Source of the DNA: Pseudonocardia autotrophica
GTDB taxonomy: Bacteria > Actinomycetota > Actinomycetes > Mycobacteriales > Pseudonocardiaceae
Assembly (NCBI RefSeq): GCF_003945385.1
Contig: NZ_AP018920.1
Location: 1,426,001 to 1,490,000 of the forward strand
Length of the DNA stretch: 64,000 nucleotides
Direction: 5' to 3'
Part shown: in pieces, positions 1 to 64,000 of the stretch
How the letters are laid out: each line of letters begins with the position of its first letter
Numbering within the stretch: position 1 is the first letter of the stretch
Made by a program: the position numbers and the translations under genes
Notes under the pieces: generated by a model
What the model was told of the DNA's origin: nothing
What the model saw: the letters and a program-made list of their open reading frames with translations, nothing else
The model's database searches: none

Positions 1-447
1 GCCCTGCTGCCGCTGCCGGCCGTGCTCGCCGGCTGCGGTGTCGCGGGGGCGCTCCCCGGCGGCACGGACCGCGACCTCCCCGGGAGCCTCTGCTCGCTCG
101 TCCCGGAGCCGGAGCTCGCCGGGCCGGAGCTCGCCGGGCCGGAGCTCGCCGGGCTGGGGCTGACCGGTCCGGGGCGGCCCGTCGCGCCGCCCGCGATCGG
201 CTGTATGTGGGATCCGGTCACGTCCGGGCCGGAGGTGTCGATCGGGGAGCCGGGATGGCTGCCCACGGTGCCCGTCGTCCTGGTCGGCGGGCCCCGGCGG
301 GATGACTACGGGTTCATGGCCGAGGCGTACGGCGGGCGGGACAGGCATTCGCCGGTCGACGTCGCCGGACGCACCGGCGTGCAGTTCGACCTCGGCGGGA
401 ACAGTTGCACGGTGGCGGTCGACCTGGATCCCGGGTCCTCGCCGTGA
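1..447 (+). CDS. Secreted lipoprotein, DUF3558-like (5' end cut off)
   Basis: The frame is open from base 1. The visible N-terminus is a hydrophobic stretch ending in a lipobox, L-A-G-C, with the lipidated Cys encoded at 34-36, so the mature protein should be anchored outside the cytoplasmic membrane. Only the first few signal-peptide residues are missing. A C-M-W motif in the middle and a late C-T-V resemble the two-cysteine layout of actinobacterial DUF3558 lipoproteins, but the match is by eye. An ELAGP repeat follows the signal peptide. Function unknown. Confidence 0.6.
   Translation, partial: ALLPLPAVLAGCGVAGALPGGTDRDLPGSLCSLVPEPELAGPELAGPELAGLGLTGPGRPVAPPAIGCMWDPVTSGPEVSIGEPGWLPTVPVVLVGGPRRDDYGFMAEAYGGRDRHSPVDVAGRTGVQFDLGGNSCTVAVDLDPGSSP
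112..171 (+). repeat. 15-bp in-frame tandem repeat in the lipoprotein
   Basis: Three near-identical copies of GAGCTCGCCGGGCCG and a fourth degenerate copy encode ELAGP-ELAGP-ELAGL-GLTGP just after the lipobox region. It is probably a flexible tether between membrane anchor and domain. Confidence 0.8.
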
Positions 448-519
448 CGAGCGGTGCGGGCTGCGACGCCGCTCGCGTGATCGCCGGAGTCGCTGCGGAC
501 AACGCTGCCGGCTGAGCGG

Positions 520-963
520 TCAGCGCGCGGCCGACGCCGCGGTGAGCGGGAGCTGCTTGCGGAGCTCGCCGACGTCGTTGCGGACGAAGCCGTGCGCCGC
601 GAGCCATCCGGTGACCGGCTCGGGATCGGGGTGGCCGTCGGGCACCACGTTGTAGATGTAGTTCAGGCCCCGCCGCGCCGCCTCGATCTCGAGGCGGGAC
701 AGCACGAACGATCCGACTCCGCTGCGCTGCGCGTCCGGGTGCACCAGTACCAGGATCTCGGCGTCGCCCCAGGACTCGTCCAGTCGTCCGTAGGCGACGG
801 TGGCACCGGCCGCGTCCTGCACCCGCCACCACTCGTCACCGAGCGCATCGCCGATGGCGGGCTGTCCCAGGCCGAACAGCGACGGCGACAGTCCCGCCAG
901 CACGGCCGCCTTGCGACCGTCCCAACTCGCCGGGGTCTCCGGGATCCACTCCCACGCGTCCAC
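520..963 (-). CDS. GNAT-family N-acetyltransferase
   Basis: A 147-residue single-domain protein. The acetyl-CoA loop is visible as R-S-G-V-G-S inside HPDAQRSGVGSFVLSRLE, preceded by an ILVLVHP beta strand, the usual GNAT beta4-alpha3 arrangement. The start is the GTG at 963: a GGAGG Shine-Dalgarno sits 5 bases before it, and the frame upstream has no coding character. It is transcribed away from a TetR gene across a 156-bp gap that carries two inverted repeats, so that regulator may control it. Substrate unknown. Confidence 0.85.
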   Translation of the reverse strand: MDAWEWIPETPASWDGRKAAVLAGLSPSLFGLGQPAIGDALGDEWWRVQDAAGATVAYGRLDESWGDAEILVLVHPDAQRSGVGSFVLSRLEIEAARRGLNYIYNVVPDGHPDPEPVTGWLAAHGFVRNDVGELRKQLPLTAASAAR

Positions 964-1067
964 TCCGGCCTCCTCGTCGTCGGCTGTTCTTCCGGTGACG
1001 TCCTGAGTGAACCCGGTGGATCGTGTTCCGCCAAGGGGGCGTCGCGAATAGCGACACCTTGAAATTC

Positions 1068-1097
1068 TGCCGCTACGGCAAAATTGCCGGAACGGCA
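1068..1097. promoter_or_regulatory. Tandem inverted-repeat operator, TetR/GNAT intergenic region
   Basis: Two copies of the 13-bp inverted repeat TGCCG-N3-CGGCA lie at 1068-1080 and 1085-1097, 17 bp apart start to start. An overlapping CGGCAA-AA-TTGCCG palindrome links them. The site lies 22 bp before the TetR ATG, between divergent genes, as expected for TetR autoregulation. Binding by this TetR is inferred. Confidence 0.55.
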
Positions 1098-1119
1098 CTT
1101 TGTAGCTACTGTCGTCGCC

Positions 1120-1758
1120 ATGGAGGACACGCCCGGCCCCGGGCTGCGGGAGCGCAAGAAGCGGGAGACCCGCGACGAGTTGAGCCGGGCCGCGGTCGAA
1201 CTGGTCGGCGAGCGGGGCTGGGCCGCGGTCACGATCGACGACATCGCCGCCCGGGCCGGGGTGGCCCCCCGCACCTTCCGCAACTACTTCCCGACGAAGG
1301 CGGCCGCGATCTCCGGCCGGCACGTGGACCGGATGCGCCGGGTGGCCGAAGCGCTGGCCGCGCTCCCGGCCGACGTCCCGCTGCTGCCGGGCCTTCTCGA
1401 CCGGGTCCTGGCGGAGTTCGCGCAGTCCGGGCCGGGCGCCCCGCCGCCCGATCCGGCGCGGATCGCGGCGGTCCGGCTGATGCTGGCCGAGCCCGCGCTG
1501 CAGGGGGAACTGGCCCGGGCCGGCGCGCTCGCCCGCGACGAGCTGGCCGCGGCGGTCGCCGCCCGCACCGGAACGGACCCGGAGCGGGAGATCTACCCGC
1601 ACCTGGTGGCCGCGGCCGTCGACTCCGCGGTGGACGTCGCGATCACGCACTGCCTGGGGGCGGCCCGCCCGGTCCCGCTGGTGCCGGTGCTGCGCGACGC
1701 ACTCGAACGGCTCACCGCGGGCCTCGCCGTCCCGCCCGCACCCGAGGAGCAGCCATGA
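1120..1758 (+). CDS. TetR-family transcriptional regulator
   Basis: A 212-residue regulator. The N-terminal helix-turn-helix reads ITIDDIAARAGVAPRTFRNYF-like, with the conserved Y-F-x-x-K after the recognition helix. The C-terminal ligand domain is of unknown specificity. I chose the ATG at 1120 because the longer frame begins inside the intergenic inverted repeats. It is divergent from the GNAT gene and convergent with the CoA ligase, with a 40-bp gap. Its ligand could be an aromatic acid or acyl-CoA given the ligase neighbour, but nothing in the sequence shows this. Confidence 0.85.
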   Translation: MEDTPGPGLRERKKRETRDELSRAAVELVGERGWAAVTIDDIAARAGVAPRTFRNYFPTKAAAISGRHVDRMRRVAEALAALPADVPLLPGLLDRVLAEFAQSGPGAPPPDPARIAAVRLMLAEPALQGELARAGALARDELAAAVAARTGTDPEREIYPHLVAAAVDSAVDVAITHCLGAARPVPLVPVLRDALERLTAGLAVPPAPEEQP

Positions 1759-1798
1759 CCGGTGCCGGTGCCGGTGTCGTGGGCGTCGGCGGCCGGGG

Positions 1799-3400
1799 TC
1801 AGACCACCGGCTCCGGCTCCGCGGCCGGCCCGGCCGCCCGCTCGCGGAGCCGGAACCGCTGGATCTTCCCGGTCGGGGTCTTCGGCAGCTCGTCCACGGC
1901 GACGACCAGCCGCGGCCGCTTGAACGCCGCCAGTCCCTCCCGGCAGAACGCCACCAGCTCGTCCGCCGACGGGGCGGCCGCGGCGTCGCGGGGCACCACG
2001 AATGCGACCGGCTTGTCCAGGCCGTCGTCGTCCGGGACCCCGACGACGACCGCCTCGGCCAGCCCGGGGTGCTCCAGCAGCCGGGCCTCCACCTCGGCGG
2101 GGGAGACCCAGATGCCACCGACCTTGAGGACGTCGTCGGCCCGGCCCAGGCAGGTCCAGGAGCCGTCGTCGCCGCGCACGTACTGATCACCCGTGCGCAT
2201 CCACCGGCCCTGGAAGACCTGCCGGTTCACCTCGGTGCGGCACCAGTAGCCGGTGCAGACCGAGTCGCCCGCCACGTAGAGCATGCCCTGCTCACCGGGC
2301 TCGTCGATCACGCTGCCGTCCGGGCGGCGCAGCTCGATCTCGTAGCCGGGCACCGGGAACCCGGAGCTGCCCGGAACCACCTCGCCGGGCCGATTGGAGA
2401 TGAAGATGTGCAGCGCCTCGGTGGAGCCGATGCCGTCGAGCACCTCGAAGCCGTAGCGTTCCCGGACGCCGTGGAACATCCGCACCGGCAGCGCCTCGCC
2501 CGCCGAGACGCCCAGGCGCACCGTCGCGAACCGCTCCCGCGGCAGCTCGGCGGCGATCAGCGGGCCCCAGAAGCTGGGGACCGCGAAGAGCAGCGTCGCC
2601 GCGTGCTCGGCCGCCAGCTGCGAGTACCGCTCCGGATCGGGCCGCGACGGCTCCAGCACCGCGCAGGCCCCCACCGACAGCGGGAAGAACATCGAGTTGC
2701 CGATGCCGTAGGCGAAGAACAGCTTGGCGACCGACAGGCAGACGTCGCCCGGCCGGATGCCGAGCACCCGGGCGCCGTAGGTCTCGCACACCGAGCGGAT
2801 GTCGGCGTGCCGGTGCATCGCGCCCTTGGGCTTGCCGGTGGTGCCCGAGGTGTAGAGCCACAGCGCCTGCGACTCCTCCCACGTCGGGTGCGGCTCCGGC
2901 ATCGGATCCCCGGTGGCGAGCAGCTCGTCCCAGGTCAGCGACTCGACCGCGGACGGGAGCCGGTCCGGGCCGGTGAGCACCACCCGTTCCAGGTCGGGGG
3001 CGTCGGCGGCGGCCTCGGTGAGCGCACCGGCGAACGCGGCACCGCCGATCACCGTGGTCGCCCGCGAGTCCCGGACCAGGACGCCGAGCTCCCGGCCGGT
3101 CAGCATCGTCGACGACGGCACGGCGACCGCGCCGGACCACATGGTGGCGAGGATCGCGACGTAGAGCTGCACGTCGTCGGGCATCACCAGCAGCACCCGC
3201 TGTTCCGGCCGGACGCCTGCGGCACGCAGCGCGCCGGCCAGCGCGCGTACCCGGTCGGTGAGCTCGGCGTAGGTCAGCGATCCGCCCGGAAATCGGACGG
3301 CGGTGCGCTCGCCGTCCCCCGCCGCCACCCGGGCGGCGGTCAGGTAGGCGGCCGCGTTGAACGAAGGAACGGGCTGGTCAGCACGGACGACGTCGGCCAT
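1799..3400 (-). CDS. Benzoate-CoA ligase family protein (ANL superfamily)
   Basis: A 533-residue acyl-adenylating enzyme that would activate an aromatic or related carboxylate to its CoA thioester with ATP. The P-loop is YTSGTTGKPKGAMH; later come GIGSTE, the TGD motif (MRTGDQYVR) and the catalytic lysine in KTPTGKIQRFRL near the C-terminus. Length and the N-terminal VPSFNAAAYLT block fit the benzoate/4-hydroxybenzoate-CoA ligase branch. The start is the ATG at 3400. No ring-reducing or epoxidase genes are in view, so the substrate is open. Confidence 0.85.
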   Translation of the reverse strand: MADVVRADQPVPSFNAAAYLTAARVAAGDGERTAVRFPGGSLTYAELTDRVRALAGALRAAGVRPEQRVLLVMPDDVQLYVAILATMWSGAVAVPSSTMLTGRELGVLVRDSRATTVIGGAAFAGALTEAAADAPDLERVVLTGPDRLPSAVESLTWDELLATGDPMPEPHPTWEESQALWLYTSGTTGKPKGAMHRHADIRSVCETYGARVLGIRPGDVCLSVAKLFFAYGIGNSMFFPLSVGACAVLEPSRPDPERYSQLAAEHAATLLFAVPSFWGPLIAAELPRERFATVRLGVSAGEALPVRMFHGVRERYGFEVLDGIGSTEALHIFISNRPGEVVPGSSGFPVPGYEIELRRPDGSVIDEPGEQGMLYVAGDSVCTGYWCRTEVNRQVFQGRWMRTGDQYVRGDDGSWTCLGRADDVLKVGGIWVSPAEVEARLLEHPGLAEAVVVGVPDDDGLDKPVAFVVPRDAAAAPSADELVAFCREGLAAFKRPRLVVAVDELPKTPTGKIQRFRLRERAAGPAAEPEPVV

Positions 3401-3441
3401 GGTGGGTGGCTCCTGTGCCGGTTCGGGGACCTGTGATGCTA

Positions 3442-3456
3442 CACACATCACGTGTG
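3442..3456. promoter_or_regulatory. Inverted repeat CACAC-N5-GTGTG between divergent genes
   Basis: A 5+5 bp inverted repeat around CACGTG, in the 113-bp gap between the CoA ligase and the AAA+/VWA gene. It is a plausible operator for the ligase promoter, with no further support. Confidence 0.3.
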
Positions 3457-3513
3457 GCGTCAACGCTTCGTAGACCGTTCCGTCGGGGCCTCCGAATGTG
3501 GTGAGCTGGCCCG

Positions 3514-5490
3514 GTGACAGTGCCGTTCACGCCGTCGACACAGCGGTCCACGCCGTCGACGCAGCCGGTGACAGAGCCGTCCGCTGCCGGAAACGGGCTC
3601 CGGAGCCCGGTGCCCGTGGTCGGGCTGGACCGCGAGCGCGAGGTGCTCACGGTCGCCCTCGCCACCGGCAGGCACGTGGTGCTGGAGGGTCCGCCGGGCA
3701 CCGGCAAGTCGACCCTGCTGCACGCGATCGCCCGCGACTCCGGACGCCGGATGGTGTTCGTCGAGGGCAACGCCGAGCTGACCCCGGCCCGGCTGGTCGG
3801 CGCCTATGACCCGGCGCAGGTGCTCGCCGAGGGCTACACCCCGGCGGCGTTCGTCGACGGTCCGCTGCTCACCGCGCTGCGCGAGGACGGCCTGCTCTAC
3901 CTCGAGGAGATGAACCGGGTCCCCGAGGAGACGCTGAACGTGCTGATCACGGTGCTCACCGAGGGCGAGATCAGCGTCCCACGGTTCGGCACGGTCACCG
4001 CGGGCCCCGGCTTCCGGCTGATCGCGGCGATGAACCCGTTCGACGCCGTCGGCACCGCCCGGGTGAGCCAGGCGATCGCCGACCGGATGTGCCGGGTGGT
4101 GCTCGGCTACCAGCCCGAGGACGCCGAGCGCCGGATCACCGAGGCGGTCACCGGGCGCCCGGCCCCGGCCGTCGCACTCGCCGTGGCGCTGACCCGGCGC
4201 ACCCGCGGGCACGCCGACGTCCGGATGGGCTCGTCGGTCCGCGGCGCCATCGACCTCGCGCACGTCCTGACCGGGCTGGCCGAGCTGCGCGGCGAGGACC
4301 CGCCTGCCCGGGAGACCGCGCGCGACGCCCTGCACGCCGCGCTGTCCGGCCGGATCCGGATCGCCGACGGCGTCGACCGCGCCCCGGAATCGGTGCTCGA
4401 CGAGATCCTCGACGACGTGTGGCCGCCGGAATCCGACGCCCCGCCCGAACAGCCCGATCCGGCTGAGGAGACGGACGGTGATCAGGGAAAAGCAGACGGC
4501 CCGGCGCCCGCTGACGGCGCGCCGGGCTCCTCGTCGGAACCCGGGCCGCAGCGGCCCGGCCGGACCGGCCGTCCGCCGCGCGGCCCGCGCACGCTGGGCC
4601 GGGACCAGCTGGCGTCGCGGCACGAGGGATTCGAGGAGGTCTCGCCGGGGCTCGGCGAGCTCGACGCCGGCGCGTTCGACGACGCGCTGGCCCGCGATCC
4701 CGAGGCGGCCGCCGCGCTGCTCGCCGATCTCGCCGTCGCCACCGACGCGGAGCTGCGCGCCAGGGCCCGGCGGATCGCCGGCCGGGTGTTCCTGCGGCTC
4801 GGCCGGGTCGGGCCGGCCCGCTCGCGCGGCACCCGACGGCTCGGGCCGCGGCGCGGTGGGCACGGTGATCTCGACCTGGACCGCACCCTCGACGGCTGGC
4901 ACCCGGGCAGCGGCCCGCCGCGCCCGGAGGACCTCATCACCCGGGACTGGACCGCGCACCGCCGGGCGATCTGCCTGGTCGTCGACGTGTCCGGGTCGAT
5001 GCAGGGCGAGGCGGTCGCGCTCGCCGCGGTCGCCGCGGCCGGCGTGGTGCTGGCCTGCACGAACGGCGGCGCCGGAGGCACCGCGCAGGATCCGGGGGTG
5101 CTCGCCTTCGGCTCCGGGGTGCAGACACTGGCGAGGCACGGCGTGCCACGCCCGGCGCAGGATCTGGTCGCCGAGCTCGTCGCGCTGCGCGGGCACGGCA
5201 CGACCGATCTCGCCGCCGCGCTGCGCGCCGCGTCCGCACAGCTGGCCGGCGCGGTCGCCGAGGAGCGGACCGTCGTACTGCTCTCGGACTGCCTGCACAC
5301 CGCGGGCGACGACCCGCTCGGCGCCCTCGCCGGGATCGACCGCCTGCACGTGCTGCTGCCCGCCCCCGGCGGCCCGGACGCCGACGCGCGCCGCGCCGCC
5401 GGTGCACTCGCCGCCCGCGGCGGTGGCCTCTGTGTGCCGGTGGCCCGGCTCGGCGACGTCGGCGCCGCGCTGACCCGCGTCCTGACCTGA
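3514..5490 (+). CDS. MoxR-type AAA+ ATPase fused to a VWA domain
   Basis: A 658-residue protein joining two parts that are usually separate subunits. Residues about 35-310 are a MoxR/BchI-like AAA+ domain, with Walker A GPPGTGKS at 59-66 and Walker B LLYLEEMNR near 130. A Pro/Glu/Asp-rich linker follows. Residues about 480-658 are a von Willebrand A domain with the MIDAS motif DVSGSM. Such proteins insert metals or remodel enzyme complexes. It resembles Mg-chelatase I and D subunits in one chain but has no tetrapyrrole neighbours. The start is the GTG at 3514; a Thr/Pro-rich repeat follows it. The client is unknown. Confidence 0.85.
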   Translation: MTVPFTPSTQRSTPSTQPVTEPSAAGNGLRSPVPVVGLDREREVLTVALATGRHVVLEGPPGTGKSTLLHAIARDSGRRMVFVEGNAELTPARLVGAYDPAQVLAEGYTPAAFVDGPLLTALREDGLLYLEEMNRVPEETLNVLITVLTEGEISVPRFGTVTAGPGFRLIAAMNPFDAVGTARVSQAIADRMCRVVLGYQPEDAERRITEAVTGRPAPAVALAVALTRRTRGHADVRMGSSVRGAIDLAHVLTGLAELRGEDPPARETARDALHAALSGRIRIADGVDRAPESVLDEILDDVWPPESDAPPEQPDPAEETDGDQGKADGPAPADGAPGSSSEPGPQRPGRTGRPPRGPRTLGRDQLASRHEGFEEVSPGLGELDAGAFDDALARDPEAAAALLADLAVATDAELRARARRIAGRVFLRLGRVGPARSRGTRRLGPRRGGHGDLDLDRTLDGWHPGSGPPRPEDLITRDWTAHRRAICLVVDVSGSMQGEAVALAAVAAAGVVLACTNGGAGGTAQDPGVLAFGSGVQTLARHGVPRPAQDLVAELVALRGHGTTDLAAALRAASAQLAGAVAEERTVVLLSDCLHTAGDDPLGALAGIDRLHVLLPAPGGPDADARRAAGALAARGGGLCVPVARLGDVGAALTRVLT

Positions 5491-5516
5491 TCGGGGGCTG
5501 CGTAGGCTCGCGCCAC

Positions 5517-6329
5517 GTGGGGACACTGGTCAGCTTCCATGCCCATCCCGATGACGAGTCGATCGGCACCGCGGGCACTCTCGCCAAGGCAGCCGCGCTC
5601 GGGCACCGGGTGGTGCTCGTGTTCGCGACCCGAGGCGAGCTCGGCGAGCCCGTCCCGGGGGTGCTCGCCGACGGTGAGCAGCTCTCGGTGCGGCGTTCCG
5701 CGGAGTGCCACGAGTCCGCGAAGGTGCTCGGCGTCGCCCGCGTCGAGTTCCTCGGCTACGTCGACTCCGGGATGATGGGCGAGCCGTCCAACGACGCGCC
5801 GTACTGCTTCTGGCAGGCCCCGGTGGAGCACGCGGCCAAGCGGCTCGCGCTGATCCTCGAGGAGGAGGAGGCCGACGTCCTCACCACCTACGACGACAAC
5901 GGCGGCTACGGGCACCCGGACCACATCCAGGTGCACCGGGTGGGTGCCCGCGCCGGCGAGCTGGCCGGGGTGCCGGTCGTCGCGCAGAACACCACGAACC
6001 GGGACTGGCTGATGCGCGGCATGCGGGGACTGCGCAAGGAGCGCGGCGCCGACTTCGAGCTGCCCGACATCACCGACGATCCGTCGTTCGGCAAGCCGGA
6101 GTCCGAGATCACGCACCGGGTCGAGGCCGTCGAGTACGCCGAGACGAAGCGGGCGTCGATGCGGGCGCACGCCAGTCAGATGGGCCCCGAGCACTTCATG
6201 CTGACGATGCCCGATCCGGTCTTCGCGATGGGGCTGGGCACCGAGTTCTTCATCGTGGCGAGCCCGCCGAACCCGGCGTCAACGCCGGAGATCTGGACCG
6301 AGGTGTTCGAGCCGCTACACAGCGGGTGA
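5517..6329 (+). CDS. PIG-L (LmbE-like) family deacetylase
   Basis: A 270-residue zinc-dependent N-deacetylase-type protein. The zinc/catalytic motif AHPDDE is at residues 9-14 and a second metal-ligand H-P-D-H occurs near residue 140 (GYGHPDHIQVHR). The family includes the mycothiol enzymes MshB and Mca, but the flanking residues fit neither well enough to name it. GTG start, 27 bp after the AAA+/VWA gene on the same strand. Its stop overlaps the end of the convergent acyltransferase gene. Confidence 0.8.
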   Translation: MGTLVSFHAHPDDESIGTAGTLAKAAALGHRVVLVFATRGELGEPVPGVLADGEQLSVRRSAECHESAKVLGVARVEFLGYVDSGMMGEPSNDAPYCFWQAPVEHAAKRLALILEEEEADVLTTYDDNGGYGHPDHIQVHRVGARAGELAGVPVVAQNTTNRDWLMRGMRGLRKERGADFELPDITDDPSFGKPESEITHRVEAVEYAETKRASMRAHASQMGPEHFMLTMPDPVFAMGLGTEFFIVASPPNPASTPEIWTEVFEPLHSG

Positions 6330-7442
6330 GCTGCGCGAACCCCGCGCGGTGAGCCGGTCCCAGGCGCTCATCAGGGCGCCGTGGGCCGGCCGCTCGACGA
6401 GCCGGGTGAGCAACCAGCCCAGCGCCAGCGCGCTGCCCAGCATCGCCGCCGACTGCAGCATCGGCCCGACGCCGACGTCCTGCAGCCGCCGCATCAGCAC
6501 GTAGCCGATCGTCTGGTGCACCAGGTAGACGCCGTAGGAGATGCCGGCCAGCCTGCGCAGCGCGACCGCGAGCGGGGCCGGCGTCCACGAGCCCGGGTTC
6601 GGCAGCCGGGACGCCAGCGCGACCACCGCGATGCCCGTGCACACCCCGGCGACGGCGACGACGTCGATCTCCAGCGTGCCGTCCGGCCCGGGCGCGAAAC
6701 TGTGCAGGAACTGGGCCGCACCGCACAGCGTGAGCAGTGCCAGTGCGTGCGCCGGGCCCATCCGGCGGGTCGACCAGAGCCAGATCGCGATCCCGGCGAC
6801 GAACAGGTGCAGCCGGTGGAAACCGAGACCGTCGACGACGACCCCGTACCACCACGGCGGATCGGAGAGCCCACCCGGAGCGGCCCGCAGCGGCCACAAC
6901 AGCAGCGGCACCAGCAGCAGCGTCCACAGCAGCACCCGCAGCCGCGGGCCGGTGCCCCAGCGGGTGGTGCTCAGCACGGCCGCAGCGGTGAAGGCCATCA
7001 GCTGCAGCGGCAACGTCCAGTAGGCCGGGTCGAGCCACGGGTAGCGGACGTCGTCCCAGTTCCCGAGCATCAGCCAGTTGGTGAGGATCTGGTGGGCCGG
7101 CGGGTCGCCCCAGTCCGCGGGGCCCAGCAGGTGCAGCGTCAGCCACGCCACCGGCACCACCACCAGGAACGCGGGCAGCAGCCGGGCCACCCGGGCCCAC
7201 CAGTACCGGCCTGCGGAGTGCCTGCCCAGGGTGGCGCAGGCGAAGTAGGCCGAGACGACCAGCAGCAGGCTGGCGCCGACCTGGTGATCGAAGGAGAACC
7301 TGCGTTCGATCAGCTCGGGATGCAGCTCGGGCCCCAGGTGGGTGGCGTGATAGGTCACCACGAGCAGGACGAACCCGATCCGCAACGCGTCCCATGCGGG
7401 CTCGCGGCGGGTGCCGGTGCGTCCGGCGTTCGGCGTCGTCAC
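6315..7442 (-). CDS. Acyltransferase-3 family integral membrane protein
   Basis: About 375 residues with roughly ten hydrophobic helices. The first helix carries the family's active-site histidine (VVTYHATH), followed by an R-x-x-R-L-L-P-A-F block. Such enzymes O-acylate sugars, lipids or peptidoglycan at the membrane. GTG starts at 7442 and 7448 are both possible; the longer frame is unlikely. It is convergent with the PIG-L gene, with 15 bp of 3' overlap. Confidence 0.8.
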   Translation of the reverse strand: MTTPNAGRTGTRREPAWDALRIGFVLLVVTYHATHLGPELHPELIERRFSFDHQVGASLLLVVSAYFACATLGRHSAGRYWWARVARLLPAFLVVVPVAWLTLHLLGPADWGDPPAHQILTNWLMLGNWDDVRYPWLDPAYWTLPLQLMAFTAAAVLSTTRWGTGPRLRVLLWTLLLVPLLLWPLRAAPGGLSDPPWWYGVVVDGLGFHRLHLFVAGIAIWLWSTRRMGPAHALALLTLCGAAQFLHSFAPGPDGTLEIDVVAVAGVCTGIAVVALASRLPNPGSWTPAPLAVALRRLAGISYGVYLVHQTIGYVLMRRLQDVGVGPMLQSAAMLGSALALGWLLTRLVERPAHGALMSAWDRLTARGSRSSPAV

Positions 7443-7610
7443 GACCACCCCGCCACGGTAGGAACCCGGCTGCCCCGGAGTACGGGCACCCCCGTGCACG
7501 GCAGGCACCCGATGGTGGGACGGGGTGAAACCGGACCCGCCGGTGCGCCCGGGGGGTGGTCGTTCTACCCTCCGTAGAGCACAATCGGCGCGCGACGTGC
7601 GGCCTGCCCG

Positions 7611-7636
7611 GAACTCCGCTGTGGAACTCCGCTGTG
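7611..7636. repeat. 13-bp tandem duplication before ctaD
   Basis: Two perfect adjacent copies of GAACTCCGCTGTG lie in the 290-bp gap between the acyltransferase and ctaD. This leader presumably holds the ctaD promoter; I could not assign -35/-10 boxes with confidence. Confidence 0.7.
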
Positions 7637-7732
7637 GATCTCCGGGCCGGTCGGGTGTCGTTCGCCGGTCGGGAAGTAGAGTCCTCCCGTCCGCGAGGAC
7701 GTGCTCAGGTCAGGCAAGTGCAGGAGGACCAG

Positions 7733-11473
<3,741 letters not shown>

Positions 11474-11476
<3 letters not shown>

Positions 11477-11529
11477 GGGGTACACCAGAGCTCCCGGGGC
11501 CCGGTCGTACAGCTCTGGTGTACCCCTCA
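11474..11529. terminator. Bidirectional terminator, 19-bp perfect stem
   Basis: An inverted repeat between convergent genes, with arms at 11474-11492 and 11511-11529 and an 18-base loop. The left arm begins with the Pth2 gene's TGA stop. There is no T-tract, as is common in high-GC actinobacteria. Confidence 0.8.
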
Positions 11530-11557
11530 CCGGCCTGGGCCGGGGGTGGTGCGGGGC

Positions 11558-13120
11558 TCAGGCGGGGTGGGTGAGCAGAGCGGCGCTGGGATCGGAGCCG
11601 GCCCAGGCGATGTAGCCGTCCGGACGGACCAGGTACGGCTCGACGTCCGGCACGGTGAGGGTGCGGACCCTGGGGATCCGTGGGGCCTCTGCGATCGCTG
11701 GGAGCTCCGGGGCCGCGGCGGGGGCTGCGGCTCGGGTCCTGTCCGGTGCCGGCGCGACCAGTACCGGGTGGCCGCCGCGCAGTGCCTCGTAGAGCCGCGT
11801 CCCGTCCGCACCGGTGACGTCGGCGGCGCGGGTGCCGACCAGCCGGTGCGCGCCGCGCGGGCGCCGGTAGCCGATGCCGATCCCGGTCAGCGTCTCGCGG
11901 ACCCGCCGCCCCAGCACCGGTAGCCCCAGTACGGTCGCCACGACCCGGTTGCGGAGCGCCCTGGCGATCCGGGGTCGCAGCATCGCGGCCCGGATCAAGC
12001 CGCCGCTGGTCCGCAGCACCATCCGGCCGACCGGGTGCCGTTCGGCGTGGTAGCTGTCGAGCAGCACCTCCGGCGCGGTCCCGGCCAGCACCGTCGCCAG
12101 CTTCCAGCCGAGGTTCGCGGCGTCCTGCAGGCCGGTGTTCATACCCTGGCCGCCGGCGGGGGAGTGCACGTGCGCGGCGTCCCCGGCCAGGAACACCCGG
12201 CCGACCCGGTACCGGTCGACCTGGCGCTCGTCGCTGTGGAACCGCGACGTCCAACGCGGGTCGCGCATGCCCCAGTCGGTGCCGAACACCGCGCGGGAGA
12301 TCCCGGCGATCTCGTCGAGGGTGACCGGCTCGGCGTCCGGGTGCTCGACGCGGCGGTCGCGGGCGATCACCCGGTACCAGCCGTCGCCGTAGGGCACCAC
12401 GAAGCAGAACCCGTCGGCGTTGCCGTCGGCGGTCAGCGCGTCGGGCGGCGGGGAGTCCATGAGCACGTCGGCGAGCACCAGCGAACGGGCCACGGCGTGG
12501 CCCGGGAAGCCGAGCCCGAGCGCCTCGCGCACCGTGCTGTGGTGGCCGTCGGTGCCGACCAGGTAGCGGGCTCGCACGGTGCCGCGCTGCGTGGCGTCGG
12601 TGGCGCCCGCGCGCAGGGTGCCGGTGGCGCCACTCTGCACGGTGCCGGTGGCGCCGGTCTGCACGGTGCCGGTGGTGCCGGACTCGGACCACGAGACGGT
12701 GACGCCGTCGTCGTCCTGGGTGATGCCGTCGACCCGGGTCCCGTGGTGCAGCCGGGCACCCGCGGCCAGCGCCCGCTCCCGGAGCAGCAGCTCCACCTGG
12801 TACTGCGGCACGACCAGCAGGAACGGGAACCGGCTGTCCAGACCGGTCAGGTCGACCGTTGTCCGCCCGAAGAGCCGGAACTCGTCCAGCCGGGTGCCGA
12901 GTGCGACCAGCCGATCGGCGAGGCCGCGGGCGTCGAGCTGTTCGAGGGTGCGGGCGTGCACGGCGAACGCCCTGGTGAGCCCGGATGCCTCGGTACGGCG
13001 TTCGAGCACGGTGACCCGGACGCCGGCTTCGGCGAGGTCGCCGGCGAGCAGCAGTCCGGTCGGTCCCGCACCGACGACGACCACGTCGGCGTCCGGTCCG
13101 GGGGTGTCGTGGCCGTTCAT
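11558..13120 (-). CDS. FAD-dependent aromatic monooxygenase (class A)
   Basis: A 520-residue flavoprotein hydroxylase. The Rossmann motif VVVVGAGPTGLLLAGDLAEAG lies near the start, the DG motif in GTDGHHSTVR, and the GD motif in FLAGDAAHVHSPAGGQGMN. A C-terminal extension is typical of the PheA/TfdB and rifampicin-monooxygenase branches. Substrates may be phenols, polyketides or antibiotics. The start is the ATG at 13120 (upstream AGAGAGGA). A 24-bp in-frame repeat is inserted before the DG motif. It is divergent from a TetR gene with shared operators, so it is probably induced by its substrate. Confidence 0.88.
   Translation of the reverse strand: MNGHDTPGPDADVVVVGAGPTGLLLAGDLAEAGVRVTVLERRTEASGLTRAFAVHARTLEQLDARGLADRLVALGTRLDEFRLFGRTTVDLTGLDSRFPFLLVVPQYQVELLLRERALAAGARLHHGTRVDGITQDDDGVTVSWSESGTTGTVQTGATGTVQSGATGTLRAGATDATQRGTVRARYLVGTDGHHSTVREALGLGFPGHAVARSLVLADVLMDSPPPDALTADGNADGFCFVVPYGDGWYRVIARDRRVEHPDAEPVTLDEIAGISRAVFGTDWGMRDPRWTSRFHSDERQVDRYRVGRVFLAGDAAHVHSPAGGQGMNTGLQDAANLGWKLATVLAGTAPEVLLDSYHAERHPVGRMVLRTSGGLIRAAMLRPRIARALRNRVVATVLGLPVLGRRVRETLTGIGIGYRRPRGAHRLVGTRAADVTGADGTRLYEALRGGHPVLVAPAPDRTRAAAPAAAPELPAIAEAPRIPRVRTLTVPDVEPYLVRPDGYIAWAGSDPSAALLTHPA
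12617..12690 (-). repeat. 24-bp in-frame minisatellite in the monooxygenase
   Basis: About three copies of an 8-residue unit (GTVQTGAT, GTVQSGAT, GTLRAGAT) sit between conserved FAD-fold blocks. Related monooxygenases normally have a short loop here, so this looks like a lineage-specific expansion. Boundaries are approximate. Confidence 0.7.
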
Positions 13121-13134
13121 CGCGGGATCCTCTC

Positions 13135-13197
13135 TGCCAACGAATGTTTGCCAACGACTGTAGGCGTTGTCGAGGTATTTGCCAACGGTCGTTGGCA
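13135..13197. promoter_or_regulatory. Operator array TGCCAACG between monooxygenase and TetR genes
   Basis: A palindrome TGCCAACG-GT-CGTTGGCA lies at 13180-13197, 12 bp before the TetR ATG. Two more TGCCAACG half-sites lie at 13135-13142 and 13149-13156 (14 bp apart), and a partial CGTTG at 13165-13169. The array spans both divergent promoters, so one regulator should control both genes. Confidence 0.7.
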
Positions 13198-13209
13198 TAC
13201 GATGGCGGC

Positions 13210-13767
13210 ATGGCCTTCACCGACCGCTCCCGGCCGGCCCGCGACGCGATCCTCGCCGCGGCCCGGCGGCGCTTCGCCGACGACGGTTACGACCGTGCCA
13301 CCGTCCGCGCGATCGCCGGTGACGCCGGCGTCGATCCGTCGATGGTGATCCGCTACTTCGGCAGCAAGCGTGAGCTGTTCACCGCGGCCGCCGAGTTCGA
13401 TCTGCGCCTGCCCGACCTGACCGCGGTACCGCGCGACGACGTCGGCCGGACCCTGGCCGCGCATCTGCTGCAGCGCTGGGGGAGCGACGACGCGCTGGCG
13501 ATCATGCTGCGCGGTGCGGTCACCGACTACGTGGCGGCCGAGCGCACCCGCGCGATCTTCGCCGGTCAGCTGCTCCCGGTGATCGCGGCGCTGACCGGTG
13601 ACCCGGCCGGTGCGGCCGAGCGGGCCGGGCTGGTCGCCACCCAGGCGCTGGGCGCGGTGCTGTGCCGCTACGTCCTGCGGCTGCCGCCGGTCGTCGCGCT
13701 GCCCGACGACGAGCTGGTCGCCTGGCTCGGGCCGACCCTGCAGCGCTACCTGCTCGGCGAGCGCTGA
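13210..13767 (+). CDS. TetR-family regulator of the flavin monooxygenase
   Basis: A 185-residue protein. The helix-turn-helix includes TVRAIAGDAGVDPSMVIRYF, followed by G-S-K-R-E-L-F, a typical TetR N-terminus with a TetR_C-type ligand domain. The start is the ATG at 13210. Divergent orientation and the shared TGCCAACG operators point to a local repressor that releases when the monooxygenase substrate is present. The ligand is unknown. Confidence 0.87.
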   Translation: MAFTDRSRPARDAILAAARRRFADDGYDRATVRAIAGDAGVDPSMVIRYFGSKRELFTAAAEFDLRLPDLTAVPRDDVGRTLAAHLLQRWGSDDALAIMLRGAVTDYVAAERTRAIFAGQLLPVIAALTGDPAGAAERAGLVATQALGAVLCRYVLRLPPVVALPDDELVAWLGPTLQRYLLGER

Positions 13768-13779
13768 GCGGGGCCGGGC

Positions 13780-14679
13780 TCAGCCCGGGCCGGGCGCGGT
13801 CCGGTCGATCGCGTCGGTGAAGTCCAGCACCCGCTCGTTCACGACGTCCGGGAACTCGCCGTTGAGCGCGTGCCCCGCGCCGTCGACGATCGCCACCCGG
13901 AGGTCGGGCAGCAGCTCGCGGGCCCGGCGAGCGGACCGCCGGGCGTCGTGCGTGCGGCTGCGCCCGCCGAGCAGCGCGAGCACCGGGACCCGCAGGCCGC
14001 GCAGCTGCTCGTCGGACGGCAGCGCGGGTGGCGGCGTCACGTTGCGGAAGCCGCCCGCGGCGGCCACGGTGAGCCGGCCGATCGGGCCGTCGAACAGCTC
14101 GTCGCCGGTGCCGACGATCCAGCGCAGCGCACGCCGCCGCAGCGGCTCCGGGAGCCCGGGAATCGTGAGCAGCCCGGCGACGACCAGCCCCGGCCGGATC
14201 CGGCCGAGCACCTGGGTCGGCTCGATCAGCGACAGCGACGCGGCGCGTTCCGGTGCACGCAACGCGACCTGCGTCGCGAGCCAGGCGCCGACCGACTGTC
14301 CGACCAGGTGCGCCGGGCCGGTATCGAGCGTGCCGAGCAGCTCCCCGAGCCAGGACGCCTGGTCGTCGGCGGTGCGGATCGGGCGGTCCTGGCGGGACGG
14401 GCCCGCATCGCCGAGTGGTTCCACGGCGTACACGGTGCGCCGCAGCGTCCAGGCAGCCAGGTTCGGCAGCCACAGCGCGGTGGTGCCGCCACGGCCGGGC
14501 AGCAGCACCAGCGGCGGCCCGGTGGCGGTGCCGAACCGGTACACCCGCACCGTGCCGAACGCGGTGGGCACGTCGTCGGTACCCGCCGGCGGTGGGAGCA
14601 GCGCCATCGCGGTGTCGTAGAGCGCGTGGAACCGTGACTCGGCCTCCGCGTCGGTGAATCGGCCCAGCTGGGTGCTCAT
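13780..14679 (-). CDS. Alpha/beta-hydrolase
   Basis: A 299-residue hydrolase. The nucleophile elbow is G-Q-S-V-G (GQSVGAWLAT), an oxyanion-type PGRGG lies earlier, and the catalytic histidine is in DGAGHALNGEFP. The start is the ATG at 14679. It is convergent with the TetR gene, with a 12-bp gap. It could act on esters made by the nearby monooxygenase, but it is not in that operon. Substrate unknown. Confidence 0.82.
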   Translation of the reverse strand: MSTQLGRFTDAEAESRFHALYDTAMALLPPPAGTDDVPTAFGTVRVYRFGTATGPPLVLLPGRGGTTALWLPNLAAWTLRRTVYAVEPLGDAGPSRQDRPIRTADDQASWLGELLGTLDTGPAHLVGQSVGAWLATQVALRAPERAASLSLIEPTQVLGRIRPGLVVAGLLTIPGLPEPLRRRALRWIVGTGDELFDGPIGRLTVAAAGGFRNVTPPPALPSDEQLRGLRVPVLALLGGRSRTHDARRSARRARELLPDLRVAIVDGAGHALNGEFPDVVNERVLDFTDAIDRTAPGPG

Positions 14680-14736
14680 GGGGGCAGCGTGCACCGCCGC
14701 ACGCCCGGTGTGCATGTGCCGGAGGTCATGACCGCC

Positions 14737-16815
14737 TCAGGCGCCGCGCAGCCTGCGCAGCGCGCCCTGCACCTTCTCCCCGTCGGTCGTCTCCCAGAAC
14801 GGTGGCAGCGACGCCCGCAGGAACCCGCCGTAGCGGGCGGTGGCGATCCGCGGATCGAGGATCGCGACCACGCCCCGGTCGTCGGTGGAACGCAGCAGCC
14901 GCCCCGCGCCCTGGGCGAGCAGCAGCGCCGCGTGCGTCGCCGAGACGGACAGGAAGCCGTTGCCGCCGCGCGAGTCGGTGGCCTTCTGCCGGGCCGCGAC
15001 CAGCGGATCGTCCGGGCGTGGGAACGGGATCCGGTCGATGATCACCAGCGACAGCGACGGGCCCGGCACGTCCACCCCCTGCCACAGCGACAGGGTGCCG
15101 AACAGCGAGGTCTCCTCGTCTTCGGCGAACCGCTTGACCAGCAGCATCGTCGAGTCGTCGCCCTGGCAGAGCAGCGGGGTGTCGAGCTTGGGGCGCAACG
15201 CCTCGGTCGCCTGCTTGGCCGCCCGGGTCGAGGAGAACAGGCCCAGGGTGCGGCCGCCCGCGGCGCGGACCAGCGCCTCGATCTCGTCGAGGGTCTGCGG
15301 TGCGAGACCGTCGCGACCGGGGGAGGGAAGCCGCCGGGCGAGGTAGAGGATCCCGGAGCTGCCGTGCGCGAACGGGGAACCGACGTCGAGACCGGTCCAG
15401 CGCGGGGCCTCCGGATCCTGGACCGGGCCGTGCCCCTCCTCGGTGGTCGGCGGGGTGTCGCCGCGCTCCTTCGGCTGCGACGCCGGGAGGCCCCACTGCC
15501 GGGCGAGCGCGTCGAACGAACCGCCCAGCGCGAGGGTCGCCGAGGTCAGCACGGTGGTGCGGGCGTTGAACAGGCGCTCGCGCAGCAGCCCGCCGACCGA
15601 CAGCGGCGCAACCCGCAGCACCTTGTACCGGCTGCCGTCGGGCCCCTGCTCGCCCAGCCAGACCACGTCGCGGCGCTTGGCCGGATCGGTCTCCTTGAAG
15701 GTGTCGACCAGCCGCACCGCGGTGTCGGAGACCTCGTCGAGCAGCGCCAGCGCGAGCTTGCGGGCGGCGGCACCCTCGGGATCGGCGTCGTCGCCGCGGC
15801 GGTTCCCGCCGAGCGACTGCCGGCAGCCGGCCGCGGCCGAGAGGATCGCGTTGAGCGCGCCCGCGGCGGCCGTCGGCAGCGACTCCCAGCGGGCCGGCGG
15901 CTGGTCCTCCAGTACCGCGCCGAGGCCCTCGCCCGCCTCGGCGAGCCGGTCGGCCTGCTCCTGGTCGACGAGCTTGCCGCAGCGCCGCGCGGCCGCGGCG
16001 ACCGTGCCGGCCGTCAGCTCGGCGGTGGCCGCGCCGGTGACCCGGTCGACCAGCTCGTGCGCCTCGTCGACGATCACCACGTCGTGCTCGGGCAGCACCT
16101 GCGCCTCGCCCATCGCGTCGATCGCGAGCAGTGCGTGGTTGGTGACGACGATGTCGGCCCGCCCCGCCTCGGCGCGCGCCTTCTCGGCGAAGCAGTCCTC
16201 GCCGACCGGACAGCGGCTGGCGCCCAGGCACTCGCGGGCGGTGACCGAGACCTGCCGCCACGCCGGGTCCGGCACACCGGGGACCAGCTCGTCGCGGTCA
16301 CCGGTCTGCGTGTCGGAGGCCCAGTCGTGCAGCCGCTTGACGTTGCGGCCCAGCGCGGAGATCGCGAACGCGTCGAACAGCTGGGCCTCGGGGTCCTCGT
16401 CCTCTCCCATGTCGCCGTGCAGCTTGTTCAGGCACAGGTAGTTGCGGCGGCCCTTGAGGATCGCGAACGTCGGCTCCCGGCCCAGCACCTTCTTCAGGCT
16501 CTTCGCGACCCGTGGCAGGTCCCGGTCGACCAGCTGGCGCTGCAGCGCGATCGTCGCGGTGGACACGACGACCGTGGTGTCCCGTGCCATCGCGTGCCGG
16601 ATCGCCGGGACCAGGTAGGCCAGCGACTTCCCGGTGCCGGTGCCGGCCTGCACGGCCAGGTGCTCGCCGGAGGACAGCGCGCGGCGCACCGCGTCGGCCA
16701 TCCGGTCCTGCCCCTCGCGGCGGGAACCGCCGACCGAGGACACGGCCGCTTCCAGCAGCTCGTGCACACCGGGCAGATCGCGGGTCGCCACGGGAACGGA
16801 CACGGGAGCGGGCAC
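14737..16815 (-). CDS. dinG: DinG-family ATP-dependent DNA helicase (XPD-like, Fe-S)
   Basis: A 692-residue superfamily-2 helicase. Walker A is GTGTGKS at 58-64 and the DEAH box is at 250-253. Four cysteines at about 128, 196, 202 and 208 match the 4Fe-4S insert of DinG/XPD helicases, so the strand-separating Fe-S domain should be intact. It should unwind damaged or R-loop DNA. GTG start at 16815. It is divergent from the thioesterase gene across 135 bp. Confidence 0.9.
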   Translation of the reverse strand: MPAPVSVPVATRDLPGVHELLEAAVSSVGGSRREGQDRMADAVRRALSSGEHLAVQAGTGTGKSLAYLVPAIRHAMARDTTVVVSTATIALQRQLVDRDLPRVAKSLKKVLGREPTFAILKGRRNYLCLNKLHGDMGEDEDPEAQLFDAFAISALGRNVKRLHDWASDTQTGDRDELVPGVPDPAWRQVSVTARECLGASRCPVGEDCFAEKARAEAGRADIVVTNHALLAIDAMGEAQVLPEHDVVIVDEAHELVDRVTGAATAELTAGTVAAAARRCGKLVDQEQADRLAEAGEGLGAVLEDQPPARWESLPTAAAGALNAILSAAAGCRQSLGGNRRGDDADPEGAAARKLALALLDEVSDTAVRLVDTFKETDPAKRRDVVWLGEQGPDGSRYKVLRVAPLSVGGLLRERLFNARTTVLTSATLALGGSFDALARQWGLPASQPKERGDTPPTTEEGHGPVQDPEAPRWTGLDVGSPFAHGSSGILYLARRLPSPGRDGLAPQTLDEIEALVRAAGGRTLGLFSSTRAAKQATEALRPKLDTPLLCQGDDSTMLLVKRFAEDEETSLFGTLSLWQGVDVPGPSLSLVIIDRIPFPRPDDPLVAARQKATDSRGGNGFLSVSATHAALLLAQGAGRLLRSTDDRGVVAILDPRIATARYGGFLRASLPPFWETTDGEKVQGALRRLRGA

Positions 16816-16950
16816 GGTCCGAGGCTACCGAGGCCCACCGACACCTCGGGCCCCGACGGGACCCGACACCCGGTACGCGCCGTGACAGCACGGTGCACCA
16901 CGTGTGATATCGGACGGCCGGTGGTCGGTGAGCGGCGACACAGCGTCACG

Positions 16951-17850
16951 ATGGTGGGTGTGACCGCTTCCTTGTCCTCACAGAGCAATGTCGAGCCCGC
17001 AGCGTTCCCGGTGCTGATCGAGCACGAGGCCCGCTACGCCGATCTCGACCCGAGCCGCCGGATCGGCCGGGACGCACTGGTGCGCTGGTTCGAGGACGCC
17101 CGGGTCGCCGTCGAGCGCGAGACCTTCGGCGCCGATCTCGTCGCACGCCTGCAGTCGCGGGTGCGGCTGCTGCTCGCCGCGGTCCGGGTGGAGGTGCTGG
17201 CCCCGCTGACCGTCGCCGGCTCGTACCGGATCGGGATCGGTGTCAGCCAGGTCGGGACCACCTCGTTCACCTACCGCTACGCGGTGTTCGCCGGCGACGA
17301 TCTGGTCGCGACCGGCGAGTCCACCTCGGTGCACACCGACGGCGAGCGGCCCGCCCCGCTGACCGACGAGGTCCGCGCCTCGCTGGAGCCGCTGCGGATC
17401 GGCGTCCCCGCCTCCGGCCGCCCCGAGCGCGGCGAGGCCCGGCTGGTGCGGGAGAACTACCCGTTCCGCTGGGACGCCCGGGTCCGGTTCACCGATCTCG
17501 ACACCAACCGGCACGTCAACAACGTCGCGCTGGCCGCCTGGTACCTCGACGGCCTGGCCGAGCTGCACGCCGACGTCCTCGGCTACCCGGTGGGCGGGCC
17601 GCTGGACGGGCTGTCCCCGTCGACACTGTCCGTGCAGTACCTCGACGAGGTCCACTACCCGGGCATCTACCAGCTGCGGGTCGGCGTCGAGGACATCGGC
17701 GAGGACACCGTGCGCTACGTCTGCGGGCTGTTCGACGAGCGCCGCTGCATCGGGTTCGCCGAGGCGGAGGGCTTCCACCACGCCCCCGGCGAGGGCGGCG
17801 ACCCGGTCCGGCTGGCCGAGGCGCTCGCCCCGTTCCGGTTCAAGGCCTGA
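16951..17850 (+). CDS. Acyl-CoA thioesterase with two hotdog domains
   Basis: A 299-residue protein with two 4HBT-like halves. The first opens with [16 protein letters not shown] and the second with [15 protein letters not shown], both showing the D-x-D/N-x-x-R-H pattern of 4HBT enzymes. It would hydrolyse a fatty or aryl acyl-CoA. The ATG at 16951 was chosen; the GTG at 16960 is also possible. It stands alone, with a strong hairpin after the stop. Confidence 0.8.
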
Positions 17851-17873
17851 CCGACCGACCATGATCCGTGTTT

Positions 17874-17912
17874 CGGGAGCGCCGGGTGCCGGTACCCGCA
17901 CCGGCGCTCCCG
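17874..17912. terminator. Hairpin terminator between convergent genes
   Basis: Arms CGGGAGCGCCGG(G)TGC and GCACCGGCGCTCCCG pair with a single G bulge and a short loop. It lies between the thioesterase (+) and the GntR gene (-). Confidence 0.75.
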
Positions 17913-17937
17913 AGACGGGGATCGTGCTCGACCGGGA

Positions 17938-18630
17938 TCAGAGCACCTCGCGCACGGCGTTCTCGAAGCCGAGCACGTGCTCCAGGGAGATCCGCTCGGC
18001 GCGCACCGGATCGCCGTCGGCGATGGCGTGCAGCAGCGCGCTGTGCTCGTCGATGTGCCGGGCCACGTGGTTCATCCGGTCGATGAACATGCAGTGGATC
18101 CGGGTCGCGAGGTTCGCGTGCAGCGTGAGGGACGCCTCCAGGTACGGATTGCCCGCGGCACGGTAGACCGACCGGTGCACGCCGACGTCCCACCGCATCA
18201 GCTCGCGACGGTCCATCCGCGCGGTGTCCAGCCGCCGGATCCGTTCGGCGAGGGCGGCCAGCTCCGCCTTCCGTGTGCCCGGTGCGACGGTCGCCGCCCG
18301 CCGCGCCGCCAGCGGCTCCAGCGCGGTGCGGACCTCGCACACGTGCCGCAGGTCCGAGATGTCCACGGCGGTCGCGAAGGTCCCGCGCCGGGGGTAGGAG
18401 ACGACCAGGCGCTCGGCCCGCAGCCGGGTGAGCGCCTCGCGGACCGGGGTGCGGCCCAGGCCGATCCGGGCCGAGACCTCGTCGTCGTCGATCGGCGAGA
18501 GCGGCGGGATGTCCAGCATGATCAGCCGGTCCCGCAGGGCGAGGTAGGCCCGGTCGGCGAGTGAGACCGGGATGTCGAAGTCCGGGGTCGGGGTGTCGGA
18601 GCCCGGTGGGGCGTTGCGCACGGCGGTCAT
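17938..18630 (-). CDS. GntR/FCD-family regulator 1 of the methylglycine island
   Basis: A 230-residue FadR-subfamily regulator. The winged helix carries [17 protein letters not shown] and [13 protein letters not shown], and an all-helical FCD domain follows with the usual metal/ligand histidines ([22 protein letters not shown]). It begins 10 bp after sdaA on the same strand, so it shares that promoter and its operator. It is clearly paralogous to the second GntR protein at 34080-34745. Probable ligands are glycine, serine or a methylated glycine. Repressor or activator role is not determinable here. Confidence 0.88.
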
Positions 18631-18639
18631 CCGGACGAC

Positions 18640-20013
18640 TCAGCACTCCACGACGTTGAGCGCGAGACCGCCGCGGGAGGTCTCCTTGTACTTGTCCTTC
18701 ATGTCGGCCCCGGTCTGGCGCATCGTGGTGATCGCCTTGTCCAGGGACACGTGGTGCATGCCGTCGCCGTGCCGCGCCATCCGGGCCGCGGTGATCGCCT
18801 TGACCGAGGCCACCGCGTTGCGCTCGATGCACGGGATCTGGACCAGGCCGCCGACCGGGTCGCAGGTGAGGCCGAGATTGTGCTCGATGCCGATCTCGGC
18901 GGCGTTCTCCACCTGCTCCGGGCTGGCACCGATGACCTCGGCGAGCCCGGCCGCCGCCATCGCGCAGGCCGAACCGACCTCACCCTGGCAGCCGACCTCG
19001 GCGCCGGAGATCGAGGCGTTCTCCTTGAACAGCACACCGACCGCGGCGGCGGTGAGCAGGAAGCGGACGACGGCGTCGTCGTCGAACCCGGGCAGGAACC
19101 GCGCGGCGTAGTGCAACACGGCGGGCACGATCCCGGCGGCGCCGTTGGTCGGCGCGGTGACGACCCGGCCGCCGGCCGCGTTCTCCTCGTTCACCGCCAG
19201 CGCGTAGAGCGTCACCCACTCCATGGCGTGCAGCGCGTCGGGCTCGCCGGTCGCCGCCTCCAGATGCCGGCGCAGCGCGGCGGCGCGCCGCCGCACCCGC
19301 AGGCCGCCGGGCAGGGTGCCACCGGTGGTGCTGCCCCGCTCCACGCACTCGCGCATGACCGACCAGATGTGCAGGAGCCCGGCCCGGACCTCGCTCTCGG
19401 TGCGCCACGACAGCTCGTTGGCCAGCATCAGCTGCGAGATCGACAGCCCGTGTGCGCGGGTCAGCGCCAGCAGCCCGTCGCCGGTGGTGAACGGGTAGGC
19501 GACCGGGGTGGTGTCCGGGACCAGCGCGGGCCCACCGACCGCGTCGGAGTCGAGGACGAACCCACCGCCGACCGAGTAGTACTCGCGACGTTCGAGGACC
19601 GCGCCGTGCGCGTCGTAGGCGTGCAGCACCATGCCGTTGGAGTGGAAGTCCAGCCGCCGCCTGCGGTGCAGCACGACGTCGTCGTCGATCGTGAAGGCGA
19701 TCTCGTGGGAGCCGCCGAGCCGGATCCGGCCCTCGCTCCGTACCGCCTCGACCAGCGGGCCTGCCTGCACCGGGTCGACGAGCTGCGGTTCGTGCCCCGC
19801 GAGGCCGAGCACCACGGCGGCGACGCTGCCGTGCCCGTGCCCGGTCGCGCCCAGCGAGCCGAACAGCTCCACCCGTACCGACGCGGTCCGGGGCAGCAGC
19901 GCGGAGTCGTCCAGCCGGGTGACGAACAGGTGGGCGGCCCGCATCGGCCCGACGGTGTGCGAGCTCGACGGCCCGATGCCGACCGTGAACATGTCGAAGA
20001 CGGAGAGGGTCAC
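18640..20013 (-). CDS. sdaA: L-serine ammonia-lyase (iron-sulfur, single chain)
   Basis: A 457-residue fused alpha/beta L-serine dehydratase turning serine into pyruvate and ammonia. The N-terminus [20 protein letters not shown] is diagnostic. Cysteines in [16 protein letters not shown] and [12 protein letters not shown] fit the 4Fe-4S ligands. The start is the GTG at 20013, set by a GGGAG 5 bases upstream and by alignment of the family N-terminus. It is the last step of betaine-to-pyruvate catabolism in this island and leads the sdaA-gntR operon. Fe-S dependence makes it oxygen-sensitive. Confidence 0.95.
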
Positions 20014-20052
20014 GAGGGCTCCCGACGCCGGTTGCCACTGAACATGCACAGA

Positions 20053-20081
20053 ATCGTAGATTGATATATCAATTGTGCCAA
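20053..20081 (-). promoter_or_regulatory. sdaA promoter with operator filling the spacer
   Basis: Reading leftward, -35 TTGGCA (20081-20076) and -10 TACGAT (20058-20053) are separated by exactly 17 bp, and that spacer holds the perfect 14-bp palindrome ATTGATATATCAAT (20060-20073). Regulator bound here would cover the core promoter. It lies 40 bp before the sdaA start. Confidence 0.65.
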
Positions 20082-20097
20082 GAGGGAGTTCCGCGGG

Positions 20098-21543
20098 TCA
20101 GTGCGAGCCGTGGTCCCGGGGCTGCTCCATCGGGATCCCGTCCGGTGACAGCGGCGGCGGCGGAAGGTCCGCGCTGGAGGTCAGCGGCGCCGCGCCGGGC
20201 AGCGGCCGGCCCGCCGTCTCCTTCAGGAACAGCGTGCTGATCACGCCGACGACGCCCGCGCCGACCAGGTAGTAGCCGGGCCAGTCCAGGTTCCCGGTGG
20301 CGGTCACCGCGGTCTCGATCACGGTGGGCGCGGTGCCGGCGAAGAACGAGACGAACAGGTTGAACACCACGCCCAGGCCGCCGTAGCGGACCATGGTCGG
20401 GAACTGCGCGGGCAGCGTGGCGGGGGCGACGGCGGCGAAGCAGACCAGGACCGCCCCCAGCAGGAGCAGGCCGACGGCCTGGCCGAGGGGTCCCCCGCGC
20501 ATCAGCCACACGGCGGGCAGGCCGAGCACGATCAGGGCTAGCGCGCCCGTCATGAGGATCGGCTTGCGGCCGACCCGGTCGCTCAGCCGTCCGACCGGGA
20601 TGATCACGCAGAGCGCGAACAGCATCACCACGACCTGCAGCGCTCCGGCCAGTGCGCCGCTCGCGCCGTCCTCGCCGTGCCGGGGCAGGGTGCTGGTCAG
20701 GTAGGTCGGCATGTAGTTGGTGAGCACGTAGTTGGTGACGTTCCAGGCGACGACCAGGCCGCCGGCCACCAGCGCCGGGCCCCGGTAGCGGGTGGCCAGG
20801 ATCTGCATCGCCCGCCGGTAGGGCATCGCGGCCAGTGCGGGGGAGCGCTCCATCAGCTGGCGGAAGGCGGGCGTGTCCTCCAGGCGCATCCGCAGGTAGA
20901 TGCCGGCGATGCCGAGCGGGAGCGCGAGCATGAAGGGGATCCGCCAGCCCCAGGCGAGCAGGTCGTCCTCGGGCAGTACGGCGACCACCGTGCCGCACAC
21001 GCCGGCCCCCAGCGCGTAGCCGGTGATCGTGCCGAACTCCAGCCAGCTCCCGAAGAAGCCGCGCCGGCGATCCGGCGCGTACTCGGCGACCAGGGTGAGC
21101 GCGCCGGTGTACTCGCCTCCGGCCGAGAAGCCCTGCAGCATCCGGATGAGCAGCACCAGCAGTGGTGCGGCGATGCCGATCGTGTCGTAGCTCGGCACCA
21201 GGCCCAGTGCGACGGTGGCCACCGTCATCAGCAGCACGGTGAAGGAGAGGACCCTGGTCCGGCCGATCCGGTCGCCGAGCGGCCCGAACACGAACCCGCC
21301 CAGCGGGCGCACCAGGAACGCCGCCGCGAAGGTGCCCAGGGTCAGCACCCCGGACCACTCGCCGGCGTCCGGGAACAGCACCCGGTTCAGGACGATCGCG
21401 GCCAGGTAGGAGAAGAGCCCGAAGTCGTACCACTCGGCCACGTTGCCGACCGACGCCGCGGTGGCGGCCCGGCGCACCGTGCGCTCCTCCTCGACGGCGG
21501 GGGTGAGGCCGGTCCGCGGGCGTCTCCGCGGGCTGTTGCTCAT
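20098..21543 (-). CDS. MFS metabolite:H+ symporter, ProP-like betaine/osmolyte carrier
   Basis: A 481-residue, 12-helix transporter of the MHS branch. Typical motifs are GNVAEWYDFGLFSYLA at helix 1, RPLGGFVFGPLGDRIGRTR in loop 2-3, LQGFSAGGEYTGA in helix 4, and GRLSDRVGRKP in loop 8-9. The branch includes ProP (proline/betaine) and organic-acid carriers. Position beside sdaA and a palindrome upstream of its promoter region suggest import of a methylated glycine or related compound. ATG start at 21543. Substrate inferred from context. Confidence 0.85.
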   Translation of the reverse strand: MSNSPRRRPRTGLTPAVEEERTVRRAATAASVGNVAEWYDFGLFSYLAAIVLNRVLFPDAGEWSGVLTLGTFAAAFLVRPLGGFVFGPLGDRIGRTRVLSFTVLLMTVATVALGLVPSYDTIGIAAPLLVLLIRMLQGFSAGGEYTGALTLVAEYAPDRRRGFFGSWLEFGTITGYALGAGVCGTVVAVLPEDDLLAWGWRIPFMLALPLGIAGIYLRMRLEDTPAFRQLMERSPALAAMPYRRAMQILATRYRGPALVAGGLVVAWNVTNYVLTNYMPTYLTSTLPRHGEDGASGALAGALQVVVMLFALCVIIPVGRLSDRVGRKPILMTGALALIVLGLPAVWLMRGGPLGQAVGLLLLGAVLVCFAAVAPATLPAQFPTMVRYGGLGVVFNLFVSFFAGTAPTVIETAVTATGNLDWPGYYLVGAGVVGVISTLFLKETAGRPLPGAAPLTSSADLPPPPLSPDGIPMEQPRDHGSH

Positions 21544-21626
21544 GGGTTCCTCCGGCGCGGATCGTCCGTCGCCGCGCAGTGTCGCAAGCCCGCGATGGTG
21601 TCAGACATAGCCCGTCTGGTCCATCA

Positions 21627-21638
21627 GTGATATATCTT
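21627..21638. promoter_or_regulatory. Imperfect copy of the island operator before the ProP-like gene
   Basis: GTGATATATCTT, with the 8-bp core GATATATC at 21629-21636 identical to the perfect copies. It lies 84 bp before the transporter ATG, in a 412-bp divergent gap whose other gene (Rieske ferredoxin) starts 318 bp away. The rest of the gap, 21640-21955, holds one hairpin and otherwise nothing I can identify. Confidence 0.6.
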
Positions 21639-21843
21639 TCATTCGATTGACCAGCTGTCCGGGCGGTCCGGCGGCGACGGGCGTCCGGTGGGCCGATTCC
21701 GCGACTCCGGTGCGGGACGTTGTGGTCCGCACGGGTACTGCTGCGGGTCGTGGGTGACCCGCCGTGTGCGTGTTGCGCCGGGATTCGGGTGAACGGTCCG
21801 GTGACGGGGTTGCGCCGAGCGTGTGACGAGGGTGTTTCGCCTG

Positions 21844-21867
21844 TTCGGCGCCCGGGTGGGCGCCGAA
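21844..21867. promoter_or_regulatory. Hairpin in the Rieske-ferredoxin leader
   Basis: Perfect 10-bp arms TTCGGCGCCC / GGGCGCCGAA around a GGGT loop, about 90 bp before the ferredoxin ATG. It could be a weak terminator, an attenuator or a protein site; nothing further distinguishes these. Confidence 0.4.
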
Positions 21868-21955
21868 ATTCGTCGTTGACGGCCACCCCTCGCGGCCTCA
21901 TTCTACGGTTGCGCATGACATGGCGAGTTACGCGATACGCAACACAGGAGGAACC

Positions 21956-22303
21956 ATGATCTTCGTGGGCGAGCTGTCCGACATCCCGGTCGGAGAGTCC
22001 GTTCGTGTCCAGGGGACAGTGGCGATCGCCGTGTTCAACGTCGAGGGCGAGCTCTATGCCATCGACGACACGTGTACCCATCAGGACGCCTCCCTGTCCG
22101 ACGGCTGGCTCGAGGGCTGCGCGGTCGAGTGCCCGCTGCACGCGGCCTGCTTCGATCTCCGCACCGGACGGCCGAGCGGTCCGCCCGCCAAGACACCCGT
22201 CCGGACCCATGCCGTGGTGGTCGAGGCCGGGCAGGTCTTCGTCCACGAGTCGGTGACCGTCGACGCGCAGGCGGCCGACCTGGCGGCCCGGGTCGCGCTC
22301 TGA
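21956..22303 (+). CDS. Rieske-type [2Fe-2S] ferredoxin
   Basis: A 115-residue electron carrier with the Rieske ligands C-T-H (residues about 41-43) and C-P-L-H about 18 residues on, as in the ferredoxin components of three-component oxygenases. The start is the ATG at 21956 with AGGAGG just upstream. It overlaps the FAD reductase gene by one base (TGATG), so the pair forms an electron-transfer unit. The most likely client in view is the Rieske oxygenase at 35753-36898, though it is 13 kb away; a remote client is possible. Confidence 0.9.
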   Translation: MIFVGELSDIPVGESVRVQGTVAIAVFNVEGELYAIDDTCTHQDASLSDGWLEGCAVECPLHAACFDLRTGRPSGPPAKTPVRTHAVVVEAGQVFVHESVTVDAQAADLAARVAL

Positions 22304-23472
22304 TGCGAGACGTCACCGTGGTCGGCGCCTCGCTGGCCGGGCTCGCCACCGTGCGGGCCCTGCGGGAGCAGGGCTTCGACGGCCGGATCGTCGTGGTGGG
22401 CGATGAGAAGCACGCCCCGTACGACCGGCCGCCGCTGTCCAAGGACTTCCTCGCCGGTACCGCGTCCGACACCGACGTGGTGCTGGCCGGGCCGGACGAC
22501 GGTGAGCAGGCCGCGCAATGGCGGCTCGGCCGCACCGCGGTCGCGCTCGACGGCCCGGGCCGGGTCGTCACGCTCGACGACGGCGAGCGACTCTCCTCCG
22601 ACGCCGTCGTCCTCGCCACGGGTGCCCGGGCCCGCACCCTCCCGGGCGAACAGCCGCAGGGCGTGCACACGCTGCGCACCCTCGACGACGCCAGGGCGCT
22701 GCGCGCCGATCTCGTCCCGGGGCGCCGGCTGGTGGTGGTCGGGGCCGGCTTCGTCGGCGCCGAGGTCGCCTCCACCGCGGCCGGTCTCGGGCTCGAGGTC
22801 GACATCGTCGAGGCGGCGCCGGTCCCGCTGCAACGGGCGCTCGGACCCGAGATGGGCGTCGCCTGTGGGCGGCTGCACGCCGCGCACGGCGTCCGGCTGC
22901 ATCCGGGCACCGGTGTCGCCGGGATCGTCGGATCGCCGCGGGTGACCGGTGTCCGGACCGACGACGGCCGGGAGTTCCCGGCCGACGTCGTGGTCGTCGG
23001 CATCGGTGCGCTGCCGAACGTGGAGTGGCTGGCCGGCTCCGGACTGGAACTGGACGACGGGGTGGTCACCGACGCCTGCGGGCGGACCGCGCTGCCCGGG
23101 ATCGTCGCCGTCGGCGACTGTGCCGCGTCGCTGCGGGACTACACCGGGAACCGGCTGCGGCTGGAGCACTGGACGAATGCGTTGCAGCAGCCGGCGGTCG
23201 CGGCGGCGGCGCTGCTCGGGACGGCGCACGCGCTGCCGGCCCATCATGCGGTGCCCTACTTCTGGTCCGATCAGTACGGGCACCGGATCCAGTTCGCCGG
23301 GCACCGCGCAGCCGACGGTGCCCTCCGGGTGGAGGAGGGTGATCCGGAGGATCCGGCCGCCGGTCTGCTCGTGCTGTTCCTGGATCCGGGCGGCGAGCCG
23401 GTCGGTGTGCTCGGGATCGACCGGGCCCGCCCGTTCGGCCGGTGGCGGCGCGAGCTGGCGAAGCGCCTGTAG
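22303..23472 (+). CDS. FAD-dependent ferredoxin reductase
   Basis: A 389-residue NAD(P)H:ferredoxin oxidoreductase of the BphA4/rubredoxin-reductase type. The FAD motif is VVGASLAGLATVRAL, the NAD motif VVVGAGFVGAEVAS, and the second FAD motif GIVAVGDCAA; HAPYDRPPLSK and YFWSDQYG are typical of the group. It would feed the Rieske ferredoxin encoded just before it. A paralogue sits at 53499-54695 without a ferredoxin. Confidence 0.92.
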   Translation: MRDVTVVGASLAGLATVRALREQGFDGRIVVVGDEKHAPYDRPPLSKDFLAGTASDTDVVLAGPDDGEQAAQWRLGRTAVALDGPGRVVTLDDGERLSSDAVVLATGARARTLPGEQPQGVHTLRTLDDARALRADLVPGRRLVVVGAGFVGAEVASTAAGLGLEVDIVEAAPVPLQRALGPEMGVACGRLHAAHGVRLHPGTGVAGIVGSPRVTGVRTDDGREFPADVVVVGIGALPNVEWLAGSGLELDDGVVTDACGRTALPGIVAVGDCAASLRDYTGNRLRLEHWTNALQQPAVAAAALLGTAHALPAHHAVPYFWSDQYGHRIQFAGHRAADGALRVEEGDPEDPAAGLLVLFLDPGGEPVGVLGIDRARPFGRWRRELAKRL

Positions 23473-23662
23473 CGCGTGGCGCCGCGCGCGCCGGTGCCGG
23501 ACACGATCCGGTGCGGCGTGCGTGGCGGGCGGCCGCGGCGCGGCGCGGGACCCGTTGCGGGGCCCGCGCCGTTGCGTTGTCCGGGTCCGCTCGGCGACCG
23601 CTCGCAGTCGCCTCCGATGGGCCCTTGACCATGCGGAATGCGACGTGCCAGTCTGACCACAG

Positions 23663-23693
23663 TTGATATATCAATCCGCTCGGTAAGATATCT
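23663..23693 (+). promoter_or_regulatory. glyA operator-promoter region
   Basis: A perfect palindrome TTGATATATCAA (23663-23674) is followed by TAAGATATCT, whose AGATATCT (23686-23693) is a second small palindrome. TTGATA could serve as -35 and TAAGAT (23684-23689) as -10 with a short 15-bp spacer, so the operator would overlap the promoter. GGAGGTG and the ATG follow directly. The 190 bp before it (23473-23662) hold only GC-rich sequence and a TTGACC at about 23626. Confidence 0.6.
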
Positions 23694-23703
23694 GGAGGTG
23701 TCC

Positions 23704-25008
23704 ATGACTCTGTTCGCCGTGGACCGGAGCGGGGCCGGGACGGACGCGCCCGCCGGCCCGCTGGACCGGTCGCTGGCCGAGGTCGATCCGGACGTGCATG
23801 CCGCGGTCACCGCCGAACTCGGCCGCCAGCGCCGGACCCTGGAGATGATCGCCAGCGAGAACTTCGCGCCGCGCGCGGTGCTGGAGGCCCAGGGCTCGGT
23901 GCTGACCAACAAGTACGCCGAGGGCTACCCGGGCCGGCGCTACTACGGTGGCTGCGAGCACGTCGACGTGATCGAGCAGCTGGCGATCGACCGGCTCACC
24001 GCCCTGTTCGGAGCGGAGTTCGCCAACGTCCAGCCGCACTCCGGGGCGCAGGCCAACGCCGCGGCGATGGCCGCCCTGCTGGAGCCGGGCGACACCATCC
24101 TGGGCCTGGATCTCGCCCACGGGGGGCACCTGACGCACGGCATGCGGCTGAACTTCTCCGGCCGGCTCTACGACGTCGCGGCCTATCACGTCCGCGCCGA
24201 CGACCACCGGATCGACATGGCGGAGGTCGAGCGGCTGGCCCGTGAGCGCCGCCCCAAGATGATCATCGCGGGCTGGTCGGCCTACCCGCGGCACCTCGAC
24301 TTCGCGCAGTTCCGGCGGATCGCCGACGAGGTCGGCGCCTACCTGATGGTCGACATGGCGCACTTCGCCGGGCTGGTCGCGGCCGGTCTGCACCCGTCAC
24401 CGGTGCCCTACGCCGACGTCGTCACCAGCACCACGCACAAGACCCTCGGCGGCCCGCGCGGCGGTGTGATCATGGCCAGGGCCGGGTTGGCCAAGAAGCT
24501 CAACTCCACGGTGTTCCCCGGCCAGCAGGGCGGGCCGCTGGAGCACGTCATCGCGGCGAAGGCGGTGGCGTTCAAGCTCGCCGCCGAGCCCGCGTTCGCC
24601 GAGCGGGGCCGGCGCACGCTGGAGGGCGCACAGCTGATCGCGTCCCGGCTGCTCGGCGAGCCCGGTGTCGGCGTCGTCTCCGGGGGCACCGACGTGCACC
24701 TGGTCCTGGTCGACCTGCGCGACTCCGAGCTCGACGGCAAGCAGGCCGAGGACCGGCTGCACCGGGTCGGGATCACGGTCAACCGCAACGCCGTCCCGTT
24801 CGACCCGCGCCCGCCGATGGTCAGCTCCGGGGTCCGGATCGGTACCCCGGCGCTGGCGGCCCGCGGGTTCGGCGCCGAGGCGTTCGCCGAGGTCGCCGAC
24901 GTCATCGCCCGCGCGCTGCGCCCGGCCGCGGCGCAGACCGAGCTCGACGAGCTCGCCGCCCGGGTCACCGCCCTCGCCGACCGTCACCCCCTCTACCCGG
25001 AGCTCTGA
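23704..25008 (+). CDS. glyA: Serine hydroxymethyltransferase
   Basis: A 434-residue PLP enzyme interconverting glycine plus methylene-THF and serine. Signature parts are [22 protein letters not shown] and the PLP-lysine motif [13 protein letters not shown]. The start is the ATG at 23704, with GGAGG close upstream. It heads a same-strand run glyA-soxB-soxD-soxA-soxG-DMG oxidase-fchA-folD with gaps mostly under 65 bp. Here it would use methylene-THF made by the sarcosine and dimethylglycine enzymes to fix glycine as serine for SdaA. It is likely a catabolic copy. Confidence 0.95.
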
Positions 25009-25013
25009 GGCAC

Positions 25014-26294
25014 GTGAGCAGCACGACCGCGACCGCCGCCGATCCGCCCGGCGCGGATCTGCCCGAGCACCCCGACTTCCTCTGGCACAACCCGGAGCCG
25101 AAGCGCTCCTACGACGTGGTGATCATCGGTGGCGGCGGGCACGGGCTCGCCACCGCGCACTACCTCGTCCGCAACCACGGGATCACGAACGTGGCGGTGC
25201 TGGAGAAGGGCTGGCTGGCCGGCGGGAACATGGCCCGCAACACCACCCTGATCCGGTCCAACTACCTGTGGGACGCCTCGGCCGCGATCTACGAGCACGC
25301 GCTGAAGCTCTGGGAGGGGCTGGAGGACGACCTCGGCTACCCGATCCTGTTCTCCCAGCGTGGCGTGCTGAACCTCGCGCACACCGAGCAGGACGTCCGG
25401 GATTCGGTGCGCCGGGTCGAGGCGAACAAGCTCAACGGGATCGACGCCGAGTACCTCGGCCCGGACGACGTCGCGAAGATCTGCCCGATCCTGAACGTCT
25501 CCGACGACATCCGCTATCCGGTGCTCGGCGCCACCTACCAGCCCCGCGCCGGCATCGCCAAGCACGACTACGTCGCCTGGGGATTCGCCCGCCGCGCCGA
25601 CGCCGGCGGGGTCGATCTGATCCAGGACTGCGAGGTGCTGGACTTCGTCACCGAGGGGTCCGTCGAGGACGGCGCTGCGGAGGGTACAGCGCGGGTCACC
25701 GGGATCCGGACCACCCGTGGCGACATCGCCTGCGGTCAGGTCGCGCTCTGCGCGGCCGGGCACACCTCGACCCTGCTCGACCGGCTCGGCGTGCGCACGC
25801 CGCTGCAGTCGCATCCGCTGCAGGCGCTGGTGTCCGAGCTGCTGGAGCCGGTGCACCCGACGATCGTGATGTCCAACGCGGTGCACGTGTACGTCTCCCA
25901 GGCGCACAAGGGCGAGCTCGTGATGGGCGCCGGGGTCGACTCCTACAACGGCTACGGCCAGCGCGGCGCCTTCCACATCATCGAGCGGCAGATGGCCGCC
26001 GCGGTCGAGCTGTTCCCGATCTTCGCCAGGGCGCACCTGCTGCGCAGCTGGGCCGGGATCGTCGACGTCACCCCGGACGCGTCGCCGATCGTCGGGCGCA
26101 CGCCGTACGCGAACGTGCTGGTCAACTCCGGTTGGGGGACCGGCGGGTTCAAGGTCACCCCCGGGCTGGGCTGGTGTCTCGCGCACACGATCGCGACCGG
26201 TGAGCTGCACCCGCTGATCGAGCCCTTCGCCCTCGACCGGTTCGTCACCGGCGCGCTCGTCGACGAGCACGGCGCCGCCGGCGTCGCGCACTAG
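25014..26294 (+). CDS. soxB: Sarcosine oxidase, beta subunit
   Basis: A 426-residue flavoprotein subunit of heterotetrameric sarcosine oxidase, which turns sarcosine, O2 and THF into glycine, H2O2 and methylene-THF. The dinucleotide motif is [31 protein letters not shown] holds the histidine expected to bind FMN covalently. GTG start 5 bp after glyA, with GAGG directly before it. Confidence 0.94.
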
Positions 26295-26343
26295 GCCCGG
26301 AGCAGCAGTACCGATCCCCGCCACCCGCTACCAGGAGCGCACC

Positions 26344-26634
26344 GTGCAACTCATCACCTGTCCGTGGTGCGGGCCCCGCGAGGAGCTCGAATTCCACTAC
26401 GGCGGCCAGGCCGACGTCCGGTATCCGGACAACCCGCAGGAGCTGACCGACGAGCAGTGGGGCCACTTCGTGTTCTTCCGGGACAACCCGAAGGGCCCGT
26501 TCGCCGAGCGCTGGGTGCACAGCGCCGGCTGCCGCCGCTGGTTCATCGCGATCCGCGACACCCGCACCCACCAGTTCCTCTCCGTGCACCGGATCGGTGA
26601 GGACCAGCCGCAGATCCCGGAGGCCACCCGATGA
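26344..26634 (+). CDS. soxD: Sarcosine oxidase, delta subunit
   Basis: A 96-residue small subunit. C-P-W-C at residues 6-9 and later histidine and cysteine (W-V-H-S-A-G-C) fit the zinc site of SoxD, and RRWFIAIRDTRTH is typical of the family. GTG start at 26344. It overlaps soxA by 4 bp (ATGA). Confidence 0.93.
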   Translation: MQLITCPWCGPREELEFHYGGQADVRYPDNPQELTDEQWGHFVFFRDNPKGPFAERWVHSAGCRRWFIAIRDTRTHQFLSVHRIGEDQPQIPEATR

Positions 26635-29382
26635 GCCGGGTCCAGGGGTACGGGCGGGTCGACCGCACCCGGACCGTCAGCTTCACCTTCGACGGCACCG
26701 GCTACACCGGTCACCCGGGGGACACCCTCGCGTCGGCGCTGCTGGCCAACGGTGTCCGGACGGTCGGCAGCAGCATCCGGCTCGGCCGCCCGCGCGGGAT
26801 CGGCGGGGCCTGGACCGAGGACCCGACCGGCCTCGTGCAGATCGAGGAGCCGTTCCCGGAGCCGATGCTGCAGGCCTCGACGGTCGAGCTGCATGACGGC
26901 CTGGTCGCCACCGGCGTGCACGGCCGGGGCCGGCTGGCCGCCGTCGCCGACACCGCGCGGTACGACCACCGGTACGCGCACTGCGACACCCTGGTGATCG
27001 GCGCCGGCCCGGCCGGGCTGCTCGCCGCCCGCACCGCGGCGCGGCGCGGCGACCGGGTCGTGCTGGTCGACGACCGGCCCGAGGCGGGCGGCAGCCTGAT
27101 CCCGACCGAGCGGATCGACGGCCGCGCCGCGTTGCGCTTCGTCGCCGGCGTGGTCGCCGAGCTGGCCGAGCACCCGGAGGTGACGCACCTGCAGCGCACC
27201 ACCGCCTTCGGTCACTACGACGACGGTTTCGTGCTCGCCCTGCAGCGGCGCCCCGGCAACCCGGCGGGCCGGTCCCGGCAGCGGGTGCACCGGATCCGGG
27301 CCGGCCGGGTCGTCGTCGCGGCCGGCGCGATCGAGCGCCCGGTGGTGTTCGCCGACAACGACCGGCCGGGCATCATGCCCGCCGCCGCGGCCCGCGACCA
27401 CCTGCACCGCTACGGCGTCCTGGCCGGCCGTGAGGTCGTCGTGTTCACCACCGACGACGCCGCCTACGACGCGGCCGCCGATCTGGCCGTCGCCGGTGCC
27501 GCGGTCACCCTGCTCGACGCCCGCGACACCGTCCCCGCCGAGCGGGCCGCGGCCTGCCGGGAGGCCGGGGTGACGGTCCGGCCGGCGACCCTGGTGGTGG
27601 GCACCGACGCGGCCGCCGACGGCACCGTGTCCGCCGCACACACCGACACCGCCGGGACCGTTCCGTGCGATCTGCTGCTGGTCTCCGGCGGCTGGACGCC
27701 GGCCGCGCACCTGTTCAGCCACGTCCGCGGTGAGCTGCGCTACGACCCCGCGCTGGGGGCGTTCCGGCCGGCGGCCGCGCTCGCCGGCACCGAGGTCGTC
27801 GGCGCCGCGAACGGCACGCTCGACCTGGCCGGATGCCTGGCCGAGGGGGCGGGCGGCGACGCGCCGAACGTCCCCCCGGAGCCGGCCCGCACGCCCACCG
27901 CGGTGCGGTGGCGCACGCCGGGGGAGTCGTCCCGGCAGTTCGTCGACATCGCCAGGGACGCGACCGTTGCCGACATCGAGCGGGCCGTCGGCGCCGGGAT
28001 GCGGTCGGTCGAGCACGTGAAGCGCTACACCACCATCGGCACCGCGCACGACCAGGGCCGGACCTCCGGGATGATCGCCGCGGGGATCACCGCCGAGCTG
28101 CTCGGCCGCGCGGCCGGGGAGCTGGGCACCACGACGTTCCGGCCGCCCTTCGTCCCGGTCGCCTTCGCCGCGCTGGCCGGGAGGGAGCGCGGCGCGCTGT
28201 TCGATCCGGTCCGCACCACCGCGGTGCACCCGTGGCACGTCGCCCGCGGTGCGGTCTTCGAGGACGTCGGTCAGTGGAAGCGCGCGCGCCACTACCCGCA
28301 CCCCGGCGAGGACATGGACACCGCGGTGCTGCGCGAGTGCGCGGCGGTGCGCCGCGACGTCGGCATCATGGACGGCTCCACCCTCGGCAAGATCGACGTG
28401 CAGGGGCCGGACGCCGGGGAGTTCCTGGACCGCGTCTACACGAACCTGATGAGCACGCTGAAGGTCGGCCGGGTGCGCTACGGCGTCATGTGCGGCAACG
28501 ACGGCATGGTCGTCGACGACGGCACCGTGCTGCGGATCGACGAGCAGCGCTACCTGCTCACCACCACCACCGGGGGTGCCGCGGCGGTGCTGGAGACCCT
28601 GGAGGACTGGCTGCAGACCGAGTGGCCGCAGCTGCGGGTGCACCTCGCCTCGGTCACCGAGCACTGGTCGGTGTTCCCGGTCGTCGGCCCGCGCTCGCGG
28701 GAGCTGATCGGGGAGGTCTTCGCCGATCTCGACGTCTCCTCCGACGCGTTCGGGTTCATGACCTGGCAGGACACCACGCTCGACGGTGTGCCGGTCCGGC
28801 TCGCCCGGATCTCGTTCTCCGGGGAGCTCGCCTACGAGGTCAACGTCGACTCCCGTTACGGCCTCGCCGTGTGGGAGCGGCTGATCGCCGCCGGCGCGAG
28901 CCGCGGGCTCGCCCCGTACGGCACCGAGACGATGCACGTGCTGCGCGCCGAGAAGGGCTACCCGATCATCGGCCAGGACACCGACGGCACCGTGTCCCCG
29001 CACGATCTCGGGATGAGCTGGGTGGTGTCGAAGAAGAAGCAGGACTTCATCGGGAAGCGGTCCTTCACCCGGGCCGAGAACCTCGATCCGCTGCGCAAGC
29101 AGCTGGTCGGCCTGCTCCCGACCGACGCGTCCACCCGGCTGCCGGAGGGCTCGCAGATCGTCGAGTTCGCCGCGGACGGCGCCCTGCCGCCGCCCCCGGT
29201 CCCGATGCTCGGGCACGTCACCTCCAGCTACCACAGCGCCGAGCTGGCCCGGCCGTTCGCGCTGGCACTGGTGCAGGGCGGCCGGGACCGGATCGGCGAC
29301 GTCGTGGGCGTCCCGTACCGGGGCGCGCTGGTCCCCGTCGAGATCACCGGATCCGTGCTCGTCGACCCGGAAGGAACCCGTC

Positions 29383-29393
<11 letters not shown>
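26631..29393 (+). CDS. soxA: Sarcosine oxidase, alpha subunit
   Basis: A 920-residue subunit with three parts: an N-terminal 2Fe-2S-like fold (FTFDGTGYTGHPGDTLASAL) lacking the iron-sulfur cysteines, as in known SoxA; a middle NAD/FAD oxidoreductase domain with VIGAGPAGLLAARTA near residue 123; and a C-terminal aminomethyltransferase-like domain (about 550-920) that binds folate and catches the methylene group. Start overlaps soxD; its end overlaps soxG by 11 bp. Confidence 0.95.
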
Positions 29394-32539
<3,146 letters not shown>

Positions 32540-32574
32540 ACCAGCCCATCATCTCGCCGTACGAAAGGACGTTC

Positions 32575-33195
32575 ATGCGTTCGGACACCGTGGACCGGTT
32601 CCTCTGGGACCTCGCCGCCCGCGTACCCGCACCGGGTGGCGGCGCGACAGCGGGCCTGCACCTGGCCCAGGCGGCCGCCCTGCTCGGCATGGTGGCGCGC
32701 TACAGCGACGGCGACCGCTACACCGAGCACGCCGAGACGATCTGCTCGGTGCGCAACCGCGCCGACGAGCTCCGCGTCGTCGCGATCGGCCTGGCCGAGG
32801 ACGACACCCGCGCCTTCGCCGCGGTCGGCGCCGCCTACGCGCTTCCCCGGGAGGGCACACAGGCGAAGGCGGAGCGGTCGGCGGCGATCGCGCACGCGCT
32901 GGTGGAGGCCGGCCGGGTGCCGGCCCGGGTGGTCCGGGCGGCGGCGGAGGTCGTCGAGCTCGCGGGCCGGCTGGGGCCGGTCGGCAATCCGAACGTGCTC
33001 ACCGACGTGGGCGCGGCCGCCGAGGCGGCCAGGGCCGCGGCGGGCACCGCCCGGCTCAACGTCGAGGTCAATCTCGCCGGGATCACCGATCCGCTGGCCC
33101 GGCTGGAGCTGGCCGAGGCGCTGGAGGGGGTCGACGACCTCCTCGCGCGGGCCGACGAGATCACCGCGGACGTCCGGGGACGGATCGGCCGATGA
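32575..33195 (+). CDS. Methenyl-THF cyclohydrolase, FchA / cyclodeaminase family
   Basis: A 206-residue helical protein of the formiminotransferase-cyclodeaminase fold. VPAPGGGATAGLHLAQAAALLGMVA is the family hallmark, and NPNVLTDVGAAAEAARAA is also conserved. Stand-alone versions (FchA) open methenyl-THF to 10-formyl-THF. It starts 35 bp after the dimethylglycine oxidase and overlaps the FolD-like gene by 4 bp, so it should carry the cyclohydrolase step beside a FolD that lacks a key lysine. Confidence 0.87.
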   Translation: MRSDTVDRFLWDLAARVPAPGGGATAGLHLAQAAALLGMVARYSDGDRYTEHAETICSVRNRADELRVVAIGLAEDDTRAFAAVGAAYALPREGTQAKAERSAAIAHALVEAGRVPARVVRAAAEVVELAGRLGPVGNPNVLTDVGAAAEAARAAAGTARLNVEVNLAGITDPLARLELAEALEGVDDLLARADEITADVRGRIGR

Positions 33196-34064
33196 GCACC
33201 GCAGACACCGCAGATACCGGGTCCGCGGTCGTCCTCGACGGCACCGGGCTCGCCCGGTCGATCCGCGAGCGGGTCGCCGCCGGGGCGGCGGAGCTGATCG
33301 GGGTGGGTGTCGCACCCCGGCTGGCCGTGGTCGTGGCCACCGACGACGAGGGCGCCGGCTGGTACGTCCGGTCGTTGTCCGGCGCCGCCCGGCGGGTCGG
33401 CATCGCCTGCGACGTCGTCGAGCTCGGCGCGGACGCCGATCCCGAGACGATCCGGCACACCCTGCTCCGGCTCAGCGGCGACGACACGGTGCACGGGATC
33501 ATCCTGCAGACCCCGTTGCCCGACGGCGTGCGGGTGGAGGACCTCGCCGCCGACATCGCCGCGGAGAAGGACGTCGACGGGGCCAATCCGCTCTCGGCCG
33601 GGCGGCTCGCCGCGGGCCTGCCCGCCTACCCGCCGGCGACCGCCGCCGCGGTACTGGACCTGCTCGACCACCACGGCATCGCGCTGGCCGGTCGCAGTGC
33701 GGTCGTCGTCGGGCGGTCGCTGGTGGTCGGGAAACCGACCGCGCAGCTGCTGCTGCAGCGCGACGCGACGGTCTCGATCTGCCACCGGCACACCAAGGAC
33801 CTCGCGCAGCACACCCGTGAGGCCGACGTGCTCGTGGTGGCGGTGGGCCGGATCGGGCTGGTGCGCGCCGAGCACGTCGCACCCGGCGCGATCGTCGTCG
33901 ACGTCGGGACCAACACGGCACCCGACGGCAGCCTGGCCGGGGACGTCGACGGCGGCGTCGCGGCCGTGGCGGGCGGCCTCACCCCGGTGCCGGGCGGGGT
34001 CGGCCCGGTGACCACGGCGCTGCTGCTCGAACACACCGTGCGCTCGGCGCGGTCGCACGGCTGA
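33192..34064 (+). CDS. folD: FolD-like methylene-THF dehydrogenase, cyclohydrolase lysine missing
   Basis: A 290-residue FolD homologue. The NAD(P)-binding block GRSLVVGKPTAQLLLQRDATV, the folate-site glutamine in LQTPLP (Q106), EKDVDG (127-130) and TPVPGGVGPVTTALLLEHT are all in place. The conserved Y-V-x-x-K motif instead reads Y-V-R-S-L (58-62). In studied FolD enzymes that lysine is central to cyclohydrolase activity, so this protein may be a dehydrogenase only. The overlapping FchA-type gene would supply the missing step. It is probably a second, catabolic copy. Confidence 0.85.
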   Translation: MSTADTADTGSAVVLDGTGLARSIRERVAAGAAELIGVGVAPRLAVVVATDDEGAGWYVRSLSGAARRVGIACDVVELGADADPETIRHTLLRLSGDDTVHGIILQTPLPDGVRVEDLAADIAAEKDVDGANPLSAGRLAAGLPAYPPATAAAVLDLLDHHGIALAGRSAVVVGRSLVVGKPTAQLLLQRDATVSICHRHTKDLAQHTREADVLVVAVGRIGLVRAEHVAPGAIVVDVGTNTAPDGSLAGDVDGGVAAVAGGLTPVPGGVGPVTTALLLEHTVRSARSHG

Positions 34065-34079
34065 GCGGTGCGACCGCGC

Positions 34080-34745
34080 TCAGACGACCGCGCGGATCGC
34101 CTTCTCGAAGCCGATCACGTGGTCCCGGGCCCGCTGCTCCGCCTCGTCGGCCCGCCGGTCGCCGATGGCACGCAGCAGCCCCGAGTGCTCGCCGACGTGC
34201 TGGTCGAAGTGCGACATCCGGTCCAGGAACAGGCAGAAGATCCTGGTCGCCAGGTTGTCGTAGCGGATCAGGGTGTCCTCGAGGTGCGGGTTCGCGGCGG
34301 CGGTGTAGATCGCGCGGTGCACGTGCAGATCCCAGCGCATCAGCGCGTCCCGGTCGAGCGTGCGGACGTCGATCTCGTCGATCGTGTCGGCCAGCGCGAC
34401 GAGCTCGCTCAGTGCCGCGGTGCCGGAGGACTCGGCGGCCCGGCGGGCGGCGAGCGGCTCGAGCTGGACCCGGATCTCGGAGATGTAGGCGAGATCGGTG
34501 ATGTCGACGGCGGTCGCGAACGTCCCGCGGCGCGGGTAGGAGATCACCAGCCGGTCGATCTCGAGCCGCTTGAGCGCCTCCCGGACGGGCGTGCGGCCGA
34601 CCTCGAGGGACCGGGCGAGTGCGACGTCGTCGATCGCGGTCATCGGCGGGATGTCGAGCATGATCAGCCGGTCCCGGATCGCGGTGTAGGCCTTGTCGGC
34701 CAGGGAGGCGTACTCCGGCTCACTGGTATCGGGCAGAGCGGTCAC
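34080..34745 (-). CDS. GntR/FCD-family regulator 2 of the methylglycine island
   Basis: A 221-residue FadR-type regulator paralogous to the one at 17938-18630: they share [17 protein letters not shown], GRTPVREAL and [14 protein letters not shown] blocks, and similar FCD domains (here HRAIYTAAANPHLE, HSGLLRAI). The GTG at 34745 is the likely start; the longer frame begins inside the divergent control region. A TTGATATATCAG operator lies 67 bp upstream, before purU, so it may regulate itself and purU. Near-identical recognition helices suggest both proteins read the same palindrome. Confidence 0.88.
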   Translation of the reverse strand: MTALPDTSEPEYASLADKAYTAIRDRLIMLDIPPMTAIDDVALARSLEVGRTPVREALKRLEIDRLVISYPRRGTFATAVDITDLAYISEIRVQLEPLAARRAAESSGTAALSELVALADTIDEIDVRTLDRDALMRWDLHVHRAIYTAAANPHLEDTLIRYDNLATRIFCLFLDRMSHFDQHVGEHSGLLRAIGDRRADEAEQRARDHVIGFEKAIRAVV

Positions 34746-34811
34746 TACCGCATGGTAACCCGGCACACCGACGTAACAGTGGAGCGTCAACCCGCCGGGT
34801 TGTCGCGGTGA

Positions 34812-34823
34812 TTGATATATCAG
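34812..34823. promoter_or_regulatory. Island operator before purU
   Basis: TTGATATATCAG matches the palindrome TTGATATATCAA at 11 of 12 positions, with the core TGATATATCA symmetric. It lies 18 bp before the purU GTG and between divergent gntR2 and purU. Possible -35 TTGTCG at 34800-34805; the -10 is unclear. Confidence 0.65.
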
Positions 34824-34840
34824 TAGTCGAGGAGACTCCC

Positions 34841-35689
34841 GTGAGCCGTTCTTTCGTCCTGATCCTGAGCTGCCCCAACCGCACCGGCATCGTGCGCGCG
34901 GTCAGCGCCTTCCTCTTCGAGCACGGCTGTGACATCGGGGAGTACCAGCAGTTCGACGACCCGGTCCGGGGCAGGCTGTACCTGCGCACCCGGGTCGTCG
35001 CGCCGGACGGCGCCGACCTCGGGACGCTGTCGCGCGAGTTCGAGGCGGTCGCCACCGAGTTCGGCATGGACTTCGGCTTCTCCGACGGATCCCCGGCCCG
35101 GATCCTGGTGATGGTGTCCCGGCTCGGCCACTGCCTCAACGACCTGATCTTCCGCTGGCGGGCCGGGAGTCTGGGTGCCGACATCGTCGGGGTGGTCTCC
35201 AACCACACCGATCTGCGCCCGATGGCCGACGCCGCCGGCCTGCCGTTCGTGCACATCCCGGTCACCCCGGAGACGAAGCCCGACGCCGAGGCGCAGCTGT
35301 TGCGCACGGTCGACGAGCTCGACGCCGAGCTCGTCGTGCTCGCCCGCTACATGCAGGTGCTCTCGGACGAGACCTGCAAGGCACTGCACGGCCGGGCGAT
35401 CAACATCCACCACTCGTTCCTGCCCGGCTTCAAGGGGGCCCGGCCCTACCACCAGGCGTACGACCGTGGGGTCAAGCTGGTCGGGGCGACCGCGCACTAC
35501 GTCACCCCGGACCTGGACGAGGGGCCGATCATCGAGCAGGAGGTGATCCGGATCGACCACACCTACGTGCCGTCGTCGCTGCAGACGGTCGGCCGGGACG
35601 CCGAGGCGCTGGCGCTGTCGCGTGCGGTGCGCTGGCACTGCGAGCGCCGGGTGCTGCTGTCCGGCGGGAGCACCGTCGTCTTCCGCTGA
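34841..35689 (+). CDS. purU: Formyltetrahydrofolate deformylase
   Basis: A 282-residue enzyme that hydrolyses 10-formyl-THF to formate and THF. An N-terminal ACT domain (LILSCPNRTGIVRAVSAFL) precedes a formyltransferase-like domain with NIHHSFLPGFKGARPYHQAY and ATAHYVTPDLDEGPIIEQ. The start is the GTG at 34841 (GGAG upstream). In this island it would recycle THF when methylene-THF from methyl groups exceeds biosynthetic need. It stands alone under its own operator. Confidence 0.95.
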   Translation: MSRSFVLILSCPNRTGIVRAVSAFLFEHGCDIGEYQQFDDPVRGRLYLRTRVVAPDGADLGTLSREFEAVATEFGMDFGFSDGSPARILVMVSRLGHCLNDLIFRWRAGSLGADIVGVVSNHTDLRPMADAAGLPFVHIPVTPETKPDAEAQLLRTVDELDAELVVLARYMQVLSDETCKALHGRAINIHHSFLPGFKGARPYHQAYDRGVKLVGATAHYVTPDLDEGPIIEQEVIRIDHTYVPSSLQTVGRDAEALALSRAVRWHCERRVLLSGGSTVVFR

Positions 35690-35693
35690 ACGG

Positions 35694-35743
35694 GGTCGAG
35701 CGTTGCAGGACGGTGAAGGGGAAGGCCGTCCTGCAACGCTCGA
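35694..35743. terminator. Bidirectional terminator, 19-bp perfect stem
   Basis: Arms at 35694-35712 and 35725-35743 pair perfectly around a 12-base loop, between the convergent purU and Rieske oxygenase genes. Confidence 0.85.
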
Positions 35744-35752
35744 CGGTTCGGG

Positions 35753-36898
35753 TCAGCCGATGTGGCCGCGGACCCAGTCGTGGAACTCGCCGATGTGGTG
35801 CTCGCTGGGGACCAGGACGCCGCCCTTCTGATACGACCAGGAGTCCATGCCGAGTTGGCAGCGTTCGCAGGCGTCGAAGTCCTGTTGGTTGACGCGGTGG
35901 AACAGTTCGACGGAGTGGTCGATGTCGGTGCCGGAGTCGATGACCTGGGGTAGGTAGAGCCAGTCGCAGTGGACGAGGGTGCGGTCGGGTGCGAGGGGGA
36001 ACATCCGGTGGAACACGACGTGGTCGGGGACGAGGTTGATGAAGACCTGGGGTCGGACGGTGATGGCGTAGTAGCGGCGGTCCTGGTCGTGGGTGACGCC
36101 GGGGATGCGGGGCAGGCCTGCTGAGCCGTCGATGGTGAATCCTTCGACGTCGTTGCCGAAGGCGGCGCCGTGGCCGACGAAGTACTGGGCGGCGAGGCCG
36201 TCGGCGAACTCGGGGAGTACTTCGGTGAGTTCGGGGTGGATCGTGGCGCAGTGGTAGCACTCCATGAAGTTCTCGACGATCTGTTTCCAGTTCGCGGCGA
36301 CGTCGTAGGTGATGCGGCGGCCGAGGCGGAGGTTGGCGATGTCGTAGCCGACGATGGCGTCGGGTGATCCGAGTCGGGTGGTGACGTCGGCGATGACGGT
36401 GTCGTCGAACGAGGGTGGGGTTTCGGCGAGGCAGAGCCAGATGTAGCCGAGCCATTCGCGGGTGTGTACCCGGTGCAGGCTGTAGTCGGTTTTGTCGATG
36501 TCGGGCATCGCGTTGAGGTTGGGGGCGGCGATGAGTGAGCCGTCGAGGTCGTAGGTCCAGGCGTGGTAGGGGCATTGGAAGGAGCGTCGGACCTCGCCCT
36601 TGTCCTGGGTGCAGAGTCGGGCGCCGCGGTGTCGGCAGATGTTGAGGTGGGCGGCGATCCGGCCGTCGCGGCGGCGGGTGATGATGACGCTTTCCCGTCC
36701 GATCTGGACGGTTTCGTACTGGCCGGGTCGTTCGAGGTCGGTGGCGAGTACGGCGCAGAACCAGCCGGTGTGGAAGATCCGGTCCTGCTCGGCGCGGAAG
36801 ATCTGCGGATCGGTGTAGTAATGGCCGGCCAGGGTCTCGCGCAGGCTCTCCGGCAGACCCTGGTCCTCGGCAGGGGTGGAGAGCTCACCGGTTGTCAT
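35753..36898 (-). CDS. Rieske non-haem iron oxygenase, probable glycine betaine / quaternary amine demethylase
   Basis: A 381-residue oxygenase subunit. Rieske ligands are C88-x-H90 and C109-x-x-H112. Mononuclear iron ligands are H216, H221 and probably D342. The acid before Y-H that links the two centres is Glu (E213 in NFMECYHC) rather than the Asp of aromatic dioxygenases; to my knowledge quaternary-amine oxygenases such as CntA also have Glu here. It is divergent from the BCCT gene, with betaine catabolism downstream in the island, which supports glycine betaine demethylation to dimethylglycine plus formaldehyde. Carnitine or stachydrine are alternatives. Codon use in its middle differs from neighbours. 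Confidence 0.82.
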   Translation of the reverse strand: MTTGELSTPAEDQGLPESLRETLAGHYYTDPQIFRAEQDRIFHTGWFCAVLATDLERPGQYETVQIGRESVIITRRRDGRIAAHLNICRHRGARLCTQDKGEVRRSFQCPYHAWTYDLDGSLIAAPNLNAMPDIDKTDYSLHRVHTREWLGYIWLCLAETPPSFDDTVIADVTTRLGSPDAIVGYDIANLRLGRRITYDVAANWKQIVENFMECYHCATIHPELTEVLPEFADGLAAQYFVGHGAAFGNDVEGFTIDGSAGLPRIPGVTHDQDRRYYAITVRPQVFINLVPDHVVFHRMFPLAPDRTLVHCDWLYLPQVIDSGTDIDHSVELFHRVNQQDFDACERCQLGMDSWSYQKGGVLVPSEHHIGEFHDWVRGHIG

Positions 36899-37029
36899 AG
36901 CACTGCTCCTCGGGAAGGCGATGGGGGTGCTGCCCCGCGCGGTCGTCGTCCGCTGCCGGGGACCTGGTCACGGAAGGCTTCCGGTGGCTTCGAAGGGGCA
37001 CCGTGTGTTCGGCCAGCCTTGACCGAACT

Positions 37030-37063
37030 GGTGACCCACAATACGGTCCCTAGATATATTAGT
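37030..37063. promoter_or_regulatory. Rieske/BCCT divergent control region with degenerate operator
   Basis: CTAGATATATTAG at 37051-37063 matches the island palindrome at about 9 of 12 positions and keeps the GATATAT core. Upstream, TTGACC (about 37020-37025), 17 bp, then TACGGT (about 37043) form a plausible promoter reading toward the BCCT gene, placing the operator just after the -10. The remaining gap 36899-37121 shows nothing else. Confidence 0.5.
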
Positions 37064-37121
37064 CGAGTATCTGATGGCGGCCGGTGTTCCGCGTGCCGCC
37101 CCGATCAGAGGTGGACCACTC

Positions 37122-38903
37122 ATGACGCAGGTGGAACCGTGTACGGATTCCGGCTCTGCCGGATCCGATGAGGGTCGGTCGCGCACCGACTGGACGATCT
37201 TCGGGGTGGGCGCGGCACTCGCGCTGCTGTTCGTGGTCTGGGGGATGGCCGCCCCCGACAGCCTCGCTGCGACCGCCGAGACGATGCTCGAGGGCCTGAT
37301 GCGCGGCGGCGGATGGGGGTTCGTCCTCGCCGCGACAGCGTTCGTGGCGTTCGCACTGTTCCTGGCGTTCAGCCGGTTCGGCCGGATCAAACTCGGCACC
37401 GACGACGAACAACCCGAGTTCCGCACCGTGTCCTGGATCGCGATGATGTTCTCCGCCGGGATGGGCATCGGACTGATGTTCTTCGGCGTCACCGAACCCC
37501 TGTCGTTCTTCACCACCTCGACCCCACCCGGCGCCGCCGAACCCGGCACCACCGAAGCCATGCAGGTCGCCATGGCCACATCGCTGTTCCACTGGACCCT
37601 GCACCCCTGGGCCATCTACGCCGTGGTCGGACTGGCCATCGCCTACTCGACCTTCCGCAAGGGCCGCCGCCAACTGATCAGCCAGGCCTTCATCCCCCTG
37701 ATCGGACACCGCGCCGCCGAAGGCCCCATCGGCAAGGCCATCGACATCCTCGCGATCTTCGCGACCCTGTTCGGATCCGCCGCCTCACTGGGCCTGGGCG
37801 CCTACCAGATCGGCGGCGGCATGCAGACCGTCGGCTGGTCCGACGGCCCCGTCGGCCCCGGCACCCTGGCCGCGATCATCGTCGTACTCACCGCCGCCTT
37901 CGTGCTCTCCGCGGTCTCCGGCGTCGCCCGCGGCATCCAATGGCTGTCCAACACCAACATGGTCCTGGCCGGCGTACTGGCCCTGTTCGTGTTCGTCGCC
38001 GGCCCCACCGTGATCATCCTCGACCTCATCCCCACCTCGATCGGCGCCTACTTCGCCCAGTTCTTCGACATGGTCGGCCGCACCGAAGCCGTCGGCGGCG
38101 AACCCATGCTCGACTGGCTCTCCGACTGGACGATCTTCTACTGGGCCTGGTGGATCTCCTGGACCCCGTTCGTCGGCATGTTCCTCGCCCGCATCTCCCG
38201 CGGCCGCACCATCCGCGAATTCGTCGGCGGCGTCATCCTCGCCCCCTCACTGGTCTCCCTGGTCTGGTTCTGCATCTTCGGCGGCACCGCCATCACCCAG
38301 TCCCAGCAAGGCACCCAGTTCTCCGACGACTCCAACGTCCAGCTCTTCCAGATGCTCGACGCCTACCCCCTGGCCACCGCCAGCGGCATCCTGGTCATGA
38401 TCCTGGTCGGCATCTTCTTCGTCTCCGGCGCCGACGCCGCCTCCATCGTGATGGGAACCCTGTCCCAACGCGGCACCATCGAACCCAGCCGCTGGATCGT
38501 CATCTTCTGGGGCGCGGTCATGGGCGCCGTCGCCGTACTCATGCTGCTCACCGGCGGCGAGAACGCACTCGACGGCATCCAGAACCTCACCATCCTGGTC
38601 GCCGCCCCCTTCGTCATCATCATGGTCCTGCTCTGCTTGGCACTGTTCCGCGATCTACGCCGCGATCCGCTGGTGCTGCGCAGCATCAAGGGGGCTGCGG
38701 TGATCGAACAGGCCGTGGACTGGGCGACCGACCGGCACGGCGACGACTTCTTCGTCAAGGTCGGCGCCTTCCCGAAGGACGGCTCCGACGACGAGCAGCC
38801 GGAGACGACGGAGGGAGCCGGGGCCGGCGGTGCGGATGCCGGTTCGATTCCCGGTGCGGACGGGGACGGCGTTCCGGACCGTTCCACCGCCTTCCGGGGC
38901 TGA
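37122..38903 (+). CDS. BCCT-family betaine/choline/carnitine transporter
   Basis: A 593-residue, 12-helix secondary carrier. GMGIGLMFFGVTEPLSFF carries the Gly-rich helix-1 segment, and YWAWWISWTPFVGMFLARIS is the tryptophan-rich BCCT signature that builds the cation site for trimethylammonium groups. ATG start at 37122. A hydrophilic 60-residue tail may sense osmolarity or simply be a linker. It is divergent from the Rieske oxygenase, so the pair should import and demethylate betaine. The middle (about 37330-38640) uses GAA, CAA and C-ending codons unlike flanking genes. Confidence 0.92.
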   Translation: MTQVEPCTDSGSAGSDEGRSRTDWTIFGVGAALALLFVVWGMAAPDSLAATAETMLEGLMRGGGWGFVLAATAFVAFALFLAFSRFGRIKLGTDDEQPEFRTVSWIAMMFSAGMGIGLMFFGVTEPLSFFTTSTPPGAAEPGTTEAMQVAMATSLFHWTLHPWAIYAVVGLAIAYSTFRKGRRQLISQAFIPLIGHRAAEGPIGKAIDILAIFATLFGSAASLGLGAYQIGGGMQTVGWSDGPVGPGTLAAIIVVLTAAFVLSAVSGVARGIQWLSNTNMVLAGVLALFVFVAGPTVIILDLIPTSIGAYFAQFFDMVGRTEAVGGEPMLDWLSDWTIFYWAWWISWTPFVGMFLARISRGRTIREFVGGVILAPSLVSLVWFCIFGGTAITQSQQGTQFSDDSNVQLFQMLDAYPLATASGILVMILVGIFFVSGADAASIVMGTLSQRGTIEPSRWIVIFWGAVMGAVAVLMLLTGGENALDGIQNLTILVAAPFVIIMVLLCLALFRDLRRDPLVLRSIKGAAVIEQAVDWATDRHGDDFFVKVGAFPKDGSDDEQPETTEGAGAGGADAGSIPGADGDGVPDRSTAFRG

Positions 38904-38924
38904 CCGGATCCCGGGTGCCCCGCG

Positions 38925-39062
38925 GGGGCGCCCGGGGATCGGGACGCCGGGGATCGGGGCGCGGGGGACTGGATGCCGGTGACTGGGGCGCCGGGGGTCG
39001 GGATGCCGGGGACTGGGATCAGGCCGGCTCGGGATCGGGCCCGGCCCGGGATCAGGCCGGCT
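38925..39062. repeat. GC-rich degenerate direct repeats between BCCT and pncA genes
   Basis: Repeated variants of GGGGATCGGGACGCCGG and GGGATCAGGCCGGCTCGGG fill nearly the whole 148-bp gap between convergent genes. No coding potential. Confidence 0.65.
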
Positions 39063-39624
39063 CGGGCCCCACCAGCGTCACACCGCTCGCGCGCAGCTGC
39101 GCGAGGGCCTGCTCCACCGTCGCCGGGGACACCCCCGCGCAGTGGCCGAGCAGCACCCTGGTCGTGAGGCCGAGCCGGGCCGCGTCCAGCGCGGTCGCCC
39201 GGACGCAGTGGTCGGTGGCCAGCCCCACGACGTCCACCTCGGTGACGCCGCGCTCGTCCAGCCAGCCGGCCAGCGGCACCCCCGACTCGTTGTCGCTCGC
39301 TCCCTCGAACCCGGAGTAGGCGCTGGTGTAGGCGCCCTTGTCGAAGACGCACTCGATCGGTGCCACGTCCAGCAGCGGATGGAACGAGGCGCCCGGTGTC
39401 CCGGCCCGGCAGTGCGGTGGCCACGAGTCGACGAAGTCCGGGGTGTCGCTGAAGTGCGGGCCCGGATCGACGTGCACGTCACGCGTCGCGACGACGTGCG
39501 AATAGTCGCCGTCGCGGGCCAGCGGGCCGATCCGGGCGGCGACCGCGGCGCCGCCGTCGACGGCCAGCGCGCCGCCCTCGCAGAAGTCGTTCTGGACGTC
39601 GACGACGATCAGGGCGCGTGCCAT
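39052..39624 (-). CDS. pncA: Nicotinamidase
   Basis: A 190-residue cysteine hydrolase turning nicotinamide to nicotinate for NAD salvage; this family also activates pyrazinamide. The general-base Asp is in IVVDVQNDF, metal ligands in DVHVDPGPHF, and the nucleophile in DHCVRATALDA. The start is the ATG at 39624, one base inside the pncB stop (TGATG), so the two salvage genes are translated together. Confidence 0.93.
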   Translation of the reverse strand: MARALIVVDVQNDFCEGGALAVDGGAAVAARIGPLARDGDYSHVVATRDVHVDPGPHFSDTPDFVDSWPPHCRAGTPGASFHPLLDVAPIECVFDKGAYTSAYSGFEGASDNESGVPLAGWLDERGVTEVDVVGLATDHCVRATALDAARLGLTTRVLLGHCAGVSPATVEQALAQLRASGVTLVGPEPA

Positions 39625-40925
39625 CAGGACTCCGTCACGAAGGTGGTCGGGATCGCGGGCTCCCCGCGGGACAGCTTCAGGCCCTCCCACGGTACGGCGA
39701 CCAGCGCCGCCCGCAGCCGCTCGCGCGAGTCCTCCAGGGGTGCCGCGGCGTCCGGGGTGAGCTCGCCCCCGCGGACCAGTGGCACCGGGAGCTCCCGGTC
39801 GTGCGGCCCGGTGGCGGGCGGGCCGCCGTGCGGGAACACGATCTCCTCGACCGCGGTCCCGGTGGGCTTGTAGCGGCGCAGCGCGGACTTCCGCCCGCCC
39901 CGGGACTCCTTGGACGTCGACCGCTTGCTGACCGGCCGCCCGTCCACCTCGACGAGCTTGTAGACCATGCCGGCGGTCGGCGCCCCGGATCCGGTGACCA
40001 GCGACGTCCCCACCCCGTAGGAGTCCACCGGCTCGGCCCGCAGCGAGGCGATCGCGTACTCGTCGAGATCACCGGAGAGTACGATCCGGGTGCCGGTCGC
40101 GCCCAGCGCGTCGAGCTGCTCGCGGGCCTGGTGGGCCATCTCGCCCAGGTCACCGGAGTCGATCCGGACCGCACCGAGCCCGGTCCCGGCCACCTCGACG
40201 GCGTTCGCGATGCCGGTGCGGATGTCGTAGGTGTCGACGAGCAGGGTGGTGCCGGTGCCCAGCGCGGCGACCTGGCTGCGGAACGCGGCCCGCTCGTCGT
40301 CGTGCAGCAGTACCCAGGCGTGCGCGGCGGTGCCCGCGGTCGGGATGCCGTAGCGGCGGCCGGCGGCCAGGTTCGACGTGGTGGCGAAGCCGGCCAGGTA
40401 GGCGGCCCGCGCCGCGGCGACGGCCGCCTCCTCGTGGGTACGCCGGGAGCCCATCTCGATCAGCGGCCGCCCGGCCGACGCGGTCACCATCCGGGCGGCG
40501 GCCGAGGCGATCGCGCAGTCGTGGTTGTAGATCGACAGGGCCAGGGTCTCCAGGATCACCGCGTCGGCGAAGGTGCCGGTGACGGTCAGCACGGGGGAGC
40601 CGGGGAAGTACAGCTCGCCCTCCGGGTAGCCGTCGACGTCGCCGGTGAACCGGTAGTCGCGCAACCAGTCCAGCGTCGCCGGGTCCACCACCTGGGCCAA
40701 CGCCGCCAGCTCGGCCTCGCCGAACCGGAAGCGTTCCAGTGCCGCCAGCAGCCGGCCGGTCCCGGCGACGACGCCGTAGCGGCGGCCGTCGGGGAGCCTG
40801 CGGGCGAACAGCTCGAACACGCACGCCCGGTCGGCGGTGCCGTCGGCGAGCGCGGCGGCCACCATCGTGAGCTCGTATCGGTCGGTCAGGAGAGCGGTGC
40901 TGCCCTCCGGGACGGGGCCGGTCAT
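39624..40925 (-). CDS. pncB: Nicotinate phosphoribosyltransferase
   Basis: A 433-residue enzyme making nicotinate mononucleotide, directly after PncA in the salvage route. It opens with [13 protein letters not shown], and has SRRTHEEAA with the conserved phospho-histidine region, [12 protein letters not shown], and the late KRST/YK block. It heads the pncB-pncA operon and is divergent from clpS, a common actinobacterial arrangement. Confidence 0.94.
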
Positions 40926-40963
40926 GGGTGGGAGCCTATGCCCGTTGTGTCACCATGGGGCGC

Positions 40964-41272
40964 ATGACCGCGCCGTCCCCGTCGCCCACCGAGCAGGTCT
41001 CGCCGGACGTCGACCCGGATGTCGACGACGCCGCCTCCCCCGACACCCCGTGGCAGGCCATCGTGTGGAACGACCCGGTCAACCTCATGTCGTACGTCAC
41101 GTACGTGCTGCAGAAGGTCTTCCACTATCCCGAGCCCAAGGCGAACGCGCTGATGCTCGACGTCCACCACAAGGGCCGGGCCGCGGTGTCCTCGGGCGAC
41201 AAGGACACCGTCGAGGGGCACGTCGCGCAGCTGCACGCGGCCGGCCTGTGGGCCACCATGCAGCGCACATGA
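40964..41272 (+). CDS. clpS: ClpS adaptor for N-end-rule proteolysis
   Basis: A 102-residue protein. The core [21 protein letters not shown] carries the N-D-x-x-N segment that binds destabilising N-terminal residues, and a flexible N-terminal tail delivers cargo to Clp ATPases. The start is the ATG at 40964. DUF2017 follows 22 bp later, the usual actinobacterial pair. Confidence 0.95.
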
Positions 41273-41294
41273 GATCGGCTATGAGGTACCGCAC

Positions 41295-41846
41295 ATGAAC
41301 GGCTGGAAGCGCAGCGGCCGCGGCGAGCGGGTCCGGTACTCCTCCGGGTTCTCCGGCGAGGAGGCGGCCGTGCTGCGCGGCCTGTTCAGCGAGGTCCGGC
41401 AGATGCTCGCCGGCCGCGCCGCACTCGCGCCCACCGACGAGCTCGCCGAGCTGACCGGGATCCGCACCGGCCCGACCACCCGGCCCACCGACCGGGTGCT
41501 GGCCCGGCTGCTCCCCGACTTCACCACCGAGGACTCCGATCTCGCCGGCGGCATGCGGTCGCTGCACGAGCCGGGCCTGATCGAGGCGAAGGACGCCGCG
41601 GCGGAGACCGTGCTCGACACGCTGCCCGAGGCGGGGGGCCGGATCGAGCTCACCACCGGGCAGGCCGACTCCTGGCTGGCCGCGCTGAACGACGTCCGGC
41701 TGGCACTGGGCACCGCGCTCGACGTGAGCGAGGAGATGCCCGAGCAGTTGCCCGACGACGATCCCCGGGCCCAGCACCTCGGCGTCTACCACTGGCTGAC
41801 GTTCGTCCAGGACTCGTTGGTCCGGGTCCGGCTCAAGGCGCTGTAG
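41295..41846 (+). CDS. DUF2017 protein
   Basis: A 183-residue protein typical of the gene after clpS in actinobacteria. It is largely helical and begins with a basic KRSGRGERVRYSSGF segment; EELLRPLF-like and LGVYHWLTFVQDSLV blocks recur in the family. A role with ClpS/Clp protease is suggested only by conserved neighbourhood. Confidence 0.85.
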   Translation: MNGWKRSGRGERVRYSSGFSGEEAAVLRGLFSEVRQMLAGRAALAPTDELAELTGIRTGPTTRPTDRVLARLLPDFTTEDSDLAGGMRSLHEPGLIEAKDAAAETVLDTLPEAGGRIELTTGQADSWLAALNDVRLALGTALDVSEEMPEQLPDDDPRAQHLGVYHWLTFVQDSLVRVRLKAL

Positions 41847-41976
41847 CCGACCAGGCACCGCCCCGGAGAGCACCGGGCCGGAAACCGCGGTGGTGAACCC
41901 GGTGTCGGTACCGACGGCGAGCACCACGAGCTCGGCGGCGGTCGGCTCCCGGAGCAGGCACTGGCGCGGCCGGTCG

Positions 41977-43671
41977 TCAGTCGCGGGTGACCCGGTCGGT
42001 CGGCGGCGGCGCGAGCCCGGGGGAAGCCTCCAGGTGCGCGACGAACGCGTCCAGGTCGACCGGCCCGCCCACCAGGTCGGTGCCAGCGGTGAAGGCGTCG
42101 AACCCGTCACCCCCGGCGGACAGGAAGTTGTTCACCGCCACCCGGTAGGTCCCGGCGTCGGTCACCGGGGCGCCGTCCAGCTCGATGCCGGTGACCCGGT
42201 CGCCGGCGACCGAGTAGCGCACGTTCGACGACGTCTGCAGGACCGTCGGTCCGTCGTCCACCGTGAACTGCTGGTCCAGCACGGCCCGCAGCTGCGCGCC
42301 GGTGAGCGTCATCGTCTGCAGGATGTTGCCGAACGGCTGAACCGTGTAGGCCTGCCCGTAGGTCACCCGGCCGTCCGGGCCCGGCACCAGATCGGCCCGG
42401 ACACCGCCCGGGTTGGTCAGCGCCAGCTGCGCGCCGTCGCCGCGGGATGCGGCCAGCTGCGCGTCGGCGATCACCGTCCCGAGCGGCGAGAGCCCGGATG
42501 CCTCGGCGGCCCGGGGCAGCGGCGCGGCGAGCGTGCCGACCGGCCGCTGCGCGAGCGGCTCCGATCCCCGCACTGCGGCGTCGACGATCCGCTGCGCGGC
42601 CGGATCCGGCTCGATGTCGCGGCTGACGATCTCGTTGCGCGCGGTGGTCGCGGCGCGGTCGACGTCGCCGTCGCCGGTCAGCGCCAGGTCGACCACCGAC
42701 AGCAGCCGCCCGAACGACAGACCCTGCACGAACGGCCGCTGCTCCCCGGCCGGGTCGGTGACGCTGCACACGTACTGCTGGTGCGAGTGCGCCGAGAACA
42801 CGGCGTCGACGTCGGCGGAGACGCCCGCCGCGATCGCCGATCCGGGCCCGTCCGGCTCCAGCGCGCAACTGCCCGGGCCGCCGCCGTCGGATCCGGTCCC
42901 GTCGCCCTGGTGCACCAGCAGCACCTGGGCCCGCACCCCCTGCGCGGTCAGCTCCCGGGAGGCGGCGTCGACGGCGGCGATCTCGTCGCCCACCTCGATG
43001 CCGCGGATCCCGTCCGGTGACACCAGATCGGGCAGCTCGGTCAGGGTGGCGCCGATGACGCCGAGCCGGGTCCCACCGACGTCGAGCACGGTGTGCGCCG
43101 GCAGCGCGGGAGAGCCGGTCCGGGCGTCGTCCGCCCCGCCCGTCGAGGTGAGGTTCGCGGCCAGCACCGGGAACGACGCGCCGTCGTGGGCCGGGCCGAA
43201 CCGGCAGCCCCCGGCCGGACGGCAGCCGCCGGAAACCAGCCGCCGCAGCTCGTCGATGCCCTCGTCGAACTCGTGGTTGCCCGCCGCGGAGGCGGCCACC
43301 CCCATCGCGTCCAGGAGCTCGATCGTCGGCTCGTCGTGGAACAGCGCGGACGTCAGCGGGGACGCGCCGACGTTGTCCCCGGCGGAGAGCAGCACGCTCG
43401 AGGGCTGCTCGGCGCGCAGCCGTTCCACGTGCGCGGCCAGGAACGCGGCGCCGCCCGCCTCGACTTGCGTGCCGTCGTCGGCGGTCACCTCCGCCGACGA
43501 ACCGGACGGCGGTTCCAGGTTCCCGTGCAGGTCGTTGAACGCGATCACCCGGACCACGCCGGGTCCGGAGCCGCCCCGCGAGCCGATGTCGGTGCCCAGC
43601 GCCGCCGCGAGGACCAACGCGAACACCGCTGCGAGGACGAGGCCGGTACGGCGACCGGATGCGACGGGCAT
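41977..43671 (-). CDS. Secreted bifunctional metallophosphatase / 5'-nucleotidase
   Basis: A 564-residue UshA-like protein. An N-terminal hydrophobic segment (TGLVLAAVFALVLAAALG) is a signal peptide or anchor. The metallophosphatase motifs follow: FNDLHGNLEP, SAGDNVGASP, AAGNHEFDEG and AHSHQQY. The 5'-nucleotidase C-terminal domain (about 370-540) ends with NNFLSAGGDGFDAF. It would release nucleosides and phosphate outside the membrane. ATG start at 43671. Confidence 0.9.
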   Translation of the reverse strand: MPVASGRRTGLVLAAVFALVLAAALGTDIGSRGGSGPGVVRVIAFNDLHGNLEPPSGSSAEVTADDGTQVEAGGAAFLAAHVERLRAEQPSSVLLSAGDNVGASPLTSALFHDEPTIELLDAMGVAASAAGNHEFDEGIDELRRLVSGGCRPAGGCRFGPAHDGASFPVLAANLTSTGGADDARTGSPALPAHTVLDVGGTRLGVIGATLTELPDLVSPDGIRGIEVGDEIAAVDAASRELTAQGVRAQVLLVHQGDGTGSDGGGPGSCALEPDGPGSAIAAGVSADVDAVFSAHSHQQYVCSVTDPAGEQRPFVQGLSFGRLLSVVDLALTGDGDVDRAATTARNEIVSRDIEPDPAAQRIVDAAVRGSEPLAQRPVGTLAAPLPRAAEASGLSPLGTVIADAQLAASRGDGAQLALTNPGGVRADLVPGPDGRVTYGQAYTVQPFGNILQTMTLTGAQLRAVLDQQFTVDDGPTVLQTSSNVRYSVAGDRVTGIELDGAPVTDAGTYRVAVNNFLSAGGDGFDAFTAGTDLVGGPVDLDAFVAHLEASPGLAPPPTDRVTRD

Positions 43672-43805
43672 GCCCGGCAGTATCGCGACGCAACACCGCG
43701 CGCGCCGTGGGCGGTATCACAACCGGCCGTGACGACCCGGTGAACGTCGTCTCCCGGCGCCCGGGGATGTGGGGTTCCGCGCGAGCGCCCCGTATCGTGA
43801 TCGGC

Positions 43806-44300
43806 GTGCTGGCCATCCGAGCGGACCTCGTCGACGAGATCGTCGCGCACGCCCGGCGGGACTTCCCGCTGGAGGCGTGCGGCCAGCTCGTCGGTCCGGA
43901 CCCCGGTGAGCATCCCGAGCGCTACGTCCCGATGACCAACGCCGACGAGATCGAGAGCGATTTCGCCTTCTCCCCGGCCGAGGACATCCGGCTGGAGCGC
44001 GCGCTCGACGCCGCCGGGGAGCGCCGCATGCTGGTCGTGCACTCGCACACCCGCGTCCCGCGCCGGCCGCTGACCGACAGCGGACTGCCCGAGGCGTATC
44101 CCTCGGTGAAGGACATCGCACAGATGGAGTGGACGCCCGACCAGCACTGGCTGATCGTGGCCCTCTCCACCGCCGACGCCCGTCCCGAGATCCGTTCCTT
44201 CCACCTCACCGACGGTGCGGTGGTGGAGGACGAGCTGGCGGTCGTGGAGTCGTACATGTTCGCCCACACCGGGTCCGACGACGTCCCCGACCGGAGCTGA
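43806..44300 (+). CDS. mec: CysO-cysteine peptidase, JAMM metalloprotease Mec
   Basis: A 164-residue zinc peptidase that would release cysteine from the CysO-cysteine adduct. Glu23 and H79-S-H81 fit the JAMM zinc site, and S100-V-K-D103 supplies the Ser and Asp. Between HSHT and EAYPS there are about ten extra residues (RVPRRPLTDSGLP) compared with the mycobacterial enzyme as I recall it. GTG start at 43806. It begins the mec-cysO-cysM cluster. Confidence 0.88.
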   Translation: MLAIRADLVDEIVAHARRDFPLEACGQLVGPDPGEHPERYVPMTNADEIESDFAFSPAEDIRLERALDAAGERRMLVVHSHTRVPRRPLTDSGLPEAYPSVKDIAQMEWTPDQHWLIVALSTADARPEIRSFHLTDGAVVEDELAVVESYMFAHTGSDDVPDRS

Positions 44301-44414
44301 TCCACCCTCCCCCCGCACCCGCGCGGGCGAGGTCGCGCGGGAATGTCGCCGGACGCCGGTTGCGTTGCCGCGTACAGAGCACGTCCGAGCAACCGACCAG
44401 GAGTGATCACCGAG

Positions 44415-44690
44415 ATGGCCGTCTCCGTCTCCATCCCCACCATTCTTCGCACGCACACCGGCGGTGAGAAGACCGTCGAGGCGAAGGGTGACACCGTCTC
44501 CGCGGTCATCGACGACCTGGATGCGCGGCACAGCGGCATCAAGGACCGTCTGATCACCGACGGCAAGCTGCACCGCTTCGTCAACATCTACGTCGACGAC
44601 GAGGACGTCCGCTTCGCCGGTGGCCTGGAGGCCCCGGTCAAGGAGTCGTCCACGCTCACCATCCTCCCGGCCGTCGCCGGCGGGCACTAG
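44415..44690 (+). CDS. cysO: Sulfur-carrier protein CysO (ends GGH)
   Basis: A 91-residue ubiquitin-like carrier whose C-terminal glycine is converted to a thiocarboxylate that supplies sulfur to CysM. SVSIPTILRTHTGGEK and LHRFVNIYVDDEDVRF are typical. The usual Gly-Gly end is followed here by one extra histidine before the stop (AVAGGH), so activation would need its removal. The ATG at 44415 was chosen; an in-frame GTG lies 12 bases earlier. Confidence 0.93.
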   Translation: MAVSVSIPTILRTHTGGEKTVEAKGDTVSAVIDDLDARHSGIKDRLITDGKLHRFVNIYVDDEDVRFAGGLEAPVKESSTLTILPAVAGGH

Positions 44691-44717
44691 ACCAGCTCGC
44701 GGGACCCCCAGAGCTGA

Positions 44718-45728
<1,011 letters not shown>

Positions 45729-45779
45729 GCGCACGGGAGGACGGGCGAATCCGGCATGCCCGCCGGTACCGTCGGTGGC

Positions 45780-46394
45780 ATGACCGCACTCCCGTCCGGC
45801 CGGGCTCCCGCCCGGGTGCTCCCGCCCGCGCCGAAACGGGCCGCGGCCGTCATGCTGCTGTTCACCGCGGCGCTCTACCTGTTCGAGGCCATCGACGTCG
45901 CCTCCGGCCAGACCGTGCAGATGGCGGGCGCGATCTACCCGCGCGACACGGCGGGGCTCGCCGGGATCCTCACCGCCCCGCTGCTGCACGACGACTGGGC
46001 GCACCTGCTCGCGAACACCCTGCCGTTCCTGATCTTCGGGTTCCTCGCGATGTCCGGCGGGATCGCCCAGTGGTTCTCGGTCACCGCCACGATCTGGGTG
46101 GTCAGCGGCCTCGGGGTCTGGCTGGTCTCGCCCGCGCCGGTGATCGGTGCCTCCGGCATCGTGTTCGGCTGGTTCCTGTTCCTGCTGGCCCGCGGCTTCT
46201 ACGCGCGCAACGGGCGGCAGGTGCTGCTCGCCGTGGTGCTGTTCCTGTTCTGGGGCTCGCTGCTGTGGGGCGTGCTGCCCTCCGATCCGTCGGTGTCCTG
46301 GCAGGGCCACCTGTTCGGGGCGATCGGCGGCGTCGTCGCGGCGTCCTGGGTGGCGAAGGCCGATCGGCGCTCCGCACCTACCCTGAGGGCGTGA
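45780..46394 (+). CDS. Rhomboid-family intramembrane serine protease
   Basis: A 204-residue membrane protein with about six helices. The loop [14 protein letters not shown], the catalytic serine in [10 protein letters not shown] and the histidine in [11 protein letters not shown] match rhomboid. ATG start at 45780; its end overlaps murI by 4 bp. The place between cysM and murI is conserved in mycobacteria. Substrate unknown. Confidence 0.88.
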
Positions 46395-47263
46395 GCAGCA
46401 CCCGGGACGGCGGCCAGGATCTCGACGCACCGATCGGGATCTTCGACTCCGGGGTCGGCGGGCTCACCGTCGCCCGCTCGGTGATCGACCTGCTGCCCGC
46501 CGAGCAGGTCGTCTACGTCGGCGACACCGCGCACAGCCCGTACGGGCCGAAGCCGATCGCGCAGGTCCGGCGGCACGCGCTCGCGATCGGCGACGAGCTC
46601 GTCGAATCCGGGGTGAAGGCGCTGGTCATCGCCTGCAACACGGCCTCGGCGGCCTGCCTGGCCGACTTCCGTGAGCGCTACCGGGTGCCGGTCGTGGAGG
46701 TGATCCGGCCGGCCGTCCGGCGGGCGGTCGCGACCACCCGCAACGGACGGGTCGGCGTCATCGGGACGGCCGGGACGATCGCGTCGGGTGCCTATCCCGA
46801 CGCGTTCGAGGCCGCACCGGGCGTCGAGGTCACCTCGGTGGCCTGCCCGCGGTTCGTCGACTTCGTCGAGCGCGGGACGACCAGCGGGCGGCAGGTGCTC
46901 GGTGTCGCCGAGGGCTACCTGGAGCCGCTGCAGCGCGCCGGGGTGGACACCGTGGTGCTGGGCTGCACGCACTACCCGCTGCTGACCGGGGTGCTGGAGA
47001 TCGTGCTCGGCCCGGACGTGACGCTGGTGTCCTCGGCCGACGAGACCGCCCGCACCCTGGTGCGCACCTTGCACGCCCGCGACCTGCTGCGCGACGGCGC
47101 CGACGACACCGTGCCGCCGCAGCCGCACCGCTTCCTCGCCACCGGCGACCCGGAGCCGTTCCGGCGGCTCGGCCGCCGGTTCCTCGGCCCCGAGATCGGC
47201 GCGGTGGTCGGCAGAGCCGGTGCACGGGCCGCCGACCCGGCCGGGGTAACGTCGCGGCCGTGA
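46391..47263 (+). CDS. murI: Glutamate racemase
   Basis: A 290-residue enzyme making D-glutamate for peptidoglycan. The two catalytic cysteines lie in [10 protein letters not shown] and [10 protein letters not shown], and [14 protein letters not shown] is the family N-terminus. GTG start at 46391 overlapping the rhomboid stop; its own stop overlaps the next gene. Confidence 0.96.
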
Positions 47264-47625
47264 TCGGTGCGCTGGTACTGGTGATCACGGTGGCCCTCGC
47301 GGCCACCGCGTTGTTCGGCCTGGTCACCACGGTGACCGGCAGGCCGCCGGGGCGGGTGCATCGGGTCGCCGTCGGGGTCTGCGAGGCGCTGGTCGTGGTG
47401 CAGGCCGCCGTCGCGGCCTACCTGGTGCTCGTCGACGGCGTCACCCTCCCCGAGCAGACCACCTTCCTGATCTACCTGGCCGTCGCGATCTGCGTCATGC
47501 CGATCGCGTTGCAGTTCGCCACCGCCGAGCCCAGCCGGTGGGGCGGCGCGGTGATCGCCGCCGGCGCGATCGGCACCCTGGTCGCAGTGCTGCGCCTGCA
47601 GGGCCTCTGGATCCCCGGTGCCTGA
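47260..47625 (+). CDS. Small four-helix membrane protein
   Basis: 121 residues with four predicted membrane helices and a short Arg/His-rich loop ([13 protein letters not shown]) between helices 1 and 2. GTG start overlapping murI; its end overlaps the next membrane-protein gene by 8 bp. No family recognised. Translational coupling suggests co-function with the next gene. Confidence 0.7.
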
Positions 47626-48025
47626 CGGCGACGTGCGGGCGACGGCGACCGGCCCCGGCCGGGTGCTGATCGCCGTCTACGGCATCTTCGCGCTCGCCGC
47701 GACGGCCCGGGCCGGGGTGCAGATCGCGGAACGCTTCGACGAGGCCCCGCTGGCGTACTCGCTGTCCGCCGTGGCGGGCGTCGTCTACGTACTGGCGACG
47801 ATCGGGCTCGCCGGCACCGGCCCGTGGTTCCGCAGGCTCGCCTGGTGCGCGGTGGTCTTCGAGATGATCGGGGTGCTGGTCGTCGGCGCGGTCACGCTGT
47901 TCGTGCCGAGCGACTTTCCGCGGGAGACGGTCTGGTCGTACTTCGGCATCGGCTACGGCTTCGTGCCGCTGGTGCTGCCCTTCGTCGGGATCTGGTGGCT
48001 GCGGCGCACTGCGCGAACGGGTTAG
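47618..48025 (+). CDS. Small membrane protein, four helices
   Basis: 135 residues, about four hydrophobic segments with a conserved-looking W-S-Y-F-G-I-G-Y-G-F-V-P-L turn before the last helix. GTG start. It sits between murI and the phosphodiesterase gene, in a run of overlapping genes. Resembles conserved actinobacterial integral membrane proteins of unknown role. Confidence 0.7.
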   Translation: MPDGDVRATATGPGRVLIAVYGIFALAATARAGVQIAERFDEAPLAYSLSAVAGVVYVLATIGLAGTGPWFRRLAWCAVVFEMIGVLVVGAVTLFVPSDFPRETVWSYFGIGYGFVPLVLPFVGIWWLRRTARTG

Positions 48026-48033
48026 TGTCGCGC

Positions 48034-48819
48034 ATGCGGCTGATCGTGCTCGGGTGCTCCGGCAGCGGCCCCGGTCCCGAGTCCCCTGCCTCCGGTTATC
48101 TGGTGGAGGCGGGCGGCACCCGCCTCACCCTCGATCTCGGCAACGGCACTCTGGGTGCGCTGCAGCGCCATCTCGACCCGTGGTCGCTGGACGCGGTCGT
48201 CTTCAGCCACCTGCACGCCGATCACTGCTCGGACTTCGCCTCGCTGGTCGTGCACCGCCGCTACCACCCGCGGCCGCCGTTCGACGCCGCCGCGTCGCCG
48301 CTGCCGGTGTACGCGCCCGCCGGGGCCCACGACCGGTTCGCCCGCGCCTACGCGCCCTCCGATGACGAGCTCGCCGGGACCGACCTCACCGACGTCTTCA
48401 CCTTCCACGATCTCGCCGCCGGGGGCACCCACACGATCGGCACCGGCGCCGACGAGGTGCGGGTGAGCGCGTTCGGGGTGGTCCACCCGTGCCCGGCGTT
48501 CGCGCTGCGGATCGAGCACGGCAGGCGGGTCCTCACCTACTCCGGCGACACCGGTGCCTGCCCCGGTCTCCTCGACGCCGCCCGCGACGCCGACCTGCTG
48601 CTGTGCGAGGCGAGCTGGCCGCACGGTGAGCACAATCCGCCCGGGGTGCACCTGTCCGGGCGGGAGGCCGGCGAGCACGCCGCCACCGCCGGTGCGCGCC
48701 GGCTGGTCGTCACGCACGTCCCCGCCTGGTACGACCGCGACGAGCTGGCCGGCGAGGCGGCGGCCGCGTTCGACGGGCCGGTCGAGGCCGCGACGCCGGA
48801 CGCGGTCTTCGACGTCTGA
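48034..48819 (+). CDS. Metallo-beta-lactamase-fold hydrolase, Rv1339-type cyclic-nucleotide phosphodiesterase
   Basis: A 261-residue MBL-fold enzyme. The metal motif is [11 protein letters not shown] (H-x-H-x-D-H), with further ligands in [15 protein letters not shown] and VTHVPAW. The N-terminus [19 protein letters not shown] and the position before rph match mycobacterial Rv1339, reported to lower cAMP. The ATG at 48034 was chosen; an in-frame GTG at 48025 abuts the previous stop. Confidence 0.82.
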
Positions 48820-48841
48820 ACCCGCTTCCTACGATGGGTGG

Positions 48842-49645
48842 GTGACACGAGTAGAGGGCAGAGCGGACGGACGGGCTGACGACGAGCTGCGCCCCGTGAC
48901 GATCACCAGGGGCTTCCAGAAGCACCCGGCCGGATCGGTGCTGGTGGAGTTCGGTGACACGAAGGTGCTCTGTGCGGCGAGCGTGACCGATGGTGTCCCG
49001 CGGTGGCGGAAGGGATCCGGCCTCGGCTGGGTGACCGCCGAGTACGCGATGTTGCCCTCGTCGACCGACACCCGGTCGTCGCGGGAGTCGGTGAAGGGCC
49101 GGGTCGGCGGCCGCACGCACGAGATCTCCCGGCTGATCGGCCGGTCCCTGCGCGCCTGCATCGACCTGCGGGCGCTCGGCGAGAACACGATTGCGATCGA
49201 CTGCGACGTGCTACAGGCCGACGGTGGCACCCGCACCGCGGCGATCACCGGCGCCTACGTGGCGCTCTGCGACGCCGTCAGCTGGCTCGGTGAGCACGGC
49301 AAGCTGTCGGATCCCAAGCCGATCTCCTGCCAGGTGGCTGCGGTGTCGGTGGGTGTGGTCGACGGCCGGGTCCGGCTCGACCTGCCCTACTCCGAGGACT
49401 CGCGGGCCGAGGTCGACACCAACGTCGTCGCCACCGAGACCGGGACGCTGATCGAGGTCCAGGGCACCGGCGAGGGCGCCACCTTCGCCCGCAAGACCCT
49501 CGACGCGATGCTCGACTCGGCGCTGTCCGGGATCGAGACGCTGGCCCGGATGCAGGTCGAGGTGCTCGCCCAGCCGCACCCCAAGCTGGTGGCGGAGCGG
49601 GCGGCCACGACCGAGGCGGCCCCCGCCGAGGACGGCGCCGAGTGA
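48842..49645 (+). CDS. rph: Ribonuclease PH
   Basis: A 267-residue phosphorolytic exoribonuclease that trims tRNA 3' ends. [41 protein letters not shown] and [18 protein letters not shown] are family landmarks. GTG start at 48842. A short acidic tail follows the core. Overlaps rdgB by 4 bp. A tRNA gene lacking an encoded CCA lies about 2 kb away. Confidence 0.96.
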
Positions 49646-50424
49646 CCCGGGTGCTGCTCGCGACCCGCAACGCGAAGAAGCTCGTCGAGCTGCGCCGGAT
49701 CGTCGACGCGGCCGGGCTCGACGGCATCGAGATCCTCGGTCTCGCCGACGTCGACGAGTTCCCGGAGGCCCCGGAGACCGGGGCGACGTTCGCCGAGAAC
49801 GCCCTCGCGAAGGCCCGGGACGCGGCCCTCGCCACCGGGCTGCCGGCGATCGCCGACGACTCGGGGATCACCGTCGACGCGCTGAACGGGATGCCGGGGA
49901 TCTTCTCCGCCCGCTGGGCAGGCAGGCACGGCGACGACGAGGCCAACCTGCGGCTGCTGCTCGGGCAGACCGAGGACGTGCCCGACGAGCGGCGCGGTGC
50001 GGCGTTCGTGTGCGCCGCCGCGCTGGTGACGCCGGACGGCGCCGCCGCACCGCTGCTCCCGGAGGGCGGCGCCGGACCGGACAGCGCCGGGCCGGACAGC
50101 GCCGGACCGGACAGCGCCGGGCCGGACAGCAGTGGGCCGGGTAGCGCCGGGCAGGACAGCAGTGGGCCGGGCAGCGGCGGGCCGGGTAGCGGCGGGCCGG
50201 GCACCGGAGACGGTGTCCCGGGCCGGATCGTCGTGCACGGCACCTGGCGGGGGACGCTGCTGCGGGCCCCGCGCGGCGACAACGGGTTCGGCTACGACCC
50301 GATCTTCGCCCCGGAGGGGGAGAACCGCTCATCGGCTGAGCTGTCCGCGCAGGAGAAGGACGGCGCGTCGCACCGCGGGCTCGCCCTGCGCGTCCTGGTC
50401 CCGCACCTGCGGGCCGGGCTCTGA
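49642..50424 (+). CDS. rdgB: XTP/dITP pyrophosphatase with low-complexity insert
   Basis: A 260-residue Ham1-type house-cleaning enzyme. [42 protein letters not shown] and [12 protein letters not shown] are all present, as is the C-terminal SHRGLAL. Residues 144-188 are nine copies of a five-residue Ala/Gly-Pro-Asp/Gly-Ser unit, inserted where relatives have a short loop, so the protein is about 50 residues longer than usual. The active-site motifs are intact. Confidence 0.93.
50071..50205 (+). repeat. 15-bp minisatellite inside rdgB, nine units
   Basis: Nine exact-length units of the type GCCGGACCGGACAGC, the first four nearly identical and the later ones diverged. All stay in frame, encoding AGPDS-like pentapeptides. 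Confidence 0.9.
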
Positions 50425-50462
50425 GGTTCGGGCCCTGAGGTTCGGGCTCTGAGGTTCGGGCG
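50421..50462. repeat. 14-bp tandem repeat overlapping the rdgB stop
   Basis: Three copies of CTGAGGTTCGGGCC-type sequence; the first contains the rdgB TGA stop, and each copy has a TGA in one frame. Confidence 0.85.
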
Positions 50463-50474
50463 CTGAAAGTCTGT

Positions 50475-50502
50475 CCCCGGGGCCGGTGTACCGGCCCCGG
50501 GG
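50475..50502 (+). terminator. Hairpin after rdgB, 13-bp perfect arms
   Basis: CCCCGGGGCCGGT and ACCGGCCCCGGGG flank a GT dinucleotide. It is very stable and lies between convergent rdgB and the decarboxylase gene. Confidence 0.7.
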
Positions 50503-50602
50503 CTGTGCCAACCGGGGCTGTGCCAACCGGGGCTGTGCCAACCGGGGCTGTGCCAACCGGGCCTGTGCCAACCGGGCCTGTGCAACCGGGCCTGTGCGAC
50601 CG
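50500..50602. repeat. 15-bp intergenic minisatellite, seven units
   Basis: Five full copies of GGGCTGTGCCAACCG (the fifth GGCCTGTGCCAACCG) and two 14-bp variants run head to tail directly after the hairpin. Non-coding. The spacers are identical within the array, so it is not a CRISPR. Confidence 0.9.
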
Positions 50603-50633
50603 GGCCCCAGGGCGCTGTGCGGCCGCGCCCGGT

Positions 50634-51038
50634 TCACTCCGGGGGCGGCTCCGCCAGCACCCGCTGGGCGATCTTGAACGCCGAGTTGGCGGCCGGGACG
50701 CCGCAGTAGATCGCGGTCTGCAGCAGGATCTCGACGATCTCACCGTCGGTCAGCCCGTTGCGGCGGGCCGCACGCAGGTGCATCTCCAGCTCCGCCCAGT
50801 GCCCGTGCGCGATCAGCGCGGTCAGCGTCACCGCGGAGCGCATCCGGCGCTCCAGACCCGGCCGCGTCCAGATCTCGTTCCAGGCGTAACGGGTGATCAG
50901 CTGCTGGAACTCCGCGGTCGTCGCGTCGGTGTTCGCCAGTGCCGCGGCGACGTAGTCGGCACCGAGCACCTCACGGCGCACGGCGAGGCCGTCGGGGTCC
51001 AGCTCGGAGGGATCGATCCCGTCGTTCGCAGTGCTCAT
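50634..51038 (-). CDS. Carboxymuconolactone decarboxylase (PcaC-like)
   Basis: A 134-residue AhpD/CMD-fold protein. RYAWNEIWTRPGLERRMRSAVTL and EIVEILLQTAIYCGVPAANSAF match 4-carboxymuconolactone decarboxylase of the protocatechuate branch. No other pca gene is in view, so it may work with a remote pathway. ATG start at 51038. Confidence 0.85.
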   Translation of the reverse strand: MSTANDGIDPSELDPDGLAVRREVLGADYVAAALANTDATTAEFQQLITRYAWNEIWTRPGLERRMRSAVTLTALIAHGHWAELEMHLRAARRNGLTDGEIVEILLQTAIYCGVPAANSAFKIAQRVLAEPPPE

Positions 51039-51129
51039 GACCGAAGCCTCTCATGACCGGATGGGTGGTTCGTCCTGCAACGAGAGGCGTGACGCCGGTC
51101 GCGTCGGTGGCCTGAGTACCGTTCGGGCC

Positions 51130-51795
51130 GTGCGGTGGTGGCGTCCCCTTCTCGGCTGTCTCGGGCTGGTGCTCGTGGTCAGCATCGTGGTGATGGTGGC
51201 GCGCGCCTACGGGCTGTCCGTGGTGCCGCAGTTCGGCGAGGTGCGCCGGGTCGTCGAGGCGGCCGGTCCCTGGGGGCCGGTGGTGTTCGTGCTGCTCCAG
51301 GTGCTGCTGAACGTGCCGCCGTTCCCGCGCACGGTGTTCACCGTCTCCGCCGGTGTCCTGTTCGGCGCGGTCGTCGGCACCGCGTTGGCGATCATCGCGA
51401 CGGCGCTGGCGGCGGTGGTCGCGTTCGCGCTCGTCCGGCTCACCGGCGGCGGGATCATCGGGCGCTGGGCCGAGCACCCCCGCGCGCTGTGGGTCCGGCG
51501 ACGCCTCGACCATCACGGCACGCTCGCCGTCACGTCGATGCGGCTCATCCCGATGGTGCCGTTCGCAGTGATGAACTACCTGTCCGGGCTGTCGGCGGTG
51601 CGCTTCTGGCCGTACCTGATCGGGACGGTGGTCGGGTCCACGCCGAGCACCATCGCGATCGTGACGCTCGGCGACGCGGTCACCGGGCACGTGAAGCCGT
51701 CGCTGTTGCTGGTCTCGGCGCTGTGCGGGGTGGTGGGGCTGATCGGGGTGGTCGTGGCGGCCCGCCGGCCGATCCCGGAGGAACCCGCGAGCTGA
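51130..51795 (+). CDS. TVP38/TMEM64 (VTT-domain) membrane protein
   Basis: About 221 residues with five to six helices. The VTT core shows NVPPFPRTVFTVSAGVLFG and SMRLIPMVPFAVMNYLSGLS, typical of the DedA/VTT superfamily, thought to move lipids or ions. The GTG at 51130 gives a normal-length N-terminus; a longer frame from 51031 overlaps the divergent gene. Function in this organism unknown. Confidence 0.82.
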   Translation: MRWWRPLLGCLGLVLVVSIVVMVARAYGLSVVPQFGEVRRVVEAAGPWGPVVFVLLQVLLNVPPFPRTVFTVSAGVLFGAVVGTALAIIATALAAVVAFALVRLTGGGIIGRWAEHPRALWVRRRLDHHGTLAVTSMRLIPMVPFAVMNYLSGLSAVRFWPYLIGTVVGSTPSTIAIVTLGDAVTGHVKPSLLLVSALCGVVGLIGVVVAARRPIPEEPAS

Positions 51796-51796
51796 G

Positions 51797-51869
51797 TGCC
51801 GGCGACGGGAGTCGAACCCGCACTGTCGGCCACCTAAAGACCGTGCCTCTGCCGTTGGGCTACGCCGGC
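51797..51869 (-). tRNA. tRNA with anticodon UAG and short variable arm (would read CUA, Leu); identity unusual
   Basis: A 73-base cloverleaf: perfect 7-bp acceptor GCCGGCG/CGCCGGC, D arm with GG in the loop, anticodon stem CGGUC/GGCCG around UUUAGGU, five-base variable region ACAGU, T arm GCGGG-TTCGACT-CCCGT and discriminator A. The anticodon is UAG (plus-strand cta at 51834-51836). Bacterial leucine tRNAs have a long variable arm, and this one does not. No CCA is encoded. The HNH gene's TAG stop falls at tRNA positions 8-10. Confidence 0.85.
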
Positions 51870-52510
51870 TTGCTCTTGCGCGCGCACCAGGTGTCGGTGA
51901 GCGCGTGGCAGTTCGGGCACAGAATACGGAGGTTCTCCAGCCGGTTGTCGGTGTGGTCGCCGTTGACGTGGTCGAGATGCAGCGGCAGCGGACGCCCGCG
52001 CCACTCGGCCGCCCCACACTGCTCACAGTGGGCCGGTTTGAGCCCGGCCGAGATCAGCCGGCGGCGCAGATGGCCGGTGCTGCGGTGAGGTGAGTTGCGG
52101 ACCAGGATCTCCTCGAGCGGCCGCGCCGTCCGCGTTCGCACCGACCGGCCCCTGGCCCAGCTCCGGCCACGGAAGTGCGTGATGTCCAGTCCGAGCCGCC
52201 GGATGTGCCCGACGACCAGCCGGTGGGTGCCGCCGCTGGGCTGGTAGCCGAGCCCGCGCAGCACCGCCGCGACGGTGTCGGAGCGGCGGACCAGATCGGT
52301 GAGCTGCTCGTCGGTCCAGTGGTGCCGGCGGCGCCCCGCGGCTGCGTCCGGGATGTGCCCGGCATCGGCCCCGACCCGCACGATGTGCGCCCGCAACCAG
52401 TCGTAGCGGCCCGGCCGGATACCGAGCCGCCGGCACACCTCGCTCAACCGGTGGGAGGCGGCCACCGCCGCGCGGAGCTGCTCGTCGGTCCACCGGCGGG
52501 CGCGCGGCAT
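51860..52510 (-). CDS. HNH endonuclease overlapping a tRNA gene
   Basis: A 216-residue nuclease. The C-terminal HNH/zinc module has C-E-Q-C near residue 161, then LHLDHVNGDHTDNRLENL and CPNCHALTDTW. The N-terminal half holds two similar W-T-D-E-Q-L helix-turn-helix-like units (from residues about 7 and 65) for DNA binding. ATG start at 52510. Its last codons and TAG stop form the first ten bases of the tRNA on the same strand, so the transcript runs into the tRNA. Phage and free-standing mobile genes of this type are common. Confidence 0.88.
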   Translation of the reverse strand: MPRARRWTDEQLRAAVAASHRLSEVCRRLGIRPGRYDWLRAHIVRVGADAGHIPDAAAGRRRHHWTDEQLTDLVRRSDTVAAVLRGLGYQPSGGTHRLVVGHIRRLGLDITHFRGRSWARGRSVRTRTARPLEEILVRNSPHRSTGHLRRRLISAGLKPAHCEQCGAAEWRGRPLPLHLDHVNGDHTDNRLENLRILCPNCHALTDTWCARKSKPA

Positions 52511-52549
52511 CAGGCACCGCCGCCGCCCGCCGGGCGGACCGCCGGCACG

Positions 52550-53017
52550 TCAGATCTTCCAGTCCTTGCGGAGCTTGGCGACGTGGCCGGTGGCGCGGAC
52601 GTTGTACTTCGCGTCCTCGATCGTGCCGTCCTCGCCGATCAGGAACGTCGAACGGATCACGCCGGTCACGGTCTTGCCGTACATGGTCTTCTCGCCGAAC
52701 GCGCCCCATGCGGTGAGGACCGACCGGTCCGGGTCGGACAGCAGCGGGAAGGTGAGCCCCTCGGCGTCACGGAACGTCGCGAGCTTCGCCGGCTTGTCGG
52801 GGGAGATGCCGAGGACGTCGATCCCGGCGCCGTCGAGCTCGGCGAGATTGTCCCGGAAGTCGCAGGCCTGCTTGGTGCAGCCGGGGGTGCTCGCGGCCGG
52901 GTAGAAGTAGACGATCACCTTGCGGCCCCGGTGATCGGAGAGCGAGACGGGCTTGCCGTCGGCGTCGTCGAGGGTGAAATCGGGGGCGGGATCGCCCGCC
53001 TGCAACCGGGTACTCAT
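52550..53017 (-). CDS. bcp: Thiol peroxidase Bcp (atypical 2-Cys peroxiredoxin)
   Basis: A 155-residue peroxidase that reduces H2O2 and organic peroxides. The peroxidatic cysteine is in TPGCTKQACDF, with the second cysteine five residues on. The start is the ATG at 53017; the longer frame lacks coding character. It could help with H2O2 made by the sarcosine and dimethylglycine oxidases, but it is not linked to them. Confidence 0.93.
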   Translation of the reverse strand: MSTRLQAGDPAPDFTLDDADGKPVSLSDHRGRKVIVYFYPAASTPGCTKQACDFRDNLAELDGAGIDVLGISPDKPAKLATFRDAEGLTFPLLSDPDRSVLTAWGAFGEKTMYGKTVTGVIRSTFLIGEDGTIEDAKYNVRATGHVAKLRKDWKI

Positions 53018-53260
53018 GACGGCCAGCCTGCCACCCGGTGCCCGCCGCGCCACGGCGAGTGCACAGGCTGTGGACAACTCCGTCGGCTGGGTGCCGGTTG
53101 TGGACGCACGCGGCCCGTCGCGAGCGGGTACGGGACACGGTGGCTACGGTGTGGACCACGCCGCCCGCGTGGAGCCAGGCCTTCCGGTTCCGCGGGGCGG
53201 CGAGCAGCAGGAGAGTCCCGGGCGCGCGACATGCGCACCGGCCGAGTCGGAGGAGACGTG

Positions 53261-53482
53261 GTGGCCCGCGACCCCGAGAACATCCAGCGCGAGATCGAGA
53301 AGACCCGGGATGCGCTGGCCGACAGTCTGGACGCGTTGGCGGACCGGGCGAACCCGAAGAACCTGATCGAGGGTGGCCGGGAGCAGATCGCCGAGAAACT
53401 GGCCGACCCGAAGATCAAGTACACGCTGATCGCGGTGGGCGCGCTGGTCGGTCTGGTCGTTATCCGGTCGATCTTCCGCTGA
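53261..53482 (+). CDS. DUF3618 small membrane protein
   Basis: A 73-residue protein. DPENIQREIEKTRDALADSLDAL is the DUF3618 hallmark, followed by an amphipathic segment and one C-terminal membrane helix (YTLIAVGALVGLVVI). GTGs at 53258 and 53261 and an ATG at 53231 are in frame; GGAGGA spacing favours 53261. Function unknown; the family often sits near envelope-stress genes. Confidence 0.85.
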   Translation: MARDPENIQREIEKTRDALADSLDALADRANPKNLIEGGREQIAEKLADPKIKYTLIAVGALVGLVVIRSIFR

Positions 53483-53498
53483 GCGTCGGCGGCCCGGC

Positions 53499-54695
53499 TC
53501 AGGTCAGGGTGTCCCGGAACTCCAGGGTCGCTGCGCGGTCGGCCCGCGCCGCCAGCGGCTTGCGATAGCGGGCGATCCGCCGCGCCGCCCCGAATCCGAC
53601 GACGGCGACCAGCTCGCCCCCGCGCAGGTAGCCGACGGTGGTGCCCTTGATCTCGCCGCCGTCGAGGCCGTCGCCGTGCAGTGGCAGCAGCTCGTCGGCG
53701 AGGTCCGGCCGCCCGATCAGCTGGATCTTCAGCCCGAACTGGTCCGACCAGAAGTAGGGCACGGTCGGCGGCGGGGGCTCGGCCCCGGTGATGTCCCGGG
53801 CGACGACCGCGGCCTGGTCGGTGGCCGAGGTCCAGTGCTCGTGCCGGACCCGCCCGCCGAAATGCGGATCGGTCCAGGCGGCGGCGTCGCCGACCGCCCA
53901 GACGCCGGTCAGCCCCTCGACCCGGCCGTGCTCGTCGCACGGGATCCCGCCGGTCAGGTCCAGGCCGGTCGGCTCCAGCCAGCCCAGGTCGAGCCTGCCC
54001 CCGATCCCGACGACGGTCTGGTCGGCGGTCACCGCGGAACCGTCGGACAGGGTCGCGCCGGTCTCGGTCAGGGCGGACACGGTCACGCCGCAGCGCAGGT
54101 CGGCACCGGCCTCGGACACCAGCCGCGCGGCGAGCGCACCCACCTCGGAGCCCAGCACCCTGGCCATCGGGACCGGGCCGGTCTCCAGCACGGTCACCGC
54201 CAGCCCGCGGTTCAGGGCGGTGCTCGCCACCTCGGCGCCGATGAACCCGGCCCCGACGACCAGCAGCGACGACGCCTGCGCGAGTGCGTCGCGCAGCGTG
54301 TCGGACTCGTCGACGCTGCGCAGGACGTGTGCCGAGGGCGGCTGACCGTCGAGCGTGCGCGCGACGACGCCGACCGCGAGCACGATCGCGTCGGCGTGCA
54401 GGGTGCTGCCGTCGTCGAGCTCGACCTCGCCGGCGCGCAGCGCGACGGCGCGGCGCCCGAGGTGCATCCGCACACCCAGCTCGGTGAGCCCCTCGGCGGC
54501 GATCAGATCGATCCGGGCGCGGTCCCACTCGCCGGCCAGGTACTGCTTGGACAGCGGTGGCCGGTCGTAGGGGAGGTGCTTCTCGGCGCCGACCAGGCTG
54601 ATCCGGCCGTCGTGCCCGGCCCGGCGCAGCCCCTCCACGGTGCGCAGGCCGGCCAGGCCGGCTCCGACGACCAGTACGTGCTCCGGTCCAGTCAC
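53499..54695 (-). CDS. FAD-dependent ferredoxin reductase (second copy)
   Basis: A 398-residue NAD(P)H-ferredoxin reductase paralogous to that at 22303-23472. LVVGAGLAGLRTVEGL, LVVGAGFIGAEVAS, GVWAVGDAAAW and HLPYDRPPLSK are shared landmarks. ATG start at 54695. No ferredoxin or oxygenase partner adjoins it, so it may serve a cytochrome P450 or another remote system. Confidence 0.9.
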   Translation of the reverse strand: MTGPEHVLVVGAGLAGLRTVEGLRRAGHDGRISLVGAEKHLPYDRPPLSKQYLAGEWDRARIDLIAAEGLTELGVRMHLGRRAVALRAGEVELDDGSTLHADAIVLAVGVVARTLDGQPPSAHVLRSVDESDTLRDALAQASSLLVVGAGFIGAEVASTALNRGLAVTVLETGPVPMARVLGSEVGALAARLVSEAGADLRCGVTVSALTETGATLSDGSAVTADQTVVGIGGRLDLGWLEPTGLDLTGGIPCDEHGRVEGLTGVWAVGDAAAWTDPHFGGRVRHEHWTSATDQAAVVARDITGAEPPPPTVPYFWSDQFGLKIQLIGRPDLADELLPLHGDGLDGGEIKGTTVGYLRGGELVAVVGFGAARRIARYRKPLAARADRAATLEFRDTLT

Positions 54696-54786
54696 CGGGC
54701 CCCCTCCACGATCGGCGCCGGCTCCGCTGCCGGTCAGCTCGGGATGATTTTCGTCGTCCCCCGCCCGTTTCGTGCGGGGGCGTTGG

Positions 54787-55563
54787 TCACAGTGTCCGGT
54801 CGTCCGGATCCAGCCGGTTCCGGAGCCGGGTCAGGGTCTGCGACAGCAGCCGGGAGACGTGCATCTGGGAGATGCCGACCTCGTCCGCGATCTGGGTCTG
54901 GGTGCGGTTGCCGAAGAACCGCAGCATCACGATGGTGCGTTCGCGCGGTGCCAGCTCGGCGAGCAGCGGGCGCAGCGACTCGCGGTAGTCGACCCGGTCG
55001 AGTTCGGCGTCGGCGTCACCGACGAGCTCGCCGACGGTGGCGCTGCCGTCCTCGGAGGAGAGCATCTCGTCGAGCGAGGAGCTGCGGTACGCCTCGGCGG
55101 CCTCGAGGCCCTGCAGGACCTCGTTGACCGGGAGATCGAGGTGCTGGGCCAGCTCGGAGGGCTTCGGCGCCCTGCCGAGCCGCTGGGACAGCTCGGAGAC
55201 CGCGCCGTTGATCGAGACGTGCATGTCCTTGAGACGCCGCGGCACCCGCATCGACCAGCTCTGGTCGCGGAAATGCCTGCGCACCTCGCCGGAGATGGTG
55301 GGCACGGCGAACGAGAAGAACTCGCCGCCCTTGGCCGGATCGAACCGGTCGATCGCGTTGATCAGGCCGACGGTCGCGACCTGGACCAGGTCGTCGAGCG
55401 GCTCACCTCGGTGGTTGAACCGGCGCGCGATGTGCTGGGCGACCGGCAGGTAGCCGGTGACCAGCTGGTCCCGCAGGGCCTCACGGCGCGGGTCGTCGGC
55501 GTCGAGACCGGCGTACTGCTCGAGGAGCGGTGTGAGGTGCGCGTACTCGGGATCCGCCGTCAC
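54787..55563 (-). CDS. sigF: SigF/SigB-like stress sigma factor
   Basis: A 258-residue group-3 sigma factor. Region 2 includes GEPLDDLVQVATVGLINAIDRFD and FAVPTISGEVRRHFRD; region 4 ends with RTQTQIADEVGISQMHVSRLLSQ. The start overlaps the anti-sigma gene by 4 bp, giving the order STAS-RsbW-SigF seen in rsbV-rsbW-sigB operons. It should direct a general stress regulon. Confidence 0.93.
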   Translation of the reverse strand: MTADPEYAHLTPLLEQYAGLDADDPRREALRDQLVTGYLPVAQHIARRFNHRGEPLDDLVQVATVGLINAIDRFDPAKGGEFFSFAVPTISGEVRRHFRDQSWSMRVPRRLKDMHVSINGAVSELSQRLGRAPKPSELAQHLDLPVNEVLQGLEAAEAYRSSSLDEMLSSEDGSATVGELVGDADAELDRVDYRESLRPLLAELAPRERTIVMLRFFGNRTQTQIADEVGISQMHVSRLLSQTLTRLRNRLDPDDRTL

Positions 55564-55991
55564 AGTCCGGGCCCGGCGAGCTTGTGCAGCCGGATGGTGA
55601 GCGCCGGGCGGCCCCCGTCCCCCTCACCGGTCTCGACCGCGACCTGGTCGGCGAGTGTCTGGAGTACCCGCCAGCCGAAGCTGTCGGTGGGGAGGTCGGT
55701 GGTCTCACCGGTGGACACCTGTGCGGCGACGTCGATCCGTTCGCCGTGCACGTCGAAGGTGCATCGCAGGGACGAGCCGGGTGCGGCGAGCCCGACCAGG
55801 GTCGCGCAGGCCTCGTCAACCGCCATCCGGAGATCGGAGATGGCGTCGAGATCGAAGTCGGCGCGGGCCGCGAGATCGGACGCGACGGCCCGCACCGTCG
55901 GGATCAGCGCAGGCCGGGCCGCCGTCCGGATCTCGACCGTCGGCGCGCTGCCCTGGTCGGCGGGAACGCTCGGGGAGTCCTCCTGGGCCAC
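55560..55991 (-). CDS. RsbW-like anti-sigma factor (serine kinase fold)
   Basis: A 143-residue GHKL/HATPase_c_2 protein. SDLRMAVDEACATLVGLA carries the N-box-like helix (with Asp-Glu-Ala-Cys), and PTDSFGWRVLQTLADQV replaces the G-box. Expected to hold SigF and phosphorylate the STAS antagonist. GTG start at 55991 with AAAGGA upstream. Translationally coupled to sigF. Confidence 0.87.
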   Translation of the reverse strand: MAQEDSPSVPADQGSAPTVEIRTAARPALIPTVRAVASDLAARADFDLDAISDLRMAVDEACATLVGLAAPGSSLRCTFDVHGERIDVAAQVSTGETTDLPTDSFGWRVLQTLADQVAVETGEGDGGRPALTIRLHKLAGPGL

Positions 55992-56072
55992 GCTGGACGT
56001 CCTTTCATCGGCTCGGTGTCGGTGCTGGATGATGGCGCGCCGCGGCGCTGCGTGCAGGCCGGGGGAGCGGTG

Positions 56073-56492
56073 TCACGGCCCGGGGATCCCGGCCCGGTCC
56101 CCGACCACGGTGAACAGCTGGGCGGAACCGGTGACCTCGAGCGGGCGGAGCACCGCCCGGCTGGTCGCCACCACGAACAGCCTGCGGTCGTCGCGGGCCG
56201 CCTGGCGCGCGGTGTGGATCAGCGCCCCGAGCCCGCTGGAGGCGAGGAAGGTGACCCCCTCGAGATCGATCGCGATCTGCCGGTCGGCGCGCTCCAGGAG
56301 GTCGTCGAGGGCGGCGCCGAGATGCGGTGCGGTGAGCGTGTCGATCTCACCGGAGACGCTCAGCACGGTGAGATCGCTCCGGGGGGAGGAGAAGGACAGC
56401 TTCAGGCCGCCGGGGAGGGCGGCGTGCTGTCCTGCCGGCTCGCCGTCGTCCCTGGACGGCTGCGCCGGTGTCGATCCGGGCAGGGGGATCAC
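56073..56492 (-). CDS. STAS anti-sigma-factor antagonist (RsbV-like)
   Basis: About 139 residues. The STAS core LTVLSVSGEIDTLTAPHLG and LEGVTFLASSGLGALIHTAR carries the S-S-G phosphorylation site used by RsbW-type kinases. The upstream frame to 56624 uses codons unlike this genome (CGA, CAA, TCA), so I set the start at the GTG at 56492, but its ribosome site is weak. It heads the STAS-RsbW-SigF operon, 81 bp before rsbW, and is divergent from the LOV phosphatase. Confidence 0.82.
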   Translation of the reverse strand: MIPLPGSTPAQPSRDDGEPAGQHAALPGGLKLSFSSPRSDLTVLSVSGEIDTLTAPHLGAALDDLLERADRQIAIDLEGVTFLASSGLGALIHTARQAARDDRRLFVVATSRAVLRPLEVTGSAQLFTVVGDRAGIPGP

Positions 56493-56653
56493 CTCCAGTC
56501 GGTCGCGTTGCCGCGTCGACTCCTCGGGCGCCCCCGCCGTGGTCTCGACGGGGCCTTGCGAGCATGGTCGTCGCCGCCCCGGAGGGCGGCGGCCTGACGA
56601 TACCGGCCGGTCCCGGCGGGCCACGGTGGGCGCCTGGCTCTAGGCTCGTCGGG

Positions 56654-58957
56654 GTGAGCTCCCGGTACCCCGACGCCGGTACGGACGCCGCCGGCCCGCA
56701 GCCCGGCCCGCCGCCCGACGACGCCGTCGGCAGGGCCGTCGACCAGGCCGTCGCGCTGTCCGGCGGGCTCCTCGGCGACCAGCTCGGCGAGCAGCCCAGC
56801 AGGCCGCAGCTGCCGCACGTCCGCGGTGGCACCAGGGTCGCCGTGCTGATGATCGACATCGAGCGGCGGCGGATCGTCTACGCCAACACCACCGCGCTGG
56901 AGCTCCCCGGGGAGCCGGTGGCGCTGCCGGCCGATGTCCGGGAGTGGGCGGAGATCGTCCGGCTGACCGACCCGGACGGCCGGGAGTACCCGGACGGGGC
57001 CTCCCCACTGGACCGGATCGCGGCGGGGGAGCAGGTGCCGGGGGAGCCGGTGGCGCTGCACGGCCCGGCGCTGGTGCCCGACCGCGAGGGTGTGCCGGTG
57101 GACGGCGGCAGCGGCGCGACCGCCGTGACCGCCCTGGTCTGGATCACCGGGTTCGCGCTGGCCGATCCGGCCGAGGGGGTCACCGACACCTATCACGCCG
57201 GGAACTCCCGGGCGCTGGTCGTGCTGCTCCCGCTGGCCGGGTCCGGGACCCGGGACCGGGACCGGATGGAGTTCCTGCGGGATCGCGCGGTGCTGGCCAC
57301 CGAGATGTCCTTCACGATCTCCGACCCGCACCGCGACGACGACCCGCTGGCCTGGGTGAACCCGTCGTTCGAGCGGTTGACCGGGTACCCGCTGGACGAG
57401 GTCATCGGCCGCAACTGCCGGTTCCTGCAGGGGCCGAACACCGACCGCGGCGCCGTGGCCCGGATCGCGCGTGCGCTGCGTGAGCGACGTCCGGTCACCG
57501 AGGTGCTGCTGAACTACCGGCGCGACGGTACGGCGTTCTGGAACCAGATCTCGGTGTCCCCGGTGCTCGACGGGGACGGCCGGCTGGTCAACTTCGTCGG
57601 GGTGCAGAGCGACGTCACGGAGCGGGTGATCGTCGAGCAGGAGCGGCGGGCGGCGCTGGCCGAGGCCGAGGAGGCACGGGCCCAGCTGCGCCTGCTCGCC
57701 GAGGCCACCACGCAGATGACCTCGGCTTTCGACGTCGGTGACGTCTGCACCCGGTTCGCCCGGATCGCGGTGCCCGAGCTCGCCGACCTGTGCACCGTGG
57801 ATCTGCTCGACTCGCCGGACGGCGACAGCCGCCGGCGCCTCGGCGTGGCCGCCAGGGACGCCTCCGACGAGGAGCTCCTGGTGCGGCCCGGGCCGCTGCG
57901 CACGCTCCGGCTCGAGGAGCCGGCCGCGGCGGCGATGCGGGCGGGCCGGCCGTACCTGATCGGGGAGCTGCCCGAGGACGGCCGGGACGCGCACCCGGAC
58001 GACCCGGTGGCGGCGCAGGAGTACGAGCGGCTGCGGTTGCGCAGCGCGATGGTGGTCCCGATGCTGGGCCGCGGGCGGGTGCTGGGGCTGGTCACCTTCC
58101 ACACCCAGTTCCCGTACGGCCGCCGCTACACCCACCGCGACCTGCACCTGGCGTCCGACCTCGCCGGTCGGGCCGGGTTGGCGCTGGACAACGCCCGGCT
58201 CTACGAGGTGGAACGGGCGGCCGCCGCGACCCTGCAGCACAGCCTGCTGCCCGCGCTGCCGGAGGTGCCCGGCATGCACGTCGCGGCCCGCTACGTGGTG
58301 GGCGCGGACGGCAACCAGGTCGGCGGCGACTGGTACGACGTGCTGCCGCTGCCGGACGGTTCGGTCGGCGCCGCGGTCGGTGACGTCGTCGGGCACGACC
58401 TGGCGGCCGCGGCGGCGATGGGCCAGCTGCGCGGTGTGCTGCGCTCCTACGCCTGGGGCGGTGACCGGCCGGGTTCGGTGCTGGACCGCTGCGATCAGCT
58501 GGTGCAGGGCCTGGACATCGCCGCGATGGCGACCGCCGTGTACGCGCGGCTGGGCCCGGCGGCCCCGGACGGCTCCCGGGAGCTCACCTACACCAACGCC
58601 GGGCATCCCGCGCCGCTGCTGCGTGAGCCGGGCCGTGCGCTCGTCCGGCTGGACGCGCACCACTCACCGATGCTGGGCGCGGTGCCCGCGCTCGGTCGCG
58701 CCACCGGGCCGCCCCGGGACGAGGCGACGCTGATCTGTGCGGCCGGGTCGCTGCTCGTCTTCTACACCGACGGCCTGACCGACGTGGCCGGTGAGGACGC
58801 CGATGAGCGGGCCGAGCTGCTCGAACGGACCGTCGCGGAACTCCCGCAGGACGCGACGCCGGAGAGCGTGGTGGAGCACGTGCTGGAGACCTGCCGGCCC
58901 GAGCGGCTGGACGACGACATCGCGCTGCTGGCGATCCGGCTCGACGACCACGGGTGA
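56654..58957 (+). CDS. LOV-GAF-SpoIIE protein phosphatase (blue-light stress regulator)
   Basis: A 767-residue PP2C-type phosphatase. After a divergent N-terminal sensory part comes a LOV domain: GRNCRFLQGPNTD with the flavin-adduct cysteine at about residue 255, then NYRRDGTAFWNQISVSPV. A GAF domain follows (about 345-495) and then a SpoIIE/RsbU phosphatase (about 530-767) with GGDWYDVLPLPDG, GDVVGHDLAAA and FYTDGLTDV metal-site motifs. It would dephosphorylate the divergent STAS protein to free SigF, probably in response to blue light. GTG start at 56654. Confidence 0.88.
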   Translation: MSSRYPDAGTDAAGPQPGPPPDDAVGRAVDQAVALSGGLLGDQLGEQPSRPQLPHVRGGTRVAVLMIDIERRRIVYANTTALELPGEPVALPADVREWAEIVRLTDPDGREYPDGASPLDRIAAGEQVPGEPVALHGPALVPDREGVPVDGGSGATAVTALVWITGFALADPAEGVTDTYHAGNSRALVVLLPLAGSGTRDRDRMEFLRDRAVLATEMSFTISDPHRDDDPLAWVNPSFERLTGYPLDEVIGRNCRFLQGPNTDRGAVARIARALRERRPVTEVLLNYRRDGTAFWNQISVSPVLDGDGRLVNFVGVQSDVTERVIVEQERRAALAEAEEARAQLRLLAEATTQMTSAFDVGDVCTRFARIAVPELADLCTVDLLDSPDGDSRRRLGVAARDASDEELLVRPGPLRTLRLEEPAAAAMRAGRPYLIGELPEDGRDAHPDDPVAAQEYERLRLRSAMVVPMLGRGRVLGLVTFHTQFPYGRRYTHRDLHLASDLAGRAGLALDNARLYEVERAAAATLQHSLLPALPEVPGMHVAARYVVGADGNQVGGDWYDVLPLPDGSVGAAVGDVVGHDLAAAAAMGQLRGVLRSYAWGGDRPGSVLDRCDQLVQGLDIAAMATAVYARLGPAAPDGSRELTYTNAGHPAPLLREPGRALVRLDAHHSPMLGAVPALGRATGPPRDEATLICAAGSLLVFYTDGLTDVAGEDADERAELLERTVAELPQDATPESVVEHVLETCRPERLDDDIALLAIRLDDHG

Positions 58958-59232
58958 CCCGGACGGCCGACCGGCGGTCACAGAGCGCATCGCACCGCCC
59001 GCCGGACGTGTGAGACCGCTCGTCCGTCCGGCCGCCGATCGGTACCGGTGGCCGTGAGCGGGTGATTTGCGATCACGTGACGCCGACGGCTCGGGGGCGA
59101 CGGCCGTCGTCGTCGATCCGCTCGCGGCGCATGCGCATCCACTCGTCCGGAAGGGGGTGTGCCCGGTGCGCCGCGGCGCCGCGTCCGCGGTCTAGTGTCC
59201 GCCAGGGAGCAGCGGACGGATCCGGAAGGCGC

Positions 59233-59799
59233 GTGATCGTCGTGGGGCAGGACGTGGCCCGGCCGCGCAGGCTGGTGGCCGTGGCGCTCACCGAGGCCGA
59301 GTCCGCCCGGGCCGGAGGGGCGCTGGCCGAGCTGTCCGGCAGCGCCGGTGAGACCGACCTGCTGGTGGTGCGAACCGACCCGGCCGGTGGGCAACGCCTG
59401 GTCGCGCCGGCCGACGCGGAGGACTATCCGGGCGACGACGTGGTGTCCGAACCGGACCCGATCACGATGCCGGTCACCCGGGTGCCCTCCGGGAAGGTGC
59501 GGCTGCACCGGCTCGGGCTGCGGTGGACGCTGCAGGACGGCGACGAGGAGGATCTCGTCGCCGCGCTGTCCGAGCTCGTCGGCTTCGATCCCGACGAGGA
59601 CACGTTCTGTGTCGCCCCGGCCCCCGCCGGCGTGGTGGCGGACCCGGAGATCGAGGTGGTCCGGCGCGCCGTCCGCCGGGTCGCCCGGGTGTACGGACTG
59701 CCGGTGCTGCCCTACCGGCCGCCGGGCCGGGCCGGGACCGCTCAGGACGACGCCCGGTCGGTATCGGCCGACGGGGCGCCGCTCACCGGCAGCTGCTGA
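59233..59799 (+). CDS. Hypothetical protein
   Basis: 188 residues, acidic, no membrane segment. I do not recognise a family. LVAVALTEAESARAGGALAEL and RVPSGKVRLHRLGLRWTLQDGDEEDLV look like ordered alpha/beta segments, followed by a conserved-looking VVRRAVRRVARVYGLPVLPY and a low-complexity tail. GTG start with GGAAGG upstream. It lies between the stress-sigma module and whiB; part of its 3' end is duplicated downstream. Confidence 0.65.
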   Translation: MIVVGQDVARPRRLVAVALTEAESARAGGALAELSGSAGETDLLVVRTDPAGGQRLVAPADAEDYPGDDVVSEPDPITMPVTRVPSGKVRLHRLGLRWTLQDGDEEDLVAALSELVGFDPDEDTFCVAPAPAGVVADPEIEVVRRAVRRVARVYGLPVLPYRPPGRAGTAQDDARSVSADGAPLTGSC

Positions 59800-59847
59800 C
59801 CGGCGGTTGGGCCGGGCCTGGGCCGCTCAGGACGACGCCCGGTCGGT
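59738..59847. repeat. 25-bp direct repeat, copies 85 bp apart
   Basis: The 25-bp block starting CCGCTCAGGACGACGCCCGG occurs at 59738-59762 (inside the hypothetical gene) and at 59823-59847 (after its stop). This implies a recent partial duplication of the gene's end. Confidence 0.85.
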
Positions 59848-59897
59848 GCCCGCGAGCCCGAACGCCGCTGACCGGCCGCAGCTGACGGGCCGCAGCC

Positions 59898-59999
59898 GAC
59901 GGGCAGTAGCGGATCGGCCGTAGCTGACGGGCAGTAGCGGATCGGCCGTCGTTGATCGGTAGTTGCTGATCGGCAGTTGCTGATCAGCAGAGCCGGGGC
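59898..59999. repeat. 28-bp tandem repeat and shorter decayed units before whiB
   Basis: GACGGGCAGTAGCGGATCGG-type units start at 59898 and 59926, followed by shorter TTGATCGG/TAGTTGCT variants up to the whiB stop. Non-coding. The 204-bp gap 59800-60003 holds nothing else but the direct-repeat copy above. Confidence 0.75.
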
Positions 60000-60003
60000 G
60001 GGC

Positions 60004-60327
60004 TCAGCCCGCGGCGGCGACCAGGCCGGGGGCGTCAGCGGTGCGGACGTTGTCGCGGCGCTCGAGTACCGCGCGCCGCTCGGACTCGCCCAGGCCGCCC
60101 CAGACCCCGAACGGCTCCCGGCTCGCCAGCGCGAACCGGCGGCACTCCTGGATCACCGGACAGCTGCGGCAGACCTGCTTGGCCTGCTCGGTGCGACGCG
60201 AGCGCGACGGGTTGCGCTCGCCGTCAGGGTGGAAGAAGACGGCGCTGTCCATCCCGCGGCACGCTCCGAGACGCTGCCACTGCCACTCGTCGTCCATCGG
60301 GCCGGGAAGCCGGGAAATGTCGCTCAC
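60004..60327 (-). CDS. whiB3: WhiB-family iron-sulfur regulator, WhiB3-like
   Basis: A 107-residue protein with four cysteines for a 4Fe-4S cluster: C in GACRGMDS, then C-R-S-C and C in VCRSCPVIQEC, with G-V-W-G-G-L before a basic C-terminal DNA-binding tail. WQWQRLGACRGMDSAVFFHP closely follows the WhiB3 pattern, a redox regulator that contacts sigma factor. GTG start at 60327 after GAGGTGA. The upstream gap 60328-60559 (232 bp) should hold its promoter; I could not assign boxes. Confidence 0.9.
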   Translation of the reverse strand: MSDISRLPGPMDDEWQWQRLGACRGMDSAVFFHPDGERNPSRSRRTEQAKQVCRSCPVIQECRRFALASREPFGVWGGLGESERRAVLERRDNVRTADAPGLVAAAG

Positions 60328-60559
60328 GTGCTCACCTCGTCGATCGGCACCCGGAGGGCGGCTGCTGTTGCCAGTCGGTTCCCGGGGGCGTCCCGCGGCA
60401 AACGTGGCCGTCTTCGGGTGCGGCTTGTCGAGAGGTGTCCCGACCCGCCCGGTCATGATGATCCCATCCGTTTCGGGACCATCGACCCTGCTCACGGCGC
60501 CGATGCGGCCGGGGGTGCCGGAGCTGTGTGCGAGCGAACTGTGATGCGCGTCACACTCC

Positions 60560-61006
60560 TCAGGAGTTCAGGGCGGCGGGAACGTCGTCGTGGATGTCGA
60601 ACAGATGGTGCAGCCCGGCGATCCCGATCGGTCGCAGCACCCGTCGTTCGGTGCAGGCGATCCGCAGCTCGACACCGGTCCGGTGGGCCTGCTCGCGGAG
60701 CTCGATCAGCGCGGCCAGTCCGCTGGTGCCGAGGAACCGCACATCGTCGAGGGCCAGCACCACGAGCTCCACCGAGGCGATCCGTTCGGAGACGGCCGCG
60801 CGCAGCTCGGGTGCGGTCAGCATGTCCAGCTCACCGCCCACGGTGACCACGACGACGCCCTCGGAGGGGGAGGTGGTCCCGATCTGCAGGCCGTCCGAGT
60901 TGTCGGCGTCGTCGGGACCGGTATCCGGTGGGGTGGTATCGGTCCGGGTCGTCCCACCGAGGGAGCCGTCGGCGTTGCCGGGGCCTGGGCGGCGGGAGTC
61001 GGTCAT
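60560..61006 (-). CDS. STAS-domain protein (anti-sigma antagonist-like)
   Basis: A 148-residue protein with a disordered acidic N-terminus (about 45 residues) and a STAS domain. VVTVGGELDMLTAPELRAAV and LDDVRFLGTSGLAALIEL are present; the phosphosite is T-S-G. ATG start at 61006. It may cross-talk with the SigF module 4 kb away or serve another anti-sigma factor. Confidence 0.85.
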   Translation of the reverse strand: MTDSRRPGPGNADGSLGGTTRTDTTPPDTGPDDADNSDGLQIGTTSPSEGVVVVTVGGELDMLTAPELRAAVSERIASVELVVLALDDVRFLGTSGLAALIELREQAHRTGVELRIACTERRVLRPIGIAGLHHLFDIHDDVPAALNS

Positions 61007-61140
61007 TGGCCCGACGGTAGGCACCCCGGTGCGGGTCCGCCACTCGGGAGCAGGAGTGTTGGGCCGTTCGCGGTACCGCCCGGAACGACCGGTGCGCAGC
61101 GCAATGGGGCGTCACCGGTGTGCGCGGCGCGGCCACCATC

Positions 61141-61170
61141 GCTCGGCGATCCGGCACCGGATCGCCGAGC
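61141..61170 (-). terminator. Perfect 14-bp hairpin after the DivIVA-like gene
   Basis: Arms GCTCGGCGATCCGG and CCGGATCGCCGAGC flank CA. It lies 57-86 bp downstream of the minus-strand gene at 61227 and before the STAS gene. The rest of the gap 61007-61226 shows nothing recognisable. Confidence 0.65.
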
Positions 61171-61226
61171 AGGCCTCCGGAGCTGCAGGCCTCAGCAGCA
61201 GGCGCGTGGAGCAGTAGAGCTCTGGT

Positions 61227-62639
61227 TCAGGCCTCCGGGTCCGGTCCGCGCACATCCGCCCCGGCGGCACCCGGCTCGTCCGCGGCCACCGCTCCCGCGG
61301 ACACCCGGTCGCCCTCCTGGTCGGGGTCCACCGCAGTGCCGCCTGCCGCGTCGCTGCCGAAACCACCGGCCGGGTCGCTGCCGCCGGCCGGGGCGCCGGC
61401 CCGGGCCTCGGGTGCGTCCGCGGGCGCCGGCCCGCTCCCGGAGCCACGCTGCGCGGGCAGCGAGACGACGGGCACCGTGACGGGGGGCTGCGGTACTGCG
61501 GGCTGCGTGATCGCGGGCTGGGAGACCGGGGGCTGCGAGACGACGGGCGCTGAGAACACCGGCAGCTCACCGGTGTCCGCCCCCGCGGCCGGCCCGGAGC
61601 CCGGGGTGGCCGCAGCGGGATCACGCAGGGCGTGCGCGGGGGCCGGACGGGGGCGCGGCGGCACGGAGCCCGCGACCGTCGGCACGGAGCCCGCGACCGT
61701 CGGCACGGAGCCCGCGACCGTCGGCACGGAGCCCGCGACCATCGACCCGGAGCCTGTGACCGCCGGGACCGGCCCGGTGTCCGACGACCCCGGACGGGCG
61801 GCCTGTGGGTCCGGGCCGCGGACCGCGCCCGTCCCGGGGAGCGGCGGCGCGTCGAGCCGGCCGATCTCGGCACCCAGCAGGGCGTGCACCCGGGCCAGCT
61901 CGGCGCGCACGCTGCTGCGCAGGCCGTTCACGTGCGCGTGCATCGACGCGGCGGTGTCCGCGACGAGCTCGCTGTCCCGGCGCGCGGTCGCCCCGGCGGC
62001 CATGGCCGCGTCGACCTCGGCCCGGGCGTCGGAGGTGATGCGGATGGCCTCGGTGTAGGCGTCGTCGGTGATCCTGGCGGCCTCGGCACCGGCGTTCTCG
62101 CGCAGCGCCGCGGCCTCGGCCTCGGCGTCCCGGAGGCGCTGCGCGGCCTCGTGCTGAGCCATCCGGAGCACCTTGTCGGCACGCATGCCGAACGTCTCCG
62201 GCGGCGTCGCACGGGCTCGCTCCAGCTCCGCCGCGAGCGCTTCGGCGCGCCGGACGGCCTCGGCGCGGGCGGTCTCGGCCTCGGTCAGCGCCCGCTCGGC
62301 GGCGGCGAGCCGCACCAGCAGCTCCTCGACGGGGGCCGCGGAGCCCTGGCCCGCTGGCTCGGCGCCGTCGCCGTCAGGAGATCCGGCGGGGGTCGTCGCG
62401 CCCGCCCGGGCCGCGCTCTCGGTGGAGCGGGTCCGCTCGTCGTCGCGCACATCGTCGGAGTCGGTACCCCCGTCACCGGCCACGCCGCGGTCCGCCTCCG
62501 GGGGCACGCCCGGGGTCCCGTCACCGTTCACGTCGCCGTCGGTCCTTCCCGATGCGGTCCCGGAGTGCCTGCGCCCGAGGAGCTCGCTCCACCGGTCCGC
62601 CGTGCCGCCCGGACGCCGCTCGCCGCGTACCTTGCTCAC
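61227..62639 (-). CDS. DivIVA/Wag31-like coiled-coil protein with repeat-rich tail
   Basis: A 470-residue protein. A disordered acidic N-terminus leads to a long Ala/Glu/Arg coiled coil (about 105-270: ERALTEAETARAEAVRRAEA, then MRADKVLRMAQHEAAQRLRD), with the QHEAAQRLRDAEAEAA pattern seen in actinobacterial DivIVA-related proteins. The C-terminal 170 residues are Pro/Gly/Val low complexity with tandem repeats. GTG start at 62639 (GAGGA upstream). Likely a cytoskeletal or polar scaffold; exact role unknown. Confidence 0.75.
   Translation of the reverse strand: MSKVRGERRPGGTADRWSELLGRRHSGTASGRTDGDVNGDGTPGVPPEADRGVAGDGGTDSDDVRDDERTRSTESAARAGATTPAGSPDGDGAEPAGQGSAAPVEELLVRLAAAERALTEAETARAEAVRRAEALAAELERARATPPETFGMRADKVLRMAQHEAAQRLRDAEAEAAALRENAGAEAARITDDAYTEAIRITSDARAEVDAAMAAGATARRDSELVADTAASMHAHVNGLRSSVRAELARVHALLGAEIGRLDAPPLPGTGAVRGPDPQAARPGSSDTGPVPAVTGSGSMVAGSVPTVAGSVPTVAGSVPTVAGSVPPRPRPAPAHALRDPAAATPGSGPAAGADTGELPVFSAPVVSQPPVSQPAITQPAVPQPPVTVPVVSLPAQRGSGSGPAPADAPEARAGAPAGGSDPAGGFGSDAAGGTAVDPDQEGDRVSAGAVAADEPGAAGADVRGPDPEA
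61660..61743 (-). repeat. 21-bp in-frame minisatellite in the DivIVA-like gene
   Basis: Four head-to-tail units of GGCACGGAGCCCGCGACCGT plus C (plus-strand reading), the last with one change, encode VAGSVPT repeats. Further QPPVSQPAITQPAV repeats lie nearby. Confidence 0.9.
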
Positions 62640-62829
62640 GCTGTCCTCACGGTGCGTCAGTGTCGATGTCAGGAGCGTTGTCGAACAGCCCCCGTTCGGC
62701 GGACGGATCCGGTCCGGCGGCCGACGGCGGGTGACGGGGCCCTGCACGGTCGACGGGCGGGCCGGGGACCGCCCGGCCCGGGGTGGGTGACGATCTTCTC
62801 CGGGCGCCGGAGTCGCCTAGGCTCGGCCC

Positions 62830-63933
62830 GTGCAGCCCCTCGACCGATCCTGTGCCCGTACCCGCGCCTGGGTGGACGAGGCGATGCGCCGGGTCCAGGC
62901 CGACGCGAACCGGTCCGCCGACACCCACCTGCACGTACTGGAGCTGCCCGCCGAGTGGGGCGTGCAGGCCTACCTCAAGGACGAGTCGGTGCACCCCACC
63001 GGCAGCCTCAAGCACCGGCTGGCCCGGTCGCTGTTCCTCTACGGGCTGGCCTCCGGCTGGATCGGCGAGGGCACGACCGTGGTCGAGGCCAGCTCGGGAT
63101 CCACCGCGGTGTCCGAGGCGTACTTCGCGCGGCTGCTCGGGCTGCCGTTCGTCGCGGTGATGCCGCGCTCCACCAGCCCGGAGAAGGTCGCGCTGATCGA
63201 GCGCGAGGGCGGCCGCTGCCACTTCGTGGAGCACGGCACCCAGGTCTACGACGAGGCGGAGCGGCTGGCCGCCGAGTCCGGCGGGCACTACCTCGACCAG
63301 TTCACCTACGCCGAGCGGGCCACCGACTGGCGTGGCAACAACAACATCGCCGAGTCGATGCTCAGCCAGCTCGCCGACGAGCCGTATCCGGTGCCGGAGT
63401 GGATCGTCGTCGGTGCCGGGACCGGCGGGACGTCGGCGACGATCGGCCGCTACCTGCGCTACCGGCGGCTGCCGACCCGGCTCGCCGTCGTCGATCCGGA
63501 GAACTCGGCGTTCCTGAACGGCTGGGCGCTCGGCGTGCCCGACTACGCGACCGGTATGCCGTCCCGGATCGAGGGGATCGGGCGGCCCCGGATGGAGCCC
63601 AGCTTCGTGCCGTCGGTGATCGACCGGATGTTCCCGGTACCGGACGCGGCCAGCATCGCGGCCGCCCGGCACCTGCGGACGCTCACCGGCCGCTGGGTCG
63701 GCGGCTCGACCGGCACCAACCTGTGGGGCCTCTACCAGCTGGTCGCGGAGATGGTCCGGGCCGGGCGGAGGGGCAGCGTCGTGACGCTGATCTGCGACGG
63801 TGGCGAGCGGTACCGGCACAGCTACTTCGACGACGACTGGGTCGCCGCGCAGGGCATGGATCTCGCTCCGTACACGGCGACCCTCGAGACGTTCCTGGCC
63901 ACCGGCCACTGGGAGCCCCCGCCCGCCGGCTGA
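62830..63933 (+). CDS. PLP-dependent cysteine synthase-like enzyme, Cds1-type cysteine desulfhydrase
   Basis: A 367-residue fold-type-II PLP enzyme. The PLP lysine lies in [14 protein letters not shown], the phosphate loop in [12 protein letters not shown], and [17 protein letters not shown] is also typical. The SLKHR lysine block and overall length match mycobacterial Rv3684/Cds1, which breaks cysteine down to pyruvate, sulfide and ammonia, rather than CysM or CysK. GTG start at 62830. Reaction inferred from family. Confidence 0.8.
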
Positions 63934-63938
63934 GGGGT

Positions 63939-64000
63939 TCAGTCCCCGACGAGCAGTGCCGCGGTCGCCAGCAGCCGGTGTTCCGATCCCGGCCGGCCGA
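63939..64000 (-). CDS. 3' end of a gene running out of the window
   Basis: The last 20 codons before a TGA stop read GRPGSEHRLLATAALLVGD with no internal stop and normal codon use. It is convergent with the Cds1-like gene, 5 bp away. Too short to name. Confidence 0.35.
   Translation of the reverse strand, partial: GRPGSEHRLLATAALLVGD

Follow-up and report, generated by a model that had tools for sequence, protein, structure and literature searches.

GbdR and SouR of Pseudomonas are AraC-type regulators, and we know of no FCD GntR protein among the betaine/sarcosine regulators GbdR, SouR and the two proteins named SoxR. GbdR and SouR are described as controlling betaine or sarcosine catabolism (PMC8864220), as are SouR, the sigma54-dependent SoxR of Bacillus thuringiensis and the LysR-type SoxR of Arthrobacter TE1826 in a second account (PMC4941409); all of these belong to regulator classes other than that of GntR1 and GntR2, the two proteins considered here. 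In Arthrobacter and Corynebacterium, much work has been devoted to the enzymes encoded by the glyA-soxBDAG-purU and dmg gene sets (as cited in PMC4941409, PMC3534580). For these sets the literature searched yielded no operator or regulon beyond SACE_4500, a GntR-family gene close to the sarcosine oxidase operon of Saccharopolyspora erythraea, which is frameshifted in an erythromycin over-producing strain and which its authors suggest is linked to the operon by proximity (PMC3359211). The available text of that report describes no operator, regulon or binding for SACE_4500, in distinction from the locus analysed here. An earlier, sequence-only reading of this locus had known of no described GntR regulon with this site for betaine/sarcosine catabolism, which holds for the literature searched with the exception of this one gene.

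Among FCD-type GntR proteins, the VanR-type Atu1419 of Agrobacterium fabrum (PDB 6z74, 6za3) is described as a regulator of hydroxycinnamate degradation with 5,10-methylene-THF as proposed effector; its operator ATGTATACAT keeps the GT...AC signature, and a G3-to-A change abolishes binding (PMC7797058). More broadly, the FadR-subfamily regulons of Suvorova et al. 2015 share the common consensus TKGT/ACMA, and the words sarcosine, betaine and serine are not found in the main text of that study (PMC4494728). The system presented here resembles those regulons in its FCD GntR proteins, putative palindromic AT-rich operators, predicted autoregulation and divergent genes (PMC4494728), but its own strict sites read TGAT/ATCA in place of TKGT/ACMA. 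On comparative grounds, we consider that a CTGATATATCAG-type palindrome is in all likelihood the operator of a self-regulating FCD (VanR-type) GntR family, here GntR1 and GntR2, that would repress methylglycine/folate one-carbon catabolism.

The gene cluster and its palindromic sites

The window, that is, the whole 64,000-nt stretch of DNA analysed, contains the following genes and sites:

17938..18630, minus strand: gntR1, FCD-type GntR regulator, proposed reader
18640..20013, minus strand: sdaA, L-serine ammonia-lyase
20061..20072: operator-like palindrome TTGATATATCAA, 47 bp before the sdaA-gntR1 start
20098..21543, minus strand: proP, ProP-like MFS transporter
21627..21638: weaker site GTGATATATCTT (9/12), 83 bp before proP and 317 bp before the Rieske ferredoxin gene
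21956..22303, plus strand: Rieske-type ferredoxin
22303..23472, plus strand: ferredoxin reductase
23663..23674: operator-like palindrome TTGATATATCAA, 29 bp before glyA-soxBDAG
23704..25008, plus strand: glyA, serine hydroxymethyltransferase
25014..26294, plus strand: soxB, sarcosine oxidase beta
26344..26634, plus strand: soxD, sarcosine oxidase delta
26631..29393, plus strand: soxA, sarcosine oxidase alpha
29383..29991, plus strand: soxG, sarcosine oxidase gamma
30053..32539, plus strand: DAO and GCV_T flavoprotein, dimethylglycine oxidase/dehydrogenase-like, named from its domains
32575..33195, plus strand: FTCD_C protein, methenyl-THF cyclohydrolase-like (FchA model 137.9 of 275 bits, below cutoff)
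33192..34064, plus strand: folD (Pfam domains above cutoff, NCBIfam models below theirs)
34080..34745, minus strand: gntR2, FCD-type GntR regulator, proposed reader, 57% identical to gntR1
34812..34823: operator-like palindrome TTGATATATCAG, between divergent gntR2 and purU, 17 bp before the purU start codon
34841..35689, plus strand: purU, formyltetrahydrofolate deformylase
35753..36898, minus strand: Rieske oxygenase (best NCBIfam model glycine betaine monooxygenase oxygenase subunit, 225 of 670 bits, far below cutoff)
37051..37062: weaker site TAGATATATTAG (9/12), between the Rieske oxygenase and BCCT genes, 59 bp before the BCCT start codon
37122..38903, plus strand: BCCT transporter (general BCCT model above cutoff, betaine equivalog 535 of 650 bits)

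The palindromes precede transporters, demethylating enzymes, purU of the folate branch, and glyA and sdaA of the glycine-to-serine-to-pyruvate exit; folD has no site of its own in this cluster. A motif search recovered the five sites that the sequence-only reading had reported, with TTGATATATCAA perfect at 20061 and 23663, one mismatch at 34812 (11/12) and three mismatches each at 21627 and 37051. All are intergenic, given the start codons assigned in the analysis, and the gene starts bear out their proposed placement before sdaA-gntR1, the ProP-like gene, glyA-sox, purU/gntR2 and the Rieske/BCCT pair. With up to two mismatches TTGATATATCAA has three matches in the window, against a shuffle mean of 0.01. 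The two 9/12 sites cannot rest on motif score alone; the 21627 site has counterparts in five close relatives, and the 37051 site has counterparts in five relatives and none in four others, a BCCT site of this type being missing in four of the eight relatives' loci with a BCCT match. The 8-bp AT cores formerly ascribed to the sites exist only at 37054-37061, the sole 8-bp AT-only run and also the sole AT run of at least 7 in the window, whereas the other four sites have an AT-only core of 6 bp (ATATAT). The accompanying claim that no such core lies elsewhere in the window was correct, as GATATATC occurs there at four places and ATATAT at five, all inside the five sites.

Rarity and clustering in the genome

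With at most one mismatch, TTGATATATCAA occurs in the whole 7.5 Mb genome only at the three window sites; a motif frequent genome-wide away from these genes, which the earlier reading had held would tell against it, was looked for with a negative result. The core GATATATC occurs five times, against 3.4 expected under a crude dinucleotide model of the window, so that its count is ordinary, but the clustering of four of the five within 14.8 kb is unusual. The fifth copy lies upstream of a PadR-family gene (Pfam PF03551), in a different, longer palindrome. At one mismatch, YTGRTATAYCAR is found at 16 places in this genome versus 17 for a control pattern, and hence only strict matches carry information. 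The 13 extra one-mismatch places were accordingly set aside as noise, and a wider in-trans regulon in this genome was rejected, the strict motif not being found elsewhere genome-wide.

Sites relative to predicted promoters

The 20061 site lies inside the 17-bp spacer of a predicted minus-strand promoter (TTGGCA 20081-20076 / TACGAT 20058-20053), the sole promoter-like match of the scan in 19900-23800, and the predicted -10 of this sdaA promoter is a sequence separate from the palindrome. The 37051 site is the least certain of the five because it overlaps the predicted -10 box of the BCCT gene (TATATT 37055-37060). Promoter scans gave no promoter-like match for glyA, proP, purU or gntR2. In the mechanism that we propose, a GntR dimer bound to CTGATATATCAG, over or just beside the promoter, would repress transcription until a pathway metabolite, seated at the conserved, predicted FCD metal site, releases it from the DNA. 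The likeliest effector would be a methylated glycine (sarcosine or dimethylglycine) or 5,10-methylene-tetrahydrofolate, and the paralogues GntR1 and GntR2 may divide the labour between them.

As sequence does not fix the direction of control, the same regulator and operator might serve activation, or both activation and repression, a reading that we judge unlikely. An activator would suit the proP site, 83 bp from its start codon, and the BCCT site, 59 bp from its own, as well as the missing promoter matches for glyA, proP, purU and gntR2, but the sdaA site in a predicted -35/-10 spacer, the BCCT site on a predicted -10, the glyA site only 29 bp ahead of its start codon and the purU site only 17 bp ahead all suit blocking. 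Additionally, the VanR-type Atu1419 is described as a repressor whose binding sites fall on -10 boxes or in the stretch separating -10 from -35 (PMC7797058).

Distribution in the genus and beyond

In 62 genus genomes YTGATATATCAR was found at 35 places, versus 4 for the control pattern. The sequence-only reading had called for such a scan of related genomes, and 34 of the 35 places proved to lie within 7 kb of a homologue of gntR1/gntR2; the 35th lies before sdaA (77% identity) followed by purU (74%). The motif is present in 19 of the 34 genomes with a GntR homologue (E 1e-40), its strict form being missing in the other 15, and in none of the 28 without (Fisher 5e-7). With at most one mismatch, YTGRTATAYCAR is matched somewhere in 34 of the 35 genus neighbourhoods fetched (L057-L091, out of 45 GntR matches, with both G221 matches left out). 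In one of these neighbourhoods (L091), a 43%-identical sibling regulator on a different tree branch adjoins genes for a PhyH-type oxygenase and a phosphonate-binding protein.

The regulator also tracks the pathway: of the 32 genomes whose soxB homologue reaches at least 74% identity, 30 contain it, versus 4 of 30 others (G203, G221, G299, G310), in a comparison that left out 8 genomes with only 46-49%-identical matches and kept the partial matches of G314 and G328. One genome, G285, has sox-dmg genes without such a GntR gene; it contains no YTGATATATCAR, and an IclR-family gene stands beside its cluster. In two relatives the site also precedes the gene for S-(hydroxymethyl)mycothiol dehydrogenase, a formaldehyde-removal gene. 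The genus count of dmg targets is unreliable because the dimethylglycine-enzyme query was out of frame (15 stops).

Among 79 named regulator loci, 66 carry the motif with at most one mismatch within 300 bp upstream of the regulator match (2 of 1580 shuffles), distances running from match starts and not from proven start codons; the upstream matches in the other 13 all have 2-4 mismatches. Exact YTGRTATAYCAR sites number 61, spread over 54 of the 79 loci, and every one of them has a pathway gene at most 400 bp downstream, targets being assigned within that distance of starts projected from tblastn matches. Some strains are in both the named loci and the genome set (identical rows in the tree). 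In the window the proposed operator likewise stands upstream of its own regulator genes, directly for gntR2 and, for gntR1, as the second gene after sdaA. Six of seven other-genera genomes picked for the exact motif have the regulator, and the palindrome is kept on both halves in many genera at differing distances from genes, while an exact-motif scan of the family, which returned 11 of 297 genomes, is too strict to be useful alone. Taken with the genome scan, the genus scan against regulator presence and the 79 loci support the regulon as first read, with one or both GntR proteins as its probable readers.

We regard it as very improbable that some other, unlinked regulator reads the palindrome and that the GntR genes only travel along with the cluster. 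In a few genomes (G209, G308) regulator and exact site lie on different contigs, but the 61 exact sites point most often to the regulator gene itself (gntR2 was assigned 38 times and gntR1 once, in loci chosen by regulator), none of the 28 genus genomes without a homologue has a site, and the one full sox-dmg cluster without the regulator, that of G285, is also without the site. It is scarcely credible that the AT-rich words, instead of being operators, are -10 elements of promoters or matches due to chance: 37051-37062 does overlap the predicted TATATT, and an exact motif in G016, which is without the regulator, has low-GC3 ORFs beside it and looks accidental, but both halves of the palindrome are conserved across genera at varying gene distances, the sdaA -10 is separate from it, and the control pattern is far rarer in the genus genomes (4 versus 35 places). 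A chance origin of the sites was ruled out by the window shuffles, genome scan, genus scan and regulator-locus counts.

GntR1 and GntR2: class, fold and DNA recognition

GntR1 and GntR2 belong to the FCD (FadR/VanR) subfamily of GntR regulators, scoring 46.8 and 45.3 bits for the N-terminal winged HTH (PF00392, cutoff 27) and 72.4 and 63.1 bits for the C-terminal FCD domain (PF07729, cutoff 24.3). An AlphaFold model of GntR2 (mean pLDDT 88.7) has six helices in the C-terminal domain, as in the VanR group (82-106, 109-124, 132-149, 153-176, 180-195, 199-220), and a fold search placed it nearest to solved FCD GntR regulators, including Atu1419 and McbR. The solved FCD structures that come closest in sequence or fold are those of PmiR of Pseudomonas aeruginosa (7xp0, 7xp1), McbR/YncC (4p9f) and a Brucella GntR protein (7u5q), at 19-28% identity to the GntR proteins here. 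Among 120 listed of 4385 relatives in a protein search, names give no function beyond 'GntR family'. D139, H143, H187 and H209 are invariant in 11 aligned proteins, two of them (L093, L095) from neighbourhoods first picked by motif, and are the predicted three-His-plus-Asp/Asn metal ligands, matched to Asn137, His141, His192 and His214 of Atu1419 by order and spacing, not by superposition. R92, at the position of the Atu1419 citrate ligand Arg86, is invariant in the same alignment, which is compatible with any carboxylate ligand.

The likeness to Atu1419 covers an FCD GntR protein with a six-helix C-terminal domain and a predicted metal site of three His plus Asn/Asp, a short AT-rich palindrome with sites at -10/-35, self-regulation (read here from sequence) and a pathway feeding folate one-carbon units. 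The two systems differ in that identity is 24-25% by fold search, the Atu1419 pathway is hydroxycinnamate degradation, the position aligned with its operator G3 is mostly A here, and its Ser44 aligns with Gly50.

This family has Gly at that position where the compared GntR proteins have Ser, and recognition helix and wing are nearly identical between GntR1 and GntR2. The strict sites of this locus read TGAT..ATCA and depart from the GT...AC signature (TKGT/ACMA) of the GntR family. Across the 66 sites upstream of regulators, 27% of left halves keep the G of GT and 73% carry A in its place, and 11% of right halves keep the partner C and 89% carry T, the consensus by which the sites were chosen having allowed either; neither set of sites matches the Atu1419 operator. 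Co-variation of the regulator helix-2 residue with the operator A/G position gave no pattern by eye. A more speculative proposal, which we hold to be doubtful, is that of an actinobacterial GntR family with shifted DNA specificity, in which Ser loss at the start of the recognition helix (Gly50) would let the retained Arg recognise a G that lies one position further outward, converting TGGT..ACCA to TGAT..ATCA. Such a family would sense 5,10-methylene-THF or a methylated glycine and set betaine demethylation, formaldehyde removal and one-carbon disposal together, and repeated sensor duplication would split control between two effectors.

Significance

Because the palindrome is rare elsewhere in the genome, precedes most of the betaine-breakdown gene sets and lies beside the same regulator type in many actinobacteria, it is very probably the binding site of a metabolic switch. 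One operator-regulator pair over these genes in many soil actinobacteria would provide a handle on the switching on of osmolyte catabolism and on the disposal of formaldehyde and one-carbon units, and the natural Ser-to-Gly difference with its altered operator would allow a clean test of how GntR proteins recognise DNA.

Probable operator sites in the window and in the genome

The probable operator sites in the window, with the genes they precede, are:

20061-20072, TTGATATATCAA, upstream of sdaA-gntR1
21627-21638, GTGATATATCTT, upstream of proP, with a Rieske ferredoxin gene 317 bp off
23663-23674, TTGATATATCAA, upstream of glyA-soxBDAG
34812-34823, TTGATATATCAG, upstream of purU, with divergent gntR2
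37051-37062, TAGATATATTAG, upstream of the BCCT gene, divergent from a Rieske oxygenase gene

When the whole window was scanned, GATATATC and ATATAT were confined to these sites, as the sequence-only reading had maintained for the AT core; the core it gave as 8 bp is 6 bp at four sites, with an 8-bp AT run only at 37054-37061. In the 7.54-Mb genome, TTGATATATCAA at up to one mismatch occurs at three places, all inside the window, and TGRTATAYCA identifies the same three, in keeping with the proposal that the palindrome marks a methylglycine-catabolism regulon. The shorter GATATATC occurs at five places genome-wide, four in the cluster and one at 2453102, whereas relaxed YTGRTATAYCAR matches (one mismatch) number 16 against 17 for the reversed control and therefore are uninformative on their own. 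No strict operator site was found at a second soxB-like gene (48% identity, G000:C1:985238-986419).

The sole outside GATATATC copy (G000:C1:2453102-2453109; 1501-1508 of neighbourhood L008) lies within a longer CGCGATATATCGCGAT-like palindrome, with a PadR-family gene (PF03551) downstream. The window also contains a GC-rich repetitive stretch of gatcgggacgccggggatcgggg-like units (38915-39060) directly after the BCCT gene and, where purU and the Rieske gene converge, a probable terminator in the form of a 19-bp perfect inverted repeat with arms at 35695-35713 and 35726-35744.

The motif occurs with the proposed regulator across the genus

The unbiased test is a scan of 62 genomes of the genus, in which a regulator homologue, called at E 1e-40 or better, is present in 34. 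YTGATATATCAR occurs at 35 places, compared with four for the reversed control, and 34 of them are no farther than 7 kb from a regulator match. The remaining place, in genome G308, is on a different contig from the regulator, upstream of sdaA (77% identity) and then purU (74%), with a Rieske oxygenase gene (49% identity) nearby. The site is present in 19 of the 34 genomes with a regulator homologue vs none of the 28 without (Fisher 5e-7), a distribution that supports the earlier nomination of the GntR paralogues as its likely readers.

The enzymes also keep company with the regulator: of 32 genomes with a soxB homologue of at least 74% identity, 30 have the regulator, compared with 4 of the 30 others. 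One exception, G328, has only a contig-edge fragment. The other, G285, possesses soxBAG and a dimethylglycine oxidase/dehydrogenase-like gene, dmg (locus L254, G285:C220), yet the regulator was found neither genome-wide at 1e-40 nor at 1e-5 in the 20 kb taken; YTGATATATCAR is absent from the genome, and the best match in the 20 kb has two mismatches and lies inside dmg. This one case thus suggests that the motif tracks the regulator rather than the enzymes. Next to the G285 cluster are genes for an IclR-family regulator and an MttB-family methyltransferase.

Regulator loci across genera

GTDB species genomes were scanned with the regulator alignment, and the best 80 of 576 relatives yielded 79 loci from Pseudonocardia (8), Saccharopolyspora, Amycolatopsis, Prauserella, Actinomycetospora, Streptomyces, Nocardiopsis, Geodermatophilus, Blastococcus, Modestobacter, mycobacteria, Gordonia, Sinomonas, Arthrobacter and others. 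Because these loci were selected by the regulator, counts from them show motif position given the regulator. In 66 of the 79, the 300 bp ahead of the regulator contain a site at up to one mismatch, compared with 2 of 1580 dinucleotide-shuffled versions of the same stretches. All 61 exact YTGRTATAYCAR sites in the 1.49 Mb covered, spread over 54 loci, have the start of a pathway gene at most 400 bp downstream (gntR, glyA, sdaA, dmg or soxB, with purU, proP and folD once each). Allowing one mismatch brings the number of sites to 140, of which 3 fall within a known gene and 7 lack a target; 78 of the 79 loci then have a targeted site. The 35 genus neighbourhoods contain 41 exact sites, 38 of them with an assigned target; the remaining three comprise one placed 43 bp ahead of a soxB match and two in front of a gene for S-(hydroxymethyl)mycothiol dehydrogenase.

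Further predicted targets

The latter two sites (L057 1595-1606; L058 1006-1017) belong to genomes G082 and G252, where the dehydrogenase gene adjoins gntR1. The G082 enzyme matches TIGR03451 (668.9 bits, cutoff 512.9), and that of G252 is 87% identical to it. Demethylation of methylated glycines releases formaldehyde, so such a target makes sense, and formaldehyde removal is, judging from site and gene order, a predicted part of the regulon in these two relatives. For the weak proP site, counterparts are present in L057-L060 and L063. Those of the BCCT site are in L119-L122 and L078, with none at up to two mismatches in L069, L075, L134 and L135.

A sibling GntR gene, 43-48% identical, occurs at L091 9705-11280 and L088 9515-10200, preceded by CTCATATACCAG-like sequence in L091 and CTGATATATCAG in L088. 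The L091 copy runs divergently from a gene for a PhyH-type oxygenase, with a phosphonate-binding protein gene nearby, and L088 has a similar oxygenase sequence as judged by eye; a sister regulon is possible.

The proposed regulators and their probable operator

GntR1 and GntR2 are FCD-type GntR proteins, 57% identical to one another, the next best of 25 matches in the genome being 30% identical, and they share the start of the recognition helix (GRTPVREAL) and the wing (YPRRGTFAT). In a tree of 119 regulators the gntR1 group, whose 9 rows all come from this genus, is separate from gntR2, and thus the two genes did not arise by recent duplication. The tree also shows separate tandem pairs in mycobacteria, and a single Kocuria rosea cluster (L187 3030-10642) holds three homologues of the family, which suggests repeated sensor duplication.

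An AlphaFold model of GntR2 made from an 11-row alignment, with a mean pLDDT of 88.7, shows six helices in the C-terminal part, a mark of the VanR group according to PMC7797058. Among solved structures, Foldseek placed 7u5q, PmiR and Atu1419 highest by E-value, whereas McbR was best by TM-score. D139, H143, H187, H209 and R92 are invariant in the regulator alignment A1, a pattern that would fit a metal-held carboxylate effector.

The 66 regulator-upstream sites, chosen by likeness to YTGRTATAYCAR and hence biased toward it, give the profile [AG][CT]TG[AG]TATATCA[GA], in which T2 and T7 reach 100% and T5 and A11 reach 98% (12-mer numbering). The Atu1419 10-mer is ATGTATACAT, whereas the aligned operator here reads TGATATATCA; the position matching the essential G3, where an A abolishes binding by Atu1419 (PMC7797058), is most often A in the present operator. 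Arg45 of Atu1419 is retained (Arg51), whereas Ser44 is replaced by Gly in all 133 readable family matches of 136 (of the other three, two show GRT by eye and one lacks the region). Ser occupies this position in four readable other FCD proteins of the genome (6 fetched of 23 present) and in the five solved relatives compared. Additionally, HTH position 28, where the FadR subfamily has an Arg with a preference for G (PMC4494728), is occupied by D, E, V or other residues in a hand alignment of the present family. We hypothesize that the altered operator specificity stems from the Ser-to-Gly difference.

Relation to described systems

As the sequence-only reading had supposed, no GntR regulon of this type or with this site was found in the searchable full-text literature; subscription papers (e.g. 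Meskys et al. 2001, on Arthrobacter genes) may mention a GntR gene. In the portions of the sources consulted, the Saccharopolyspora erythraea GntR gene SACE_4500, broken in an over-producing strain, maps near a sarcosine oxidase operon and is described without an operator (PMC3359211); glyA-soxBDAG-sdaA-purU of Arthrobacter Rue61a is described without the word GntR (PMC3534580); and the subject of PMC12314914 is syringate.

Direction of control and candidate effector

Promoter scans gave one match each, vs a mean of 0.1 in shuffles, before sdaA, where the -35 and -10 flank the operator, and before the BCCT gene, where the -10 lies within it, both by consensus match only; none was found for the other targets. 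Together with the operator-to-start gaps, these promoter-like matches favour a regulator that would act by repression. Finally, 5,10-methylene-THF is the effector proposed for Atu1419 in PMC7797058 and is made and spent by this regulon, and it therefore is a serious candidate effector, beside sarcosine, dimethylglycine, glycine and serine.
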